From Klebsiella sp. BIGb0138 (lineage in GTDB: Bacteria > Pseudomonadota > Gammaproteobacteria > Enterobacterales > Enterobacteriaceae), in assembly GCF_004342285.1 (NCBI RefSeq), contig NZ_SMCV01000004.1, positions 310,001 to 374,000 on the forward strand: 64,000 bases of DNA, given 5' to 3'. Positions 1-64,000 of the stretch are shown here, one piece after another. Position numbers and translations under genes: made by a program. How positions within the stretch are numbered: position 1 is the first letter of the stretch; each line of letters starts with the position of its first letter. The notes under the pieces were generated by a model. The model had not been told where the DNA came from. It made no database searches and saw nothing but the letters and a program-made list of their open reading frames with translations.

Positions 1-1281
1 GGCCATGCCAACGTACAGCGCCACGATGCTGGCCGCGGAAAACAGCGCCAGCTGTTCGCGTCGCCAGTCGTAATCCCGAAAACAGCCGCTCTCTTCATCC
101 CACAGATAGCGGTTCACCGCTGCCCGCCGGTCGTTGGCCTTCTGGCGAAACGCGGCTTCGGCTTCCCGGTCGCCTTTCAGCGCGGAAATATTGGCGATGG
201 TATTCTCCAGTTTGAACAGAAACGCGTTCAAATCGATGGGGATAAACTGGGTGGTGCGGATGCTTGCCAGCCGGGTGATATCGCGCAGCCAGCGGCTGGA
301 GTAGTCCCAGCCGGAGGCGGCGCCGGCGCGCAGGTCGCGATACACTTCGTTCGCCGGGCGGCCGGAGTGGCGCGCTGTTTCCACATCTTCGCGCCAGGAT
401 TCATCCCGCGGCGTATCGCGGTCGTCCCAGTAGCGGTTAAGCAGCGAACCGTCCGGCATGCGCACCACGTGGCGATAGGCCTGATTCGGGATCAGCGATT
501 CGGCGCCATCCATCCAGAACTGATACTCCAGTTTCAGATGGTCGAGATAGCGCCGCGCGCCGCGCACGCCATCCTCCTCAAACAGCTCAACCATCAGGGC
601 AAAAACCGGCGGCTGCGAGCGGCTGAGGTAGTAGGTACGGTTGCCGTTGGGGATATGACCGTAGGTTTCAATCATCCAGGCGAAGTTATCCGCCATACAT
701 TTCAGCAGGTCTTCGCGGCCGCTCTCCGCCAACCCCAGCATGGTGAAATACGAATCCCAGTAGTAGGTCTCGCTAAAGCGGCCGCCGGGAACGATATATG
801 ACTGCGGCAGCGCCAGCAGCGACGACCAGGGAATATGATCCTGCGGCTCGCGGGTGAGGATCGGCCAGAGATGATCGATATGCTCTTTCAGCGATCGCTG
901 GGGATCGGAAACGTACTCGCCGGTGCGGTGGTCCGGCAGCCAGAAGTGCTCTTCGACAAACTGGCGCAGATCGAACCCGGGGGTATGCTTCAGCCGACGG
1001 TAGCGGATTAAAATATCCAGCGGGTCCTGTTTTGGCGCGCAGTCGGGGAAGGTTTTGCTGTCGAGGAAGATGCGCGAGCGCTGCACGTGGGTAAACAGTT
1101 CCAGGTAACGATCGGCAGGGGTAAGGGCGTCGGAGGCCGGAAAGCCTTCGATAATCTCCGGCTCCGGTTCGGCGTCGAACATTTCATCCAGTTTTAACTC
1201 ATACGGATCGGCTTCGTAGCACAGATCGACCTCGATCTTTAACTCATCGCCATTGTCGTTGCGTAATGTCTGGCTGGACAT
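1..1281 (-). CDS. treF: Cytoplasmic trehalase TreF (3' part missing at window edge)
   Basis: Hydrolyses intracellular trehalose to two glucose molecules (glycoside hydrolase family 37). The 427 codons visible cover the N-terminal three quarters of a protein that is about 549 residues in E. coli; the C-terminus runs off the left edge. The translation follows E. coli TreF closely, including the trehalase signature [15 protein letters not shown] and a second conserved block around WDYSSRW. No signal peptide is present, which separates it from periplasmic TreA. The ATG at 1279-1281 is preceded by GGAGG about 11 bases upstream. It is the last gene of a minus-strand pair with the alcohol dehydrogenase at 1542, 260 bases upstream; that gap holds a GC-rich hairpin at 1318-1334 and a promoter-like AT-rich stretch, so separate transcription is likely. 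Confidence 0.96.
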
Positions 1282-1541
1282 AGGGATACGGACCTCCGGA
1301 TCGCGTCAGTTCAGGGTGCCGGGCCTCTCCCGGCCTGACTATTAAGCTTAGTCATTCGCTTCGGTATGCGGGAGTAAAAGTGTGCGTTAGCTCACGCTTC
1401 TTCACGGTGCGTTGAAGTGAGGTTATAATTAATCCATTGATTTTGTTTGCTAAATTAAATTTAATTGCCCCGAAGCGAGAGCGCAAATTCGGAGCAATCG
1501 TTTTGCAACAAAATCTAATTATGCTGAATAAGGCCCGGGCG

Positions 1542-2690
1542 TTACTCCCACGCCGCTTCCAGCATCTCCAGCAGCTGCTCGCTATCGAGGCGCGCCGGAT
1601 TGGCCTTCATCGATGATGAGCTGCTGGCGGCCAGCGCCGCAGGCTCCAGCGCCTCATGCGGTACGCCCAGTTCGCGCAGATTGCCCAGCCCGGCGCGACG
1701 GCTCCAGTCCCGCAGGCTCTCCCAGGCGGTATCCGCATCGACATTCAGACCGGCGGCCAGCCACTGGCGAACCTCAGCAAAACGTCCACGAACGGCCCGG
1801 TCGCTAATCTGCGACTCATTGAGCGCCAGGCCGAAGGGCAGCAGGCTGCCGCAGAGCGCGCCGTGAGAGGCATGGCTCAGGCCACCCAGCGGGCCGGCCA
1901 GACCATGAATCACCCCGAGACCGGCGTTGGCCAGCGCCAGGCCGCCGCACAGGCTAACCCAGGCCATCTCATCGCGGCTGTCCGGACACTCTTTCTCCAT
2001 CAGCGTGCTGAGCGCTTTGATGCCGCGCGGGATCGCCGCCCGGCACAGCGCATCGGTAAAGGGATTGGCGCGGGTACATAGCCAGGGCTCAATCAGCTGA
2101 GTGATGGCATCCAGACCGGATCCCAGGGTCACCGCTCGCGGGGCGTTATCGGTCAACGCCGGGTCGACGATCGCCAGGTCCGGCAGCATCCGGTCGTCGC
2201 GCAGGCTCACTTTGCGCTGCTGCTGAGGGACGTTAATCACCGCGTTTTTCGTTACCTCTGCGCCGGTGCCTGAGGTGGTGGGGATTGCCACAAACGGCAG
2301 CGGATGCCCCTCTAATACCCGCCCGTTGCCCACCACTTCCAGATACTCAATCACCGGGCCCGAGGCCGGCACCAGCGCGGCAATCGCTTTTCCGGCGTCG
2401 ATAACCGCGCCGCCGCCGAGGCTGACCACCGCCCCGATGCCATTTTCCCGCGCCAGACGTACCCCCTGTTCGATATCTTCCAGGCAGGGCTCATGGGCAA
2501 CGGATAGCGTAATCACGTCAAGATGATGGGCGCGCAGCTCGGCGAGTAAAAAACCGGCCCGCTGCGCGCTGGCCCCGTGAACCAGAAGCACCTGGGCGGT
2601 ATGCTGCGCCAGCCAGGGGGCAGCGCTACGGGCAAGGCCGCGGCCAAAACGGATATTGCCCGGCGTTAAAACGTTAAACGGAGTTAGCAT
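1542..2690 (-). CDS. Iron-type (group III) alcohol dehydrogenase
   Basis: NAD(P)-dependent oxidoreductase of the Fe-ADH family, 382 residues, a normal length. The N-terminal Rossmann part carries the GGG-DAGK dinucleotide motif (about residues 92-101) and the IPTTSGTGAE segment (136-145). The metal site should be Asp-His-His-His; here I see D194, Q198, H262 and H276, so the second ligand is Gln, as I recall from a subfamily with an LDA-x-TQ-LIEP motif. The substrate cannot be told from sequence. A TTG start at 2711 is possible, but the ATG at 2688-2690 has AGGA seven bases upstream and is preferred. It stands alone, divergent from the GST gene, with treF downstream. Confidence 0.85.
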   Translation of the reverse strand: MLTPFNVLTPGNIRFGRGLARSAAPWLAQHTAQVLLVHGASAQRAGFLLAELRAHHLDVITLSVAHEPCLEDIEQGVRLARENGIGAVVSLGGGAVIDAGKAIAALVPASGPVIEYLEVVGNGRVLEGHPLPFVAIPTTSGTGAEVTKNAVINVPQQQRKVSLRDDRMLPDLAIVDPALTDNAPRAVTLGSGLDAITQLIEPWLCTRANPFTDALCRAAIPRGIKALSTLMEKECPDSRDEMAWVSLCGGLALANAGLGVIHGLAGPLGGLSHASHGALCGSLLPFGLALNESQISDRAVRGRFAEVRQWLAAGLNVDADTAWESLRDWSRRAGLGNLRELGVPHEALEPAALAASSSSSMKANPARLDSEQLLEMLEAAWE

Positions 2691-2811
2691 GGCGGGTTCC
2701 TGTGTCGGCAAAAAAGACTGAAATCAACTATACACATTATCCGGCAAGCTGCCTCTTTGTCGCCGGATGGAGTAGGGTGGAAGAAACGTCTTATCGCTTA
2801 AGGAATTCACG

Positions 2812-3435
2812 ATGCTAAAAATACTGGGCAAACGCTCATCAATTAACGTCCGTAAAGTGTTATGGACCTGCGACGAGGTCGGTCTGGCCTACCAGCAGGA
2901 GGATTACGGCAGCGGCTTCCAGCCCATCGACACGCCGGAGTTCCGCGCCTTTAACCCTAACAGTCTGGTGCCGGTGCTGCTGGATGAGGATTTTGTTCTG
3001 TGGGAGTCGAACAGCATCTGCCGCTATCTGGCGCGCAAAGCCGGGCGCGAGGATCTGCTGCCGCTCACGCCGCAGGGCGCAGCTGATGTGGAACGCTGGA
3101 TGGACTGGCAGGCCACGGAGTTTAACACCGCCTGGCGCTATGCGTTTATGGGCCTGGTGCGTAAAGACCCGCGTTTTCAGGATCCGGCGGCGATGAAAGA
3201 AAGCATCGCCACGTGGACCCGCTGTGTTCACATCATTGAATCACAGCTGCAACGCACCGGCGCGTGGATGACGGGTAATCAGTTTACGCTGGCGGATATT
3301 GTGCTCGGCCTGTCGGTTCACCGCTGGAAAATGACCCCTTTTGCCCACCCGGAGCTGCCGGCGGTTGAGCACTGGTATATGGCGCTCAATCAACGTCCGG
3401 CATTTATGCGCCATGGCAATAACGGTACGGCGTGA
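2812..3435 (+). CDS. Glutathione S-transferase family protein
   Basis: A 207-residue soluble protein with the two-domain GST layout: an N-terminal thioredoxin-like domain (about 1-80) with the conserved NPNSLVPVL segment (cis-Pro around residue 54) and the ESNSICRYLA glutathione-contact segment, then an all-helical domain with the TLADIVLG N-capping box near residue 163. It probably conjugates or reduces small electrophiles with glutathione; the substrate is unknown. It is a single gene reading away from the alcohol dehydrogenase and converging on the LacI-type regulator 16 bases downstream. Confidence 0.88.
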   Translation: MLKILGKRSSINVRKVLWTCDEVGLAYQQEDYGSGFQPIDTPEFRAFNPNSLVPVLLDEDFVLWESNSICRYLARKAGREDLLPLTPQGAADVERWMDWQATEFNTAWRYAFMGLVRKDPRFQDPAAMKESIATWTRCVHIIESQLQRTGAWMTGNQFTLADIVLGLSVHRWKMTPFAHPELPAVEHWYMALNQRPAFMRHGNNGTA

Positions 3436-3451
3436 CGGTGGACTCCCGGCG

Positions 3452-4468
3452 TTAACGCCGCGGCCGGGTACTGCCCCTGATAATGAGCTTGCCTTTCAGC
3501 ACGTGCTGCACGGGGGCCGCCTCCGCGCTATCCAGCTGGGTCTTTAATACCGCGATCGCGGCTTCCACCATCTCCGACAGCGGCTGTACCCAGGTGGTGA
3601 GATCGATCAGCGGCCAGCTGGCCATCGCGATATCGTCAAAGCCGACGACGGAAATATCGCGGCCGGCCCGCATACCCATTTCGCCCACCACAACGTTTAA
3701 TGCCGCGATAGCCATCATGTCATTGGCGCAAAACAGCGCATCCGGCGGGTCTGACAGGGCCATCAGCCTGCGGGTGGCGTGCATCGCTTCTTCAATCGAC
3801 CACATCCCGCTATCGCGCAACGGGGGCCTGGCCCCGCGCGCTTCCAGCCGGCGGCGAAAGCCGGTTTCCCGGTCGCGGCTGGTGGATGAGGTATCTCTCC
3901 CGGCAATAAACGCCAGCTGCCGGTGGCCGGCATCCAGCAGGAAATCGGCAATCGCCGCGCCGCCGGCGAGGTTGTCGCTGGTGACGCTGGAGACGGACTG
4001 GCTGCCATTTTTACGATTGAGCAGCAAAACCGGGAGCCCGAGGTGCTGGCACTCCAGGGCGAAATGGGAAGAGAGGCTGCTGGAAACCAGCACCAGCGCT
4101 TCGACGCGATGGCGCAGGATCTCCTCCATGATCGGCGTGGTATCGTCATCGCGATACATGGAAAACAGCAGGACCCGATATCCCATCAGATTAAGCTTAT
4201 GCGAAAGCTCATCGAGGACGGCCGAATAGAACGGATTGACCAGTCCTGGCACCACAATGCCTATCAGATTGGAACGGCGGGTGATCAGCGATTGCGCGAT
4301 AAAACTCGGCCGATAGCCGAGCTCTGCGGCGACTTTGCGCACTTTCTCCCGGGTGGCGGGCGATATTTTCGCCCCGTCGGTAAAGGCTCTGGAAACTGCA
4401 GATTGCGAGACACCCGCCGCTTTCGCCACGTCATAACTTGTCACCGCTCGTTTGATTGCACCTGCCAT
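3452..4468 (-). CDS. LacI-family transcriptional regulator
   Basis: A 338-residue sugar-repressor-type regulator. The N-terminal helix-turn-helix and hinge (about 5-60, with the VAKAAGVSQSAVSRAF helix pair) precede a periplasmic-binding-protein-like ligand domain (about 65-330), including the late VVGFDDI motif. The frame stays open to 4576, but the ATG at 4466-4468 has GGGAG eight bases upstream and places the HTH at the usual distance from the N-terminus. It is divergent from the HisD-like/permease operon, and two related palindromes lie in the shared intergenic region. It therefore most likely represses that operon and itself, with the permease substrate or a product as effector (inference). 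Confidence 0.9.
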   Translation of the reverse strand: MAGAIKRAVTSYDVAKAAGVSQSAVSRAFTDGAKISPATREKVRKVAAELGYRPSFIAQSLITRRSNLIGIVVPGLVNPFYSAVLDELSHKLNLMGYRVLLFSMYRDDDTTPIMEEILRHRVEALVLVSSSLSSHFALECQHLGLPVLLLNRKNGSQSVSSVTSDNLAGGAAIADFLLDAGHRQLAFIAGRDTSSTSRDRETGFRRRLEARGARPPLRDSGMWSIEEAMHATRRLMALSDPPDALFCANDMMAIAALNVVVGEMGMRAGRDISVVGFDDIAMASWPLIDLTTWVQPLSEMVEAAIAVLKTQLDSAEAAPVQHVLKGKLIIRGSTRPRR

Positions 4469-4545
4469 TCCTTTGTCTCCCGCTAACGAATGCCTCGTCA
4501 TTATGCGTGAATCTGCCCCGCTGTCACTCATTTTGCGATCTGCGT

Positions 4546-4559
4546 TGCATTCGAATGCA
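4546..4559. promoter_or_regulatory. Perfect 14-bp palindrome, candidate LacI-family operator 1
   Basis: The sequence TGCATTCGAATGCA is a perfect inverted repeat with a central CG step, the usual form of LacI/GalR-family operators. It lies 78 bases upstream of the regulator start and 90 bases upstream of the HisD-like gene. Its centre is 55 bp from that of a second, nearly identical palindrome, a spacing compatible with binding of two dimers and looping. Confidence 0.65.
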
Positions 4560-4600
4560 TTGATCCTTTTCATCACATCTCATTCACGCCAGGATACAAG

Positions 4601-4614
4601 TGAATTCGAATGCA
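4601..4614. promoter_or_regulatory. Second LacI-type palindrome, candidate operator 2
   Basis: TGAATTCGAATGCA matches operator 1 except for one base in the left arm. It sits 35 bases before the HisD-like start codon, where a bound repressor would block initiation or early elongation. Confidence 0.6.
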
Positions 4615-4648
4615 TTAGCATTTTATTAACATCATAGTGAGGCAAATC

Positions 4649-5956
4649 ATGGCGACCTGGATCAAACGCGGTGCTGAATCTGAAGCGGTAAAAACGCACG
4701 ATCGTTCCGTTCGTGAAGCGGTGGAAAAAATTCTGGCGGACATTGAAGCGCGCGGAGACGCCGCGGTACGCGAGCTGTCGATTAAGTTCGACAAACTCGA
4801 CAGAGAGGACTTCCGTCTGAGCCAGCAGGAGATTGACGACTGTTATGCCCAGCTCTCCGCGCGCGATATTGCGGACATCCGTTTTGCCCAGGAGCAGGTG
4901 CGCAACTTTGCTCAGCATCAGCGCGACAGCATGAAAGATATTGAGGTTGAGACCTTACCGGGCGTCATTCTGGGCCATAAAAATATTCCGGTAAGCGCGG
5001 CGGGCTGCTACGTCCCGGGCGGCAAATACCCGCTGCTGGCCTCGGCGCATATGTCGATCATTACGGCCAAAGTGGCCGGCGTGCCGCGCATCGTCACCTG
5101 CGCGCCGCCGTTTAACGGTAAACCGGCTCCGGCCATTGTGGTGGCGCAGCATATGGCGGGCGCGGATGAAATCTACTGTCTGGGCGGTATTCAGGCGGTG
5201 GCGGCGATGGCGGTCGGCACCGAGAGCATTGCTCCGGTCGATATGCTGGTAGGGCCGGGAAATGCGTTTGTTGCCGAAGCGAAGCGACAGCTGTTCGGCC
5301 GCGTCGGTATCGACCTGTTTGCCGGGCCAACCGAAACCCTGGTGATTGCCGATGAGAGCGTGGATGGCGAAATTTGCGCCACCGACCTGCTGGGCCAGGC
5401 CGAGCATGGTCTGGATTCACCGGCTATTCTGCTGACCACTTCCGAGAAGCTGGCGCGCGAAACCCTGGCGGAGATTGAGCGTCTGCTGGCGGTGCTGCCG
5501 ACGGCGGAAATCGCTCGTCAATCGTGGGATAAATTTGGTGAGGTCATCGTCGCTCAGGACAAGGAAGAGATGCTGAAGATCGCCAATGAGCTGGCCTTCG
5601 AACATGTGCAGGTAATGACGGCAGATCCCGACTGGTTCCTCTCCAGTATGCAGAACTTCGGCGCGCTGTTCCTCGGCCCGCGTACCAACGTGGCCTATGG
5701 CGATAAGGTTATCGGGACTAACCATACGCTGCCTACGCGCAAAGCGGCCCGCTATACCGGGGGGCTGTGGGTCGGCAAATTCATCAAAACCTGCACTTAT
5801 CAAAAGGTACTGACCGATAGCGCTTCCGCGCAGATTGGCGAGTACTGCTCGCGCCTGTGCGCGCTGGAAGGGTTCTCCGGACACGGCGAGCAGGCCAACG
5901 TTCGCGTGCGTCGCTATGGCCATAAAGACGTACCTTACGCCGGTATCCCTGAGTGA
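4649..5956 (+). CDS. HisD-family zinc dehydrogenase, probable sulfopropanediol 3-dehydrogenase-like
   Basis: A 435-residue homologue of histidinol dehydrogenase outside any his operon. The Zn and catalytic residues of HisD are all present at matching places: Q250 and H253 (GQAEHG), E318-H319 (FEH), D352 and H412 (SGHGEQ). From memory it resembles HpsN-type sulfopropanediol dehydrogenases ([10 protein letters not shown] and [11 protein letters not shown] blocks) more than true HisD; I could not run an alignment. HpsN-type enzymes oxidise 2,3-dihydroxypropane-1-sulfonate to sulfolactate with NAD. The ATG at 4649 follows GTGAGG; an earlier in-frame GTG at 4637 overlaps that ribosome site and is not used here. 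It is the first gene of an operon with the permease, under a divergent LacI-type regulator. The substrate remains unproven. Confidence 0.75.
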
Positions 5957-6029
5957 GCATTCAGCACTGAAGCGGAGGGCAGGATAAGCCCCTCTGGATA
6001 ACATCGGCCGCCATATAACTCGGAGAAAA

Positions 6030-7448
6030 GTGGCGGCCACGCTGATGGATAGCCCTATGGACGTATTGATTGCCTTACTGGCGTTAGGATTATTGATGTT
6101 AGCCGCCTATCGTGGCTACAGCGTGATCCTCTTTGCCCCCCTGGCCGCACTTGGCGCCGTTTTGTTAACTCAACCGGCGGCGGTTGCGCCTGTTTTCAGC
6201 GATATCTTCATGGATAAGCTGGTTGGGTTTGTGAAGCTCTATTTCCCGGTGTTTTTGCTCGGGGCGGTCTTCGGCAAGCTGATTGAGTTTTCCGGCTTCT
6301 CCCGCTCGATTGTCAGCGCCGTGACCCGCTTAATGGGCCAGAACAAGGCGATGCCGGTGATTATCCTGGTGTGCGCTCTGCTGACCTATGGCGGCGTTTC
6401 GCTGTTTGTGGTGGTCTTCGCGGTCTATCCGTTTGCCGCTGAAATGTTCCGTCAGAGCCAGATCCCTAAACGCCTGATGCCGGCCACTATTGCGCTGGGG
6501 GCGTTTACCTTCACCATGGATGCCCTGCCGGGTTCGCCGCAGATCCAGAACATCATCCCGACCACTTTTTATGGCACCACCTCCTGGGCCGCGCCGTGGC
6601 TGGGGATCCTCGGATCGGCCTTCGTGGCGATCGGCGGCTGGCTCTATCTCGACGTGATGCGGCGTAAAGCGCAGCGTAACGGGGAGGGCTACGGCACAAA
6701 TTTAGTGAATGAGCCGGAAACCCCGGCGGACCTCAATTTGCCGCATCCGTTTATCGCGCTGCTGCCGCTGATCGTGGTCGGTATCGCCAACCTGATTTTT
6801 ACCTGGCTTATTCCTCTGACCTACGGCGGCCATTTCCTGATTGACCTGCCGGGGCTGAAAGCGCCGCTGGAAAGCGATGTCAAAAAGATGGTCGCCATCT
6901 GGGCGGTCATGGCGGCGCTGTTGTGCGGTATTGTCACCATCTTTTTGTTTGCCTGGCGCAGCCTGAAAGGCAAGCTGGCGGATGGCAGTAAGGTGGCGGT
7001 CGGCGGCGCGATGCTCGCGTCGTTGAATACCGCATCGGAGTACGGTTTTGGTGGCGTCATCGCTGCGCTGCCGGGGTTTGTCCAGGTGGCCGATGCGCTG
7101 AAAGCTATCCCTAATCCGCTCATTAATCAGGCGATCACCATCAATATTCTCTCCGGGATCACCGGCTCGTCCTCGGGCGGCATGAGTATTGCGCTGGCGG
7201 CGATGGCCGATCGCTTTATTGAGGCGGCCCATGCGGCGGGGATCCCGCTGGAGGTGATGCACCGCGTCGCGTCGATGGCGGCGGGAGGAATGGATACGTT
7301 GCCGCACAACGGGGCGATCATCACGCTGCTTGCGGTGACGGGGTTAACTCACCGTCAGGCCTATAAACCGATACTCGGAATTACGCTGTTTAAGATTCTC
7401 GGAGCGTTTTTCATTATTGGCGTTTATTACGCGACGGGACTGGTGTAG
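6030..7448 (+). CDS. GntP/CitMHS-like carboxylate permease
   Basis: A very hydrophobic protein of about 472 residues with roughly 12 membrane segments, resembling the GntP gluconate/hydroxybutyrate permease family. Supporting segments are the loop around PGSPQIQNIIPT (about 162-173), the GITGSSSGGMSIAL stretch and the late MDTLPHNGAIITLL motif. It probably imports the organic acid or sulfonate acted on by the upstream HisD-like enzyme. The start is uncertain: GTG at 6030 has GGAG four bases upstream, while in-frame ATGs at 6045 and 6057 have weaker sites. It is 73 bases downstream of the dehydrogenase, so co-transcription is likely. A hairpin follows at 7466. Confidence 0.85.
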   Translation: MAATLMDSPMDVLIALLALGLLMLAAYRGYSVILFAPLAALGAVLLTQPAAVAPVFSDIFMDKLVGFVKLYFPVFLLGAVFGKLIEFSGFSRSIVSAVTRLMGQNKAMPVIILVCALLTYGGVSLFVVVFAVYPFAAEMFRQSQIPKRLMPATIALGAFTFTMDALPGSPQIQNIIPTTFYGTTSWAAPWLGILGSAFVAIGGWLYLDVMRRKAQRNGEGYGTNLVNEPETPADLNLPHPFIALLPLIVVGIANLIFTWLIPLTYGGHFLIDLPGLKAPLESDVKKMVAIWAVMAALLCGIVTIFLFAWRSLKGKLADGSKVAVGGAMLASLNTASEYGFGGVIAALPGFVQVADALKAIPNPLINQAITINILSGITGSSSGGMSIALAAMADRFIEAAHAAGIPLEVMHRVASMAAGGMDTLPHNGAIITLLAVTGLTHRQAYKPILGITLFKILGAFFIIGVYYATGLV

Positions 7449-7465
7449 CGAGACCAATCAGAGCA

Positions 7466-7492
7466 GACCGTCTGGCAGCGTGTCAGACGGTC
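7466..7492 (+). terminator. Hairpin after the permease gene
   Basis: GACCGTCTG and CAGACGGTC form a 9-bp stem with a 9-base loop, 18 bases after the permease stop. No clear T-run follows, so it may be a weak or Rho-assisted terminator, shared with the converging ORF at 7500. Confidence 0.5.
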
Positions 7493-7499
7493 GTTCAGA

Positions 7500-7838
7500 C
7501 TAAGCGGGATAAAGATGATTAAAGACGGTATGAAAGATCGTTCCCTCAAACATGGCTATCAGCACGGCTGACTCGCGTTTGCTTTCCGCCCGTACCGCAG
7601 ACAAGAGGGCTTGCTCAATATCCTCATGGCTATCAAAACGCATCACCATGACCAGTGGATAAGCGGGATCCCCGATGTCAGCACTTTCTTGCGTCAGGAC
7701 GCGCACTTCCCGTACTTCAGGAAACTGCGACCACAGCGGAATCATAACGTTTTTCACATGTAGATAAAAAGCGGCTTCCATACCCGCGAAGGGTAGCGCC
7801 GCGTAAAAACCGCGTTTGGTTGCGGGCGCTACTTCCAC
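7500..7838 (-). CDS. Small uncharacterised protein, possibly N-terminally truncated
   Basis: A 112-residue ORF that would start at GTG 7836-7838. I do not recognise it. The alternation of strands and helices around PLVMVMRFDSHEDIEQAL and the end EGTIFHTVF recalls dimeric alpha-beta barrel proteins (EthD/Dabb-like), but this is only an impression. The frame stays open a further 57 bases upstream to a stop near 7896 and encodes protein-like sequence (PYGYRLKNPTVEV) with no ATG, so the gene may have lost its original 5' end. It lies downstream of, and in the same direction as, the LysR gene, about 90 bases away. Confidence 0.45.
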   Translation of the reverse strand: MEVAPATKRGFYAALPFAGMEAAFYLHVKNVMIPLWSQFPEVREVRVLTQESADIGDPAYPLVMVMRFDSHEDIEQALLSAVRAESKRESAVLIAMFEGTIFHTVFNHLYPA

Positions 7839-7927
7839 GGTTGGATTTTTCAGCCGGTACCCGTATGGCAGTCCCGGTGCTGCGAGGCGCTCCCGTCACG
7901 GCGGGAACGGTAGTCCAGATTGCCTGA

Positions 7928-8848
7928 CTACGCTACGATGAGATCCCTGGCGCCTGACGGGGAGTCGTCGTTAAAAATACGTGCGGCGGTTTGCGTAAAT
8001 GAAGTGAGGACCGGATTTTTATTATCTTTCCGCCAGATCAGCGCCTGTTCTATCACCGGGCTTTCTTCAACAGGCCGGTACATGACGCCTGCATAATTCA
8101 GCTTTTTCACCGATTCCGGCACCAGCGCGCTACCCAGCCCTTCCGCTACAAAGCTGATAATCGTCTGCTGCAGCTGGGTTTCCAGACGGTAATAAGGCTC
8201 AACTCCCTGTTTAAGAAGAAAAATATCAATCATCTCTCTGAGCACCGGTGCGGCGGCATGCGGTGTCACAATCAAGGGTTCATTCCGTAGATCCTCGGCA
8301 ATAATCCGCTCCCTTTGCGCCAGCGGATGCTGCTGATTAACCGCCAGACAGAGCTTTTCCTGGTGTAAGATAATGTTATTAAGGCTGTTTATTTTACCGG
8401 TCTGGAAGACCAGACCGGCATCATACGCGCCGTCCAGTACGGCTTTAACCAGCACTCCCGGCGTTGCTTCATGCAGCAGGAGTTTTACGTCAGGGTAGGC
8501 GGTGAGCATCTGGCGCGTCAGTTCAGGAATGGTCGAATACGCTGCATGCATCATAAAACCGATCGAGAGCGTCCCTTTTTCCCCTATAGCGGTAAGGCGA
8601 GCGTTACGGCAGGCCTGCTGATAGGCCTCAATGACCGCCTGCGCATCATCATGAAAGCTTTTCCCGGCCTCGGTCAGCGATACCCCGTAATGGTGGCGGG
8701 CAAATAGCCTCACGCCGAGCCGCTTTTCCAGCGCGGCGATCTGGCGGCTGAGCGGTGGTTGCGTGATGTTTAGCTGTGCGGCGGCTCTTCCGTAATTCAG
8801 CGTTTCAGCAAGCGTAACAAAGTAGCGTAACTGGCGTAGATCCGACAT
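7928..8848 (-). CDS. LysR-family transcriptional regulator
   Basis: A 306-residue LysR-type regulator. The N-terminal winged HTH (about 3-62, with FVTLAETLNYGRAAAQLNITQPPLSRQIAALE) is followed by a LysR substrate-binding domain (about 90-295). It is divergent from the AEC carrier at 8950 with about 100 AT-rich bases between them, the classic arrangement for a LysR activator of a neighbouring transporter. The effector is unknown. Confidence 0.92.
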   Translation of the reverse strand: MSDLRQLRYFVTLAETLNYGRAAAQLNITQPPLSRQIAALEKRLGVRLFARHHYGVSLTEAGKSFHDDAQAVIEAYQQACRNARLTAIGEKGTLSIGFMMHAAYSTIPELTRQMLTAYPDVKLLLHEATPGVLVKAVLDGAYDAGLVFQTGKINSLNNIILHQEKLCLAVNQQHPLAQRERIIAEDLRNEPLIVTPHAAAPVLREMIDIFLLKQGVEPYYRLETQLQQTIISFVAEGLGSALVPESVKKLNYAGVMYRPVEESPVIEQALIWRKDNKNPVLTSFTQTAARIFNDDSPSGARDLIVA

Positions 8849-8949
8849 GCTAGCGATACCTTTATGGTATGAGTAAGCCTACTAAAAGACATTAGATTAT
8901 ATCAATTGCGGTAGTTAAAGTATGTTTCTTTCACCATTGAAACTGTCAT

Positions 8950-9891
8950 ATGTTCTCAACTCTCAACGTTGTACTGCCCATATTTGCCCTGATACTCGTC
9001 GGCTGGCTTGCCCGTAAGTTAAAAATCCTGGGGGAGAATGCGCTTGCTGAACTCAATCGTTTCGTCGTCTATCTGGCGTTGCCTGCGTTGTTGTTCGATA
9101 TTATCGCCAATGCGAAATGGGGCGATCTCGCCCAGCCCAGGTTCATCATGGCATTTTCGCTTGGGATGATATGTGTCTTTTTCTTCACCATATTCATCCA
9201 GATCAGGCGCACCCGCCATTTGGCTGACGCGGCAATCGATGCCCTTAACGCGGGCTATGCCAATACCGGTTTTATCGGTTTTCCGCTGGCGCTGGTATTT
9301 TTAGGACATGAGTCACTGGCGCCGACGCTGATTGCCACCATTCTGACGGTCTGCGTTGTCTTTGGCGTGGGTATCGTTCTGATTGAAACGGGGTTGCAGG
9401 GCGAAGTCAGGAGGCGGATCATTTTTGCCAGGGTGGCCAAATCGCTTATCTGCAACCCGCTGCTGTTTTCTCCGGCCATCGCCATGATTATTCCGCTATC
9501 TGGCGTCAGCGTACCGGGCTCGATAAACGTCTTCCTCAAACTGCTGGGCGGGGCGGCGTCGCCTTGCGCCTTAATCGCATTAGGACTGTTTCTGGCCGGC
9601 CAGCCGACGCGCAAAGCGCAAAACCAGAATGCGACCGTGGCCATGCTGGTGATACTCAAACTCCTCGTTCAGCCACTAATCACGTGGTGGGCAGCGACTT
9701 ATCTGTTTGCTTTATCGCCACTGCTGATCCATACGTCGGTACTGATGGCGGCATTACCGACCGGTACGGGACCCTTTATGCTGGCGGAGTTTTATCGGCG
9801 CGAAGCGGGCACCACGTCGCAGTGTATCCTCATTTCGACCATTATCTCGCTATTTACCCTCTCTATTTATCTTTATCTGATTGGGGTATAG
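8950..9891 (+). CDS. AEC (auxin efflux carrier) family transporter
   Basis: A 313-residue membrane protein with about ten membrane segments in two halves, typical of the AEC family. The N-terminus LPIFALILVGWLARK and the NAGYANTGFIGFPL segment (about 101-114) are family hallmarks. Characterised bacterial members such as MdcF carry small organic acids, so a carboxylate is the best guess; the sequence gives no closer answer. It is probably controlled by the divergent LysR gene. The start ATG at 8950 is 101 bases from the regulator start. Confidence 0.88.
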   Translation: MFSTLNVVLPIFALILVGWLARKLKILGENALAELNRFVVYLALPALLFDIIANAKWGDLAQPRFIMAFSLGMICVFFFTIFIQIRRTRHLADAAIDALNAGYANTGFIGFPLALVFLGHESLAPTLIATILTVCVVFGVGIVLIETGLQGEVRRRIIFARVAKSLICNPLLFSPAIAMIIPLSGVSVPGSINVFLKLLGGAASPCALIALGLFLAGQPTRKAQNQNATVAMLVILKLLVQPLITWWAATYLFALSPLLIHTSVLMAALPTGTGPFMLAEFYRREAGTTSQCILISTIISLFTLSIYLYLIGV

Positions 9892-9941
9892 CACCGGTTT
9901 GTTTTGTGGATATGCGGCATCCAGCCTGACGCGCAGAGAAA

Positions 9942-9968
9942 AGGCCAGATAGTTATCCTGTCTGGCCT
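9942..9968. terminator. Bidirectional hairpin between the AEC carrier and gor
   Basis: AGGCCAGA and TCTGGCCT form an 8-bp stem between the converging genes. On the plus strand it is followed a few bases later by a run of five T. Confidence 0.6.
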
Positions 9969-10011
9969 GGTGCGTTTTTAGCGGTAGAAATGAAATGGCT
10001 CGGCTTTCGCC

Positions 10012-11364
10012 CTAACGCATGGTCACGAACTCTTCCGCGGCGGTCGGGTGAATCGCCACGGTGTTGTCGAAGTCTTTCTTGGTGGCGCCCATTTTCAGCG
10101 CCACCGCGAAGCCCTGCAGCATTTCATCCATACCGAAACCAATGCCGTGGATACCGACAATCTTCTCTTCCGGGCCCACGCAGACCAGCTTCATGCGACA
10201 CGGCTGGCGGTGCGAGGTCACGGCGGTATACATGGCGGTGAAGGAGGATTGATAAACCTTCACGGCGTCATCGCCATACTGCTCGTGCGCCTGCGGCTCG
10301 GTTAAGCCAACGGTGCCGATTGGCGGGTGGCTGAAGACCACGGTCGGGATATTGCTGTAATCCAGATGCTCATCCGGCTTGTTGTTGAACAGGCGTTCGG
10401 ACAGGCGACGACCCGCGGCGACCGCCACCGGCGTCAGCTCGACCGCTCCGGTATTATCGCCCACGGCGTAGATCCCCGGAACGTTAGTATTCTGCCACTT
10501 ATCGACGACGATATAGCCTTTATCGTTGGTTTTCACCCCGGTAGCGGCGAGGTTGAAATTATCAGTCTCCGGCTCACGACCAATCGCCCAAATCAGGCAA
10601 TCCACGGTCTGGTTGCGGCCGTCTTCCAGCTCCAGCGTCAGGCTGCCGTCGGCATTTTTAACCACCGCTTTCGGCACCGCATGCGTGTGCAGCTGCGGCC
10701 CTTCGGCATTCATCACTTCAACCAGCGTTTCAACAATTAGCGGATCGAAGCTGCGCAGCGGCGCGTGTTTACGCACGAACAGATGCGTTTCGGCGCCGAG
10801 GCCGTTAATCACACCCGCCAGCTCAACGGCGATATAGCCTGCGCCCACTACCGCAACGCGCTGCGGCAGGGCCGGCAGCGCGAAGAAGCCGTCGGAGTCG
10901 ATGCCGTACTCAACGCCGGGAATCGTCGGGTGGCTCGGGCGGCCGCCGGTGGCGATCAGGATATGATCGGCGGTGATGGTCTCGCCGTTGACTTCAATGG
11001 TTCTGGCATCCACAAAACGGGCGAAGCCTTTGATGACGTCAACTTTGTTTTTACCCAACACGTTGTCGTAAGAGGTGTGAATCCGGTCGATATACGCGCT
11101 GCGGCTGGCAACCAGTTTGTCCCAGTCGAAGTGGTTGATAGTGGTATCGAAGCCATAATCCGGGCCATACAGATGAATCGCTTCGCGAATCTGCGCCGCA
11201 TGCCACATAACTTTCTTCGGTACGCAGCCGACGTTTACGCAGGTGCCGCCCAGATCTTTGGCTTCAATCAGCGCGCACTTCTGGCCATACATTGCCGCGC
11301 GGTTGATGGAGGCGATACCGCCGCTGCCGCCGCCGATAGCGATGTAGTCATAATGTTTGCTCAT
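10012..11364 (-). CDS. gor: Glutathione reductase
   Basis: NADPH-dependent flavoenzyme (450 residues) that reduces glutathione disulfide and maintains the cytoplasmic thiol pool. It has the N-terminal FAD motif GGGSGG (11-16), the redox-active disulfide C42-VNVG-C47, the NADPH-binding [13 protein letters not shown] segment (about 170-182), the second FAD contact YAVGDN, and the C-terminal HPTAAEE that supplies the catalytic His-Glu pair at the dimer interface. Length and sequence match E. coli Gor. The neighbouring rlmJ is as in E. coli. Confidence 0.98.
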
Positions 11365-11458
11365 AGCGTATATCCTTAGCGCCTACCGGGATAGGCTCTT
11401 CATTGTTGATTGCCGCGATTGTAGCGCGAGGTTTAAAAGGTTCCACCGATGATTGCGA

Positions 11459-12301
11459 TTACTCAGGCACGATCCAGCTGACCGTGGCATGGCCGATGCC
11501 CGTCGGCGACAGCTTTTTATGCAGCCACGGCAGGACATTGTTCATCTGCTGCTCCAGCTTCCACGGCGGGTTGATGACGATCATCCCGGAGGCCGTCATA
11601 CCGCGCTGGTCGCTATCCGGACGCACGGCCAGTTCAATCTGCATAATTCTGCGAATGCCGGTCGCTTCTAACTCTTTGATCATACGCTTAATCTGCGCAC
11701 GCAGGACCACCGGGTACCACAGCGCATAGGTGCCGGTGGCAAAGCGTTTGTAGCCCTCGTGAATCCCGGCCACCACCGCCTGATAATCACTTTTAATTTC
11801 GTATGGCGGGTCGATAAGAATCAGGCCGCGACGGGAAACCGGCGGCAGTTTGGCTTTCAGCTGCAGGTAACCATCGGCTTTTGCCACCCGGGCGCGTTCG
11901 TCTTTCTGGAATTCAGCACGCAGCAGCGGGAAATCGCTCGGGTGCAGCTCGGTCATGTGCAGGCTGTCCTGCTCGCGCAGCAGCTGGCGGGCGATCAGCG
12001 GAGATCCCGGATAATAGCGCAGCTGGCCGCTACGGTTGAAATGCTGAACGACGGAAATATACGGCTCCAGCTCGGCCGGCAGATCGTCCTGTTGCCAGAC
12101 GCGGGCGATACCTTCCAGATATTCGCCGGTCCGCTCGGCGTGCTCGCTACTCAGCTGATAGCGGCCTGCGCCGGCGTGAGTGTCCAGATAGAGAAACGGC
12201 TTCTCTTTCTCTTTCAGCGATTCGATGATCAGACTCTGAACGGTGTGTTTAAGGACGTCGGCGTGGTTGCCTGCGTGAAAGCTATGGCGATAACTGAGCA
12301 T
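11459..12301 (-). CDS. rlmJ: 23S rRNA (adenine2030-N6)-methyltransferase RlmJ
   Basis: S-adenosylmethionine-dependent enzyme that methylates A2030 of 23S rRNA. It is 280 residues, identical in length to E. coli RlmJ (YhiR). The start MLSYRHSFHAGNHADV and the DPPYE catalytic motif (about 164-168) of N6-adenine methyltransferases are present. The frame extends to 12415, but the ATG at 12299-12301 gives the conserved N-terminus. Confidence 0.96.
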   Translation of the reverse strand: MLSYRHSFHAGNHADVLKHTVQSLIIESLKEKEKPFLYLDTHAGAGRYQLSSEHAERTGEYLEGIARVWQQDDLPAELEPYISVVQHFNRSGQLRYYPGSPLIARQLLREQDSLHMTELHPSDFPLLRAEFQKDERARVAKADGYLQLKAKLPPVSRRGLILIDPPYEIKSDYQAVVAGIHEGYKRFATGTYALWYPVVLRAQIKRMIKELEATGIRRIMQIELAVRPDSDQRGMTASGMIVINPPWKLEQQMNNVLPWLHKKLSPTGIGHATVSWIVPE

Positions 12302-12494
12302 GGATGCGGAGATTCCGGGAATTAAACAAGATGATCGATAGTTTACCGCAGATCCGCGCAGATTACCGCTGTAGCGCCGCGCTGTTTCAATACCGACAAA
12401 AGCGTTGCAAAACATGACTGCGTCATAAAAATGTCAAACATCAGCGCTAGCGTCGCGTGAAGGCAAGGTAATTGTTTGAATAAAAGGAAAAATA

Positions 12495-13766
12495 ATGAAA
12501 CTGCAAATCACACTTCTGACGTCGGCGTTACTCCTCGCGCTACCGGTTCTGGCGAAAGACGTTTCGTTGAATCAGGCGGCGGCGATCGCCGGCAGCGTCA
12601 CCCCGGCGGCGGAAGGCCCGGCGTTTAGCGCCCTCGAAAGCCAGGCGCTGAGCCAGCTGCGCCATGCGCTGCAGGGCGATGCCGCGACGCTGACTCGCGC
12701 TCAGCTGGAACACGCGAAACAGACTAAAACCCAGGCGGATAAGGCCTGGCTAAAGGCCAGCGGCTATGACTTCCAGGCGAAAGCCAACCAGCAGGCGGGG
12801 ATTGCGCTGCTTTCCGCCTTCAGCACGCTCCCGGATTCGGTCGTGAAGGATAACCTCGCCACGGTCACCGCCATTAACCGCGATGCGACGCAGGCGACCC
12901 GTCATCAGGCGCTGGCGGACGCGGAAGGGATTAACTATCTCTATTTCCTCAGCGATGCGCTGGGGCCGCGGTTGGGGAAAGCTTTCCTCACCGCCTACGA
13001 TAAAGGCGAATTGAGCAAAGCGGCAGCGTTGATCAAGGCCAGCGAAGTCAGCACCGGGGCGGCGAAAAAACACTTCAACAACCCGCGCCCGTTTTTGATT
13101 CAGGGCAACACCATCCATCTGGTGCCGGACGACGTGGTGGTAAAGGATAACCAGCCCTATACCGCCGACGAAGGCTCCTTCCCCAGCGGGCACACCAATA
13201 CCGGGTATACCGATGCGCTGCTGATGGCCGAAATGATCCCCGAACGCTTCGATGCGCTGGTCACGCGCGGGGCGCGCTATGGGTATTCCCGTATCGTGCT
13301 CGGCGTCCACTATCCCCTGGACGTGATGGGGTCGCGGATGGTGGCTCAGCGTAACGTGGCGCATTATCTCAATGATGCGAAGTATCGCGCCTTATTCAAT
13401 GAGGCCCGCGATCAGCTGCGCGCGGCGCTGGAAAAAGAGTGTGGCGCCTCGTTGGCCGAGTGTGCGAAGCCCGCCGGGAAAGACGATCCGTATCGCGACC
13501 CGGCGATGCACGCATTTTATCAGTTCACCATGACCTACGACCTGCCGCAGCAGAAGGGTGCGAAGCCGGGCCTGAAGGTGCCGGAAGGCGCGGAAGTGCT
13601 GCTGGAAACCGCGCTGCCGCATCTGTCCGCCGCGCAGCGTCGGGCGCTGATGGTGAAAACCGCGCTTCCGGCAGGCTATCCGCTGGCGGGAGAAAACGCC
13701 GACCAGCAGTTCTGGCAGCGCGTGAACCTGCCTGCCGCCTGGCAGATGGCGCAGAAAACGCGCTAA
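12495..13766 (+). CDS. Secreted PAP2/class A-type acid phosphatase with C-terminal extension
   Basis: Periplasmic phosphomonoesterase of the PAP2 superfamily. A Sec signal peptide ends at VLA (about residue 20). The three-part active-site signature is complete: K191-x6-R198-P199, PSGH at 230-233 and S265-R266-x5-H272-x3-D276. H233 and H272 should be the nucleophile-site histidines. At 423 residues it is much longer than PhoC/PhoN-type enzymes (about 250); the extra part is about 90 residues before the core and about 120 after it, with no motif I recognise. It is monocistronic between rlmJ and prlC, and its RBS is AAGGAAAA before ATG 12495. Confidence 0.9.
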   Translation: MKLQITLLTSALLLALPVLAKDVSLNQAAAIAGSVTPAAEGPAFSALESQALSQLRHALQGDAATLTRAQLEHAKQTKTQADKAWLKASGYDFQAKANQQAGIALLSAFSTLPDSVVKDNLATVTAINRDATQATRHQALADAEGINYLYFLSDALGPRLGKAFLTAYDKGELSKAAALIKASEVSTGAAKKHFNNPRPFLIQGNTIHLVPDDVVVKDNQPYTADEGSFPSGHTNTGYTDALLMAEMIPERFDALVTRGARYGYSRIVLGVHYPLDVMGSRMVAQRNVAHYLNDAKYRALFNEARDQLRAALEKECGASLAECAKPAGKDDPYRDPAMHAFYQFTMTYDLPQQKGAKPGLKVPEGAEVLLETALPHLSAAQRRALMVKTALPAGYPLAGENADQQFWQRVNLPAAWQMAQKTR

Positions 13767-13790
13767 TTGAAGCGGGAGCCTGAAGTATTC

Positions 13791-13827
13791 GCATTGCAGG
13801 AAGGCATCGCTATCCCCCCTGCAATGC
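13791..13827 (+). terminator. Hairpin after the acid phosphatase
   Basis: GCATTGCAGG and CCTGCAATGC form a perfect 10-bp stem, 25 bases after the stop codon. No T-run follows. Confidence 0.5.
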
Positions 13828-13860
13828 GCAATATGGGGCGCCGCCCTGCCGCCGGGAGCC

Positions 13861-13892
13861 CCCGGATAGCGGCGCCCACGTCTTATCCGGCC
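13861..13892. repeat. REP-like palindromic unit
   Basis: CCCGGATAGCGGCG followed by CTTATCCGGCC has the form of an enterobacterial REP/BIME unit, in the gap between the phosphatase and prlC. Confidence 0.55.
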
Positions 13893-13945
13893 AACCCCGG
13901 CAAACGCTGATTGCAGTAATACCCGGCGCGACGCACGGCGTGACA

Positions 13946-13974
13946 TTGAAATTCCCGCAACGATCCCCCATTCT
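13946..13974 (+). promoter_or_regulatory. Sigma-32 heat-shock promoter of prlC-rsmJ
   Basis: TTGAAA at 13946-13951 and CCCCATTCT at 13966-13974 are separated by 14 bases, an excellent match to the RpoH consensus (CTTGAA, 13-15 bases, CCCCATnT). The prlC start is 60 bases downstream. The Salmonella homologue (opdA) is known to be heat-shock regulated. Confidence 0.8.
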
Positions 13975-14034
13975 AGATCTCATGCTAAAGCGCCGGAGCG
14001 CGCTTCATTCACCCTTTTCAACAGGACTGCGCAT

Positions 14035-16077
14035 ATGACCAATCCATTATTGACGCCTTTTTCACTGCCGCCTTTCTCTGCGATCAAGCCGGAACATGTC
14101 GTCCCTGCGGTCACCAAAGCGCTGGCCGACTGCCGGGCTGCGGTAGAAAGCGTGGTCGCGCAAGGCGCGCCGTATAGCTGGGAGACGCTGTGTCAGCCGC
14201 TGGCCGAAACGGACGATGTGCTGGGGCGTATCTTCTCCCCGGTAAGCCACCTGAACTCGGTCAAAAACAGCCCCGAGCTGCGGGAAGCCTATGAACAAAC
14301 CCTGCCGCTGCTGTCGGAATACAGCACCTGGGTGGGTCAGCACGAAGGTCTGTACAAAGCGTATCGCGATCTGCGCGACGGCGACCATTACGCCACCCTG
14401 AACACCGCGCAGAAAAAAGCGGTGGACAACGCGCTGCGCGATTTTGAGCTGTCCGGTATCGGTCTGGCGAAAGAGCAGCAAAAACGCTACGGCGAGATCG
14501 CTGCGCGGCTGTCCGAACTCGGCAACCAGTACAGCAACAACGTCCTGGATGCCACCATGGGCTGGAGCAAGCTGATCGCCGACGAAGCCGAGCTGTCCGG
14601 TATGCCGGAGAGCGCGTTGGCGGCGGCCCAGGCTCAGGCGCAGGCCAAAGAGCAGGAAGGCTATCTGCTGACCCTCGATATCCCGAGCTACCTGCCGGTG
14701 ATGACCTACTGCGACAACCAGGCGCTGCGCGAAGAGCTGTATCGCGCCTACTCCACCCGCGCGTCGGACCAGGGGCCGAATGCCGGCAAATGGGACAACA
14801 GCCCGGTGATGGCAGAAATTCTCGCTCTGCGCCACGAGCTGGCGCAGCTGTTGGGCTTTGAAAGCTATGCCTGCAAATCCCTGGCGACCAAAATGGCGGA
14901 AAACCCGCAGCAGGTGCTCGACTTCCTGACCGACCTGGCCAAACGCGCCCGCCCGCAGGGGGAGAAAGAGCTGGCCCAGCTGCGCGCCTTCGCGAAAGCG
15001 GAGTTTGGCGTTGATGAACTGCAGCCGTGGGATATCGCTTACTACAGTGAAAAACAGAAGCAGCATCTCTACAGCATCAGCGATGAGCAGCTGCGCCCTT
15101 ACTTCCCGGAAAACAAAGCCGTTAACGGCCTGTTCGAAGTCGTTAAGCGCATTTACGGTATTACCGCCAAAGAGCGCACCGATGTTGACGTCTGGCATCC
15201 GGAGGTGCGTTTCTTCGAACTGTATGACGAGAACAACGAACTGCGCGGCAGCTTCTATCTTGACCTGTATGCCCGCGAACACAAGCGCGGCGGGGCGTGG
15301 ATGGACGATTGCGTCGGCCAGATGCGCAAACTCGACGGGTCGCTGCAAAAGCCGGTCGCCTACCTGACCTGCAACTTCAACCGTCCGGTTAATGGTAAAC
15401 CGGCGCTGTTTACCCATGATGAAGTCATTACCCTGTTCCACGAGTTTGGTCACGGCCTGCACCATATGCTGACCCGGATCGACACCGCCGGGGTCTCCGG
15501 CATCAGCGGGGTACCGTGGGATGCGGTCGAGCTGCCGAGCCAGTTTATGGAAAACTGGTGCTGGGAGCCGGAAGCGCTGGCGTTTATCTCCGGCCATTAC
15601 GAAACCGGCGAACCGCTGCCGCAGGCGCTGCTGGACAAAATGCTGGCGGCGAAAAACTACCAGGCCGCGCTGTTTATTCTGCGCCAGCTGGAGTTTGGCC
15701 TGTTCGACTTCCGTCTGCACGCCGAATACCGGCCGGAGCAGGGGGCCAAAATCCTCGAAACCCTGGCGGAGATCAAAAAGCAGGTCGCCGTGGTGCCGGG
15801 GCCGTCGTGGGGCCGGTTCCCGCATGCCTTCAGCCATATCTTCGCCGGAGGGTACGCGGCGGGTTACTACAGCTACCTGTGGGCCGACGTACTGGCCGCG
15901 GACGCCTTCTCGCGCTTCGAAGAGGAAGGCATCTTCAACCGCGAAACCGGACAGTCGTTCCTCGATAACATTCTGAGCCGCGGCGGTTCTGAAGAGCCGA
16001 TGGTGCTGTTCAAACGCTTCCGCGGGCGCGAGCCGCAGCTCGACGCGATGCTGGATCACTACGGGATTAAAGGCTGA
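14035..16077 (+). CDS. prlC: Oligopeptidase A
   Basis: Cytoplasmic M3-family zinc metallopeptidase (680 residues) that degrades short peptides, including cleaved lipoprotein signal peptides. The zinc motif HEFGH lies at residues 469-473 and the third ligand is expected in the following helix; length and sequence match E. coli PrlC/OpdA. It is preceded by a clear sigma-32 promoter and a ribosome site AGGA ahead of ATG 14035. rsmJ follows 133 bases later, separated by a palindromic repeat, and the two genes form the known heat-shock pair. Confidence 0.98.
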   Translation: MTNPLLTPFSLPPFSAIKPEHVVPAVTKALADCRAAVESVVAQGAPYSWETLCQPLAETDDVLGRIFSPVSHLNSVKNSPELREAYEQTLPLLSEYSTWVGQHEGLYKAYRDLRDGDHYATLNTAQKKAVDNALRDFELSGIGLAKEQQKRYGEIAARLSELGNQYSNNVLDATMGWSKLIADEAELSGMPESALAAAQAQAQAKEQEGYLLTLDIPSYLPVMTYCDNQALREELYRAYSTRASDQGPNAGKWDNSPVMAEILALRHELAQLLGFESYACKSLATKMAENPQQVLDFLTDLAKRARPQGEKELAQLRAFAKAEFGVDELQPWDIAYYSEKQKQHLYSISDEQLRPYFPENKAVNGLFEVVKRIYGITAKERTDVDVWHPEVRFFELYDENNELRGSFYLDLYAREHKRGGAWMDDCVGQMRKLDGSLQKPVAYLTCNFNRPVNGKPALFTHDEVITLFHEFGHGLHHMLTRIDTAGVSGISGVPWDAVELPSQFMENWCWEPEALAFISGHYETGEPLPQALLDKMLAAKNYQAALFILRQLEFGLFDFRLHAEYRPEQGAKILETLAEIKKQVAVVPGPSWGRFPHAFSHIFAGGYAAGYYSYLWADVLAADAFSRFEEEGIFNRETGQSFLDNILSRGGSEEPMVLFKRFRGREPQLDAMLDHYGIKG

Positions 16078-16079
16078 TT

Positions 16080-16204
16080 TACCCGTCATACTTCAAGCTG
16101 CCTCTTCGGCAACTGTTCTCACTCGCCCTGGGCACGTACGCTTGTCCGTTCCCAGGGATTTGTTCCCTTGTTGTCTTGATGCAACGTGAATTATTTAGGG
16201 TAAA
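16080..16204. repeat. About 125-bp intergenic palindromic element
   Basis: The gap between prlC and rsmJ is filled by an element with imperfect terminal inverted repeats: it starts ACCCGTCATACTTCAAG and ends CTTGATGCAACGTG followed by AATTATTTAGGGT. Inside, CCCTGGG and CCCAGGG form a hairpin. From memory, very similar elements are scattered in Klebsiella, Serratia and Yersinia genomes (ERIC/YPAL-like). It begins at the prlC stop and ends just before the rsmJ start, so it should be transcribed with the operon. Confidence 0.6.
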
Positions 16205-16210
16205 GCGGAA

Positions 16211-16963
16211 GTGAAGATCTGCTTAATTGATGAAACGGGCGCCGGAGACGGCGCCTTATCTGTTCTTGCCGCCCGCTGGAATCTGACGCCGGACGAGGAC
16301 AACCTGATGGCGCTGGTCATGACCCGCGAACATCTGGAGCTGCGTAAGCGCGATGAGCCGAAACTCGGCGGGATCTTTGTCGATTTTGTCGGCGGAGCGA
16401 TGGCCCATCGACGTAAGTTTGGCGGCGGCCGCGGTGAAGCGGTGGCGAAAGCGGTGGGCGTGAAAGGCGACTACCTGCCGGATGTGGTGGATGCGACGGC
16501 AGGACTGGGGCGCGATGCGTTTGTGCTGGCCTCGGTGGGCTGCCGCGTGCGCATGCTGGAGCGGAATCCGGCGGTGGCGGCGCTGCTCGATGATGGCCTG
16601 GCCCGCGGCTATGCCGACCCGGAAATCGGCCCATGGTTACGCGAGCGTTTGCAGCTGATCCATGCTTCCAGCCTGACGGCGCTGACGGACATCACGCCGC
16701 GTCCGCAGGTGGTCTATCTTGACCCGATGTTCCCGCACAAGCAGAAAAGCGCGCTGGTGAAGAAAGAGATGCGCGTGTTTCAGTCGTTGGTCGGAGCGGA
16801 TCTCGATGCCGACGGGCTGCTGGAGCCGGCGCGACGGCTGGCCAGTAAACGCGTGGTGGTGAAGCGCCCGGATTATGCACCGCCGCTGGCGGACGTCGCC
16901 ACGCCGAACGCCGTCGTCACCAAGGGCCACCGGTTCGATATCTACGCCGGTACGCCTGAGTAA
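16211..16963 (+). CDS. rsmJ: 16S rRNA (guanine1516-N2)-methyltransferase RsmJ
   Basis: S-adenosylmethionine-dependent methyltransferase modifying G1516 of 16S rRNA; 250 residues, as in E. coli (YhiQ). The SAM-binding [13 protein letters not shown] segment (about 94-106) and the DPMFPHK catalytic-type motif (about 173-179) are visible. The start is GTG at 16211, preceded by AAGCGGAA. It is the second gene of the prlC heat-shock operon and is followed by a strong terminator. Confidence 0.95.
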
Positions 16964-16974
16964 ACACGCACACC

Positions 16975-17027
16975 CGTGGAGCGCCCGGGTCCAGCGCTGC
17001 AGAAGTTCGCCCCCGGGCCCACGTTTT
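16975..17027 (+). terminator. Terminator of prlC-rsmJ
   Basis: CGTGG (16975-16979) plus GCCCGGG pair with CCCGGG plus CCACG (to 17023), followed by TTTTC. The loop is large. It ends just before the stop of the converging flavoprotein gene. Confidence 0.6.
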
Positions 17028-17028
17028 C

Positions 17029-18231
17029 TTACACAAACGGCGCCAGCGGGTCGGCAATCGCCAGGGCGGCGGCTTTCTCAGCCTTCGGCGGATAGATAAG
17101 CTCGCGGGTGATCGACATCTTCAGTTTCTTGGCCTCTTCGCGGGTCAGTTTTACCTGCTGATCCCAGCCTTCGGTATAGACCGCGCCCCAGGTACCGAGA
17201 TCGAGACAGGTCACGTAGTTTTCCTGGCGATAGGGCAGCGGCGCGACCTCAAGCAGACTGGCCGCCGCGTTGTTGCCGGCAAATTTGCCCAGCAAAATCG
17301 CGTGCTGGCAGGTCATCAGCGCATGATTACCCTTGTCATCAGTCGCCGCGTAGGCCACGTCGCCGGTGGCATAAATATCGTCATAGCCCTCCACCTGTAG
17401 CGCCGGATTGACATGCAGACGGCCCAGTCGATCGCGCGGAGCGTCAATCTGTGTCGTCAGGTCGTTAGCCTGTACGCCAACGGTCCAGATAACGGTCTGC
17501 GACGCAATTTTGTGCCCATCTTTCAGTACTACGCCGTCGGCATCAACACGTTCGACTTCAGCATTAACCCGCCATTCTATACCGAGCTCAGCAGAGGCCT
17601 CGACAATCACGTCGCGTAATGCGTCGCTGTAGCGGGAACCCGGCCGTGGACCGCGCTCAACTACGACTACTCTGGTCTTAGCATTCGGGCCGACGATCGC
17701 GCGCAACTTATCGGGGAGCTCCATTGCCATCTCAATACCGGTGAAGCCGCCGCCGCAAACCACCACGGTGTTGCGCGATGCGCTATCGGCGACGTGGGCC
17801 AGTGATTGTAGGTGCTTCTCCAGGACGATGGCGGTTTCCAGCTGATCGAGATCGAAGGCATAGCGCTCGGCTCCGGCGACCAGCGAGCGGTTGACGTGAC
17901 TGCCGCTGGCCAGGATTAAGCGGTCGTAAGCCAGTGAGTGCGTGTCACCGCTGGCATCCGTCCAGATCACGGACTTACTGGCCGGCAGGAGCTGGGAAAC
18001 CGTCCCGCGCAAGAACCGGACCCCGGTGGCCTCAAACAGGGGCTGCAATGGGGCCACCAGCGTCGGCACGGCATTCTCATAGAAACGCGGTCGCACGCGT
18101 AGTTCCGGCTGCGGCGCAATGACCGCGATCTCGATGGCCTGATGTTGATATTTATCGGCCAGACGTGCGGCGCTAAGCGCGGCCCACATCCCCGAAAAAC
18201 CAGCGCCAACGATCACAATTTTCTTACTCAT
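17029..18231 (-). CDS. NDH-2-like NAD(P)/FAD-dependent oxidoreductase
   Basis: A 400-residue two-dinucleotide-domain flavoprotein. The N-terminal FAD motif is IVGAGFSGMWAA (about 5-16), the second nucleotide motif VVCGGGFTGIEMA (about 155-167), and YATGDVA (about 285-291) is the late FAD contact. It resembles type II NADH:quinone dehydrogenases but lacks an obvious C-terminal membrane anchor and is shorter than Ndh, so the electron acceptor is uncertain. The ATG at 18231 is preferred over a GTG at 18246. It is divergent from an Rrf2 regulator with cysteines suited to redox or Fe-S sensing, which most likely controls it. Confidence 0.82.
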   Translation of the reverse strand: MSKKIVIVGAGFSGMWAALSAARLADKYQHQAIEIAVIAPQPELRVRPRFYENAVPTLVAPLQPLFEATGVRFLRGTVSQLLPASKSVIWTDASGDTHSLAYDRLILASGSHVNRSLVAGAERYAFDLDQLETAIVLEKHLQSLAHVADSASRNTVVVCGGGFTGIEMAMELPDKLRAIVGPNAKTRVVVVERGPRPGSRYSDALRDVIVEASAELGIEWRVNAEVERVDADGVVLKDGHKIASQTVIWTVGVQANDLTTQIDAPRDRLGRLHVNPALQVEGYDDIYATGDVAYAATDDKGNHALMTCQHAILLGKFAGNNAAASLLEVAPLPYRQENYVTCLDLGTWGAVYTEGWDQQVKLTREEAKKLKMSITRELIYPPKAEKAAALAIADPLAPFV

Positions 18232-18396
18232 AATGGCTTCACTCACGGTTAACTACGATGTATTTACTCGGATTTTATCGGTCGTAGTTTGTGATGGCAA
18301 TGTGATTTGTGCGATCGCGGAAGCTATGGCGGTGTAATTTGTTTTATATTATTGATAATTAACTAATTAAATTTATACTTTGCTGCCTTGCATTTT

Positions 18397-18413
18397 ATCC
18401 ATCTGGTATGGAT
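18397..18413. promoter_or_regulatory. Dyad in the flavoprotein/Rrf2 intergenic region, candidate operator
   Basis: ATCCAT and ATGGAT are separated by five bases, 51 bases before the Rrf2 gene start. It could be an Rrf2 operator; no consensus is known to me for this regulator. Confidence 0.35.
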
Positions 18414-18463
18414 GTAGCGAAAAAGCTACAATAACTCAGATTTATTTTGGCTGAGATTAGAGA

Positions 18464-18967
18464 ATGGCATTCTACAGTTCCGGAGTTGAGTACGGCATCC
18501 ATAGCCTGATGTGCATGGTGGACAGTAAAGGTGATGCCCGCGATATGAGCGTGCGGGAAATCGCCGATCTGCAAAGCGTGCCTTACGATTATCTGGCCAA
18601 AATCTTTACCCGGCTGTCCAAAGCAGGCCTGGTGCGCAGTATTGAAGGCAAGGGCGGCGGGTTCCAGCTGGCGAAGCCTGCGGAGCACATCACGGTGCTG
18701 GATGTGGTAAATGCCATCGATGGCGACAAGCGTATTTTCGAATGCCGTGAGATTCGCCAGCGGCTGGCGGTGTTTGGCGCACAGCCGCCGGAATGGGCCT
18801 GCGAAGGGATTTGCGGCGTGCGTTCGGTGATGGAGATAGCACAGCAGCGGATGGAAGAGGCCTTAGGGCAACATACTATTCTGGACTTGACGCGCAAGAT
18901 GTATCGCAAAGCGCCGGATGAGTTTGTCATTGAGGTACAGGACTGGATCGCCGCGCGGAAGAGTTAA
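18464..18967 (+). CDS. Rrf2-family regulator with three conserved-type cysteines
   Basis: A 167-residue Rrf2-family protein. The winged HTH (about 1-70) includes the SVREIADLQSVPYDYLAKIFTRL and EGKGGGFQLAKP segments typical of IscR, NsrR and CymR. Three cysteines follow at about residues 90 (FEC), 109 (WAC) and 113 (GIC), a CxxxC-type arrangement that in IscR or NsrR holds an Fe-S cluster. It could sense redox stress or NO and control the divergent flavoprotein (inference from position). The effector is not established. Confidence 0.85.
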   Translation: MAFYSSGVEYGIHSLMCMVDSKGDARDMSVREIADLQSVPYDYLAKIFTRLSKAGLVRSIEGKGGGFQLAKPAEHITVLDVVNAIDGDKRIFECREIRQRLAVFGAQPPEWACEGICGVRSVMEIAQQRMEEALGQHTILDLTRKMYRKAPDEFVIEVQDWIAARKS

Positions 18968-18994
18968 CCTCAGCCAGTCGCTGACTGAGGTTAA
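18964..18994. terminator. Bidirectional hairpin between the Rrf2 gene and dtpB
   Basis: TTAACCTCAG and CTGAGGTTAA form a perfect 10-bp stem that starts within the Rrf2 stop codon and serves both converging genes. Confidence 0.7.
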
Positions 18995-19003
18995 TCGGCG
19001 TCG

Positions 19004-20476
19004 CTATTTCTCGCTCGCCGGCGTGTTAATCATCCGGTTGAGCCACGGCACCAGAATCGCCATCACGAGGGTGACGCCGAGGGTGACCAGACCAATTTTG
19101 CCAAATACGTTGGTATAGATCGGTAAGGTTTGCAGCGGGTCGGTAATATTTTCCGGGACGGCGGTGAAGGTGGCGACATATCCCCCCATCAGGAAGGCCG
19201 CCGCCTGGGTCAGGAACCACATCCCAAGAATAAAGCCCATCAGATGCTGGGGCACCAGCGCGGCGACCATCGCCAGGCCGAGGGCGCTAATCAGCAATTC
19301 CCCCAGACTCTGGAACAGATAAATCAGCACGATAAACCAGGGCGATGTCAGCCCCTGCGCATCGGCGAACCAGATCCCCGCCGCCGCCGCGGTCAGGAAC
19401 CCCAGCGAACATAAAAACATACCGAGGGTAAATTTCATCGGCATAGTCAGGTCTTTACCTTTGTTGCCGAGGCGGGTGTACAGGGCCGCCAGTACCGGGC
19501 TGGCGACCACCACCCAGAACGGGTTCAGCGCCTGGAAACTGACCGGGTTAATAGTGAAGCCAAGAATATCGTGATGGACGTTATTGATGGCAAAGAAGTT
19601 GAGCGAGGTCGGCATTTGTGCGTACAGAATGTAGAACAACACCGCTTCCAGCATCAGGATAAAGGCGACAAACATCTTGTTGCGCCCGGTTTTCTCGAGC
19701 TTGAAAGCCTCGCGGAAGAAGAAAACGATCACCACGATGGAGAGGACAATCAGGACCAGATTGGCGATTTTGACGTTATGCATCAGCCAGGCGCAGAGGT
19801 ACACCATTACCACGGTGCCAGACAGCACGTACAGCAGGTTACGTAAAATTAACGGCCGGTGGTCTGGCTCTGAACCGATATCTTTTACCATCCCGCGGCA
19901 GGCGAAATAGACCAGTAGGGCGATAATCAGCCCCGCGCCGCACAGATTATAGGTGACGGCATAGCCAAATTTTTCGGCAATCACCGGCGCCAGAGAGAGC
20001 GAGAGCAGCGAGCCGATATTAATCGACATGTAAAACAGGGTGAACGCCCCATCGAGGCGGGCATCCTTTGGCGGATAGCATTTTGACAGCAGGCTGGCGG
20101 GGTTGGCCTTAAACAGCCCGTTACCGACGGCGATGGTGCCCAGGGCGATAAAAATCAGGTCCGGTTTTAACAGCGACAGTCCGGTCATGAAGTAGCCGAG
20201 CGCCAGCACAATCGCCCCCAATACCAGCGTACGCTTTGTGCCGAGCAGGTGATCGCCCACATAGCCGCCGATGGAGATCAGGCCGTAAACTAATGCCGCA
20301 AAGGCGCCAAAGGTAACAAAGGCTTGTTCCTGAGAAAATCCAAGCTGTTTAACGAAAAAGACCGCCAGGATGCCCTGGACGCCGTAATAGCCAAATCGCT
20401 CCCATAATTCCACAAAAAAAATCATGAAGAACGGCCGGGGTTGCTGCAGTAACCCCGTAGGTGCTGTTGTTTTCAT
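19004..20476 (-). CDS. dtpB: Proton-dependent di/tripeptide transporter DtpB
   Basis: Inner-membrane POT/PTR-family symporter, 490 residues and about 14 membrane segments. The hallmark ERFGYYG of helix 1 (about 26-32, ExxER type), the [10 protein letters not shown] stretch and the [10 protein letters not shown] motif of helix 5 are present. The sequence follows E. coli DtpB (YhiP) throughout. It is located between rsmJ and uspA as in E. coli. It is a single gene; the 305-base gap upstream contains its AT-rich promoter region but no operator that I can name. Confidence 0.97.
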
Positions 20477-20730
20477 ATTCCTTCGCCTTGTCGTGCTATC
20501 CCAAAAAAGTATGAACGCGTATGCCGGAACGCGCTGAAAAGTATTCTTAAGCTAAATGACGTGGTCATTTGCCTTATGTGTAGATTATTATATAGATTAT
20601 TTTTCTTTTAATTGGTTGATCACACTAATCATTAATAAATAATTGGATTGATATGCTTATTTTTTCTGCAAAAGAATTCGCGTGAGTGAAGCGCAGAAGA
20701 GGGAGGGGAGATGGCGCCGGAGAAAGCAAC

Positions 20731-20752
20731 AACGCCCGCATAAGCGGGCGTT
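20731..20752 (-). terminator. uspA terminator hairpin
   Basis: AACGCCCGC and GCGGGCGTT form a perfect 9-bp stem with a 4-base loop, 30 bases past the uspA stop. On the minus strand it is followed by GTTGCTTTCT, only moderately T-rich. The rest of the 20477-20781 gap is AT-rich dtpB upstream sequence with no gene. Confidence 0.75.
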
Positions 20753-20781
20753 GATAAGTCTGATGGTCAAGGCGCGGGCGG

Positions 20782-21219
20782 TTATTCGTCTTCTTCGTCG
20801 CGCAGCGGAACAATCAGCATATCGACGTGCACGGTATTGATCAGCTGGCGTGCGGAAGACATCAGCTTGCTCCAGAAATCCTGATGGTGCCCGCAGACCA
20901 CCAAATCCATATCGTATTTTTTAATGGCATCCACCAGTACCTGGCCGAGATCGCCGCTACCGCTCAGGGTTTCGGTAATCGGATAGCCTGCATTGGTCGA
21001 CAGCTCGCTCAGCGCGTGGTGGGTCTCTTCGGAAATGCGTTTCTGCATATCGCCAAGATTGACATCGATCAGACCGGTGTACAGGTCGGAGTAGTTAACA
21101 TCGACGTGAATCAGAGAAACCTTGGCATTGTAAGGACGCGCCATAGAAACGGCTTTCTCTACCAGCACTTTGCTTTCCGGGGAGAGATCTACTGCAATAA
21201 GAATATGTTTGTAAGCCAT
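20782..21219 (-). CDS. uspA: Universal stress protein A
   Basis: A 145-residue cytoplasmic stress protein, essentially the E. coli UspA sequence (start [15 protein letters not shown]). It is the UspA subclass that does not bind ATP: the ATP-type GxxGxxxxG loop is replaced by the [14 protein letters not shown] stretch (about 110-123). It is divergent from uspB as in E. coli. The 379-base gap upstream (21220-21598) holds its promoter and a GC-rich leader hairpin (GCCCGC and GCGGGC at 21282-21298), and no gene. Confidence 0.97.
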
Positions 21220-21351
21220 AGTGTTACTCCTTCCATAAGTTGTCGATGACCATTGGACCAGACAGCTGGTGCTGCCGCTTCGCCCGCGTCCTGCGGGCTA
21301 ACCCGCGGGGGTTCAGCCCTTTAAGGACTTAATTGTAGAAGATATTTCTAC

Positions 21352-21378
21352 CTTATAGCGCCCCTCGCGCTCCGTCAA
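21352..21378 (-). promoter_or_regulatory. Probable uspA promoter
   Basis: TTGACG (21378-21373, minus strand) is followed 15 bases later by TATAAG (21357-21352). The spacing is shorter than ideal; shifting the -10 to TAAGGT gives 17 bases. The leader to uspA would be about 125 bases. Confidence 0.5.
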
Positions 21379-21598
21379 TGCACCTGGCCCACCTAAAGTT
21401 AAACAAATATATTCATCTTACGTATTGATAACGATTAACCTTGTGGTAAAAAAATGGACTGATCTCCTACACTATTTAATGAGCCGATCGGATAAATAAA
21501 CGTGATCGGAATCGCACTCTTGTATTGTATGTTGGGTCGGGTATTGGGGAGCGCTAGCCCCGGAGGAGTCTCCGAGGGCGGGTCGCCGGGGAGGACGT

Positions 21599-21934
21599 AT
21601 GATCAGCACTATTGCGCTGTTTTGGGCCCTGTGTATCGTTTGTGTGGTGAATATGGCACGCTACTTCTCATCATTGCGTGCGTTATTGGTTGTGCTACGT
21701 GGTTGCGATCCCTTGCTTTATCAATATGTTGATGGTGGAGGTTTTTTCACTTCGCACGGGCAACCGGGTAAACAGATGCGCCTGGTGTGGTATATCTATG
21801 CCCAACGTTACCGCGATCACCACGATGACGAGTTTATTCGTCGCTGCGAGCGTGTACGGCGGCAATTTATTCTGACCAGCGCCTTATGCGGGCTGGTGGT
21901 GGTGAGTCTGATTGCGCTGCTGATCTGGCACTAG
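21599..21934 (+). CDS. uspB: Universal stress protein B
   Basis: A 111-residue inner-membrane protein with a membrane segment at each end (about 5-25 and 90-110) and a charged middle region. It matches E. coli UspB, a sigma-S-dependent gene linked to ethanol tolerance in stationary phase. The start ATG at 21599 is preceded by the GGGGAGGA ribosome site. It is divergent from uspA and converges on pitA. Confidence 0.95.
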
Positions 21935-21951
21935 CCGGCTGTGAGGTAAAA

Positions 21952-21977
21952 AAACGGGCCAGTTTCCTGACCCGTTT
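21952..21977. terminator. Bidirectional terminator between uspB and pitA
   Basis: AAACGGGCCAG and CTGACCCGTTT pair with one mismatch around a 4-base loop. A/T runs flank both sides, so it suits both converging genes. Confidence 0.8.
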
Positions 21978-22009
21978 CATGCTGTTACCGCGATGGCGGA
22001 TAAGCGGAT

Positions 22010-23509
22010 TTAGATAATCTTCAGGGCAATCCAGTACAGTCCGCCTGACAGCAGAATCGCTGCCGGCAGGGTGAGAACCCACGCCATCAGAATGCTGGTG
22101 ACGGTCTTTTTCTGCAGGCCGCCGCCATCGACGAGCATCGTCCCCGCCACGGAGGAGGAGAGTACGTGAGTGGTGGAAACCGGCATCCCGGTATAACTGG
22201 CCAGGCCAATCGAAACGGCGGCGGTCATCTGGGCTGACATACCTTGTGCGTAGGTCATGCCTTTCTTACCAATCTTCTCGCCGATAGTGGTCGCCACGCG
22301 ACGCCAGCCGATCATGGTGCCGATGCCCAGCGCCAGAGCAACCGCCATAATGATCCAGATTGGCGCGTACTCGATAGTACTCAGCATATCGGTTTTCAGT
22401 TTCTTCAGCAGACGCTGGTCGTCAGCGTTGACTTCCGGCAGCTTCGCCACTTTATCGGTAGTGTCGGAAATACACAGCATAATGCGGCGCAGCTGGCTAC
22501 GCTGGTCAATAGAGAGCGCGTCATAGCTTTCAATACCGGTCAGCGCCGTCTTCACGCGACCCAGCGCGTTGATGGTGTTCGCCGGGTGGCAGTGGAACTC
22601 ACCGCCGGTGTTGGCCGCGCCAGGCTCCGGGGATGGGATCAGCTGATCGACGCCGGTCGCTTTTTTCAACAGCTCAGGGCGCTGCTGGAAGAAGGTTTCC
22701 ACGTTGTTGACCGCATCACGGGTACGGGTGATTTCATAGCCGGAGGCGTTCATGTTGACCACGAAACCTGCCGGCGCCACGCCGATAAGCACCAGCATCA
22801 CCAGACCAATGCCTTTCTGACCGTCGTTGGCGCCGTGGGAGAACGACACGCCAATAGCCGACAGAATCAGGGCAATACGGGTCCAGAATGGTGGTTTTTT
22901 CTTGCCGTCTTTCTTTTCACGTTCCGCCGGCGTCAGGTGGATACGGGCGCGTTTCTTGGTCCCGCTCCAGTAACGACGCAGAATGAAAATCAGACCGCCT
23001 GCCACCACCAGACCGACGATCGGCGAGACGATCAGCGAGGCGAAAATACCGATGACTTTCGGGATATTCAGCGCGTCGACCACCGAGGTGCCGGTCATCA
23101 GCGCATTGGTTAAACCAATACCGATGATAGCGCCGATCAGGGTGTGCGAGCTGGAGGCCGGAAGGCCGAAATACCAGGTTCCGAGGTTCCAGATAATCGC
23201 TGCCAGCAGCATAGAGAACACCATGGCGAGGCCATGTGCGGATCCCATATTAAGCAGCAGGTCGGTCGGCAACATATGCACGATGGCATAAGCTACGCTA
23301 AGACCACCCAACAGAACGCCGAAGAAGTTGAAGAGGGCCGCCATCGCCACAGCAAGCTGCGACCGCATTGCGCGCGTGTAAATCACAGTTGCAACTGCGT
23401 TTGCGGTATCATGAAAACCGTTAATCGCTTCGTAAAACAGTACGAAAGCTAAAGCAAGCAATAGTAATAATCCGGTGTGTAAATCCAGACCGGCAAATAA
23501 ATGTAGCAT
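22010..23509 (-). CDS. pitA: Low-affinity phosphate transporter PitA
   Basis: Inner-membrane symporter (499 residues) for metal-phosphate complexes, PiT family. The two PiT signature repeats are visible: [10 protein letters not shown] near residue 32 and [12 protein letters not shown] near 224-235. A long hydrophilic loop lies between about 260 and 390. It follows E. coli PitA throughout and is in the same place, next to uspB and yhiN. The 230-base gap to yhiN holds divergent promoters but no feature I can name. Confidence 0.98.
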
Positions 23510-23739
23510 AGGACGTTACGCCATTTTGAGGACATGAACGCGGCGCATTATCAGTGACTTTAGCGGCGCGGGCAAAGTGAAATATAGACTTTTTTTGATT
23601 TTCTTCCTGTTTGGGGGCTACCCGCTTGGGAGTAATCCTATATCTTTCAATGATGTATCTAAATACATGGATTTTCGTGCTGGTGCGACCAGAGTGAAAA
23701 ATTTACAATTCCCGACAATCGGGACATGAGGAAAGTTGT

Positions 23740-24933
23740 GTGGAAAGGTTTGATGCCATTGTGATCGGCGCCGGTGCGGCGGGAATGTTTTGTGCAGCGC
23801 AGGCGGGCCAGGCGGGGCAGCGCGTGCTGCTGCTGGATAATGGTAAAAAGCCAGGCCGCAAGATCCTGATGTCCGGTGGCGGGCGCTGCAACTTTACTAA
23901 CATGTATATTGAACCGGCGGCCTATCTCAGTCAGAACCCGCATTTTTGTAAATCAGCGCTGGCGCGCTACAGCCAGTGGGATTTTATCGATCTGGTGGGC
24001 AAACACGGTATTGCCTGGCATGAGAAGACCCTCGGCCAGCTGTTTTGCGATGATTCCGCCGAGCAAATCGTCAACCTGCTGCTGGCCGAGTGTGCAAAGG
24101 GCGGCGTACAGATTCGCCTGCGTAGCGAAATTCTCAGCGTCGAACGTGACGACGAGGGCTTTACGCTGCAGCTTAACGGCGAGCCGGTGGCGGCAAAAAA
24201 ACTGGTTGTCGCCTCCGGCGGTCTGTCGATGCCGGGGCTCGGCGCGTCGCCGTTCGGCTATAAGCTTGCCGAGCAGTTTGGCCTTAAGGTGCTGCCGACC
24301 CGCGCAGGGCTGGTGCCCTTTACCCTGCACAAACCGCTGCTGGAACAGCTGCAGGTTCTCTCCGGCGTTTCGGTGCCCTCAACCATCGCCGCGCAGGATG
24401 GCACGCTGTTCCGCGAAAATCTGCTGTTTACCCACCGCGGGCTATCCGGGCCGGCGGTGCTGCAAATATCCAGCTACTGGCAGCCGGGCGAGTTTGTCAC
24501 CGTCAACCTGCTGCCGGATTGTCAGCTTGATGAGTTTCTTGACCAGCAGCGCAATGCGCACCCGAATCAAAGCCTGAAAAACACCCTGGCGATGCTGTTG
24601 CCGAAGCGGCTGGTGGAGTGCCTGCAGCAGCTGGGACAGATTCCGGACGTCACCCTCAGGCAGCTGAACGCGCGCGAGCAGGAGGCGCTGGTGGAAACGC
24701 TGACCGCGTGGCGGGTCCAGCCGAATGGCACCGAAGGCTATCGCACGGCGGAAGTGACGCTTGGCGGCGTGGATACTCACGAGCTCTCGTCACGGACCAT
24801 GGAAGCGCGCAAGGTGCCGGGGCTCTATTTTATCGGCGAGGTGATGGACGTGACCGGCTGGCTCGGGGGGTATAACTTCCAGTGGGCATGGGCCAGCGCC
24901 TGGGCCTGCGCGCAGGCGCTGGCGGAAGCGTAA
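23740..24933 (+). CDS. yhiN: HI0933-family flavoprotein YhiN
   Basis: A 397-residue FAD-containing protein of unknown substrate. The N-terminal dinucleotide motif is IGAGAAGMFCAAQAG (about 9-23), followed by the family hallmark GGGRCNFTN (about 46-54). The C-terminal TGWLGGYNFQWAWASG-like segment contacts FAD in relatives. The length matches E. coli YhiN. The start codon is GTG at 23740, preceded by AGGAAA. Confidence 0.93.
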   Translation: MERFDAIVIGAGAAGMFCAAQAGQAGQRVLLLDNGKKPGRKILMSGGGRCNFTNMYIEPAAYLSQNPHFCKSALARYSQWDFIDLVGKHGIAWHEKTLGQLFCDDSAEQIVNLLLAECAKGGVQIRLRSEILSVERDDEGFTLQLNGEPVAAKKLVVASGGLSMPGLGASPFGYKLAEQFGLKVLPTRAGLVPFTLHKPLLEQLQVLSGVSVPSTIAAQDGTLFRENLLFTHRGLSGPAVLQISSYWQPGEFVTVNLLPDCQLDEFLDQQRNAHPNQSLKNTLAMLLPKRLVECLQQLGQIPDVTLRQLNAREQEALVETLTAWRVQPNGTEGYRTAEVTLGGVDTHELSSRTMEARKVPGLYFIGEVMDVTGWLGGYNFQWAWASAWACAQALAEA

Positions 24934-24937
24934 GAGG

Positions 24938-24969
24938 GGGGTCAGCCTCCTTTGCCGGAGCCTGACCCC
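24938..24969. terminator. Bidirectional hairpin between yhiN and mgtE
   Basis: GGGGTCAG and CTGACCCC, with inner CTCC and GGAG pairs, form a two-part stem between the converging stops. Confidence 0.65.
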
Positions 24970-24976
24970 TGGACGA

Positions 24977-25990
24977 TCAGTTCAGGCCAAGAAAGTGCTG
25001 GGCGATTTTGAAGTAGATAATCAGCCCGGTGCCATCAATCAGCGTGGCGATAAACGGGGCGGAGACCACCGCCGGGTCGATACCGACGCGCTTGAGCACC
25101 ATCGGTATCACCGATGAGACCACCGCACTCCACAGCGTAATACATACCAGCGTCAGGCTGACGATCAGCGTGATTTCCATGCCGATACCCATCATCCAGG
25201 CGCGTACGCATCCCGCCAGCCCCAGGGTGAGGGCGATCAGCAGCGAGGTGGAGACCTCTTTACGAATCACCCGGCCCATATCGCGTAGCCGTACCTCGCC
25301 CAGCGCCATGGAACGCACCAGGGTTGAGGTGATCTGCGTTCCGCTGTTGCCGCCGGTACCGATCAGCAGCGGAATAAAGAAGGCCAGCGCAATAGCCGAT
25401 TCCAGCGCCTCTTCAAAATGCTGAATGACGCTGCTGGTGTAGGCTTCCGCGACGAACAGCAGCAGCAGCCATACCGATCGCTTCTTCCACAGCGTCCACG
25501 GGCTGATCTCCAGATAGGGCTGCTCCAGCGGCAGCGTCGCCCCCTGACGATGCGCATCTTCGGTGACATCATCTTCCAGCAGATGGGCAATCTCTTTTTC
25601 CATCAGGCAGCCCACCAGCTCGCCTTTCTCGACCACCGGCACGAGGTCGAGACCGCGCTCGGTGAGTTCGGTCACCACCTGCTGGCGTTCGTCATCAGGT
25701 TTGACGCGAAACAGGCAGCTGTCCATTAAATAGCGAATGGATTGCGCCGCATCGCTCTCCTGCAGCAATTTTTTAATGGACAGGCTGCCGCGCAGTTTTT
25801 TTCCAGCCACCACAAAAACCTGGCCGGGAATATCATCGCTGGTGAGCTGTGAGACAAAGAGCTCCCGCGCTTCATAGACGCTGAGGTGCTCGGGCAGAGT
25901 AATAAAATCGGTACGCATGTACTGGGCGATCGCATCCCCGTCGAAGGCGGAAGTGGCCAGGTGCGCGGCGCAGTGTTGCATTGAAGACAT
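24977..25990 (-). CDS. mgtE: MgtE-type magnesium transporter without the N-domain
   Basis: A 337-residue magnesium channel-like protein. A pair of CBS domains (about 20-140) leads through a plug-helix region to five membrane segments (about 170-337). Family hallmarks are PLLIGTGGNSGTQ (about 205-217) and the pore-end segment with DPAVVSAPFIATLIDGTG, whose Asp residues line the ion path in characterised MgtE. The usual superhelical N-domain of about 130 residues is absent, so Mg sensing would rely on the CBS pair. SD AGGGA lies eight bases ahead of ATG 25990. The leader is about 430 bases and looks like an M-box magnesium riboswitch, which supports magnesium as substrate. Confidence 0.88.
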   Translation of the reverse strand: MSSMQHCAAHLATSAFDGDAIAQYMRTDFITLPEHLSVYEARELFVSQLTSDDIPGQVFVVAGKKLRGSLSIKKLLQESDAAQSIRYLMDSCLFRVKPDDERQQVVTELTERGLDLVPVVEKGELVGCLMEKEIAHLLEDDVTEDAHRQGATLPLEQPYLEISPWTLWKKRSVWLLLLFVAEAYTSSVIQHFEEALESAIALAFFIPLLIGTGGNSGTQITSTLVRSMALGEVRLRDMGRVIRKEVSTSLLIALTLGLAGCVRAWMMGIGMEITLIVSLTLVCITLWSAVVSSVIPMVLKRVGIDPAVVSAPFIATLIDGTGLIIYFKIAQHFLGLN

Positions 25991-25999
25991 GGTGTAATT

Positions 26000-26024
26000 C
26001 CCTATAAAAAATCCCTCATAGGGG
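26000..26024 (-). promoter_or_regulatory. Overlapping terminator-like hairpin and SD-masking hairpin before mgtE
   Basis: On the minus strand, CCCT-ATG-AGGG is followed by ATTTTTT, a short terminator-like hairpin. The same CCCTAT can instead pair with ATAGGG, which is the mgtE Shine-Dalgarno region. The two foldings exclude each other and would form a compact expression platform for the upstream sensor. Confidence 0.5.
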
Positions 26025-26099
26025 CGAACAAGACAGGATGAGCACAGGCAGATCCCTACGTCCTGGATTAGGTTGTGCCCCTGATTAGACGTGAACGTC

Positions 26100-26198
26100 G
26101 CTGGCGGTTATTTTGCCCCAGAGCAAGGCGTGAGCAGTGTGGTTTGGGGCCCCAAATGCGCTGTGAGCAACGCAGCATTGGGGCAAAATAGCCCCAGC
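26100..26198. repeat. Long imperfect palindrome in the mgtE leader
   Basis: Two arms of about 49 bases meet at 26149/26150 (TTTGGGG against CCCCAAA). The outer ends GCTGGcGGtTATTTTGCCCC and GGGGCAAAATAGCCCCAGC pair well with one gap, while the middle third pairs poorly. In RNA this would be one long hairpin between the M-box-like aptamer and the coding region. It may be a mobile palindromic repeat. Confidence 0.6.
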
Positions 26199-26251
26199 CC
26201 TTCGGGACGCGCGCCGGAAACGCGTCAACGCCACGTATAATCAGGGACACA

Positions 26252-26412
26252 GCCTCGAACTGCACAACGTATCTGTCCGGCATAAACGCCGTCAGAAGTT
26301 ACCCTGGCAACATCTTGATTCGATGGATGCCTGTATTTCCCTGAGGGGTCTCTGTTGATACCAGCAGGGCGGCAACTTGTATGTGTGCAGGAGCCTCGCC
26401 ATAACGAGATCG
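26252..26412 (-). promoter_or_regulatory. M-box (ykoK-type) magnesium riboswitch, probable
   Basis: The leader reads GTTATGGCGAGGCTCCTGCA near its 5' end, then TTGCCGCCC, TATCAACAGAGA, CATCCATCGAATCAAGATG and TATGCCGGACAG in order. These match the order and much of the sequence of the M-box aptamer (GTTAGGTGAGGCTCCT, GCTGCCGCCC, GTCAACAG, ATCGA, TATGCC-ACAG). CTCG at 26405-26408 can pair with CGAG at 26254-26257 to close the outer helix. Its position in front of a magnesium transporter gene agrees. M-box RNAs switch expression off when Mg is high. Confidence 0.75.
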
Positions 26413-26426
26413 TTAAATGAGCGGCC

Positions 26427-26455
26427 ATTATAGGCAGGTGGGAAAGTGGTGAAAG
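26427..26455 (-). promoter_or_regulatory. Probable promoter of the mgtE leader
   Basis: A perfect TATAAT -10 (26432-26427, minus strand) has a weak CTTTCA -35 17 bases upstream (26455-26450). Transcription would start near 26420, at the 5' edge of the M-box-like RNA. Confidence 0.6.
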
Positions 26456-26462
26456 CGTATAA

Positions 26463-26499
26463 TTTACGTGGTTTATCAATGGTTGATAAACCACGTAAA
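26463..26499. repeat. Perfect 17-bp inverted repeat downstream of nikR
   Basis: TTTACGTGGTTTATCAA and its exact complement flank a 3-base loop (TGG). It lies 55 bases after the nikR stop and just upstream of the mgtE promoter. No T-run follows on either strand, so it may cap the nik mRNA 3' end or bind a protein rather than act as a simple terminator. Confidence 0.65.
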
Positions 26500-26554
26500 A
26501 TTGGCCGGTTTTCAGGATGATACGTCGAACTGCGTTTCGGCAAGCATCGCCGGG

Positions 26555-26971
26555 TCAGTCGTGCGGGCCGTCGTCTTGCGCGGTTAAGCAGTGCAGATGC
26601 CCGTGACGCACCCCGCGCTGGGCAATCACCTCGTCGGCGAAATGCTGAACTTCGCCCATTTCTCCCTTCAGGACCGCGATTTCCAGGCAGTCGTCGTGGC
26701 TGATATGGACATGCAGGGTGGCGACGGAGAGATCGTGATGATGGTGCTGGGTGGCGATCAGCCGGCTCGCCAGCTCGCGCTTTTCGTGTTCGTACACATA
26801 GGAAAGCACCGCGTAGCCACGCTGCCCGCTCTGCTGCGCATGCTCATGCATCAAAGCGTTGCGTAAAATATCGCGTACCGCCTCCGAGCGGTTGTGATAG
26901 CCGCGCCCGGCGCTTAACGCGTCGAGGGTCGCCAGAAGATCGTCATCAAGAGTCAGGGTTACGCGCTGCAT
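26555..26971 (-). CDS. nikR: Nickel-responsive repressor NikR
   Basis: A 138-residue ribbon-helix-helix repressor of the nickel uptake operon. The N-terminal RHH domain (about 1-45) starts [13 protein letters not shown] as in E. coli, and the ACT-type nickel-binding domain carries the HHHHD cluster (about 76-80), [11 protein letters not shown] with the Cys ligand, and a final histidine-rich tail. It overlaps the end of nikE by 13 bases and is the last gene of the operon. A consensus operator lies in front of nikA. Confidence 0.97.
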
Positions 26972-27750
26972 GGTCGTTTCTCTTTAGCAAGGGAGGGCGG
27001 AAACGCGGGAAGTACCGCCCGCTGTAGCGCCCGGCCCGCCGTAGACTGAAGGCGCAGCGGGGCGTTGACCGCCGTAGTTTCAATAATCTGCCCGCTTTCC
27101 ATCACCATCACCCGCTGGCAAAAACGCTCCACCAGCCGCAGGTCGTGGGTGATGAACAGGCAGGCGGTAGAAAACTGTACCTGCAGACGCTTCAGTAAGG
27201 CAACGATCTCCGCCTGCAAAACGAGGTCGAGATTCGATACCGCTTCATCGAGGATCAGCAGCCGCGGCTGCACCGCCAGCGCGCGCGCCAGACACACGCG
27301 CTGGAGCTGCCCGCCGCTGAGCTGGAGCGGGCGTTTATCGAGCGCGGCGGGGGAAAGATCGACGGCCCGCATCATCGCCTCGACCCGCGCCAGCCGCTCA
27401 TCGCGCGAGTCGCGAAACAGATGGCGCAGCGGCTCGCCGATAATCTCTCCCACCGTTTTCCGCGGGTTCACGGCGCTGTGCGCATCCTGAAAAACCAGCT
27501 GGATCTCACGGCGGAAAGCCCGCAGCGCCTCGCCTTTTAAGACGCTAAGCGGCGTCTCGCGCCAGCAGATTGCGCCGCGAGCCGGAGATTCAAGGCCGAC
27601 CAGCATACGCGCCAGGGTGCTTTTACCGCAGCCGCTGCGTCCGAGTAACGCCACCGTTTCTCCCGCGGCGATGCTGAGGCTCACCTCGTGCAGGACGGCG
27701 GGATGGTGTGGGTAATCGTGGCTGACATTGTTGACGTACAGCAGATTCAT
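26959..27750 (-). CDS. nikE: Nickel ABC transporter ATPase NikE
   Basis: A 263-residue ABC ATPase of the nickel importer. Walker A is GRSGCGKST (about 37-45), the ABC signature LSGGQLQRV (about 143-151), Walker [13 protein letters not shown] (about 163-174), and the switch His follows in FITHD. It pairs with NikD as the two nucleotide-binding subunits. It overlaps nikD by four bases (ATGA). Confidence 0.96.
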
Positions 27751-28511
27751 GATGCGCTCTCCATACCATACAGGGCCAGATGGGCCGCCAGCAGCCGCTG
27801 GCTGACCGGGTGCCGCGGGGCGCTAAACAGGGTATCGACATCGCAGCGTTCGACGATGCGCCCGTGGTCCATCACCGCCACCTCGTGCGCCAGCCGCGCC
27901 ACCACTCCCATATCATGAGTGACCAGCAGCAACCCCTGGCCGCGGGTCGCGACAATCTCTGCCAGCAGATCGAGAATACGCCCCTGGGCGACGGCATCAA
28001 GATCGGTGGTCGGTTCATCGGCAAAGATAAACGGCGCTTTGCTCAGTAGCGCGAGAGCAATCATCATCCGTTGCAGCATGCCGCCGCTCATTTCGAACGG
28101 GTAGCGCAGCAGAAGCCGGGAGGGGGTTTCCAGCCCGACCGCCCGCAGCGTGGCGATAAGGGTCTCGTCATCCGCAGGCTGGCCGACGGCGCGACAGGTT
28201 TCCCGCGCGTGGGTGCCCATCGTGTGTAGCGGATTAAAGGCGCTGCGCGGATTCTGCATGATGGTGGCGACGGTGCCGCCGCGCAGCTGCGCGCCGTGCG
28301 CCGGCACGCCGTCCAGCAGCAGACGACCGGCGGTCTGTTTAACGCCAGGGGGCAGCACGTCAAGAGCGGCGGCGCAGGTCAACGATTTCCCGCAGCCGCT
28401 GCTGCCGATCAGGGCCAGCACCTGCCCGCGCCGCAAGGTCAGCGACAGGTCGTTTACCAGCGGACGGTCGGCGCACAGGGTAAACTGTTCGAACTGGATC
28501 TTCTGCGGCAT
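27747..28511 (-). CDS. nikD: Nickel ABC transporter ATPase NikD
   Basis: A 254-residue ABC ATPase. Walker A is GSSGCGKS (about 36-43), the signature region MSGGMLQRM (about 145-153), and Walker [13 protein letters not shown] (about 165-176). The C-terminal dipeptide/oligopeptide-type extension is short. It shares one base with the nikC stop and overlaps nikE by four bases, so translation is coupled. Confidence 0.96.
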
Positions 28512-29344
28512 CAGTGACTGTGCTCCGCGATCAGGTGAGGATCGAGACGATCGCGCAGGGCGTCGCCCACCAGGTTAAAGGCCATTACGCTGATAAAGAG
28601 CGCCAGGCCTGGCCACAGCATCTGTAACGGCTGCGTCCAGATGTACTGGCGGGCGTCGTTAATCATCACCCCCCATTCCGCCGTCGGGGCGCTGACCCCG
28701 AGACCGAGGAACGACATCCCGGCGACGTGCAGCATCATATGGCCGATATCGAGCGTCGCGAGGACCAGCAGCGAAGGCACCACCGCGCCTGCCAGATGAT
28801 CGATAAAGAGCCGCCAGCGGCTCGCCCCGCTCAGCCGCGCGGCGAGAATAAATTCGCGCTGGCGCAGGGAAACCACCAGACTGCGCACCATCCGCGCGTA
28901 CCATGCCCAGTGTGACAGGGCGATGGCGATAATCACATTGCTCAGCCCGCTGCCCAGCACGCCGACCATAAAAAACGACAGGATCGAGGTGGGGAAGGTC
29001 ATAAACATATCGGCGGTTCGCATGGTGAGCTGATCGACACGTCCGCCCATCAGGCCCGCGCAGCCGCCGACCAGCAGCCCCAGCGCCAGCACCAGCAATA
29101 AACAGGCCATCACCGCGCCCAGCGACACCCGCGTGGCCGCCAGCAGGCGGGAGAAAATATCGCGGCCGAGGTGGTCGGTTCCCAGCCAGTGCTGGCCGTT
29201 CGGCGAGAGCAGGCGAGAGGGTAAATCAATGGCCTGGGGGTCATACGGTAACCACCACTGGCCGGTGAGCGCCACCAGCGCCAGCAGGGCGATGACGATC
29301 AGCGCGACCCGCACCGACCCGGGTGCGGCGCGGAAAACGTTCAT
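28511..29344 (-). CDS. nikC: Nickel ABC transporter permease NikC
   Basis: A 277-residue inner-membrane permease with about six membrane segments. The DppC-type N-terminal part includes [14 protein letters not shown] (about 55-68), and the EAA-type coupling loop is near [18 protein letters not shown] (about 170-187). It partners with NikB. It overlaps nikB by four bases. Confidence 0.95.
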
Positions 29345-30285
29345 GAATGCGCTCCTTCATGGCGGCGAATGCGTGGATCCAGCGCGGCGTTCAGGACATC
29401 TACCGCCAGATTACAGAGGGCGAACACCATCACCATAATAAGCGTAAAACATTGAATAACTGGATAGTCACGATTAAAGATTGCCGACACGGCATAGCGC
29501 CCGACGCCGGGCCAGGCAAAAATGTTTTCAATAATCATCGTGCCGCCGATCAGTTCGCCAATATGCATCCCAACGGCGGTAATCATCGGCAGCGAGGCGT
29601 TACGTAAAATGTGGCGGCGTTCGATTTGTCTGGCGTTCAGACCGCGCAGGCGCGCCCAGGTGACATGGCGTTGCCCGGCGACATCCAGCATGCTGGCGCG
29701 CAGCAGACGGGCGTTAATCGCCAGCGACATAAAAGCAATCGACACGGCGGGCAGGATGATGTGCTGCCAGCCGCCGTAGCCCATGGCCGGTAGCCACTGT
29801 AAATAGACCGAGAAGCCCATCACCAGCAAAAAGGCGAGCCAGAAGTTGGGCATCGACACGCCAAGAAAGGCGATCAGCCGGACGGTGAAATCCGGCAGGC
29901 GCTCGCGATGGCGCGCGGCCCAGATTCCCAGCGGTACGGAGGTCAGCAGGATCAGCACCAGCGCCGCGCCCGCCAGCTGTAGCGTCGCGGGGAGGAAGTG
30001 CATGACGTCGTCGAGTACCGGGCGCTGGGTGGCGAAAGAGCGGCCAAAATCCAGATGCAGCGCCCGCCACAGCCAGCTGGCGTACTGGGTGAAGAGCGGT
30101 TGATCCAGCCCAAGCATCGTCCGCGTGGAGGCGACCATCTCCGGCGTAGGCGGCAGGTTCGATAGCCGCAGATAGTCGAGCGCCGGGTCGCCGGTGCCGA
30201 GGCGCAGCATCAGGAAGATAATCACCGAGGCGGCGAAAATCATTGGTATCAGCAGCAGCAGACGCCGCAGGAGATAATGTCGCAT
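29341..30285 (-). CDS. nikB: Nickel ABC transporter permease NikB
   Basis: A 314-residue permease of the DppB type with about six membrane segments. The N-terminal [18 protein letters not shown] segment, the [12 protein letters not shown] loop and the coupling region ([22 protein letters not shown], cut here at about 230) are typical. It directly abuts nikA: the nikA stop overlaps the nikB start codon region by one base. Confidence 0.95.
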
Positions 30286-31862
30286 CAGGGGGTTACCCCC
30301 TGGATCTGCGCGAAGGGAATGTCGGTGGCGATGGGGGCGTAAGGGATCGCCCCCAGTTCGGGTTTTGCCACCACCATCATTGAGATATAGCTGATTGGCA
30401 GATAGACCGCATCATCGTGCAGGCGGGTCAGAATATCGCGATACAGCGCCTGACGTTGAGTCTCATCGCTGGTGGCCAGAACCTGACCGATCTCTTTATC
30501 AATCAGCGGCTTGTCTGCCAACCCCTGCTGAGCCTGGTAATCGGCGTGCGAGGGCACGCGCATAGAGCTCATAAACGCATGCGGGTCGTACGGTCCCCCC
30601 CAGGTACGGTTGAATATCATGCCAAAACGGCCGTCGCGCTGGCGGGCGTAAATACTGCTTTCTTCTTCGCCGACCAGCGCGACATCGACGCCAGCCTGGC
30701 GCATATCGGCCTGAATAATCTCCGCCATCGATTTACTCAGCGCATCGGTGCCGATAAACGACAGTTCAATACGCAGCGGCTGGCCGTTTTTGTGCCGAAT
30801 CTCTTCGCCCGCCGGCCTTAGCCAGCCGGCGTTCTCCAGCAGGGCATTGGCGCGCCGGGGATCGTACTGGCGCGGTTGCAGCCCGATATTGGCATACGGG
30901 ACGGAGGGGGCGAACAGCGTATCGGCGACCTGCTGCGTGCCGTACAGCGCATTGTCGATCAGCGACTTTTTATTCACCGCGTAGTTTAGCGCTTCACGCA
31001 CCGCCAGCTCATTGGTGGGGGCTTTGGCGGAGTTCAGCGCCAGCATCACCGTTTCGCCGGGTTGAGAAAGCTGGGTACGGTAAGCCGGGTTGTGACGGAA
31101 ACGTTCGAAGGTATCCAGCGGCAGCAGACCTTCGTTACCGTAAAGCAGGTCGATATCCCCGGTTTCAAAGGCCACGGCGCGGGTCATCGGATCCGGGATC
31201 ACTTTCACGGTTACCTGGCGCAGCGCCGGCTTTTCTCCCCAGTAGCGTTCGTTACGCACCAGGACATCATACTGGTTGAGCTTTGACTCTTTCAGTATCC
31301 AGGGGCCGGTGCCGACGGGGGCTTTGATGCCGTGCAGGGTGCCGCCCTCCACAAACTGCGACGGGGCGATAAAACGGAACGGGCGCGGCAGCGCCAGCTC
31401 CTGCAGGAACGGATAGTAGGCGCTTTTCAGGGTGATTTGCAGCTGCGTATCGCTCAGGGCTCTGACATCGCTAATCTGGTTGGTGAGCTCCAGCCAGGCG
31501 TGGCGCTGGCGGTTAGCCAGCACCGCCTGGAAGTTGGCAACCGCCGCCTGGGCGTTGAACGGCTCGCCGTTCGAGAAGCGCACGTCGTTACGCAGGGTAA
31601 AACGCCATACTTTCCCGTCGGCGGAGTGGCTCCAGCGGCTTGCCAGCCACGGTTTTACCGTACCATCCGCCTGATATTGCACCAGCGGTTCATAGACCAT
31701 ACTTTGGGCGAACATCTGGTTGGGGGTATACAGATGCGGATTCAGGGGGCCAACGTTTACCGGCCAGGCGGTGGTTAATTGCGTTGGCGCTGCGCAGGCG
31801 AGCAGAGGAGCGCAGGCGAGAACCGCCAGCAGGGCCGTGCGGAAAATAGACAAGGTATGCAT
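30285..31862 (-). CDS. nikA: Periplasmic nickel-binding protein NikA
   Basis: A 525-residue solute-binding protein of the DppA/OppA family that delivers nickel complexes to NikBC and also takes part in nickel chemotaxis in E. coli. The signal peptide (about 1-24) ends at ACAA before [20 protein letters not shown]. It follows E. coli NikA throughout. It is the first gene of nikABCDER. The promoter region 31863-31940 carries a consensus NikR operator and an FNR-like site, as expected for anaerobic supply of nickel to hydrogenases, with urease a further possible use in Klebsiella. Confidence 0.97.
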
Positions 31863-31878
31863 CTCAGTGGACAGGAAA

Positions 31879-31906
31879 GTATGATGATTTTAATAATTCA
31901 TCATAC
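31879..31906 (-). promoter_or_regulatory. NikR operator of nikABCDER
   Basis: GTATGA, exactly 16 bases, then TCATAC: a perfect match to the E. coli NikR operator. It lies 16 bases before the nikA start, where bound Ni-NikR would cover the transcription start region. Confidence 0.93.
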
Positions 31907-31919
31907 TTAGGGCGTAACC

Positions 31920-31933
31920 TGGATCAATATCAG
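31920..31933 (-). promoter_or_regulatory. FNR-like site in front of nikA
   Basis: CTGATATTGATCCA matches TTGAT-N4-ATCAA at eight of ten positions. Its centre is 34 bp upstream of the centre of the NikR operator, a placement compatible with class II activation near -41.5. Confidence 0.5.
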
Positions 31934-31975
31934 GCCTTAAAACATAAGAAAACCCTATATCCGGCCACGGCCTGC

Positions 31976-32836
31976 TCAGCCGTGCCTGAACAGCGCCAGC
32001 AGCGTGGCGACCTGTTCATCAACAGGGGGCAGATCGCGCTTGACGATCAGATGCAGCGGCGTTGCCCGCCGTGCGCCGTGGCCGAGCGGCAGCGCTTGCA
32101 AGATGCCCTGGTCCAACTGCCGACGGATGCGTTCTTCCGGGAGCCAGCCGAAGCCAACCTGATACTGTACCGCGTCGATGGCGGCATCAATGGTCGAAAA
32201 GGTCCACGCCTCGCGGGCGGAGTGTGGATCGTGGCTGCGATCGGCGATACGCACCAGCGGCCAGGGGGCCAGCGCGTGATCATCCAGCGGTCCGTCAAAG
32301 GCGGCAAGCGGGTGATCCCGGTGGGCGACGGCGACAAAATCGATATTCATCAGCCACTCCCCGCGCCCGGTAATATCCTGACGACGGGTCAGCACCATCA
32401 CATCGGCTTCGCTACGCGTCGGATCTTCTTCATCGAACGTCTCCAGTACCTCGGTCATCCTGACCTGCGTTTGCGGATAGCGCTGCTGGAACTGCCGCAG
32501 AATGGCAAACAGCCGCTCGCGGGGGAAAATGCTGTCAACGACCAGATTCAACCGGGTTCGCGCGCCGTCACGCAGGGTCGCGGCATGAGTTTCCACATAG
32601 GCAAAGGCCTGCAGCAGCGGTTTGACCTGGCTGAGCAGTAGCTCGCCTGCTGGCGTCAGTACGGCGCGGCGCCCTGATGGCGTCAGAAGCGTGACTCCCA
32701 GACGCTCCTGGAGCAGCGCGAGGTTATAGCTGACCGACGACTGGCTGCGGTGGGTCTCTTCCGCCGCTTTGGCGAAGCTACCCAGCTCAATAACCTTCTC
32801 CAGCAGCGCCCACTGCTCCAGGGTTGTCTTGTGCAT
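31976..32836 (-). CDS. LysR-family regulator, probably of padC
   Basis: A 286-residue LysR-type regulator with an N-terminal HTH (about 4-62, FAKAAEETHRSQSSVSYNLALLQERLG) and a ligand-binding domain (about 88-284). It is divergent from padC across 99 bases containing a CATC/GATG dyad (ATTCATC and GGATGTAT) near its own start. By position it most likely activates padC in response to hydroxycinnamic acids. Gram-positive padC is instead controlled by PadR repressors, an unrelated family. Confidence 0.88.
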   Translation of the reverse strand: MHKTTLEQWALLEKVIELGSFAKAAEETHRSQSSVSYNLALLQERLGVTLLTPSGRRAVLTPAGELLLSQVKPLLQAFAYVETHAATLRDGARTRLNLVVDSIFPRERLFAILRQFQQRYPQTQVRMTEVLETFDEEDPTRSEADVMVLTRRQDITGRGEWLMNIDFVAVAHRDHPLAAFDGPLDDHALAPWPLVRIADRSHDPHSAREAWTFSTIDAAIDAVQYQVGFGWLPEERIRRQLDQGILQALPLGHGARRATPLHLIVKRDLPPVDEQVATLLALFRHG

Positions 32837-32935
32837 AATTCATCTAAAAAGTGGATGTATTTAATCAAAACATAGCGTTATTCATTCATTTTTTAAAGCA
32901 GTAAGCTGCTTCTCCACAACAGAGGAGCAAAAATA

Positions 32936-33439
32936 ATGAGCACTTTTGACAAACATGACCTGAGCGGCTTTATCGGTAAACATCTGGTTTATACCTACGA
33001 TAATGGCTGGAACTACGAGATATATGTGAAAAACGGCACCACGCTGGATTACCGAATTCACAGCGGGATCGTGGCTAACCGCTGGGTGAAAGATCAGCAG
33101 GCGTGGATCGTCCGGGTGGGGGAGAGCATTTATAAAATCTCATGGACCGAGCCGACCGGTACTGACGTTAGCCTGATCGTGAACCTCGGCGATAAACTCT
33201 TCCACGGTACGATCTTCTTCCCGCGTTGGGTTATCAACAACCCGGAAAAAACCGTTTGCTTCCAGAATGAGCATATCCCGTTGATGATTTCTTACCGCGA
33301 GGCTGGTCCTGCCTACCCCACTGAAGTGATTGATGAGTTTGCGACCATCACCTTTGTTCGTGATTGTGGCGCTAACAATGATAATGTGATTAATTGCCCG
33401 GCTAATGAATTAGCGGAAAACTTTCCTGAAAATTTGTAA
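32936..33439 (+). CDS. padC: Phenolic acid decarboxylase
   Basis: Cofactor-free enzyme (167 residues) that decarboxylates p-coumaric, ferulic and caffeic acids to the vinylphenols. The family core is clear: LVYTYDNGWNYEIYVKN (about 17-33) with the twin tyrosines, IHSGIVANRWVKDQ and GTIFFPRWV. It detoxifies plant phenolic acids. RBS AGAGGAG lies before ATG 32936. It is monocistronic, next to a divergent LysR regulator, and a TGCGTTCC/GGAACGCA hairpin follows at 33541. Confidence 0.95.
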   Translation: MSTFDKHDLSGFIGKHLVYTYDNGWNYEIYVKNGTTLDYRIHSGIVANRWVKDQQAWIVRVGESIYKISWTEPTGTDVSLIVNLGDKLFHGTIFFPRWVINNPEKTVCFQNEHIPLMISYREAGPAYPTEVIDEFATITFVRDCGANNDNVINCPANELAENFPENL

Positions 33440-33540
33440 TATTTTCGAAAACAATCTGTGATCCCATCCAGGGTTTCATAATCTTGACACCCGTAATCAT
33501 TATTGCGAATTGGTTTACTCTTCGTTTAATTTTTCGATAT

Positions 33541-33572
33541 TGCGTTCCCGTTTTTCTCATTGCAGGAACGCA
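33541..33572. terminator. Hairpin in the padC-arnB gap
   Basis: TGCGTTCC and GGAACGCA form a perfect 8-bp stem with a 16-base loop containing T5. It is 100 bases after padC. The gap 33440-33828 is otherwise very AT-rich and holds the arn promoter; I see no gene in it. Confidence 0.4.
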
Positions 33573-33658
33573 TCCTTCGGAGAATATTCATATTGAATAT
33601 CAATATATATCAATGAATTGCATTCATATTTTGATTCCTTCTCAAATAATATTAATTT

Positions 33659-33675
33659 CTTAATATTATCCTAAG
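33659..33675 (+). promoter_or_regulatory. PmrA (BasR)-like box of the arn operon
   Basis: CTTAAT, five bases, CCTAAG matches the PmrA tandem half-site consensus (C/T)TTAA(G/T)-N5-(C/T)TTAA(G/T) with one mismatch. It lies 154 bases before arnB and just ahead of an AT-rich -10-like stretch (TAAATTTAATGATAT). Confidence 0.65.
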
Positions 33676-33828
33676 CAAACCTGACTAAATTTAATGATAT
33701 ACCGTCACTATGCCATGAAATGTGGCATTGAAAGAATTCCATTTTCATTTTGTTTAAGTGCACTGGCGCAGGATATTTTTTTATCGCACCGGGTTTTAGG
33801 TTTGGGTCATATACAGAGCAGGAACATG

Positions 33829-34968
33829 ATGAGCGAATTTTTGCCGTTTTCGCGCCCGTCAATGGGTGACGCAGAGCTGGCTGCGCTGCGTGAAGTGTTG
33901 CAATCGGGCTGGATCACCACCGGGCCGAAAAATCAGGCGCTGGAGGCGGCTTTTTGTACGCTGACCGGTAATCTTCACGCCGTGGCGGTCAGTTCCGCCA
34001 CCGGCGGTATGCACGTCACTTTAATGGCGTTGGGCATCGGTCCCGGCGATGAGGTCATTACTCCGTCGCAGACCTGGGTCTCCACTCTGAACATGATCTG
34101 CCTGCTGGGGGCGACACCGGTGATGATCGATGTCGACGGCGATAATCTGATGATTACCGCGCAGGCGGTGGCAGCGGCGATCACCCCGCGCACGAAAGCG
34201 ATTGTTCCGGTGCATTACGCCGGCGCGCCGGCGGATATCGACGCGCTGCGCGCCGTCGGCGAACGCCACGGCATCCCGATTATCGAAGATGCTGCGCACG
34301 CGGCGGGGACGTACTACAAAGGCCGCCACGTGGGCTATCGGGGTACCGCCATCTTCTCGTTCCACGCGATTAAAAATATGACCTGCGCCGAAGGCGGCCT
34401 GATTGTCACCGATGACGAACGGCTGGCCTCGCGGATCCGCAGCCTGAAGTTCCACGGCCTTGGCGTCGACGCGTATGACCGCCAGACCCACGGGCGCGCC
34501 CCGCAGGCGGAGGTAATTTCTCCGGGCTTTAAATACAATCTGGCCGATATCAACGCCGCGCTGGCGCTGGTGCAGCTGGATAAACTGGCGCATGCCAACC
34601 AGCGCCGGGGCGAGATTGCGCAGCGTTATCTGCGCGAGCTGGCGGATACGCCATTCAAACCGCTGACGGTACCGGAGTGGGAACATCAGCACGCCTGGCA
34701 TCTGTTTATTATTCGCGTGGATGAAGCCTCCTGCGGCCTCAGCCGCGATACCTTAATGGAAAAGCTGAAGGCCATGGGCATCGGTACCGGCCTGCATTTC
34801 CGCGCGGCGCACACGCAAAAGTACTACCGCGAACGTTTCCCGACGCTTTCATTGCCGAATACGGAATGGAACAGCGCGCGCATTTGTTCACTCCCTCTGT
34901 TCCCGGATATGACCGATGACGACGTCACCCGCGTCATTTCCGCGCTGCACCAGCTGTCAGGATGTTGA
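33829..34968 (+). CDS. arnB: UDP-4-amino-4-deoxy-L-arabinose aminotransferase ArnB
   Basis: PLP-dependent enzyme (379 residues) that transaminates UDP-4-keto-pentose to UDP-L-Ara4N, a precursor for lipid A modification and polymyxin resistance. It belongs to the DegT/DnrJ/EryC1 family; the PLP lysine is in [14 protein letters not shown] (about residue 182). The frame is open from 33694, but the second of two adjacent ATGs, at 33829, has AGGA at good distance and gives the conserved N-terminus SEFLPFSRP. It is the first gene of arnBCADTEF. Confidence 0.97.
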
Positions 34969-34969
34969 T

Positions 34970-35953
34970 ATGTTGAGTTACCCTCCCGTGAAAAAGATTT
35001 CGGTTGTTATCCCGGTTTATAACGAGCAGGAGAGCCTGCCCGAGCTTATCCGCCGTACGGATAGCGCCTGTGCGACGCTGGGACGCCAGTATGAAATTCT
35101 GCTGGTCGACGACGGCAGCAGCGATGATTCCGCGCGGATGCTGACGGAGGCGGCTGAAGCCGAAGGCAGCCACGTGGTGGCGGTGCTGCTAAACCGCAAC
35201 TACGGTCAGCATTCGGCGATTATGGCCGGCTTTAGCCATGTTACCGGCGACCTGATTATCACCCTCGATGCCGACCTGCAAAACCCGCCGGAAGAGATCC
35301 CGCGGCTGGTGGTGAAGGCCGATGAGGGCTACGACGTGGTGGGGACCGTCCGGCAGAACCGCCAGGACACCTTCTTCCGTAAAAGCGCCTCGAAGATGAT
35401 CAACCGCCTGATTCAACGCACCACCGGTAAAGCCATGGGCGATTACGGCTGCATGCTGCGGGCCTATCGCCGGCATATCATCGACGCGATGCTGAACTGC
35501 CATGAGCGCAGTACGTTTATCCCGATCCTCGCGAATACCTTCGCCCGCCGGGCGGTCGAAATCCCGGTGATGCACGCCGAACGGGAGTTCGGTGATTCGA
35601 AATACAGCTTTATGCGCCTGATTAACCTGATGTACGACCTGGTGACCTGTCTGACCACCACGCCGCTGCGTCTGCTTAGCGTCTTCGGCAGCATTATTGC
35701 CCTGCTGGGCTTCGCCTTCGCCTTCTTGCTGGTGATTCTGCGGCTGGTATTTGGCCCGCAGTGGGCGGCGGAAGGGGTGTTTATGCTGTTCGCCGTGCTG
35801 TTCATGTTTATTGGCGCCCAGTTTGTCGGCATGGGGCTGCTCGGGGAGTATATCGGCCGTATCTATAACGATGTGCGCGCCCGTCCTCGCTACTTTATTC
35901 AACGTGTTGTTCGTCAGCCGGAAACGGCATCTCAAGAGGAAGATCGTTCATGA
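34970..35953 (+). CDS. arnC: Undecaprenyl-phosphate 4-deoxy-4-formamido-L-arabinose transferase ArnC
   Basis: Membrane GT2-family glycosyltransferase (327 residues) that loads Ara4FN onto undecaprenyl phosphate. The GT-A domain (about 10-230) has [13 protein letters not shown] and the [12 protein letters not shown] motif for sugar-nucleotide and metal; two C-terminal membrane segments follow (about 235-305). ATG 34970 starts two bases after the arnB stop with AGGA eight bases upstream. Its end overlaps arnA by four bases. Confidence 0.97.
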
Positions 35954-37935
35954 AAGCTGTAGTCTTCGCTTATCACGATATGGGTTGCGCAGGTATCCAG
36001 TCCCTGCTGCAGTGCGGATATGAAATCGCGGCTATTTTCACCCATCCGGATAATGCTGGCGAAAACCATTTCTTTGGTTCGGTCGCGCGCATTGCGGCGG
36101 AACAAGGTATCCCGGTATGGGCGCCGGAAGACGTCAACCATCCGCTGTGGGTGGAACGCATCCGCGAAATGCAGCCGGATGTGCTGTTCTCTTTCTATTA
36201 TCGTAACCTGTTAGGTGATGAGATCCTCAGCCTGGCAGAAAAAGGGGCCTTTAACCTGCACGGTTCGCTGCTGCCGAAATACCGCGGCCGCGCCCCGCTG
36301 AACTGGGTGCTGGTTAACGGCGAAAGCGAAACCGGCGTCACCCTGCACCGGATGATCGGCCGTGCCGATGCGGGCGATATCGTCGCGCAGCAGGCGGTCG
36401 CTATCGGGGCCGATGACGTGGCGCTGACCCTGCATCGCAAGCTGTGTTCCGCGGCTGCAGACCTGCTGGGGCAGGCGCTGCCGGCGATTCGCGATGGCAA
36501 CACTCAGGAGCGCGCGCAGGATGAGAGCCAGGCGACCTATGTCGGCCGCCGCTCGCCGGAAGACGGGCGTCTTGATTGGGACAAACCGGCCCTGACGCTG
36601 CATAACCTGGTTCGCGCCGTTTCCGATCCGTGGCCGGGCGCCTTTGGCTATGTCGGCGCCAACAAGTTTATCGTCTGGACATCCCGCGTGCGTCGCGATC
36701 TGACGGCGGCAAAACCGGGAACGGTGATCTCCACTGCGCCGCTGCTGGTGGCCTGTGAGGACGGCGCGCTGGAGATCGTCACCGGGCAAACCGAACACGG
36801 CGTGTACATGCAGGGCGCACAGCTGGCGCAGGCGCTGGGGCTGGTATCCGGCGCGGTGCTGAGCAGCAAACCGGTGGCGGCGATCAAACGCCGCACCCGC
36901 GTACTGATCCTCGGCGTGAACGGGTTTATCGGCAACCACCTGACCGAACGCTTGCTGCAGGACGATAATTACGAAATCTATGGCCTGGATATCGGTTCTG
37001 ACGCCATCAGCCGTTTCCTTGGCAACCCGCGTTTCCACTTCGTTGAAGGCGATATCAGCATTCACTCCGAGTGGATTGAGTATCACATCAAGAAATGCGA
37101 TGTGGTCCTGCCGCTGGTGGCGATTGCCACCCCTATTGAATACACCCGCAACCCGCTGCGCGTGTTCGAGCTGGATTTTGAAGAGAACCTGAAGATCATC
37201 CGCGACTGTGTGAAATACGATAAGCGCATCATCTTCCCGTCGACTTCGGAAGTCTACGGCATGTGCACCGACAACAACTTCGATGAGGACAGCTCGAACC
37301 TGGTGGTGGGGCCGATTAATAAACAGCGCTGGATTTACTCGGTATCGAAGCAGCTGCTCGACCGCGTTATCTGGGCCTACGGCGACAAGTCCGGCCTGCG
37401 CTTCACCCTGTTCCGTCCGTTCAACTGGATGGGGCCGCGTCTGGATAACCTCAACGCCGCGCGTATCGGCAGCTCCCGCGCGATTACCCAACTGATCCTG
37501 AACCTGGTGGAAGGCTCGCCGATTAAGCTTATCGAAGGCGGTAAGCAGAAGCGTTGTTTCACCGATATCAGCGACGGTATCGAAGCCCTGTTCCGGATTA
37601 TCGAGAACAAAGATGGCCGCTGTGACGGGCAGATTATCAACATCGGCAACCCGGACAACGAAGCCAGTATCAAAGAGCTGGCGGAAATGCTGCTGGACTG
37701 CTTCGAACGTCATCCGCTGCGCGGCAATTTCCCGCCGTTCGCCGGTTTCCGCGATGTGGAGAGCAGCGATTACTACGGTAAAGGCTATCAGGATGTGGAG
37801 CATCGTAAACCGAGCATTCGCAACGCGAAGCGCTGTCTGAGCTGGGCGCCGACGGTACCGATGGAAGCGACCGTGGAACAGACCCTCGACTTTTTCCTGC
37901 GCACCGTAGAACTGGCGGACGACAAGACATCATGA
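35950..37935 (+). CDS. arnA: Bifunctional formyltransferase/UDP-glucuronate decarboxylase ArnA
   Basis: A 661-residue cytoplasmic fusion enzyme. The N-terminal formyltransferase domain (about 1-300) carries [18 protein letters not shown] with the catalytic N102 and H104 region and formylates UDP-Ara4N. The C-terminal SDR domain (about 315-660) starts with [10 protein letters not shown] and oxidatively decarboxylates UDP-glucuronate to the 4-keto-pentose. Length and residues match E. coli ArnA. It overlaps arnC and arnD by four bases each. Confidence 0.98.
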
Positions 37936-38849
37936 AACGGGTCGGCTTACGCATCGATGTTGATACTTTTCGCGGTACGCGGGACGGGGTCCCGCGGCTG
38001 CTGACCCTGCTGGGCCGGCACGGGATTCAGGCAAGCTTCTTCTTCAGCGTTGGGCCGGACAATATGGGGCGTCATTTATGGCGTCTGATAAAACCGAAGT
38101 TTCTGTGGAAGATGCTGCGCTCCAACGCCGCCTCGCTGTACGGCTGGGATATTCTGCTGGCCGGTACCGCGTGGCCCGGGCGGCGCATCGGCGCCGGCAA
38201 TGAGGCGGTGATCCGCGAGACGGCGCAAACGCATGAAGTGGGGCTACATGCCTGGGATCATTACAGCTGGCAGACCTGGAGCGGCGTCTGGCCGCAGGAA
38301 CGGCTGGTGCTGGAGGTGGAGCGTGGCCTGCTGGAGCTGGAACGGATCATCGGCCGCCCGGTCACCTGCTCGGCCGTGGCGGGCTGGCGGGCCGACCAGC
38401 GGGTGATTAAAGCGAAAGAGTCGTTTGATTTCCTCTACAACAGCGACTGTCGGGGGAGCGGGCCATTTCTACCGCAGACCGGGCAGGAGGCGCTGGGGAC
38501 CGTGCAGGTCCCGGTGACGTTACCTACCTGGGATGAGGTGGTCGGCAGCGCCGTCGACGCCGACGGTTTCAATCGCTATCTGCTGGACTGCATTCATCGT
38601 GATACCGGCACGCCGGTGTATACCATTCATGCGGAAGTCGAAGGGATTGCTTTTGCGCAGCAGTTTGATGCCCTGCTCACGATGGCGGCGGAAGAGGAGA
38701 TTCAGTTTTGTCCGCTTAGCCAGCTGCTGCCCGCTGATTTCAGCGTGTTGCCGGTGGGGAAAGTGGTGCGCGGTGAGCTGGCCGGCCGGGAAGGCTGGCT
38801 TGGGCGTGAACAATTATTGAGTTCGACGTATGAAAAGCATTCGTTATAG
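37932..38849 (+). CDS. arnD: 4-deoxy-4-formamido-L-arabinose-phosphoundecaprenol deformylase ArnD
   Basis: A 305-residue polysaccharide-deacetylase-type (NodB) metal enzyme that removes the formyl group from lipid-linked Ara4FN at the membrane. The catalytic [13 protein letters not shown] motif (about 7-19) and the later metal-ligand [12 protein letters not shown] segment (about 101-112) are present. It overlaps arnA by four bases and arnT by twenty. Confidence 0.97.
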
Positions 38850-40485
38850 CCTCGCTTTGCTGGTGTTATTTGCTCTCTATTATGTACTTCCGCTGAATTT
38901 CCGCATGCTCTGGCAGCCCGACGAAACGCGCTACGCGGAGATCAGTCGCGAAATGCTGGCGTCCGGCGACTGGGTGGTGCCGCATCTGCTTGGGCTACGC
39001 TATTTTGAAAAACCGATTGCCGGCTACTGGATTAATAGCATCGGCCAGTGGTTATTTGGCCATAATAACTTTGGCGTACGCTTCGGCTCGGTATTTTCCA
39101 TTAGCCTGACCGCGCTGCTGGTCGGCTGGCTGGCGTGGCGGATCTGGCAGGACAAACGGGTGGCGATCCTGTCAGGGGCGATCTTCCTGACCGCGCTGCT
39201 GGTTTACGGTATTGGTACCTATGCCGTACTGGATCCGATGATCGCCTTGTGGATGACCCTCGCGATGTGCAGCTTCTGGGCGGCGGCTCAGGCGCAGACC
39301 CGCAACGGTAAAATCATCGGCTATGTGCTGTTGGGAGCCGCCTGCGGGATGGGGGTGATGACCAAAGGTTTCCTCGCTCTGGCGGTGCCGGTCGTGGGCG
39401 TTCTGCCGTGGGTGATTGCCCGTAAACGCTGGCGTGAAGTGTTAACCTACGGCTGGCTGGCGGTGGGCGTCTGTGTGCTGATGGTCCTGCCCTGGGGATT
39501 GGCTATCGCTAAACGCGAGCCGGATTTCTGGCGTTATTTCTTCTGGGTGGAGCATATTCAACGCTTTGCCGAGGAGGATGCCCAGCATAAAGCGCCGTTC
39601 TGGTACTACATCCCGTACCTGGCGGCCGGCAGCCTGCCGTGGCTGGCGCTGCTGCCCGGAGCGCTAAAGCGCGGCTGGACCGAGCGGGATGACGCCCGCG
39701 GGGCGCTGTATCTGCTGGGCTGGGTGGCGATGCCGCTCCTGTTCTTCAGCATAGCCAAAGGCAAACTGCCAACCTACATCCTGCCCTGCTTTGGGCCGCT
39801 GGCGATTCTGATGGCGCGCTATGCGCTGGATGCGGCGAGGGCGGGAGCGAAAGCGCTACGGATTAACGGCCTGATCAACCTCCTCTTCGGCCTGGCGGGC
39901 CTCGTGACGGTGCTGGTGGTGTCGCCGTGGGGCCTGATGCATAAACCGGTGTGGACGCAGATTGAGCTGTATAAATGCCTGCTGGCGGCGGTGGCGTTTG
40001 CCATCTGGGCGCTGATGGGCTGGCTGGCGATGAAAGAGAACGGTCGTCGCTGGCCGTTGGCCGCCTGTTGTCCGCTGGGCCTGGCGCTGCTGATGGGCTT
40101 CGCCATCCCCGATCGGGTGATTGATAGCAAACAGCCGCAGTTCATGGTGGATATTGTCAGTGAATCACTGACGCCAAGCCGCTATGTGCTGAGTAATAGC
40201 GTCGGCATTGCCGCCGCTCTGGCATGGGAGCTCAAGCGCGACGATATCATCATGTATGACAAACAGGGCGAGCTGAAGTACGGTTTAGGCTGGCCGGATG
40301 CGCAGCGCAGCTTTGTCAGCCAGCGTGACTTTGCCGACTGGCTGGCAACGCATCGCCAGCAGGGGCCGGTATCTCTGGTACTGCTGATGGACAAGGGGGA
40401 AAGTATCGACGATTTACCACTACCGCAACCTGACAACATCTATGTGTCAGGGCGGGTTGTGTTTCTCCAGTATCTGCCGCAATGA
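38830..40485 (+). CDS. arnT: Lipid A L-Ara4N transferase ArnT
   Basis: Inner-membrane GT83 glycosyltransferase (551 residues) that moves L-Ara4N from undecaprenyl phosphate to lipid A phosphates on the periplasmic side, lowering polymyxin binding. The first periplasmic loop carries the family motif [16 protein letters not shown] (about 32-47); about 12-13 membrane segments are followed by a soluble C-terminal domain (about 440-551). The start lies inside the arnD end. Confidence 0.97.
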
Positions 40486-40820
40486 GCGTCTGGATTTGTC
40501 TGGCATTCGCCAGCCTGTTGAGCTGCGTCGGACAGCTGTGTCAGAAACAGGCGACGCGTCCGTCTAAATCCCGGCGGCGCGGTCGCCACATTGTCGGCTG
40601 GCTTGGACTGGCGCTGCTGGCGCTCGGCGGCGGTATGCTGCTGTGGTTAAGCGTGCTGCAGGCCATTCCGGTGAGTATTGCCTATCCCATGTTGAGCCTC
40701 AATTTTGTCTGGGTGACGCTGGCGGCCTGGGGGATCTGGCGCGAGCCGGTGGCGCGACGTCACTGGGTGGGGGTGGGGCTGATTGTCGTCGGCATTGTGG
40801 TGCTGGGGAGCAGCGTCTGA
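40482..40820 (+). CDS. arnE: Ara4N-phosphoundecaprenol flippase subunit ArnE
   Basis: A 112-residue EmrE-like membrane protein with four helices; the [16 protein letters not shown] segment (about 65-80) is typical. With ArnF it is proposed to flip undecaprenyl-P-Ara4N to the periplasm. It overlaps arnT by four bases and arnF by one base (TGATG). Confidence 0.94.
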
Positions 40821-41203
40821 TGGGCTTATTCTGGGCGTTACTCAGCGTTGGGCTGGTCAGCGCCGCGCAGCTGCTGCTACGCGGGGCGATGGTTGAACTG
40901 CCGCCGCTGAGCGGGCTGCTGGCGTTTCTCAATCATCTTTTGCATCTGCGCGCCGGGACTTTCGGCCTGGCGCTCGGGCTGAGCGGCTATCTTCTGTCGA
41001 TGGTGTGCTGGTACTTTGCGCTACATCGGCTGCCGCTCGCCAAAGCCTATGCGTTGCTGAGTCTGAGCTACATCCTGGTATGGGCCGCCGCCATCTGGCT
41101 GCCCGGCTGGCATGAACCTTTCCACTGGCGGTCGCTGTCGGGCGTGCTGATGATTGTCGCTGGCGTAATGACGATCTTCTGGCCGGTGAAGCGCGGCGCC
41201 TGA
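40820..41203 (+). CDS. arnF: Ara4N-phosphoundecaprenol flippase subunit ArnF
   Basis: A 127-residue four-helix membrane protein, partner of ArnE. The LPLAKAYALLSLSYILVW segment (about 73-90) is the family core. ATG 40820 overlaps the arnE stop; the open frame further upstream is not coding. It is the last gene of the operon; the stop is one base from the stop of acpT on the other strand. Confidence 0.94.
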   Translation: MGLFWALLSVGLVSAAQLLLRGAMVELPPLSGLLAFLNHLLHLRAGTFGLALGLSGYLLSMVCWYFALHRLPLAKAYALLSLSYILVWAAAIWLPGWHEPFHWRSLSGVLMIVAGVMTIFWPVKRGA

Positions 41204-41204
41204 T

Positions 41205-41774
41205 TCAGCCAATACTCTCCGCCTGCAATACAAACGGCGTGGGCGTACAGACCGCCATGCTCAGACCGTTGCGCTGGATCTGGCTGACCGACAGCGTGGG
41301 ATGCCGCGTGCTGTCGACGCTGGCAATCTGCCAGGCGCTGCCGCCGCGCTGTTTCACCATCGCTTCCTTACGCGTCCAGATGCGCCAGAAGGCGCTGAGC
41401 TGCCGATCCGGAGGCTCCGCTTCCAGCTCCGCATGTTCCCCGAGGCTAAATAACGCATTGGCCAGGCTACGCCAGTTCTGCCGTGGGCGAATGGCTTCGA
41501 TATCGCAGCCCACTTCGCCTTCATCGCTGAGCAGCAGGGCGATATCATCCCCGCTGTGGCTGAGGTTAAACCACAGCGTCGTTTCGCCGGAGAAGCCCGG
41601 CTTTCCTTGCCCGGTGTAGATAATCTCAGGCAGCGGCGATACCGCCTGAGCTAACAGGGCGCGTCCGGCTAACCAGCTTGCGCGACGCGCTCCCTGCGGC
41701 GCCTGCGCAGCGAGCGCTGGCGGCAGGGAACCCGTGCTGAATGTCGAGATTTTTCCCAGATAAAAGCGATACAT
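41205..41774 (-). CDS. acpT: 4'-phosphopantetheinyl transferase AcpT, last gene of the APE operon
   Basis: Transfers the phosphopantetheine arm of CoA to the serine of carrier proteins. It is 189 residues, Sfp-type, with the magnesium motif GCDIE (89-93) and WTRKEAMVK (133-141). The sequence follows E. coli K-12 AcpT closely. In K-12 AcpT has no obvious substrate; here it directly follows apeR (stop TGA, one base, ATG) in an operon with two carrier proteins, ApeE and ApeF, its likely targets. The longer open frame to 41933 is inside apeR. Confidence 0.96.
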   Translation of the reverse strand: MYRFYLGKISTFSTGSLPPALAAQAPQGARRASWLAGRALLAQAVSPLPEIIYTGQGKPGFSGETTLWFNLSHSGDDIALLLSDEGEVGCDIEAIRPRQNWRSLANALFSLGEHAELEAEPPDRQLSAFWRIWTRKEAMVKQRGGSAWQIASVDSTRHPTLSVSQIQRNGLSMAVCTPTPFVLQAESIG

Positions 41775-41775
41775 A

Positions 41776-43005
41776 TCAGGGCCAACGCTTAATGATGATG
41801 GAGGTATTGATCCCGCCGAAGGCGAAGTTATTGCTCTGCAAAAACTCACAGTCGATGCGGCGGGCTTCGCCCATAATGTAATCCAGCTCGCCGCACTGCG
41901 GGTCCGGATGGCGCAGGTTAAGCGTTGGGGCAAACCAGCCTTCGCGCATCATCTGCAGACTCATCCAGGCCTCCAGCGCGCCGCAGGCGCCCAGGGTATG
42001 GCCAAAATAGCTTTTCAGCGAGGAGAGCGGCACCTTGTCGCCGAAAATGGCGGCGCTGGCCTGGCTCTCGGCAATATCGCCGCGATCGGTCGCCGTCCCG
42101 TGCGCCGACACGTAGCCGATATCCTGGGGGCTTAGCCCGGCCATGTTGAGCGATTGCGCCATGCAGATCTGCATGGTTTCCCGCTGCGGCTGGGTGATAT
42201 GCGCGGCGTCGCAGTTGGTGGCGAAGCCGATAATTTCACCGTAAATGGTCGCCCCGCGCGCTTTGGCGTGCTCCAGCTCTTCCAGAATCAGCGTGCCGGC
42301 GCCCTCGCCAATCACCAGGCCGTCACGTTGTTCATCGAACGGCGACGGGGTGGTTTTCGGCTCGTCGTTGCGCTGGCTGGTGGCGAACAGGGTGTCGAAG
42401 ATGGCCGCCTCTGACGGACACAGCTCTTCAGCCCCGCCGGCGACCATTACCGTTTGATAACCGTGGCGAATGGCTTCCCAGGCGTAGCCAATCGCCTGGC
42501 TGCCGGAGGTGCAGGCGCTGGAGGTCGGGATTACCCGGCCGCGCAGGCCGAAGAACAGGCCGGTGTTCACCGCGGTGGTATGCGGCATCATCTGGACGTA
42601 GGTGGTGCCGGTGATGTTATTGGTGTGCTTTTCCGTCAGCATGGTGGCGAATTCGCTGACCGGGCCGGTACTGCCGGTGGAGGAGCCGTAGGCAATCCCG
42701 GTTTCGCCGTTGGTCAGCACCGCATCGCCAATCAGCCCCGCCTGTTCCAGCGCCAGCTCGCTGGCGCGGGTGGACATCAGCGAGACGCGGCCCATGGCGC
42801 GGATACGCTTGCGGGTATAGTGTTCCGGTAGCGCGAAATCGTCGATTGGCGCGCCGAGTAGGGTGTGCAGCCCGTCATAGATCTGCCATTCCGGCATTTT
42901 GCGCACGGCGTTCTCGTAGGCCTGCAGCCTGGCGGATACCGCCTGCCAGCTTTCGCCGAAGGCGGTGACGCCGCCCATGCCGGTAATGACTACGCGCCGG
43001 GTCAT
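41776..43005 (-). CDS. apeR: APE 3-oxoacyl-ACP synthase ApeR (FabF type)
   Basis: A 409-residue ketosynthase of the KAS II type. The catalytic triad is complete: C165 in SSACTSGSQ, H302 in SAHGTATD and H336 in YFGHTLGACG. It should extend the aryl-polyene chain with malonyl units on ApeE/ApeF. It overlaps apeQ by four bases. It is one of two full ketosynthases in the cluster (with ApeO), plus the ApeC chain-length-type partner. Confidence 0.95.
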   Translation of the reverse strand: MTRRVVITGMGGVTAFGESWQAVSARLQAYENAVRKMPEWQIYDGLHTLLGAPIDDFALPEHYTRKRIRAMGRVSLMSTRASELALEQAGLIGDAVLTNGETGIAYGSSTGSTGPVSEFATMLTEKHTNNITGTTYVQMMPHTTAVNTGLFFGLRGRVIPTSSACTSGSQAIGYAWEAIRHGYQTVMVAGGAEELCPSEAAIFDTLFATSQRNDEPKTTPSPFDEQRDGLVIGEGAGTLILEELEHAKARGATIYGEIIGFATNCDAAHITQPQRETMQICMAQSLNMAGLSPQDIGYVSAHGTATDRGDIAESQASAAIFGDKVPLSSLKSYFGHTLGACGALEAWMSLQMMREGWFAPTLNLRHPDPQCGELDYIMGEARRIDCEFLQSNNFAFGGINTSIIIKRWP

Positions 43006-43733
43006 AGCATACCTCCATTGATGGAAATCACCTGACGCGTCACATAGCCCGCAATATCCGACATTAAATAGCTGGCAAGCCCGGCGACTTCCTCTGCCTG
43101 GCCCATGCGTTTCATCGGGATTATTGACATCGCTTCTTTGAGGGCCGCCTCTTCCATGTCGATCATCCCGGTATCAATCAGCCCTGGCGCGATGCAGTTA
43201 ACGGTGATTTTGCGTTTCGCCAGCTCAATGGCCAGCGCTTTGGTCGCGCCGATAATTCCCGCTTTGGCGGCGCTGTAGTTAACCTGCCCGCGGTTGCCCA
43301 TCACCCCGGAAACGGAGGAGAGGGTAATAATCCTTCCGCCCTGACGGGCGCCGATCATCGGCATAATACACGGCTGAATGACGTTATAAAAACTGTCGAG
43401 ATTGGTGTGGATCACCGCATCCCAGTCATTGTCGCTGAGCGCCGGGAAGGCGCCATCGCGGGTAATGCCGGCATTGTTCACCACGCCGTACCACGGCCCA
43501 TGGGCGGCGATGTCCTGCTCCAGCACCTCGCGGCACTGTTCGCGGTCGGCAACATCAAAGCTCAACGTCCGGCCTGCGCCACCGGCGGCGCGGAGGGTAT
43601 TCAGCGTCTCCTGCGCGCCTGCTGCGTCACGATGATAATGGACGCCGACGACAAAGCCATCGGCCGCCAGCTGGCAGGCGATAGCACGCCCGATACCCTT
43701 GCTGGCACCGGTCACTAATACGGAACGACTCAT
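43002..43733 (-). CDS. apeQ: APE 3-oxoacyl-ACP reductase ApeQ (FabG type)
   Basis: A 243-residue short-chain dehydrogenase that reduces the beta-keto group of the growing polyene. It shows the NADPH motif TGASKGIG (8-15), NNAG (86-89) and the catalytic S140-Y153-K157 set (VNYSAAKAG). It overlaps apeP and apeR by four bases each. Confidence 0.95.
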   Translation of the reverse strand: MSRSVLVTGASKGIGRAIACQLAADGFVVGVHYHRDAAGAQETLNTLRAAGGAGRTLSFDVADREQCREVLEQDIAAHGPWYGVVNNAGITRDGAFPALSDNDWDAVIHTNLDSFYNVIQPCIMPMIGARQGGRIITLSSVSGVMGNRGQVNYSAAKAGIIGATKALAIELAKRKITVNCIAPGLIDTGMIDMEEAALKEAMSIIPMKRMGQAEEVAGLASYLMSDIAGYVTRQVISINGGML

Positions 43734-44206
43734 GGTTTCTCTCCCTGATTAAAAAGCGTCGTTAACTCTTCGGGGGTTGGCTGGAAGGTGTTGATACGAC
43801 CCGTTGCCAACGTTTCCTCCCCGGAGCGGAGGGTGCATTCGAAGCTACCGAAACGCTCATCCTGCATTAATAAGCTGACCGCGATGGTCAGCGTTTTCCC
43901 GGCGGGCAGGACGCCTGCGGCGCATACCAGCTCTCTGGCGCCGAGCACCATGCCGAGGGCGATGCTGCTCTGACCCCGGCGGCGGCGATGCCAGCCGGAC
44001 CAGACGCCAATGGTCTGCGCCATCAGCTCCAGCGCAAACCAGCCTGGCAGATCGCCGTTGGCATCAAGAAACGGCGCCAGCACGCCCCCGGCGGCGACCT
44101 TCACCTGACAGATCGCCGTCTCGTCGGTAACGTCCAGTACCTCTTCGAGCAACAGCATGGGGGCGTCGTGTGGCAGATAGTCGCCGGGCGACAGGTAGTG
44201 GCTCAT
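43730..44206 (-). CDS. apeP: APE hotdog dehydratase ApeP
   Basis: A 158-residue FabZ/FabA-like hotdog-fold protein. The opening LPHDAPMLLLEEVL (about 11-24) contains the His of FabZ-type dehydratases, and the LPGWFALELMAQTIGVW helix (about 53-69) is the hotdog helix. It dehydrates 3-hydroxyacyl-ACP to form each double bond, probably together with ApeI. It overlaps its neighbours by four bases. Confidence 0.92.
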   Translation of the reverse strand: MSHYLSPGDYLPHDAPMLLLEEVLDVTDETAICQVKVAAGGVLAPFLDANGDLPGWFALELMAQTIGVWSGWHRRRRGQSSIALGMVLGARELVCAAGVLPAGKTLTIAVSLLMQDERFGSFECTLRSGEETLATGRINTFQPTPEELTTLFNQGEKP

Positions 44207-45372
44207 GAAAGTCTCCCGAGCAGAATGCTGGCGTTATTGCCGCCAAAGGCAAATGAGTTGGACAAAATCACCGGGCGTTCAAGGGGCTGTGTGGCGGTGA
44301 TGATACCGCACGCCGGCAGCGCCGGGTCGCGCGGCGAGAGGCTAAAATCCTGGGCCGGCAGCGGCAAATGGCGCTGCAAAATCAGCATACTGATTGCCGC
44401 TTCGGTAATCCCGGCGGCGCCGAGGGTATGCCCGGTGAGGTGTTTGGTTGAGCTGCACGGCACCTGGTCGCCGAACAGCTGCTGCACGACCTGCGATTCC
44501 ACCCGATCGTTAAGCGGCGTGGCGGTGCCGTGCAGGTTGATGTAGCCCACCGCCCCGGCGGGGATACCGGCGTCATCAAGCGCCTGGGTAATCGCGCGGA
44601 TGGCCCCTTCGCCCTGCGGATGGGGCGCCGAAATATGGTGCGCATCGCTTGATTCGCCGACGCCCAGCAGCGCGATGGGCTGCGCTTCGCGCGTCAGCAG
44701 CATCAGCGCCGCCCCTTCACCGATGGTAATCCCGCAGCGGTCGCGGGCAAAGGGCTGGCAGCGCGTTGCCGAAAGTGACTCCAGGCTATGAAAGCCGTTG
44801 ATCGGCATTCGGCTCAGCGTATCGGCGCCGCCGACAATCGCCACGTCGGCGAGATCGGCTTCAATCAGCCGCCGGCCGCTGATGATGGCCCTGGCGCTGG
44901 AGGAGCAGGCGGTGGAAAGGGTAAACGCCGGGCCGTCCAGCGCCAGCCAGTGGCTCAGAAAACGCGACGGGTCGCCAAGCTCCTGCTGCGGATATTGCCA
45001 GGCGGCGCTCTGTTTGCCGTTGAGCGTTAACGCAACGTGAATATCGCCTTCATCGAGCCCGGAAGTGCTGGTGCCGAGCACCACGGCGACTCTGTCGCGG
45101 CCGTAGCGGGCGATAGCGTCGTCGACCTGGGGCCGGATCTGCGCCAGCGCCGCCAGCAGCAGCTGGTTGTTGCGCGAGCGGTGGGCGGCAAACGCGTCAG
45201 GGATGGCGGGCAGTTCGCCGTCAACGCCGCCGAGTACCGCCGCGGGCTGCCCCTGAAGCCAGCCTGCGCGCGGGCGCATACCGGGGGCGACGCCGCGCGT
45301 CAGATTTGCGGCGATGTCGTCGCAGTTGTCGCCCAGCGCATTGATCATGCCGACAGCGGAAAGGTAGATCAT
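44203..45372 (-). CDS. apeO: APE 3-oxoacyl-ACP synthase ApeO
   Basis: A 389-residue ketosynthase with C156 in LSTACSSSA, H281 in NLHGTATPLND and H315 in LTGHTLGAAG, so catalytically complete. The frame is open to 45450, but ATG 45372 lies just after the apeN stop and gives the normal ketosynthase N-terminus. It is the second chain-extending KS of the pathway; it probably works with ApeC as the heterodimeric KS/chain-length pair (family knowledge; pairing inferred). Confidence 0.94.
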   Translation of the reverse strand: MIYLSAVGMINALGDNCDDIAANLTRGVAPGMRPRAGWLQGQPAAVLGGVDGELPAIPDAFAAHRSRNNQLLLAALAQIRPQVDDAIARYGRDRVAVVLGTSTSGLDEGDIHVALTLNGKQSAAWQYPQQELGDPSRFLSHWLALDGPAFTLSTACSSSARAIISGRRLIEADLADVAIVGGADTLSRMPINGFHSLESLSATRCQPFARDRCGITIGEGAALMLLTREAQPIALLGVGESSDAHHISAPHPQGEGAIRAITQALDDAGIPAGAVGYINLHGTATPLNDRVESQVVQQLFGDQVPCSSTKHLTGHTLGAAGITEAAISMLILQRHLPLPAQDFSLSPRDPALPACGIITATQPLERPVILSNSFAFGGNNASILLGRLS

Positions 45373-45373
45373 C

Positions 45374-45958
45374 TCAGTCGCCCAGATATTGAATGGTGAT
45401 GTGGTATTTAAAGGCCCGTTGCTCAATGCTGACAGGTTCGCGCTTGCCATGCCGGTTCAGATAGGCGATCGCCGTCACCAACTGGCCGCGAGCGTTCCGT
45501 AGCTCGCGGCGGTCGCCAGCGTCGGTCAACGTCCAGCCTTGCGGCAGCTGCGGCTGCCAGGCCGCTATCGGCCAGTGGCTGAGCATCACGTCGGCCAGCA
45601 CCTGGCTTGCCGGCGGCAGCTGCGGGACGACGATCGATTGCTCGGCGCGCAGCCCCTTATCATCATAGGTCACGAGAAACAGCCGGATCCCCACCGAGGA
45701 GAGGCCGGCGAGGGTGATTTTTTGCTCATCGGCATTGAGCATCACCAGCAGCGACTGGCTCTGGCCGTCGAACCGTCCGGTGAGCAGCTGCTGCGCATTC
45801 AGCGGCGGAGTGATGCCCGGCGCCGGTAACGTCACGCGGGTTCCCGGCTCCAGCCAGGCCTGCGGACGCCCTTGCTGAGGCTGAGGCGAGTGGCTGCAGC
45901 CGGCGAGGATGAGGGTGGCGGCCAGCGCGGCGGCGCGCCAGAGTCTGTGCTTAATCAT
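45374..45958 (-). CDS. apeN: APE cluster lipoprotein ApeN (DUF3261 type)
   Basis: A 194-residue predicted lipoprotein. The signal peptide ends in the lipobox LAGC (about 18-21), and position +2 is Ser, consistent with outer-membrane sorting. The mature part is probably beta-rich with no known catalytic motif. Such a lipoprotein accompanies ApeL and ApeM in APE clusters and probably helps place the aryl polyene lipid in the outer membrane. It overlaps apeM by four bases. Confidence 0.88.
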   Translation of the reverse strand: MIKHRLWRAAALAATLILAGCSHSPQPQQGRPQAWLEPGTRVTLPAPGITPPLNAQQLLTGRFDGQSQSLLVMLNADEQKITLAGLSSVGIRLFLVTYDDKGLRAEQSIVVPQLPPASQVLADVMLSHWPIAAWQPQLPQGWTLTDAGDRRELRNARGQLVTAIAYLNRHGKREPVSIEQRAFKYHITIQYLGD

Positions 45959-48279
45959 CGTCTTTTTTTCTCTTTTTTACCGGGCATCGCCAGGGGAGAC
46001 AGCAGGAAGGCGGTGAAAATACCGCTGACCAGCACAATACCAAAACTGCTGATCGCCTGAGTGGCGCTGAATACCAGCATCCCCAGGGTCAGCAGAGTGG
46101 TCAGCATGGCCAGCACGATCGCCAGCAGCGACGTCAGCGGCGTCCCGCGCGGATTACTGAAAAACAGCGTGTAGTTGATGCCGATTCCCAGCACCAGCAC
46201 CAGCGCCAGCAGGGAAAACAGGTTCAGCGGATGGCCGCTCAGGGAGAGCGCCGCCAGCCCGCAGCCTAACGACAGCACCGAAGGCAGCAGGCTGATAAGC
46301 CCTTTGCGCCAGCCGAGACGCAGCATCGCGCCGCAGGCGATGACCGCCAGCGCGATGCCGAGTAGCCCCGTCAGCAGGTGGCGATAGAGCATGAACAGAT
46401 CGTCAAAGGCGCTTTTGCGGTCCACCCATGCCACGCCGCTCTGTTTTTCGCTCAGAGCCCGCAGCGCAGCGCTCTCTTTGACCCCGTCAACCGGGACCAG
46501 CACGCCGCTTTCGCCCGCTTTCAGCGTCAGCCACAGCAGACGCCAGCCTTCGCTGGCCGGGCTGGCAAGCCAGGCATCGACCGTGACCGGCATCGGCTGA
46601 AGATCGGCGTTTATGTTTTTCAGCCCGGCGCTTTGCAGCGCGGCAGCGACCGCCGGCGCGGCTTTGTTTAACAGCGCGAGATCCTGCTGCTGGCGGGTCA
46701 GCGAGTTCAGCGGGAGGGTGCGATACCCGGCGATCGTCCCCGCTTTTTTCGCCTGCTCAAGCGCGGGAATAAACGCTTCCAGCCGTTCCAGGGTTTGCTG
46801 CGGCGTCGCGCCGTAGACCACGAACCATTTCTGATCGACGCTCTGGCCGGTTAAGGCGGAGATCGCCTTTTCCTGAGCCAGAATAGGCTGCGGCAGCGCC
46901 TGCAGCTGCGCGATATCGTCATCGACGCGCAGCGTGGCGATTCCCGCTACTGATACCAGCGCCAGCGCCAGCGGCAGGCCGATGAACAGTTTTTTATTGC
47001 GCCGCCACGCCGCCAGCCAGCGCAGCATCAGCACCAGCGCCGGAACCGGGCGAACCGGTAAACCGCGGGAGAGCAGCGGATGCCAGCAAATCACCGTCAG
47101 GCACGAAGCGCTGAGCCCGGCGGCGGCGAACACCGACATCTGGCGGATGGCCGGGAAGGGGGCGAGCATCATGATGAGATAGGCCACCACCGCCGTCAGC
47201 AGCGCCAGCAGCAGCGCGTTGCGGACTTTGGCGAGGCTTTGCCACGGCGTGGCCTCCTGGCCGTGCACCATGCGTTCGGTCAGATAGTAGATCGTATAGT
47301 CAGCGGAGATACCGATAATGCTCATGCTCATCACCAGCGTCATCAGATGCAGTTCGCCGAACAGCAGCAGCGTGGCGACGGTTCCCGCCAGCGCGCCCGT
47401 ACCGACGGAGATCAGACACAGTATCAACGGACGAAGCGAGCGGAAGGCCGCAACGATGAGCAGAATCACCCCCAGTATCGTGGCCACGCCGAGGGTGGAG
47501 AGATCGCGTTTGGCCTGCTGGCTGGCATAGTCGCTGTAAAATACCGTACCCCGCGACAGCAGCTGCGCCTGCGGGTAGCGTGCTTTTAATTCCCCCTCCA
47601 GCGCCGCCAGGGTGGTGACTAAGCGGTGCGTCTGCTGCATATCGAATGAGGAACCGGCCAGCTCGCCGTGGATCAGATACCAGCTGTTTCCCTGTTTATC
47701 CTGCGCCACCAGCCAGCCGTCTTTGAGCTGCAGATGCTGACCGTTTTTTGCCATCGCCAGCTGCGACCCGCGCATCAGCATCAGCGGATCGTTTTGCAGC
47801 TCCTGGCCGCTGACCCCGGAGAACGCCGAATAGAGCTGGGAGAGGACCCACTGCGCCTGCGCCGCGCCGCCGTTTTGCAGGCGCGCGCGGGTAGCGTCAT
47901 CGATAAGGCCGTTGCGGTGCTGCCAGAAAAACGCTCCCCAGGCCTGCTGGCTGGCGGCATCCATCGGACCTTTCACGTCGGCCAGGACGTGGGATTTTTG
48001 CAGCAGGCTGAGCCATGCGCGCGCCACCTGAGGATCGGCCTGCTGGCCAGGGCTGACCAGCCAGACCAGCTGCCGGTCAAGGCGCTGGACAAAGCCATCG
48101 TTCAGTTCTGGCGGAATGGCTCCGAGCGTCTGTTGCGGTAACATCGCCAGCACGCTGCTGTTGATGCGCGACCGGGGCAGCTGCGTCAGCAGGAGGCCCA
48201 GCATCAGCAGGCAGATCGCTCCCCAGAGCAGCGCGATGCGCCTGCGGTTACGGTGCAGCAAATCGTTGTCGTTCGTCAT
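45955..48279 (-). CDS. apeM: APE MMPL/RND-type exporter ApeM
   Basis: A 774-residue inner-membrane protein with the MMPL layout: an N-terminal membrane helix (about 14-33), a large periplasmic domain, five to six helices (about 255-430) with GISADYTIYYLTE (about 325-337), a second periplasmic domain, and a second helix bundle (about 630-770) with GIGINYTLFF. It is the likely transporter of the aryl polyene lipid. It overlaps apeL by 32 bases, the longest overlap in the operon. Confidence 0.93.
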   Translation of the reverse strand: MTNDNDLLHRNRRRIALLWGAICLLMLGLLLTQLPRSRINSSVLAMLPQQTLGAIPPELNDGFVQRLDRQLVWLVSPGQQADPQVARAWLSLLQKSHVLADVKGPMDAASQQAWGAFFWQHRNGLIDDATRARLQNGGAAQAQWVLSQLYSAFSGVSGQELQNDPLMLMRGSQLAMAKNGQHLQLKDGWLVAQDKQGNSWYLIHGELAGSSFDMQQTHRLVTTLAALEGELKARYPQAQLLSRGTVFYSDYASQQAKRDLSTLGVATILGVILLIVAAFRSLRPLILCLISVGTGALAGTVATLLLFGELHLMTLVMSMSIIGISADYTIYYLTERMVHGQEATPWQSLAKVRNALLLALLTAVVAYLIMMLAPFPAIRQMSVFAAAGLSASCLTVICWHPLLSRGLPVRPVPALVLMLRWLAAWRRNKKLFIGLPLALALVSVAGIATLRVDDDIAQLQALPQPILAQEKAISALTGQSVDQKWFVVYGATPQQTLERLEAFIPALEQAKKAGTIAGYRTLPLNSLTRQQQDLALLNKAAPAVAAALQSAGLKNINADLQPMPVTVDAWLASPASEGWRLLWLTLKAGESGVLVPVDGVKESAALRALSEKQSGVAWVDRKSAFDDLFMLYRHLLTGLLGIALAVIACGAMLRLGWRKGLISLLPSVLSLGCGLAALSLSGHPLNLFSLLALVLVLGIGINYTLFFSNPRGTPLTSLLAIVLAMLTTLLTLGMLVFSATQAISSFGIVLVSGIFTAFLLSPLAMPGKKEKKRR

Positions 48280-48853
48280 CGGTCAGTTGCGCGGGCGTCA
48301 GTTGATGTTGAGAGAGGACGATATCGGTACGATCGCCTTGTTTATCATTGAGTTGAATACTTTCCAGGTAGCTCTGGCCGGCCAGGTCGATGGTGGCGAA
48401 GATTTTATCCAGCGGCGTGGTTTTCGGCGTCAGGCGCAGGGTCCATCGCCCTTCGCCTTTATCGACGAACTCGACGCGAAAGTTCTGCTCCAGCACCTGC
48501 CGGTCGGCCTGGAACAGCGCGCGCAGCAGATGGTTGAACTGGAACATCTGCGGATTGTTGGCGGCGGTGATCGTTTGCGGCGGCTGGCCGCCGATCGCCT
48601 GCACCATCCGTTTATCATCCAGCAGCAGCTGCATCGGGAACGGCGCGGTCTGATCCCACAGCAGCCCCTGGTCGCGGGCGATCAACATCTGGCCCTGGGA
48701 TCGCAGCGGCTGCGGCAGATCCTTAATGGTACGGGTTTGATCGAAGTGGGCGCGGATCGTCGGTTGTTCGCTAAAGCGCTGTTGCAGATCGTCAAGCGTC
48801 AGGGCGCTGACCAGCGGGCTGATCAAGAGCGCCAGCAGGGGCCACCCTCTCAT
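48248..48853 (-). CDS. apeL: APE LolA-like periplasmic carrier ApeL
   Basis: A 201-residue protein with a signal peptide (about 1-17) and a LolA-type beta-sheet domain (LTLDDLQQRFSEQPTIRAHFDQTRTIKDL, cut here, at about 18 onward). It is proposed to carry the lipid product across the periplasm between ApeM and the outer membrane. It overlaps apeK by four bases. Confidence 0.88.
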   Translation of the reverse strand: MRGWPLLALLISPLVSALTLDDLQQRFSEQPTIRAHFDQTRTIKDLPQPLRSQGQMLIARDQGLLWDQTAPFPMQLLLDDKRMVQAIGGQPPQTITAANNPQMFQFNHLLRALFQADRQVLEQNFRVEFVDKGEGRWTLRLTPKTTPLDKIFATIDLAGQSYLESIQLNDKQGDRTDIVLSQHQLTPAQLTDDERQRFAAP

Positions 48854-49272
48854 GGCTTCACCCCCATACGTTCAAACAGGATATCCGGGCAGACGAAGCT
48901 CAACTCGCGGCTTTGCTCCGCCACCGCCACCTGGATGGTGTAGCCGGTGGTGGTGCGTTTTCCGCTGTCGGCGGCGAAAATCTCATAGCCGATGCGCAGC
49001 CGGTTTTCGTACTCTTCTATCCGGGCGCGCACGCGAAAACGCTGTTCAAAAGTCAGCACGTCGCGGTACTTCACCCGGGTATCCACCACCGGCCAGAGAT
49101 AGCCGGATTCCTTCATCTGACGGTAGCCATAGTTGAACTGATTGAGCAGCGCCTCGCGGGCGATCTCAAAGTAGCGAAAGTAGTTGCCGTGCCACACCAC
49201 GCCCATCATATCGACGTCGTGAAACGGTACGGTCAGCTCTACCTCGGCAGCAAAACGGGGATCGTTAAGCAC
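48850..49272 (-). CDS. apeK: APE thioesterase ApeK (4HBT family)
   Basis: A 140-residue hotdog thioesterase. The 4-hydroxybenzoyl-CoA thioesterase motif VDMMGVVWHGNYFRYFE (about 20-36) carries the catalytic Asp. It may release or edit acyl-ACP intermediates. It starts three bases after the apeJ stop. Confidence 0.9.
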   Translation of the reverse strand: MLNDPRFAAEVELTVPFHDVDMMGVVWHGNYFRYFEIAREALLNQFNYGYRQMKESGYLWPVVDTRVKYRDVLTFEQRFRVRARIEEYENRLRIGYEIFAADSGKRTTTGYTIQVAVAEQSRELSFVCPDILFERMGVKP

Positions 49273-49275
49273 CCT

Positions 49276-50967
49276 TTACTCCTTCTCTTTGGCATCCGGC
49301 AGCTGCCAGAAATCGAAAAAATTGAACCAGTCCAGCGGCGACTGCAGCGCGTAGTGTTCAAGACGTTGCGCGTAGCGGTCGACCGCCTCCTGCAACGCCG
49401 CCTGGCGTCCGGCCCGCGGCAAGGTCAGCGGGTCGGCAAAGGGTTCACAATGAATATGCAGCTTGCCCTGCTGGCGCAGAGCAAAAATCAGCTGTACCGG
49501 GCAGCGCAGAATTGACGCCAGAATAAACGGACCCTGCGGGAACGGCGCGGGCTGCCCCATGAACTCGCTCCAGCAGACGCGCCATTCGCCGCCGCGCTGG
49601 GGCGTCACGGCAATACGGTCGCCGACGATGGCTACCCATTCGTTACGGTCCAGCTTCTCTTGCAGCAGGATGGCGGTATCCGGGCCGATATCGGTTACCG
49701 GTATCAGGTTTACCCCGGCCTGCGGGGCCATCTCCGCCATGATCTGTTGAAAACGGCGGGCGTTGTCGCTAAACACCAGCGCGTTAATGATCTGGCTGCC
49801 CTGCAGTTGTGCCAGCGCCCGGCAGGCTTCGACATCGCCGAGATGGGAGGCCAGCAAGAGCTTGCCGCCTGGCGTTGTGTTGCTGAGCGCCTCTTCCGCT
49901 CCCGGCGCGAAAACCACATCGCGGTCGAAGCGCAATTCGCCGCGCCAGCCGGCTATCTTATCGAGCATCGCCTCGCCAAAACGCAGAAAGTGGCGATAGC
50001 TGTTGAGGCGCGGCGGCAGCGGTAGCCGGCGGGCGCTAAGCCGATCGCGCACGCGGGAGAGCCAGTTTTGCGAGGCCCGACGGGCGCGATGCGCCGTCAG
50101 CCAGTAGGCGCCCACCACCGGGTAGAGCAGCCATGAAAACGCGCCGCGTCCCAGCAGACGCCAGACCAGCAGCATCAGGCGCATCCCCCACAGCCCCTTC
50201 AGCTCTTCCTGCTGCGCCCAGTGGGGGGCGGCGCGGCGAAACAGCAGGGCAGGGATACGCGGCAACATGCCGAGGAACAGGCGGGTGTGCATCCGGGAGA
50301 TGCGGATGTTGTCCTTCAGGGCATCAAAATGAGACAGCCCGTCGGCGGGATAGGTGACTCGGGTCGCAACAAAATAGCTGTTATGGCCCTGCCAGTAGAG
50401 GCGCACCATCACTTCGGTATCGAAATCCATCCGCTTCCCGAGCGCCACGCGCTGCGCCAGCTGTAGGGTTGGCGCAATCGGGTACACGCGAAAGCCGCAC
50501 ATGCTGTCTTTGAGCTGGAGCGAGAGCGTTTCAATCCACACCCAGACGTGGGTTATCCAGCGGCCATACAGGCGCGAGCGGGGAATAGAGTCATCGTAAA
50601 TCGGCCGCCCGGAGATCAGCCCTCTCGGATGGGCCTGCGCCAGCGCCAGCAGCTGCGGAATATCTTCGATGGCGTGCTGCCCGTCGGCATCGACCTGCAC
50701 GGCGTGGCTATACCCGGCTTCGGCCGCCGCCTGCAGGCCGCGGATTACCGCCGTGCCTTTACCGGCATTGTTCGCCAGCCGAATCAGCGTCAGATTCGGT
50801 TCCCGCATCGCCAGTTGCTCCAGCACCTGCCGGGTGGCTTCGTCACTGCCGTCGTCCACCACGATACAGGGCAGGTGGAACGGCTGCAGCCGGGCAAGCA
50901 CCTGAGACATCATCGCGCCGTGGTTGTAGCAGGGGATCACCACGCAGGGGGTGAAGGTTAGCGACAT
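49276..50967 (-). CDS. apeJ: ApeJ: glycosyltransferase 2 fused to an LpxL-type acyltransferase
   Basis: A 563-residue fusion. The N-terminal GT2 domain (about 5-230) has VVIPCYNHGAMM, VVDDGSDE and QVDADGQH (the DxD-type metal motif); the C-terminal domain (about 310-555) resembles lauroyl-acyltransferase LpxL/HtrB, with ASHLGDVE as an HxxxxD/E-like site. It may build the lipid-like anchor that carries the polyene. Its start overlaps the apeI end by ten bases. Confidence 0.88.
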   Translation of the reverse strand: MSLTFTPCVVIPCYNHGAMMSQVLARLQPFHLPCIVVDDGSDEATRQVLEQLAMREPNLTLIRLANNAGKGTAVIRGLQAAAEAGYSHAVQVDADGQHAIEDIPQLLALAQAHPRGLISGRPIYDDSIPRSRLYGRWITHVWVWIETLSLQLKDSMCGFRVYPIAPTLQLAQRVALGKRMDFDTEVMVRLYWQGHNSYFVATRVTYPADGLSHFDALKDNIRISRMHTRLFLGMLPRIPALLFRRAAPHWAQQEELKGLWGMRLMLLVWRLLGRGAFSWLLYPVVGAYWLTAHRARRASQNWLSRVRDRLSARRLPLPPRLNSYRHFLRFGEAMLDKIAGWRGELRFDRDVVFAPGAEEALSNTTPGGKLLLASHLGDVEACRALAQLQGSQIINALVFSDNARRFQQIMAEMAPQAGVNLIPVTDIGPDTAILLQEKLDRNEWVAIVGDRIAVTPQRGGEWRVCWSEFMGQPAPFPQGPFILASILRCPVQLIFALRQQGKLHIHCEPFADPLTLPRAGRQAALQEAVDRYAQRLEHYALQSPLDWFNFFDFWQLPDAKEKE

Positions 50968-51308
50968 AATCGGATCTTCCCGCTGCTGGCGGTATGTCGC
51001 GCTTCGCCATCGTGGCGCTGATAGCTGAAGGTGAGGATTTGGCGCGCCTCCTGCCAGTTCAGGGTGAGCGTGACGGTAGCATCCGGCAGCAGCGGCGCCT
51101 GAAATTTGACGTTCTGAATGCTGTGGAACCGCCAGCCTGGCGCCAGCAGCGTGGTGGCATAATGCATCACCCAGTCCAGCTGGGCGACGCCGGGCAGCAG
51201 CGGCTGTACGGCAAAATGGCCGCTGAACCAGAAAAGGTTGGGGTCGAGATGGAGAACCACTTCACTCTGCTGCTGGGCCCGATGACGTTCAATTTCATGG
51301 GGTTTCAT
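50958..51308 (-). CDS. apeI: APE hotdog dehydratase ApeI
   Basis: A 116-residue FabA/FabZ-like hotdog protein with FSGHFAVQPLLPGVAQLDW (about 28-46), containing the catalytic-type His and the FPxxPxxPG-like pattern. It is the second dehydratase of the cluster. The ATG at 51306-51308 has AGGAG seven bases upstream and lies inside the end of apeH, so the two overlap by 14 bases. Confidence 0.88.
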   Translation of the reverse strand: MKPHEIERHRAQQQSEVVLHLDPNLFWFSGHFAVQPLLPGVAQLDWVMHYATTLLAPGWRFHSIQNVKFQAPLLPDATVTLTLNWQEARQILTFSYQRHDGEARHTASSGKIRLCR

Positions 51309-52653
51309 GAAACAGCTCCTGTAATTGCGCATAGACACGCTTATTCATGCTGTTAACCGGAATTTCGTCGATAATCCGCCAGTAGCGAGGGATGGCGACC
51401 GGCTCCAGCGTGGGGCGTAGCGCCTGCCGCCACCTTTGCTCAAGGGCTCTGCTCGCGGAGTGCCACTCCTGACGGGTACTTTCATCCAGCACCAGCAGGA
51501 CGCCGACGCCCTGGCGGCCAGCGTGGCTGACGGGGATAGCCGCCGCCTCGCAAATGCCTTCCAGCTCCAGCAGGCGCCGCTCGATCTCGCTGAGCGAAAC
51601 CCGCTTTTCTTCAATTTTTACCACCCGTCCCTGACGCCCGATCAGGCGAAACTGCCCATCTTCGGTGAATTGCAGGGTATCGTCGAGTAACAGGCCGTCT
51701 CGATCGGCGATCAGCGGCGAAAATACGCGAATTTTCGGGCCTTGCGCAATGAACCTGACGCCGGGGAAAGGCTGCCAGGCGCCGTGCTCCTGTTCGCGGC
51801 AGCGCCAGGCAAGGACGCCGGTTTCGGTACTGCCGTAGATCTCATCCGGCCAGCATTTAAGCCACCCGGCCGCCTGGGTGGCATTCTCCCAGGGCAGCAG
51901 TCCGCCCGCAGAGAAGACGGCCGCTACCGGCGGCGGGATCAGCCGGGGGTCAAGGCGCTTCAGGAAGGCCGGGCTACTGATAAACGCATAGCGGTGCCGG
52001 GGATTCAGCGCGCTGAGCTGCTCGGCATAATGCAGCATGGCCGCGTGCAGCGGCAGGCTGAGCGCCATCGGCAGGATGATGCGAAAGGTCAATCCGTAGA
52101 GATGTTGCGGCACCACCGAGGCGACAATACGGCAGCTTTCCAGCCGGGCGGCAAAACGCGTGGCCAGCAGCGCTGCCTCGCGGTCGAGGCAGGCTAACGA
52201 TTTGCTAATCCGCTTCGGTTGCCCCGTCGAACCCGAGGTGAAAAGCTCAATGCAGGCGTCATCGGCCAGCTCGCGCCAGGCGACGGCCTGCGGCGGAGAG
52301 CGCCGGGCGCTGCTGATGACCCATGCCGGGCCGCTCCAGCCAAGAGGTGTGTCGCTGAGCACGCCGTCGAACAGCGCGCGCTGCTCCTCCAGCAGGGAGA
52401 GTCGGTTATGCCCCGGGATCACCGGCGTTTTATGGGCATGCAGCGTGGCCAGCAGCGCGACCAGAAACAGATAGCTGTCGTCAAAACAGAGCGCCCAGCG
52501 TTGCCCCGGGTGCTGCAGCAGCTGTTCCGCCCAGCGCGCGACGTCATCGCGCAAATGGCCTAATGTCCAGACCCGATCGTCCCGCCAGGCCACCAGGGTG
52601 TCGGCCGGGCGGGGAGCATTCAGCCAGCGGGCCATAGAAAGAGGCAAGGTCAT
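51295..52653 (-). CDS. apeH: APE starter-unit AMP ligase ApeH
   Basis: A 452-residue ANL-family adenylating enzyme. The P-loop ELFTSGSTGQPKR (about 135-147), YGSTETG (about 273-279) and the late GRQGRVVKIEEKRVSLSEIE hinge region (about 338-357) are present. It activates the aromatic starter (4-hydroxybenzoate in studied APE pathways) and loads it on a carrier protein. It overlaps apeG by four bases. Confidence 0.92.
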   Translation of the reverse strand: MTLPLSMARWLNAPRPADTLVAWRDDRVWTLGHLRDDVARWAEQLLQHPGQRWALCFDDSYLFLVALLATLHAHKTPVIPGHNRLSLLEEQRALFDGVLSDTPLGWSGPAWVISSARRSPPQAVAWRELADDACIELFTSGSTGQPKRISKSLACLDREAALLATRFAARLESCRIVASVVPQHLYGLTFRIILPMALSLPLHAAMLHYAEQLSALNPRHRYAFISSPAFLKRLDPRLIPPPVAAVFSAGGLLPWENATQAAGWLKCWPDEIYGSTETGVLAWRCREQEHGAWQPFPGVRFIAQGPKIRVFSPLIADRDGLLLDDTLQFTEDGQFRLIGRQGRVVKIEEKRVSLSEIERRLLELEGICEAAAIPVSHAGRQGVGVLLVLDESTRQEWHSASRALEQRWRQALRPTLEPVAIPRYWRIIDEIPVNSMNKRVYAQLQELFHETP

Positions 52654-53231
52654 GAGGATTCTCGCTTAATCATCCGCCGGCGTACCAGCCACTCTCCGGC
52701 CATCAGCGCGCCGATCAGCAGATAGGCAATCATGCCGTTCCACGTGGTCCAGAGCGCCATATCGCCATACAGCGCCGTACAGAGGGCGATACTGCCATTG
52801 GCGATAAAAAACAGGCTCCAGACCTGCGTGACCCGGCGGGTATAGCGCACGGCGGCGGCGGGAAGGTGAGGCTCCTGTAAGCGAGCCAGGCGTTCCACCA
52901 GCGGCATGGCTGACCACAGCGAACCGCCGAACACGGCGAGCATGACGGCGTTCACCGCTACCGGGTAAAACAGCAGCAGCTGGTGCGTTTTCAGCAGCGC
53001 GCTGGCCACGCACAGGACGATCCCCGCCAGCGCCGCCAGCTGGGTGACGACGCGCAGCGGGCCCGCCTGGCGCCGGGTTTGACGCAGGCGTAAACACAGC
53101 AGCAGCGCCATTAATGGAAGCAGCCAGTGCAGGCTGTTATGCGCGAGGCCCAGCCAGATGACACATGGCCAGGCCAGCAGGAGCAGGCTTGTCAGCAGCG
53201 GTATGCCCTTGCGTGAGAGCCCCCCCGACAT
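52650..53231 (-). CDS. apeG: APE cluster membrane protein ApeG (COG4648 type)
   Basis: A 193-residue inner-membrane protein with about six hydrophobic segments and no catalytic motif I can name. Proteins of this type are conserved in APE clusters; the role is unknown. It lies between apeF and apeH in the compact operon. Confidence 0.8.
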   Translation of the reverse strand: MSGGLSRKGIPLLTSLLLLAWPCVIWLGLAHNSLHWLLPLMALLLCLRLRQTRRQAGPLRVVTQLAALAGIVLCVASALLKTHQLLLFYPVAVNAVMLAVFGGSLWSAMPLVERLARLQEPHLPAAAVRYTRRVTQVWSLFFIANGSIALCTALYGDMALWTTWNGMIAYLLIGALMAGEWLVRRRMIKRESS

Positions 53232-53236
53232 GCGGC

Positions 53237-53488
53237 TCAGCCTTCCCGGGACAGGCGTTCGAGCGCATCAACCACATCCTGCACGGTGCGCACGGCTTTA
53301 AACTCTTCCGCCTTGATCTTCTTGCTGGTTTTCTTTTGCAGATGGACGATCATATCGACAGCATCAATGCTATCGAGCTCAAGGTCTTCATACAGGCGCG
53401 CTTCCGGCTTGATATCCTGCGGGTCGATTTCAAACAGCTTGACCAGAAGTGCCGAGACTTCTGCATAAATATCGGGTGATTGAGTCAT
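53237..53488 (-). CDS. apeF: APE acyl carrier protein ApeF
   Basis: An 83-residue acidic carrier protein. The phosphopantetheine site is S40 in LELDSIDAVD. ATG 53488 has GAGG eight bases upstream; the open frame further upstream is not coding. Together with ApeE it carries the growing polyene, and AcpT from the same operon is the expected activating enzyme. Confidence 0.94.
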   Translation of the reverse strand: MTQSPDIYAEVSALLVKLFEIDPQDIKPEARLYEDLELDSIDAVDMIVHLQKKTSKKIKAEEFKAVRTVQDVVDALERLSREG

Positions 53489-53498
53489 AGGGCTTGCC

Positions 53499-53756
53499 TC
53501 AGGTACGTTGGGCGTGGATGAAAGCGGCCAGGGTGGCAACGGAGAAGAAGTGCTGGCGCATCTCGTCGCTTTCGGCGGAGAGCACCACGCCATACCGGTT
53601 CTTCACCGCCAGCCCCAGCTCCAGGGCGTCAATGGAATCCAGACCCAGGCCATCGCCAAAGAGTGCCGCATCGGAGTCAATGTCGTCAGCCGACAGTTCT
53701 TCGAGATTCAGCGTAGTTATGATCAGATTTTTAATTTCAAGATAGAGCGCTTGCAT
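53499..53756 (-). CDS. apeE: APE acyl carrier protein ApeE
   Basis: An 85-residue carrier protein with S41 in LGLDSIDALE. Two adjacent ATGs exist (53759 and 53756); the second has better spacing from AGGA and is used. It overlaps the end of apeD by 20 bases. Paired, non-identical carriers are typical of APE clusters. Confidence 0.94.
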   Translation of the reverse strand: MQALYLEIKNLIITTLNLEELSADDIDSDAALFGDGLGLDSIDALELGLAVKNRYGVVLSAESDEMRQHFFSVATLAAFIHAQRT

Positions 53757-54540
53757 CATTAATTCCTGAAGTAGGCGTAGTACCTGTTTGTAATTGAAGC
53801 AAAAGATGCCGATTTAACTCTCTTGCCGCCAGCGACGGCTCCTGCGAGCGGGCATCGTAAAATGAGTCGATTTGTACCCGATCGCGTACCTCAATGGTAA
53901 ACAGCGGTTTTGTCGGCGGCGCATCGTACCATCTGCACTGCTTGCCGAGCATATGCTCGGTGCAGCGGATCGTCACAACGCGTAAATCGCTGGCGCAGCG
54001 TACGGCAATATTGGCCGCGCCGCGCTGCAGGGTCATGGTTTCGCCGGGGCGGGTACGCGTCCCTTCGGGGAAAATTAAAATGGTATCGCCCTGCTGTAGC
54101 CGCTGCCGGCTGGCGGGCAGCAGCGAATCCGCCTGATCGTTAATCAAATAATCTGCCGCGCGAATCACGCCGCTGACGAACGGGTTTTTCAGCAACGCGC
54201 TTTTTACCAGACAATCGGTCTCCGGCATGATCGAAGCCAGCATCACGTAGTCGATCAGGCTTGGATGATTGGCCACCACCAGACAACCGCGCTCCTGGCG
54301 CAAAATGTCGCCGCCTGCAATGCGATAATCCAGCACGCCGACGGCTTTCACCACCGTCAGAAAGAGGCGGAAACTGGCCGCAATGCTGCGGCGCGCCAGG
54401 CGACGACGACGGGTTTTATTCCTGACCACCACCAGCAGCAGGTTAAACCAGATGAGGGACAGCAGCAGCCCGCCAAGACCAAACAGGGCGAAACAGACGC
54501 CGGTCATGGCTCCCCGCCAGACCCGGTTCAGACGCTTCAT
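53737..54540 (-). CDS. apeD: APE lysophospholipid-type acyltransferase ApeD
   Basis: A 267-residue PlsC-family acyltransferase. An N-terminal membrane segment (about 15-37) leads to the catalytic NHPSLID (HxxxxD, about 92-98) and FPEGTRT (about 159-165). It probably transfers the completed polyenoyl chain to a glycolipid acceptor. The start ATG 54540 overlaps the apeC stop (ATGA); an earlier ATG at 54552 is possible. Confidence 0.9.
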   Translation of the reverse strand: MKRLNRVWRGAMTGVCFALFGLGGLLLSLIWFNLLLVVVRNKTRRRRLARRSIAASFRLFLTVVKAVGVLDYRIAGGDILRQERGCLVVANHPSLIDYVMLASIMPETDCLVKSALLKNPFVSGVIRAADYLINDQADSLLPASRQRLQQGDTILIFPEGTRTRPGETMTLQRGAANIAVRCASDLRVVTIRCTEHMLGKQCRWYDAPPTKPLFTIEVRDRVQIDSFYDARSQEPSLAARELNRHLLLQLQTGTTPTSGINDASALS

Positions 54541-55259
54541 GCGCGACTCCATTGCCACTGTACGCGTTCGCCGGGGAGGGTGAAGGCGGGGCGGTCCCGC
54601 AAATAGTGTTGTAAAAATAATAAGCTCTGCGGAAGTTCTGTTTCGGCACATGGGCTAGCGCTGTGGCTGGCGCAGCGCCAGGATTCTCCGGCTTCAATCA
54701 CCAGCGCCAGCGCGTAGGGCCAGATGGGCATCGCCGGCGGTAGCTGCGGATGATAAAACTCGGGCAGGTGGCCGTCGAAATCCACCATCAGCACCCGCTG
54801 ATAGCCCGCCTGCAGCAGGCACATGACTTCACATAGCCCCTGCTGGAAGGTATCCCGCCCGGCCGAAAGCGAAGAGGAAACGATCGGCCGTTGGGCGGCA
54901 ATCGTCAGATTCCCCACCGCCGAGTTATGGACGGAAAGGGCGAAGTCGGTCGGGGAGATGGCCTGTTGCGTCGCCAGAGCGTGGAGAATGCGATAATTGC
55001 GTTCCAGTTCGCCATGGCGGCTGGTGTACAGTACGGCATCGATATGATGGCGGCGCAGCATGGCCAGCCCGCACTCGACGGCGAGTTTACTGCCGGAACT
55101 GAGGCGTCTGGCGGTCATCATCGGTAATTCGGTTAGTTTTGCCTGTGGGGATGAGGGATCGATGGCGTACGGATGCCGTGACCATTGCTGCCACTGCGTC
55201 GTTTCGCTCATTCCCGGGGCCCGGCCCTGCCAGTCAACTATGTTTAGTGCAAATTTCAT
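54537..55259 (-). CDS. apeC: APE ketosynthase chain-length-factor-like protein ApeC
   Basis: A 240-residue beta-ketoacyl-synthase N-domain-like protein, shorter than a full ketosynthase and without a catalytic Cys at the usual place (SVHNSAVGNLTIA, about 137-149, replaces the active-site block). Such proteins act as chain-length partners of a real ketosynthase. A TTG at 55262 is also possible, but ATG 55257-55259 is preferred. It is the first gene of the 17-gene ape-acpT operon. I see no apeA- or apeB-like gene upstream. Confidence 0.88.
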   Translation of the reverse strand: MKFALNIVDWQGRAPGMSETTQWQQWSRHPYAIDPSSPQAKLTELPMMTARRLSSGSKLAVECGLAMLRRHHIDAVLYTSRHGELERNYRILHALATQQAISPTDFALSVHNSAVGNLTIAAQRPIVSSSLSAGRDTFQQGLCEVMCLLQAGYQRVLMVDFDGHLPEFYHPQLPPAMPIWPYALALVIEAGESWRCASHSASPCAETELPQSLLFLQHYLRDRPAFTLPGERVQWQWSRA

Positions 55260-55693
55260 CAACGCGTATCCGCGATAAACCGGTGATCTGAGTGCCGTTT
55301 TTTAACGTCACTTTTTATTTTTGTTCTGGCCCGCGTATACAGTATGGCTAACGCCTCAACGAACGGCGCGTTAACGACCTGGATTGTTTAGCGTTCCGTT
55401 TTTTTGCCGACCGGATGTCCGCCCTCAGGATTGGCTTGAGGACATATCGGGCAAGCGTAGTCACCGCATGACAATTTATGGGGCGAGATCCGGGCGTATT
55501 TTCGATATTTTCGCCCGTCAGTGCAATTTATTATGGCAAATATCAGCGTCTGACAGAGATATTCCATCCCGTCGTTAACAGATTGATGGCCCGTCTTCGA
55601 CATTTCCGCCACATATTGTACCGGGCGGCAAATGAATACATAGGATAATGCCGAATCCAGTATCGCAGCAGAATAGTCTCTGACCCTATTCCT
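55260..55693 (-). promoter_or_regulatory. Upstream region of the APE operon
   Basis: About 430 bases without a convincing gene; more AT-rich than the flanks, with several short dyads (for example CTCA and TGAG inside TGTCC-GGACA near 55428-55455). The ape promoter should lie here; I cannot point to a confident -10/-35. A 114-residue open frame across it does not look like protein. Confidence 0.4.
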
Positions 55694-55729
55694 CTTCAGG
55701 GGTAAGCATTGGCGCGCCAACCCCTGAAG
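55694..55729 (-). terminator. Hairpin after the small lipoprotein gene
   Basis: CTTCAGGGG and CCCCTGAAG form a perfect 9-bp stem; the loop contains the self-complementary TTGGCGCGCCAA. It starts 29 bases past the lipoprotein stop. No T-run follows, so termination efficiency is uncertain. Confidence 0.55.
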
Positions 55730-55757
55730 CAACGATGGATTGCTGCGACGGGGGCGA

Positions 55758-56147
55758 TTACAGGCTCGAACCCGCGGCCAGATTTACCTGAATATCTTTA
55801 TCCAGGTTGTGGACCCAGCGGTTATAGTTTTTATGGATTTTCCCATCGGACGCCATCAGATTGCTGCTGCTGACGTAGTGAATAGAATAACCGGTGGCGG
55901 AGTAATTAATACGGACCTCAGCGACATGGTCACGCGCCTGCTGCCGCGCGGCGATCGTGCCAGGGGCGGTTTCCGACATGATCCACTGGCGCTGCACCCC
56001 GGCCCGCAGAATGGCCTGCTTCACCTGAGCATCGCTATGGCCAGCGCTGACGGTGGTCTGAATCTGCTCAACCGGCGCGGTGCGCGCGCAGCCCGCCAAC
56101 GTACCCACCACCGCAATAGCGGCAAACCACTGCACATATTTTTTCAT
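55758..56147 (-). CDS. Small uncharacterised lipoprotein
   Basis: A 129-residue predicted lipoprotein. The signal peptide is followed by the lipobox LAGC (about 17-20) with Ala at +2, consistent with the outer membrane. The mature region has VKQAILRAGVQRQWIM and a tyrosine-containing RINYSATGYSIHYVSS segment. I do not know its function. It is monocistronic, with its ribosome site AGGGAG before ATG 56147. Confidence 0.8.
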   Translation of the reverse strand: MKKYVQWFAAIAVVGTLAGCARTAPVEQIQTTVSAGHSDAQVKQAILRAGVQRQWIMSETAPGTIAARQQARDHVAEVRINYSATGYSIHYVSSSNLMASDGKIHKNYNRWVHNLDKDIQVNLAAGSSL

Positions 56148-56808
56148 GAATACTCCCTGTCAAATTACCGGTAATACAATGAAATGGCTGACCTTAAAAT
56201 GAATATCAGCCACAAGAGCGTCCCGGATAAATATCCCGTGTGGATTTCCGTGTTATCGCAAGGTGGGACAGTTTTTATCATAAAGGATAGCGAGCGAGGC
56301 CACCAGCAGCAATGAGTGATGAACCATGGTGTTATGAAGTTGAATTTTAACGACGTAACGGGAATTCACAAAATTTATACAATCAACATTATTATTCGCC
56401 AGACAGTTAATTCGCGGGGATATTCAGCCATATCGTTGGCGGTATTTAAATATATCCCCGCCATATTTCACGTTGTCTGTGGGGGGCGGTGCTCCAGGGG
56501 AAGGGTTAGGACATCCCTGTCGCTCGCCGGGGACCGCCTTCAGCGGTTCAAATTCGTACCTGGCGAATTGCTCTCTCTCCTGGCGCCTTATTGAGGGGAT
56601 ATACAAAAAATCATTCACGCCGTAGCCAGGCGAAAAAGAAAGTCAATCATCATATATCGCAGGGTTATTATTGCCGCGTGCGGAACCGGCTCCTTAGGCT
56701 GAGGGCGACCGCGCGGCCCGCCGAAGCGGGAATTTCCACGCCGCGTGCTGCTTTTGGGCGGGCGACATGGTAATAGTGAAACCTTGTGGTAAAAATCTGG
56801 TGGACCCG
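56148..56808. other. Non-coding gap between the lipoprotein gene and yhhS
   Basis: About 660 bases with no convincing gene. It contains an inverted repeat, CGGGGATAT (56415-56423) and ATATCCCCG (56452-56460), and a short CCCGC-CGAA-GCGGG hairpin near 56717. Short open frames here do not resemble proteins. It should contain divergent promoters for the lipoprotein gene and yhhS. Confidence 0.5.
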
Positions 56809-58029
56809 ATGCCCGAACCCGTTGACGCACCGGCGCTGAATGGATTGCGCCTCAATCTGCGGATTGTCTCTGTTGTGATGTTTAATTTTGCCAGCTACCT
56901 GACGATCGGCCTGCCGTTGGCGGTGCTGCCCGGGTATGTTCATGATGTGATGGGATTCAGCGCGTTCTGGGCCGGTCTGGTGATCAGTCTGCAATATTTT
57001 GCGACCCTTCTCAGTCGCCCCCATGCCGGGCGCTATGCCGATCTCCTCGGGCCCAAAAAGATTGTTGTGTTCGGGCTGTGCGGCTGTTTTCTCAGCGGCC
57101 TGAGCTATCTCCTGGCGGCGAGCGGGAGCGGTTGGCCGACGCTGAGCCTGGCGCTGTTGTGCCTTGGCCGCGTGATCCTCGGTATCGGGCAAAGTTTTGC
57201 CGGCACCGGTTCAACCCTGTGGGGCGTGGGAGTGGTGGGATCGTTACATATCGGGCGGGTGATTTCGTGGAACGGCATCGTCACCTACGGGGCGATGGCG
57301 ATGGGGGCGCCGCTCGGGGTACTGTGTTACACCCTCGTTGGCCTGCATGGCCTGGCGTTGACGATTATGGCGGTCGCGCTGGCGGCTATCTGCTGCGCGC
57401 TGCCGAGGGCGGCGGTGAAGGCGGCGAAGGGGAAGGCCATGTCGTTTCGGGCGGTGCTGGGCCGGGTCTGGCTCTATGGTATGGCGCTGGCGCTGGCTTC
57501 CGCCGGATTTGGCGCGATCGCCACCTTTATTACGCTATTTTACGCCGCTAAAGGCTGGGACGGCGCGGCGTTCGCCCTGACGTTGTTCAGCTGTGCGTTT
57601 GTCGGCACGCGGCTATTGTTCCCCAACGCGATTCAGCGTCTGGGGGGGCTGAACGTGGCGCTGCTGTGCTTTAGCGTTGAGATTGTCGGCTTATTGCTGG
57701 TGGGGCTGGCAGAGAGCTCGCTGATGGCGAAAGCCGGCACGTTTTTAGCGGGAGCCGGCTTTTCGCTGGTTTTCCCGGCGCTGGGGGTGGTGGCGGTGAA
57801 GGCGGTGCCGCAGCAGAACCAGGGGTCGGCGCTGGCCACCTATACGGTTTTTATGGATCTCTCTTTAGGGCTGAGCGGTCCGTTAGCCGGGCTGCTGATG
57901 GCGTGGGCGGGAATATCGACGATTTATCTGGCGGCGGCGGGGCTGGCGGCCGTAGCGTTCTTATTGGGCTGGCGCTTAAAAAAACGGCCCCCGGCGGTGG
58001 CGCCGGAGGCCGCGACGTCAGGCCAGTAA
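56809..58029 (+). CDS. yhhS: MFS transporter YhhS
   Basis: A 406-residue major facilitator with about 12 membrane segments, following E. coli YhhS (UPF0226) closely. RPHAGRYADLLGPKK (about 66-80) is the MFS motif A loop. The ATG at 56809 has GGTGGA upstream and yields the conserved N-terminus MPEPV-APALNG. The substrate is not established. The 3' coding end contains the dcrB terminator of the other strand, and the stop codon abuts the dcrB stop. Confidence 0.95.
   Translation: MPEPVDAPALNGLRLNLRIVSVVMFNFASYLTIGLPLAVLPGYVHDVMGFSAFWAGLVISLQYFATLLSRPHAGRYADLLGPKKIVVFGLCGCFLSGLSYLLAASGSGWPTLSLALLCLGRVILGIGQSFAGTGSTLWGVGVVGSLHIGRVISWNGIVTYGAMAMGAPLGVLCYTLVGLHGLALTIMAVALAAICCALPRAAVKAAKGKAMSFRAVLGRVWLYGMALALASAGFGAIATFITLFYAAKGWDGAAFALTLFSCAFVGTRLLFPNAIQRLGGLNVALLCFSVEIVGLLLVGLAESSLMAKAGTFLAGAGFSLVFPALGVVAVKAVPQQNQGSALATYTVFMDLSLGLSGPLAGLLMAWAGISTIYLAAAGLAAVAFLLGWRLKKRPPAVAPEAATSGQ
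57978..58012 (-). terminator. Intrinsic dcrB terminator inside the yhhS coding sequence
   Basis: CGGCCTCCGGCG and CGCCGGGGGCCG (minus strand) form a 12-position stem with one mismatch and a 4-base loop, followed by seven T. It is a textbook Rho-independent terminator for dcrB, 17 bases beyond its stop, yet it lies wholly in the last codons of yhhS (KKRPPAVAPEA). Confidence 0.88.
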
Positions 58030-58587
58030 TTACTGGATGACGAGGGTGTTGATAATATTTTCCGCCGCAGTTTGCGCCTGCTGCTGGTTGTCTGCCGGCA
58101 GGGTGATCTGCAGGGTCAACAGCTTATCGTCAATCTTGCCGAGAATAACCGAAGACCAGGCGGTCTGACCCTTGGCGGAGATAATACTGTCCAGCTGTTG
58201 TAGCGTGTGGCCTTTGATCTCAATGGATTTATTGGTCACGACCTGCAGCTGCGGATCGCGGCTGCGCTGCTGATCTTCCAGGCGCTGAGCCAGCACGCTT
58301 AACTCTTCGTTGGTGCTGTCGCCGACGATCACGATCACCGCTTTCTGCCCGGTGACGTCGGAGTAGACGTGCATGTTGTTGGCCTGGGTGCCCAGCTTGC
58401 CGCTCTGGTCGGTCATCCCGGCCGGCAGGGAGAAGCTCAGCTTGCCATCCAGCAGCTCGATCGTCTGCCCGCTGGCGTTGCTTTCCGCCGCCGCCCCTTC
58501 GGTTGGCGCTTTTGAATCGCTGTTATCACAGGCCGCAAGCCCCATAACCAGCAGGCCAATACCGACATATTTAACCAAATTGCGCAT
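58030..58587 (-). CDS. dcrB: Lipoprotein DcrB
   Basis: A 185-residue lipoprotein with lipobox LAAC (about 17-20), needed in E. coli for phage C1 and C6 infection and linked to envelope lipoprotein maturation. The length equals E. coli DcrB and the C-terminus is the same. Of two ATGs (58593 and 58587) the second has AAGGA at eight bases and is used. The stop codon abuts that of yhhS. Confidence 0.95.
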
Positions 58588-58660
58588 TGACATCTTCCTT
58601 TCGATAAACGGCCATTAATGGCTCATTCGCTTATCTTATCACATCAGCTTGCGAGTACTC

Positions 58661-59326
58661 TTAACCTGGCTGCAATGCCGATAAATCAGATTTATCTGCC
58701 AGTTTTTTCAGCAACATATTCAACAACATGCCGTACATGGGCAGGAAGAAAACAATGCTAATCAGTACCTTGAAGCAGTAGTCGACAATGGCGATTTCTC
58801 CCCAGTGCGCCGCCATAAACGGGTCCGGGCTGCGCCAGAATGCGATAAAGAAAAAGGCCAGCGTGTCGCTGACGTTGCCGAACAGGGTCGATGCGGTCGG
58901 CGCCAGCCACCAGCGACGGTTCTGCCGCAGGCGGTTAAAGACGTGGACATCGAGGATCTGACCCAGCGCGTAGGCCATAAAGCTGGCAGCGGCGATGCGG
59001 GCGACGAACAGGTTAAAATGGGTCAGCGCGGCCAAGCCTTGCCACTCGCCCATATAGAACAGGGACGAGACGCCATAGGAGATCAGCAGCGCCGGGGCCA
59101 TTACCGCGAGGATAATCCGTCGCGCCAGCGGAGCGCCGAAAATCCGCACCGTCAGGTCGGTGGCGAGAAAGATGAACGGAAAACTGAACGCGCCCCAGGT
59201 GGTATGGAAACCAAAAATGGAGATCGGTAGCTGCACCAGATAGTTACTGGAAGTGATCACCAGCAAATGGAAAAGCGCTAGCCAGAACAGCGCTTTTTTA
59301 CGCTGTGACGTAGTAAAGGGACTCAT
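58661..59326 (-). CDS. yhhQ: Queuosine precursor transporter YhhQ
   Basis: A 221-residue inner-membrane protein with about six helices that imports preQ0/preQ1 for queuosine tRNA modification. The family segments FATDLTVRIFG-like (LATDLTVRIFGAPLARR, about 53-69) and STLFGNVSDTLAFFFIAF (about 146-163) are present. A preQ1-I-type riboswitch overlaps its ribosome site, which independently supports the substrate. Confidence 0.95.
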   Translation of the reverse strand: MSPFTTSQRKKALFWLALFHLLVITSSNYLVQLPISIFGFHTTWGAFSFPFIFLATDLTVRIFGAPLARRIILAVMAPALLISYGVSSLFYMGEWQGLAALTHFNLFVARIAAASFMAYALGQILDVHVFNRLRQNRRWWLAPTASTLFGNVSDTLAFFFIAFWRSPDPFMAAHWGEIAIVDYCFKVLISIVFFLPMYGMLLNMLLKKLADKSDLSALQPG

Positions 59327-59333
59327 ATTGTGA

Positions 59334-59364
59334 CCTTTTTAGTGGTTGGGGTGAGGGAACCCAA
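59334..59364 (-). promoter_or_regulatory. preQ1-I riboswitch in front of yhhQ
   Basis: The minus strand reads TTGGG, TTCCCTCAC, CCCAA, CCACTAAAAAGG: a 5-bp helix, a C-rich loop, then an A-rich tail ending in the GG of the ribosome site seven bases before ATG. This is the fold and much of the sequence of compact preQ1-I aptamers (compare CTGGG...ACCCCAG...AAAACAAGG of Thermoanaerobacter). Loop CC pairing with the tail GG would form the pseudoknot and hide the ribosome site when preQ1 is bound. Confidence 0.8.
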
Positions 59365-59537
59365 TAAATCAATACATGCCGCGCGACTTGCCAATGCGCA
59401 TGTACCAGGATGAAGCGGCAGAATGATACTGCGTTGGGCCGGTAATGCAACGGTTGTTTTTCGCGCAAACGTTAACCTGACTTGCGTAGCGGAAAAGTGG
59501 GGGTAAACTAGGGCCGTTTTGTTGATGTGAGATGAAA

Positions 59538-59783
59538 ATGACCGAACTTTTCTCCAGCCCTGACCACACTCTGGATGCTCAGGGTCTGCGTTGCCCGGAA
59601 CCGGTAATGATGGTGCGTAAGACCGTGCGCACGATGCCGGTGGGCGAGACTTTGCTGATTATTGCCGACGATCCGGCAACCACCCGCGATATTCCGGGTT
59701 TCTGCCGCTTTATGGAACATGAGCTGGTGGCGCAGGAAACGCAGGCGTTGCCCTACCGCTATCTGATCCGTAAAAGCCACTGA
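59538..59783 (+). CDS. tusA: Sulfur carrier protein TusA
   Basis: An 81-residue sulfurtransferase that takes sulfur from IscS and passes it to TusBCD for 2-thiouridine in tRNA. The active-site Cys is in GLRCPEPVM (C19). Of two in-frame ATGs (59532 and 59538) the second gives the length and N-terminus of E. coli TusA ([13 protein letters not shown]). It is divergent from yhhQ. Confidence 0.96.
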
Positions 59784-59883
59784 GTCCCGGCGCCGGCTTT
59801 ACCGAGACGGTGCTGCCCACCAGACCGCTTTCCCCGCAAAGCGCGCGCGGCCGGGGAACACGCTATCATCAACTCTGGCAGAA

Positions 59884-59919
59884 CCCGGATGGCGGCGCGA
59901 TGCGCCTTATCCGGGCTAC
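59884..59919. repeat. REP element between tusA and zntA
   Basis: CCCGGATGGCGGCGCGATG followed by CGCCTTATCCGGG is a standard enterobacterial REP palindrome, between two converging genes. Confidence 0.8.
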
Positions 59920-59943
59920 CGACTTGCAGGTCAGTCTTTCCGC

Positions 59944-62139
59944 TTACTTCTTACGCAGCAACCGCAGGGCGTTCGCGGTCACCAGCACCGTCGCCCCGGT
60001 ATCGGCCAGCACCGCCAGCCATAGCCCGGTTAACCCGAGCAGCGTGGTGATAAGGAAAATCCCCTTCAGCCCCAGCGCCATGGCGATATTCTGGCGGATA
60101 TTGGCATGGGTGGCGCGGGCGAGGGAAATCATCTGCGCCAGGCCGGTTAAGCGGTTATGCGTTAGGGCGGCGTCTGCGGTTTCCAGCGCGACATCGGTGC
60201 CGCTGCCCATCGCGATCCCAATGCTCGCCGCCTTCATCGCCGGGGCGTCATTAATCCCGTCGCCGACCATCGCCAGCGGAGCATCGGCGTTAAGCGCCGT
60301 CACGGCCGCCACTTTATCGGCAGGCAGCAGCCCGGCGCGGAACTCCAGCCCCAGTTCGTTGGCAATCGCCGCCGCCGCTCGGGGGTTATCGCCGGTGAGA
60401 ATCACCCCCTGGACCCCCAGCCGATGCAGGTCATCGACCGCCTGGCGGGCATCATCGCGCAGCGTATCCTGCAGCGCCAGAATGCCGAGCAGCGACTGCT
60501 CGCGCAGCACCAGCACCACCGTCTGTCCCGCGCTCTCCAGCTGTTGAATCTGAGCCTCATACTGCGGAGCAACGGTCTCCTTTCCCGCCGCGCAAATCAA
60601 TACCCGATAACCGTCGACGTCGGCCTCGATACCGGAACCCGCCAGCGCACGCTGGTCGCGAGCGAGCGGAATCGTCAGCTGCCGTTGCTGCGCTTCGCGC
60701 ACGATGGCCAGCGCCAGCGGATGGCTGGATCCTTGCTCAACCGCGGCCGCCAGCGCCAGCAGGCTATTTTCATCCATCTCGTTAATGGCAAGCGCGGCGG
60801 TGACGCGCGGCTGGCCAACGGTGAGCGTTCCGGTCTTATCAAAGGCAACCTGACGCACGCGCCCCAGTTGCTCAAGCGCTGCGCCGCCCTTAATCAGGGC
60901 GCCGCGACGGGCCGCGACTGCCAGCCCGGAAGTCATCGCCGCAGGAGTGGAAATGACCAGCGCACAGGGGCAACCGATCAGCAGCAGCGTCAGACCTTTG
61001 TAGATCCACGCAAGCCAGGCCCCGGCAAAGAACAGCGGCGGGACGATGGCAACCAGCAGGGCGACAAGCATAATCGCCGGGGTATAGATTCGGCTGAAGC
61101 GGTCGATAAAACGTTCGATTGGCGCGCGCCGCTCCTCGGCTTCTTCAATCAGCTTCAGAATACGGTCGATGGCGCTATCGCCCGGTTCGGAGATAACGCT
61201 CAGCTGTACCAGCCGGTCGACGCTGGTCGCACCTGCCGCCACGCGTTCGCCTGCGTTGCGCTCGACCGGGACGGATTCCCCGGTTAAGGCGCTTTCATCA
61301 AAGCTGGCGAACGGCGACAGCAGTTGACCATCGGTAGGTAAACGGCCGCCAGCCGCCACTTCAATGACGTCGCCGGGACGCAGATCGCGCTGGGCGACGG
61401 TTTCCCTTACTCCGTCACGTAGGCGAATGGCGGTGTCGGGTTTTAACGCCATTAAGGCGCTAACGCCCTGGCGGGCGCGGCTGGCGGCCCAGCCTTCGAG
61501 GCGCTCGCCGATCAGGAACAGCAGCAGCACCATCGCCGCTTCGGCGGTGGCGCCGATAAACAGCGCTCCGATGGCGGCGACGCTCATCAGCGTTTCAATG
61601 GCAAACCAGCTGCCGCTTCTGATCAAGCGCCCGGCCTGGCGGGCGACGGGCCACAGGCCGACGAGGGTCGTCGCGATGAATGCCAGCTCGCCGAACGGGT
61701 GGTTGAACTGTTCGAGACCCCAGCTCAGCGCCATCATCAGCAGCAGGGCGATCGGCGGCAGATTCTCACGCAGACGCGAGGTTGCTGCCTGCGGCGCGTT
61801 TTCATCGCGTAGCGTATAGCCGGCAGCGCGCACCGCGCGCTCTACCCTGGCGCGGACATCGGCATCGGCATTAACCAGCAGTTTTTCGGTGGTAAATAGT
61901 ACCTGTACCTGGCTGACGCCCGGCACCTGGCGCACCGCATTCTCAACCTTACGAGCACAGGCGGCGCAGTCCATTCCATCGACCAGCCAGCTATAGCGCG
62001 CGTCGTTTAATCGGTCAGCCTCGGAAGCGGTGGTACAGGTCGACTCGGTACAGCAGCTGTCGGACGGCGCGGTAGCCGGTTTGAGTGTGAATGACGAGAA
62101 TTGCGGAACTTTTTTATCCTGAGCTTCTGGAGTCGACAT
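59944..62139 (-). CDS. zntA: Zn/Cd/Pb-exporting P1B-type ATPase ZntA
   Basis: A 731-residue inner-membrane P-type ATPase exporting Zn, Cd and Pb. The N-terminal region has a Cys cluster (DSCC and ESTC, about 27-35) and a heavy-metal domain with MDCAAC (C58, C61). The transmembrane CPC motif (IGCPCAL), the phosphorylation site DKTGT, and MVGDGINDAP of the ATP domain follow. ATG 62139 has GGAGGG four bases upstream; the longer frame to 62208 crosses the promoter. A consensus ZntR promoter lies directly upstream. Confidence 0.97.
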   Translation of the reverse strand: MSTPEAQDKKVPQFSSFTLKPATAPSDSCCTESTCTTASEADRLNDARYSWLVDGMDCAACARKVENAVRQVPGVSQVQVLFTTEKLLVNADADVRARVERAVRAAGYTLRDENAPQAATSRLRENLPPIALLLMMALSWGLEQFNHPFGELAFIATTLVGLWPVARQAGRLIRSGSWFAIETLMSVAAIGALFIGATAEAAMVLLLFLIGERLEGWAASRARQGVSALMALKPDTAIRLRDGVRETVAQRDLRPGDVIEVAAGGRLPTDGQLLSPFASFDESALTGESVPVERNAGERVAAGATSVDRLVQLSVISEPGDSAIDRILKLIEEAEERRAPIERFIDRFSRIYTPAIMLVALLVAIVPPLFFAGAWLAWIYKGLTLLLIGCPCALVISTPAAMTSGLAVAARRGALIKGGAALEQLGRVRQVAFDKTGTLTVGQPRVTAALAINEMDENSLLALAAAVEQGSSHPLALAIVREAQQRQLTIPLARDQRALAGSGIEADVDGYRVLICAAGKETVAPQYEAQIQQLESAGQTVVLVLREQSLLGILALQDTLRDDARQAVDDLHRLGVQGVILTGDNPRAAAAIANELGLEFRAGLLPADKVAAVTALNADAPLAMVGDGINDAPAMKAASIGIAMGSGTDVALETADAALTHNRLTGLAQMISLARATHANIRQNIAMALGLKGIFLITTLLGLTGLWLAVLADTGATVLVTANALRLLRKK

Positions 62140-62176
62140 GAGACCCTCCGGTAATGATAATTTTCTCATTACGCGG

Positions 62177-62208
62177 AGGATACACTCTGGAGCCGACTCC
62201 AGAGTCAA
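62177..62208 (-). promoter_or_regulatory. ZntR-controlled zntA promoter
   Basis: TTGACT (-35, 62208-62203) and TATCCT (-10, 62182-62177) are separated by 20 bases, the overlong spacer of MerR-type promoters. The dyad ACTCTGGAG and CTCCAGAGT (62184-62205) fills it and equals the E. coli ZntR site apart from one central base. Confidence 0.93.
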
Positions 62209-62216
62209 GCGCTAAA

Positions 62217-62843
62217 TTAGAGATACAGCGCACGGACGATCAGGAAGTGGCCGGCGAAGTAGAATGCGGCGGCGATGGCGTTATCGGCGCGGAAACGACG
62301 ACGATAGTGGCTGACCAGCCAGACGATGTTGCCCAGTAGCAGGGAGGTCGCGCCGGCGAAGCCGGAGAGCGCGGTATCCGTCGGGCGGAAGAACCACAGT
62401 TCGCCCGCCAGCCACACCATCACCAGCGTCATGCCGATAAAGGTAAATACCGGCATACGCATCTCTTCCAGCCGACTCCAGATAACTGCAAACAGCAGGG
62501 CGCCAATCACCAGCAGCACCAGCGGCAGCGGCCAGAAAAACGACATCGTCATCTGGCTGGCGAACCAGATGGTATAGAGCAGGTGCGACAGGAAAAACGC
62601 CCCCACTGCGTACATTATCCGCTGACGAGGCAGCAGCGTCAGCGCATCGCCCAGCAGCGAAGCACACAGCCCGGCAAGCACCAGGTAGCTGATGGCGTTG
62701 AACATCGGCGCCTGCCAGGCCAGCAGCAGCAGCAGGATCAGGGTGACGGGTTTAAAAACCCAGCGTTGCCACGTCGGGCCACGATAGGAAGCATCGACGT
62801 AAAGCCATGCGGAAAAACAGACAGCAATAAACGACCAAAGCAT
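62217..62843 (-). CDS. yhhN: YhhN family (TMEM86-like) membrane protein
   Basis: A 208-residue membrane protein with about eight helices. It follows E. coli YhhN; animal relatives (TMEM86) hydrolyse lysoplasmalogen, but the bacterial role is not established. The conserved [10 protein letters not shown] (about 63-72) carries an Asp typical of the family. It is upstream of zntA in the same direction; the zntA promoter starts nine bases after its stop. Confidence 0.92.
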
Positions 62844-62984
62844 AGTAAGTCCTTGTATCTGTTATTATTAAGTGAGTGGCATATTTTCAGTACTGAAACT
62901 TAGTGTAGTGGTTCGGGCGGGCAGATGACAATGTTAATCAAGGCGCGGTATGCTTATTCCTGAGAATTCCTGGGGGTAAGATCG

Positions 62985-63344
62985 ATGAGCAAGGTTCCAC
63001 TGTTTTTTATGATCGTTGTGGCCATCATTGTGGTGGCAGCATCGGTTCGCTACGTCCAGCAACGACGGGAAAGTATGGATAATGACGCCGCGCCGCTGTT
63101 ACAAAAGCGGGTCGTGGTGAGCAACAAGCGGGAAAAGGTGCTTAACGATCGCCGCTCGCGCCAGCAAACGGTCACCCCTGCCGGCAGCGATATGCGCTAT
63201 GAGGCGAGCTTCAGGCCGGAGACCGGCGGGCTGGAAGTCAGTTTTCGCCTGGAGGAGACGCAATATCATGCGCTGAGCGTCGGCGACCGGGGAATGCTGA
63301 GTTATAAAGGCTCAAGGTTTGTCGCGTTTACGCCTGACCCCTGA
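62985..63344 (+). CDS. yhhM: DUF2500 protein YhhM
   Basis: A 119-residue protein with one N-terminal membrane helix (about 5-23) and a small beta-rich domain. It follows E. coli YhhM. The function is unknown. It is divergent from yhhN and converges on yhhL. Confidence 0.92.
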   Translation: MSKVPLFFMIVVAIIVVAASVRYVQQRRESMDNDAAPLLQKRVVVSNKREKVLNDRRSRQQTVTPAGSDMRYEASFRPETGGLEVSFRLEETQYHALSVGDRGMLSYKGSRFVAFTPDP

Positions 63345-63355
63345 GCCCGTCGCCA

Positions 63356-63634
63356 TTACTTCTTACGCAGGGTGGCCTTGAGCTTTTTCTGCCAGGCCAC
63401 CAGTTCAAACACGCCGAACACGAAAATGCGGATCTGTTCGAAGCGGCTCAGCGGCGGGGCATCTTTCGGCTGAGTGGCTTTCAGCAGCGTCAACTGCAGA
63501 CCGTGCATCAGGATCATAAAGATCAGCGCGACGTTAACAAAGATATTCAGCGGCTTGGGGAAAGGCTGAAACAGATTTAACAGCAAAAACGCCCAAACGC
63601 ACAGCATCAGCACGCGGCCAAAATTAATCAGCAT
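63356..63634 (-). CDS. yhhL: DUF1145 membrane protein YhhL
   Basis: A 92-residue protein with two membrane segments (about 5-22 and 30-50) and a basic C-terminus. The ATG at 63632-63634 follows GGAGAAAGT; the longer frame to 63754 is inside rsmD. It overlaps the end of rsmD by 11 bases, so it is co-transcribed. The function is unknown. Confidence 0.9.
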   Translation of the reverse strand: MLINFGRVLMLCVWAFLLLNLFQPFPKPLNIFVNVALIFMILMHGLQLTLLKATQPKDAPPLSRFEQIRIFVFGVFELVAWQKKLKATLRKK

Positions 63635-64000
63635 TACTTTCTCCTTGTGCCTCACGTTGATAGAGACGGTAGGCGACCTGTCCGGCCACTTTTTCACGAT
63701 ACAGATGCCAGTTTTCCGGCACCGGCGGTAAGCCATTTTCAACTTCGCTCTCAACGTAGATTAGCGCTTCGTCGGCGAGCCAGCCGTTATTTTCCAGCAG
63801 GCGCAGCGTTTCTTCCAGCAGACCTTTGCGGAACGGCGGGTCGACGAACACGATATGGTGCGGCGTGCCGGGCTGGTTGAGGTAGGTAAGCGTGTTGGTG
63901 TTGACCACTTTGCCGCTATCGGCTTTCAGGGTCGCGAGATTCTTTTGCAGCTGCTGGGCGACGCCGCGCTCCATTTCCAGCAGCGTTGTGCTGCCGGCAT
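63624..64000 (-). CDS. rsmD: 16S rRNA (guanine966-N2)-methyltransferase RsmD (5' part outside window)
   Basis: The C-terminal two thirds of RsmD, which methylates G966 of 16S rRNA. The visible 125 codons include the catalytic VFVDPPFRKGLLEET segment and the C-terminal YVESEVENGLP and YRLYQREAQGES blocks, matching E. coli. The frame stays open to the window edge (LLEMERGV), where the SAM-binding part begins. yhhL overlaps its 3' end. Confidence 0.95.
   Translation of the reverse strand, partial: AGSTTLLEMERGVAQQLQKNLATLKADSGKVVNTNTLTYLNQPGTPHHIVFVDPPFRKGLLEETLRLLENNGWLADEALIYVESEVENGLPPVPENWHLYREKVAGQVAYRLYQREAQGESNAD

What the first reader, a model, noticed from the sequence alone, without database searches (positions are those of the whole stretch)
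41205..55259. Complete aryl polyene operon with its own carrier-activating enzyme
Seventeen minus-strand genes, nearly all overlapping or a few bases apart, form apeC through apeR plus acpT. Every step of a type II polyene synthase plus export is present: starter ligase, two carriers, KS/chain-length partner, reductase, two dehydratases, thioesterase, acyltransferases, MMPL exporter, LolA-like protein and lipoprotein. The pathway family is known, but the exact lipid product and its anchor are not established for this organism.
Basis: partly seen in the sequence, partly recalled or inferred. Interest (0 to 1): 0.75.

Follow-up and report, generated by a model that had tools for sequence, protein, structure and literature searches.

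The report
Aryl polyene operon missing its methyltransferase
This is the known gene set for a yellow antioxidant membrane pigment, with its carrier-activating enzyme attached as in some E. coli, but the gene that methylates the pigment's aromatic head has decayed to a fossil while the other genes stay intact, so the pigment probably differs from the E. coli one.

Summary
The operon is real: 17 open, tightly packed minus-strand genes, apeC to apeR plus acpT, at 41205-55259. E. coli O157:H7 has the same operon with acpT, so "its own carrier-activating enzyme" is not new. "Complete" is wrong. The first gene, apeA (55758-56147, lipoprotein), was missed; the second, apeB (head-group methyltransferase), is gone: 55260-55757 holds a decayed relic, and an ApeB search of the genome found no other copy. 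In the genus sample 12 of 20 genomes have apeC; 4 of the 12 have intact apeB and the other 8 all carry a relic. Of 81 scored loci 29 lack intact apeB; 14 of the 29 keep relics, in four clades. The remaining genes are under purifying selection. The most likely product is an unmethylated (4-hydroxyphenyl) APE lipid. That is unexpected, because the E. coli apeB deletion is reported to make immature acids and not the mature lipid (PMC8253772). The chemistry is inferred, not shown. New variant of a known kind.

The parts
   Evidence: 68% and 65% identical to the lipoproteins upstream of apeB in E. coli O157:H7 and Nissle; lipobox LAGC; dN/dS about 0.12 against Raoultella; no Pfam family
55260..55757 (-). 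decayed relic of apeB, the SAM-dependent head-group methyltransferase; no open apeB frame
   Evidence: two collinear DNA matches to the intact apeB region of K. indica L006: 110 nt at 70% (50.9 bits) and 99 nt at 78% (69.8 bits), the second covering the 3' end and junction with apeC; best of 200 shuffles 28.3 bits; next best place in the window 31.0 bits. Protein-level match weak: 38 aa, 45%, E 1.6
54537..55259 (-). apeC, ketosynthase chain-length factor
   Evidence: PF13723 2.6e-68; PDB 6qsp_B 3.4e-88
53737..54540 (-). apeD, acyltransferase
   Evidence: PF01553 4.3e-20
53499..53756 (-). apeE, acyl carrier protein
   Evidence: PF00550 5.7e-7; LDSID serine in 80 of 80 aligned loci
53237..53488 (-). 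apeF, acyl carrier protein
   Evidence: PF00550 6.5e-12; LDSID serine in 80 of 80 aligned loci
52650..53231 (-). apeG, membrane protein
   Evidence: no Pfam match; 77% identical to the same gene in E. coli O157:H7
51295..52653 (-). apeH, acyl-ACP ligase for the aromatic starter
   Evidence: PF00501 6.8e-10; substrate 4-hydroxybenzoate from PMC8253772
50958..51308 (-). apeI, dehydratase
   Evidence: PF22818 ApeI-like 3e-38
49276..50967 (-). apeJ, glycosyltransferase/acyltransferase
   Evidence: PF00535 7e-19
48850..49272 (-). apeK, thioesterase
   Evidence: PF13279 5.5e-15
48248..48853 (-). apeL, LolA-like protein
   Evidence: PF03548 1.3e-12
45955..48279 (-). apeM, MMPL-family exporter
   Evidence: PF03176 6.1e-7
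45374..45958 (-). apeN, DUF3261 lipoprotein
   Evidence: PF11659 6.9e-38
44203..45372 (-). apeO, ketosynthase
   Evidence: ketoacyl-synt families; Cys and both His in 81 of 81 aligned loci
43730..44206 (-). apeP, dehydratase
   Evidence: PF22817 ApeP-like 1.4e-39; PDB 6qsr_B 8.7e-50
43002..43733 (-). apeQ, ketoreductase
   Evidence: TIGR01831 FabG2 2.6e-137
41776..43005 (-). apeR, second ketosynthase
   Evidence: NF006587 2.9e-234; Cys and both His in 79 of 79 aligned loci
41205..41774 (-). acpT, 4'-phosphopantetheinyl transferase
   Evidence: NF007676 2.7e-99; true start probably the ATG at 41774, not the longer TTG frame from 41933

Best explanation
A chromosomal APE operon of the E. coli O157:H7 type (apeA, [apeB], apeC to apeR, acpT) in which apeB decayed, most likely in an ancestor shared with Raoultella-like relatives, while selection kept the rest. 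Proposed working: AcpT arms the two carriers; ApeH loads 4-hydroxybenzoate, made by UbiC, on a carrier; ApeR and ApeO/ApeC extend it with malonyl units; ApeQ and ApeI/ApeP reduce and dehydrate to a conjugated polyene; ApeK, ApeD and ApeJ release it and attach it to a lipid; ApeG/L/M/N and lipoprotein ApeA take it to the outer membrane. Because apeB is dead the head most likely stays 4-hydroxyphenyl instead of the methylated head of the E. coli pigment. Shown here: genes, motifs, absence and relic of apeB, purifying selection. Inferred from the E. coli and Xenorhabdus literature: every chemical step and the product.
For: Operon and families; E. coli O157:H7 counterpart with apeA and apeB in front of apeC and acpT behind apeR; apeB relic in the window by DNA and related relics in R. 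planticola, R. ornithinolytica and R. terrigena; no ApeB match in the own genome at E<=10, the same query finding four intact copies in the genus sample; dN/dS 0.03-0.34 with no internal stops for apeA, all 16 ape genes and acpT against R. planticola and R. ornithinolytica; operon-wide dN/dS 0.064-0.155 in the apeB-less pairs compared; ubiC present and open.
Against: In E. coli, delta-apeB gave immature APE carboxylic acids and the main lipid was seen only in wild type and delta-apeR (PMC8253772 section 7). Operon-wide dN/dS of the window's clade (0.130-0.155, 15 pairs) is above apeB-bearing pairs of dS 0.3-0.75 (0.060-0.119), so selection may be somewhat relaxed here; per-gene medians were higher in apeB-less pairs for 16 of 18 genes (pairs not matched for dS, 5 of 8 from this clade). 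An unrelated methyltransferase elsewhere in the genome cannot be excluded. No product was measured.
Confidence: 0.6

Rival explanations
1. The pathway runs but stalls: without ApeB the strain makes polyene carboxylic acids that are never built into the mature lipid, and the operon has begun to decay.
For: E. coli delta-apeB phenotype (PMC8253772 section 7); slightly raised dN/dS in the window's clade.
Against: Attachment and export genes apeD, J, L, M, N stay open with dN/dS 0.13-0.20 against R. planticola and R. ornithinolytica; apeB-less Buttiauxella operons have low operon-wide dN/dS, 0.064-0.081.
Confidence: 0.2
2. Another methyltransferase, not similar to ApeB, methylates the head in trans, so the product is the usual one.
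For: Genomes hold many methyltransferases; the search used only ApeB similarity.
Against: No ApeB-like protein in the genome at E<=10; no ORF recognised as a replacement methyltransferase upstream of apeC in 19 of the 28 other apeB-less loci that were looked at by eye.
Confidence: 0.15
3. apeB never stood in this operon and the 498-base gap is ordinary intergenic DNA.
For: The gap has no open apeB frame and its protein-level similarity is weak (E 1.6).
Against: Two collinear DNA matches to intact apeB and its junction with apeC, far above 200 shuffles; relics in 14 of 29 apeB-less loci against 0 of 29 control stretches.
Confidence: 0.02
4. Ordinary complete APE operon; the lack of apeB is an assembly error.
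For: All other genes are intact.
Against: Independently sequenced relatives in the genus sample have the same kind of relic: all 7 other apeC-bearing genomes without intact apeB.
Confidence: 0.01

Closest known systems
APE operon of E. coli O157:H7 with linked acpT (L082)
   Same: Gene order apeC to apeR then acpT, apeA in front, neighbours yhhS, dcrB, yhhQ; AcpT reported to act on the ApeE/F homologues of that strain, as cited in PMC8253772
   Different: O157:H7 has an annotated, open apeB (352 aa) and yhhT; the window has an apeB relic, no yhhT between apeA and yhhS, and an arn operon between acpT and the nik-like operon
APE_Ec cluster of E. coli CFT073 (18 genes, apeA-apeR)
   Same: 17 of the 18 genes have an open counterpart in the window (all but apeB)
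   Different: No dedicated PPTase in that cluster (PMC8253772); it has apeB. CFT073 itself was not fetched; the comparison uses the paper's table
APE clusters of Xenorhabdus (14 loci fetched, 13 scored)
   Same: Core and export genes; ApeM 61-63% identical
   Different: All 13 scored keep intact apeB and apeA; no acpT match in any of the fetched stretches, some of which are cut by contig ends. The characterised X. doucetiae cluster was not among them
APE operons of R. planticola, R. ornithinolytica and R. terrigena
   Same: Same layout with acpT, apeA and an apeB relic
   Different: The R. terrigena relic is shaped differently from that of the window

Membership tests
Aryl polyene (APE) biosynthetic operon | Ketosynthase/chain-length-factor pair ApeO/ApeC and second ketosynthase ApeR | tested here: met
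Aryl polyene (APE) biosynthetic operon | Starter ligase ApeH, two carriers, reductase ApeQ, dehydratases ApeI and ApeP | tested here: met
Aryl polyene (APE) biosynthetic operon | Attachment and export genes apeD, G, J, K, L, M, N | tested here: met
   apeG by similarity to E. coli only
Aryl polyene (APE) biosynthetic operon | Makes a polyene pigment | not testable with these tools
   needs extraction and MS
Complete 18-gene APE_Ec-type cluster | apeA lipoprotein | tested here: met
   55758-56147
Complete 18-gene APE_Ec-type cluster | apeB methyltransferase | tested here: not met
   relic only; so it is not filed as a complete APE_Ec-type cluster
AcpT phosphopantetheinyl transferase | Family score and conserved acidic residues | tested here: met
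   NF007676 330.6 bits, cut-off 174; Asp and Glu of GCDIE and Glu of RKEA in 58 of 58 aligned loci; that they bind metal is recalled
AcpT phosphopantetheinyl transferase | Activates ApeE and ApeF | not testable with these tools
   reported for the O157 proteins as cited in PMC8253772; primary paper not seen

The most novel reading that the evidence does not exclude
Loss of head-group methylation is a repeated and tolerated step in APE evolution: several enterobacterial lineages, the window's among them, make a selected, membrane-attached 4-hydroxyphenyl APE lipid, so the block seen in E. coli delta-apeB is peculiar to that enzyme set and not a rule of the pathway. apeA is lost only after or together with apeB (missing in 17 of 29 apeB-less and 0 of 52 apeB-bearing loci; too few independent events for significance), which would tie ApeA to the handling of the methylated product.
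Probability: 0.5. Interest if true: 0.55.

Novelty: new variant of a known kind. Interest (0 to 1): 0.4.

Why it matters
[quoted passage not shown] If many enterobacteria lost the head-group methyltransferase but keep the rest under selection, the product cannot be read off from the E. coli structure, such operons should not be annotated as complete, and these strains are natural tests of what the head methyl group and ApeA do in lipid attachment.

Tried and rejected
The promoter/terminator scan over 55200-56770 gave no more than chance (2 promoter-like sites, shuffled mean 2.2; 2 terminator-like, mean 1.5). Coupled loss of apeA and apeB: one-sided pattern, but with 6 independent pairs the sign test has median p 0.125, range 0.0625-0.25. 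Relaxed selection after apeB loss: medians higher in 16 of 18 genes, but pairs were not matched for dS and 5 of the 8 apeB-less pairs come from the window's clade; (25 of 29 apeB-less and 34 of 52 apeB-bearing rows entered, pairs of at least 84% identity kept) the window's clade is raised and Buttiauxella is low, so no general effect is claimed. Relic age was not estimated: it differs by 17-18% from R. planticola and R. ornithinolytica while synonymous sites of the flanking apeA and apeC differ by 28-33%, so it is no clean neutral clock and part of it may have another role. The ubiC hit was flagged with a stop; that stop is the end of an open 173-aa frame. Species: not named by the tools; nearest named locus R. 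planticola, 89% over three concatenated proteins. Structure prediction was not used.

Literature: the listings (most of them capped at 12-30 of more papers) showed no title or abstract start on apeB loss in Klebsiella, Raoultella or Enterobacter; the library lacks most subscription journals and all bioRxiv preprints, so this is no proof of absence. Seen of papers: PMC8253772, passages, sections 5, 6 and 7, and part 1 of 2 of the Discussion; PMC9125672, PMC10580877 and PMC8358021, passages only. The X. doucetiae enzymology, the APE lipid structure and the O157 AcpT work were seen only as cited there. That 6qsp and 6qsr are the Xenorhabdus APE structures, and what the active-site motifs do, is recalled.
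Full report
1. What is there. Between 41205 and 55259 on the minus strand lie 17 open genes; with the starts used here (apeC 55259, apeD 54540, apeE 53756, apeF 53488, apeI 51308, apeO 45372, acpT 41774) 11 junctions overlap by 4-32 bases and 5 are 1-10 bases apart. HMM matches give the APE set: ApeC PF13723 2.6e-68, ApeD acyltransferase 4.3e-20, two carriers, ApeH AMP-binding 6.8e-10, ApeI-like 3e-38, ApeJ GT2 7e-19, ApeK 4HBT_2 5.5e-15, ApeL LolA 1.3e-12, ApeM MMPL 6.1e-7, ApeN DUF3261 6.9e-38, ApeO, ApeP-like 1.4e-39, ApeQ FabG2, ApeR, AcpT. ApeG had no Pfam match and is named from its E. coli counterpart. The Cys and two His of both ketosynthases, the Ser, Tyr and Lys of the reductase, the carrier serines and the motif His and Glu of the dehydratases are invariant in the loci that aligned there (79-82, depending on the motif); other positions of the printed motifs vary. 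That these residues are catalytic is recalled. ApeC and ApeP match PDB chains 6qsp_B and 6qsr_B.

2. In E. coli O157:H7 the order is yhhS, yhhT, lipoprotein (apeA), methyltransferase (apeB), apeC to apeR, acpT, nik. The window has apeA at 55758-56147 (68% and 65% identical to two E. coli strains) but nothing like apeB open between apeA and apeC. Those 498 bases match the intact apeB region of K. indica (L006) in two stretches in the right order and strand (110 nt at 70%, 50.9 bits; 99 nt at 78%, 69.8 bits). With a second intact copy (L008) the same two places score 57.2 and 55.4 bits; the next best place in the 64-kb window scores 31.0, and the best of 200 letter shuffles 28.3. At protein level the relic is faint (38 residues, 45%, E 1.6), so the claim rests on DNA. 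ApeB finds nothing in the window's own genome at E<=10, while the same query finds four intact copies in the genus sample.

3. How general. Genus sample: 12 of 20 genomes have ApeC; 4 of the 12 have intact apeB; the other 8, the window's genome included, all show a relic by DNA. Family sample: 99 of 295 genomes have ApeC at E<=0.001; 51 of the 99 have near full-length ApeB (one of these, G021, with an internal stop). Of the 40 whose ApeC is at least 69% identical to the window's, 14 lack it; at 60% it is 14 of 45 and at 75% 6 of 18 (limits chosen after seeing the data). ApeC of lower identity may belong to other APE subtypes with other tailoring genes.

4. Loss, not ancestral absence. The comparison set was the window, 80 named loci (the best 80 of 99 ApeM relatives found) and two E. 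coli loci; two of these 83 were not scored because the contig ends before apeC (L025, L057). Of 81 scored, 29 lack intact apeB (one of them, Pantoea L020, keeps an open piece of the C-terminal part), and a FastTree tree of ApeJ+ApeM+ApeO needs at least six changes. FastTree is the quick method, and changes alone do not tell gain from loss; the relics do. With 23 intact apeB genes as queries, 14 of 29 apeB-less loci show a remnant upstream of apeC against 0 of 29 control stretches. The 14 fall in four clades: window/Raoultella (6 of 6), Enterobacter/Lelliottia (4 of 4), Pluralibacter with Cedecea and relatives (3 of 6), and Pantoea L020 with Kluyvera L017 (1 of 2). No remnant was found in the other 15, among them all 8 of the Buttiauxella clade and all 3 Pseudocitrobacter, so there the absence could be old. 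The ORFs of at least 100 aa in up to 3 kb upstream of apeC were listed for 19 of the 28 other apeB-less loci; by eye, without HMMs, none looked like a replacement methyltransferase.

5. Is the operon still used? Against R. planticola and R. ornithinolytica, which carry related relics, apeA, all 16 ape genes and acpT have dN/dS 0.03-0.34 and no internal stops. Operon-wide dN/dS is 0.130-0.155 in the 15 pairs of the window's clade, above apeB-bearing pairs of dS 0.3-0.75 (0.060-0.119); some closer apeB-bearing pairs are as high or higher (Escherichia 0.102-0.204, Edwardsiella 0.166); the Buttiauxella pairs, without apeB, have 0.064-0.081. So the operon is under clear purifying selection, perhaps a little relaxed in this clade. 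ubiC, the reported source of 4-hydroxybenzoate (PMC8253772), is present and open.

6. Mechanism. From the E. coli and X. doucetiae work as told in PMC8253772: ApeH loads 4-hydroxybenzoate, ApeR initiates and ApeO/ApeC elongates, ApeQ, ApeI and ApeP reduce and dehydrate, ApeD, J and K are proposed to attach and release, ApeG, L, M, N and ApeA to transport; ApeB is the likely methyltransferase of the head, postulated to act after the chain is made. Without ApeB the simplest product is an unmethylated 4-hydroxyphenyl APE lipid. [quoted passage not shown] Either the attachment enzymes of apeB-less lineages accept the unmethylated acid, or these strains stop at acids, or an unrelated enzyme methylates. 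Sequence does not decide; the constraint on apeD, J, L, M and N favours the first.

7. AcpT. The second headline of the finding is right but known: acpT is found in 58 of 81 scored loci, in 58 of 58 directly after apeR, O157:H7 among them. Some of the 23 without a match are cut by contig ends near there. All 29 apeB-less loci have acpT and 29 of 52 apeB-bearing ones do; this follows the phylogeny and was not tested for independence.

8. Verdict. Known pathway, correctly identified; 'complete' refuted. The new element is the fossil methyltransferase and its repeated loss. New variant of a known kind, interest 0.4; without the apeB result it would be about 0.15.

Noticed in passing
33694-41203: An arn operon (arnB, arnC, arnA, arnD, arnT, arnF by NCBIfam; the ORF 40482-40820 in the arnE place was not tested) runs on the plus strand and ends one base before the acpT stop; similar arn genes lie beside acpT in the Raoultella loci and several Enterobacter-group loci. 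In E. coli O157:H7 nik follows acpT directly.
   Followed up: partly
26959-31862 and 31976-33439: A five-gene ABC transporter operon with family 5 binding protein, nikABCDE-like by position, then a LysR regulator divergent from a phenolic acid decarboxylase (PF05870 1.7e-84).
   Followed up: no
51295-52653: apeH, the starter ligase, has the highest dN of the 18 genes against R. planticola, R. ornithinolytica and R. terrigena (0.11-0.18), unlike the other core enzymes; a change of starter or relaxed constraint was not tested.
   Followed up: no
55260-55757: The relic between apeA and apeC differs less between the window and R. planticola or R. ornithinolytica (17-18%) than synonymous sites of the flanking apeA and apeC (28-33%); it may hold a regulatory element.
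   Followed up: no
E. coli complete genomes: An apeM-like DNA match is found in 808 of 5426 complete E. coli genomes, all 815 places chromosomal; in Nissle (L083) the cluster sits elsewhere, without adjacent acpT and among broken genes.
   Followed up: no
L020 (Pantoea ananatis LMG 2665): apeB is cut down to an open piece of its C-terminal part (145 codons) between apeA and apeC, a younger-looking stage of the same loss.
   Followed up: no
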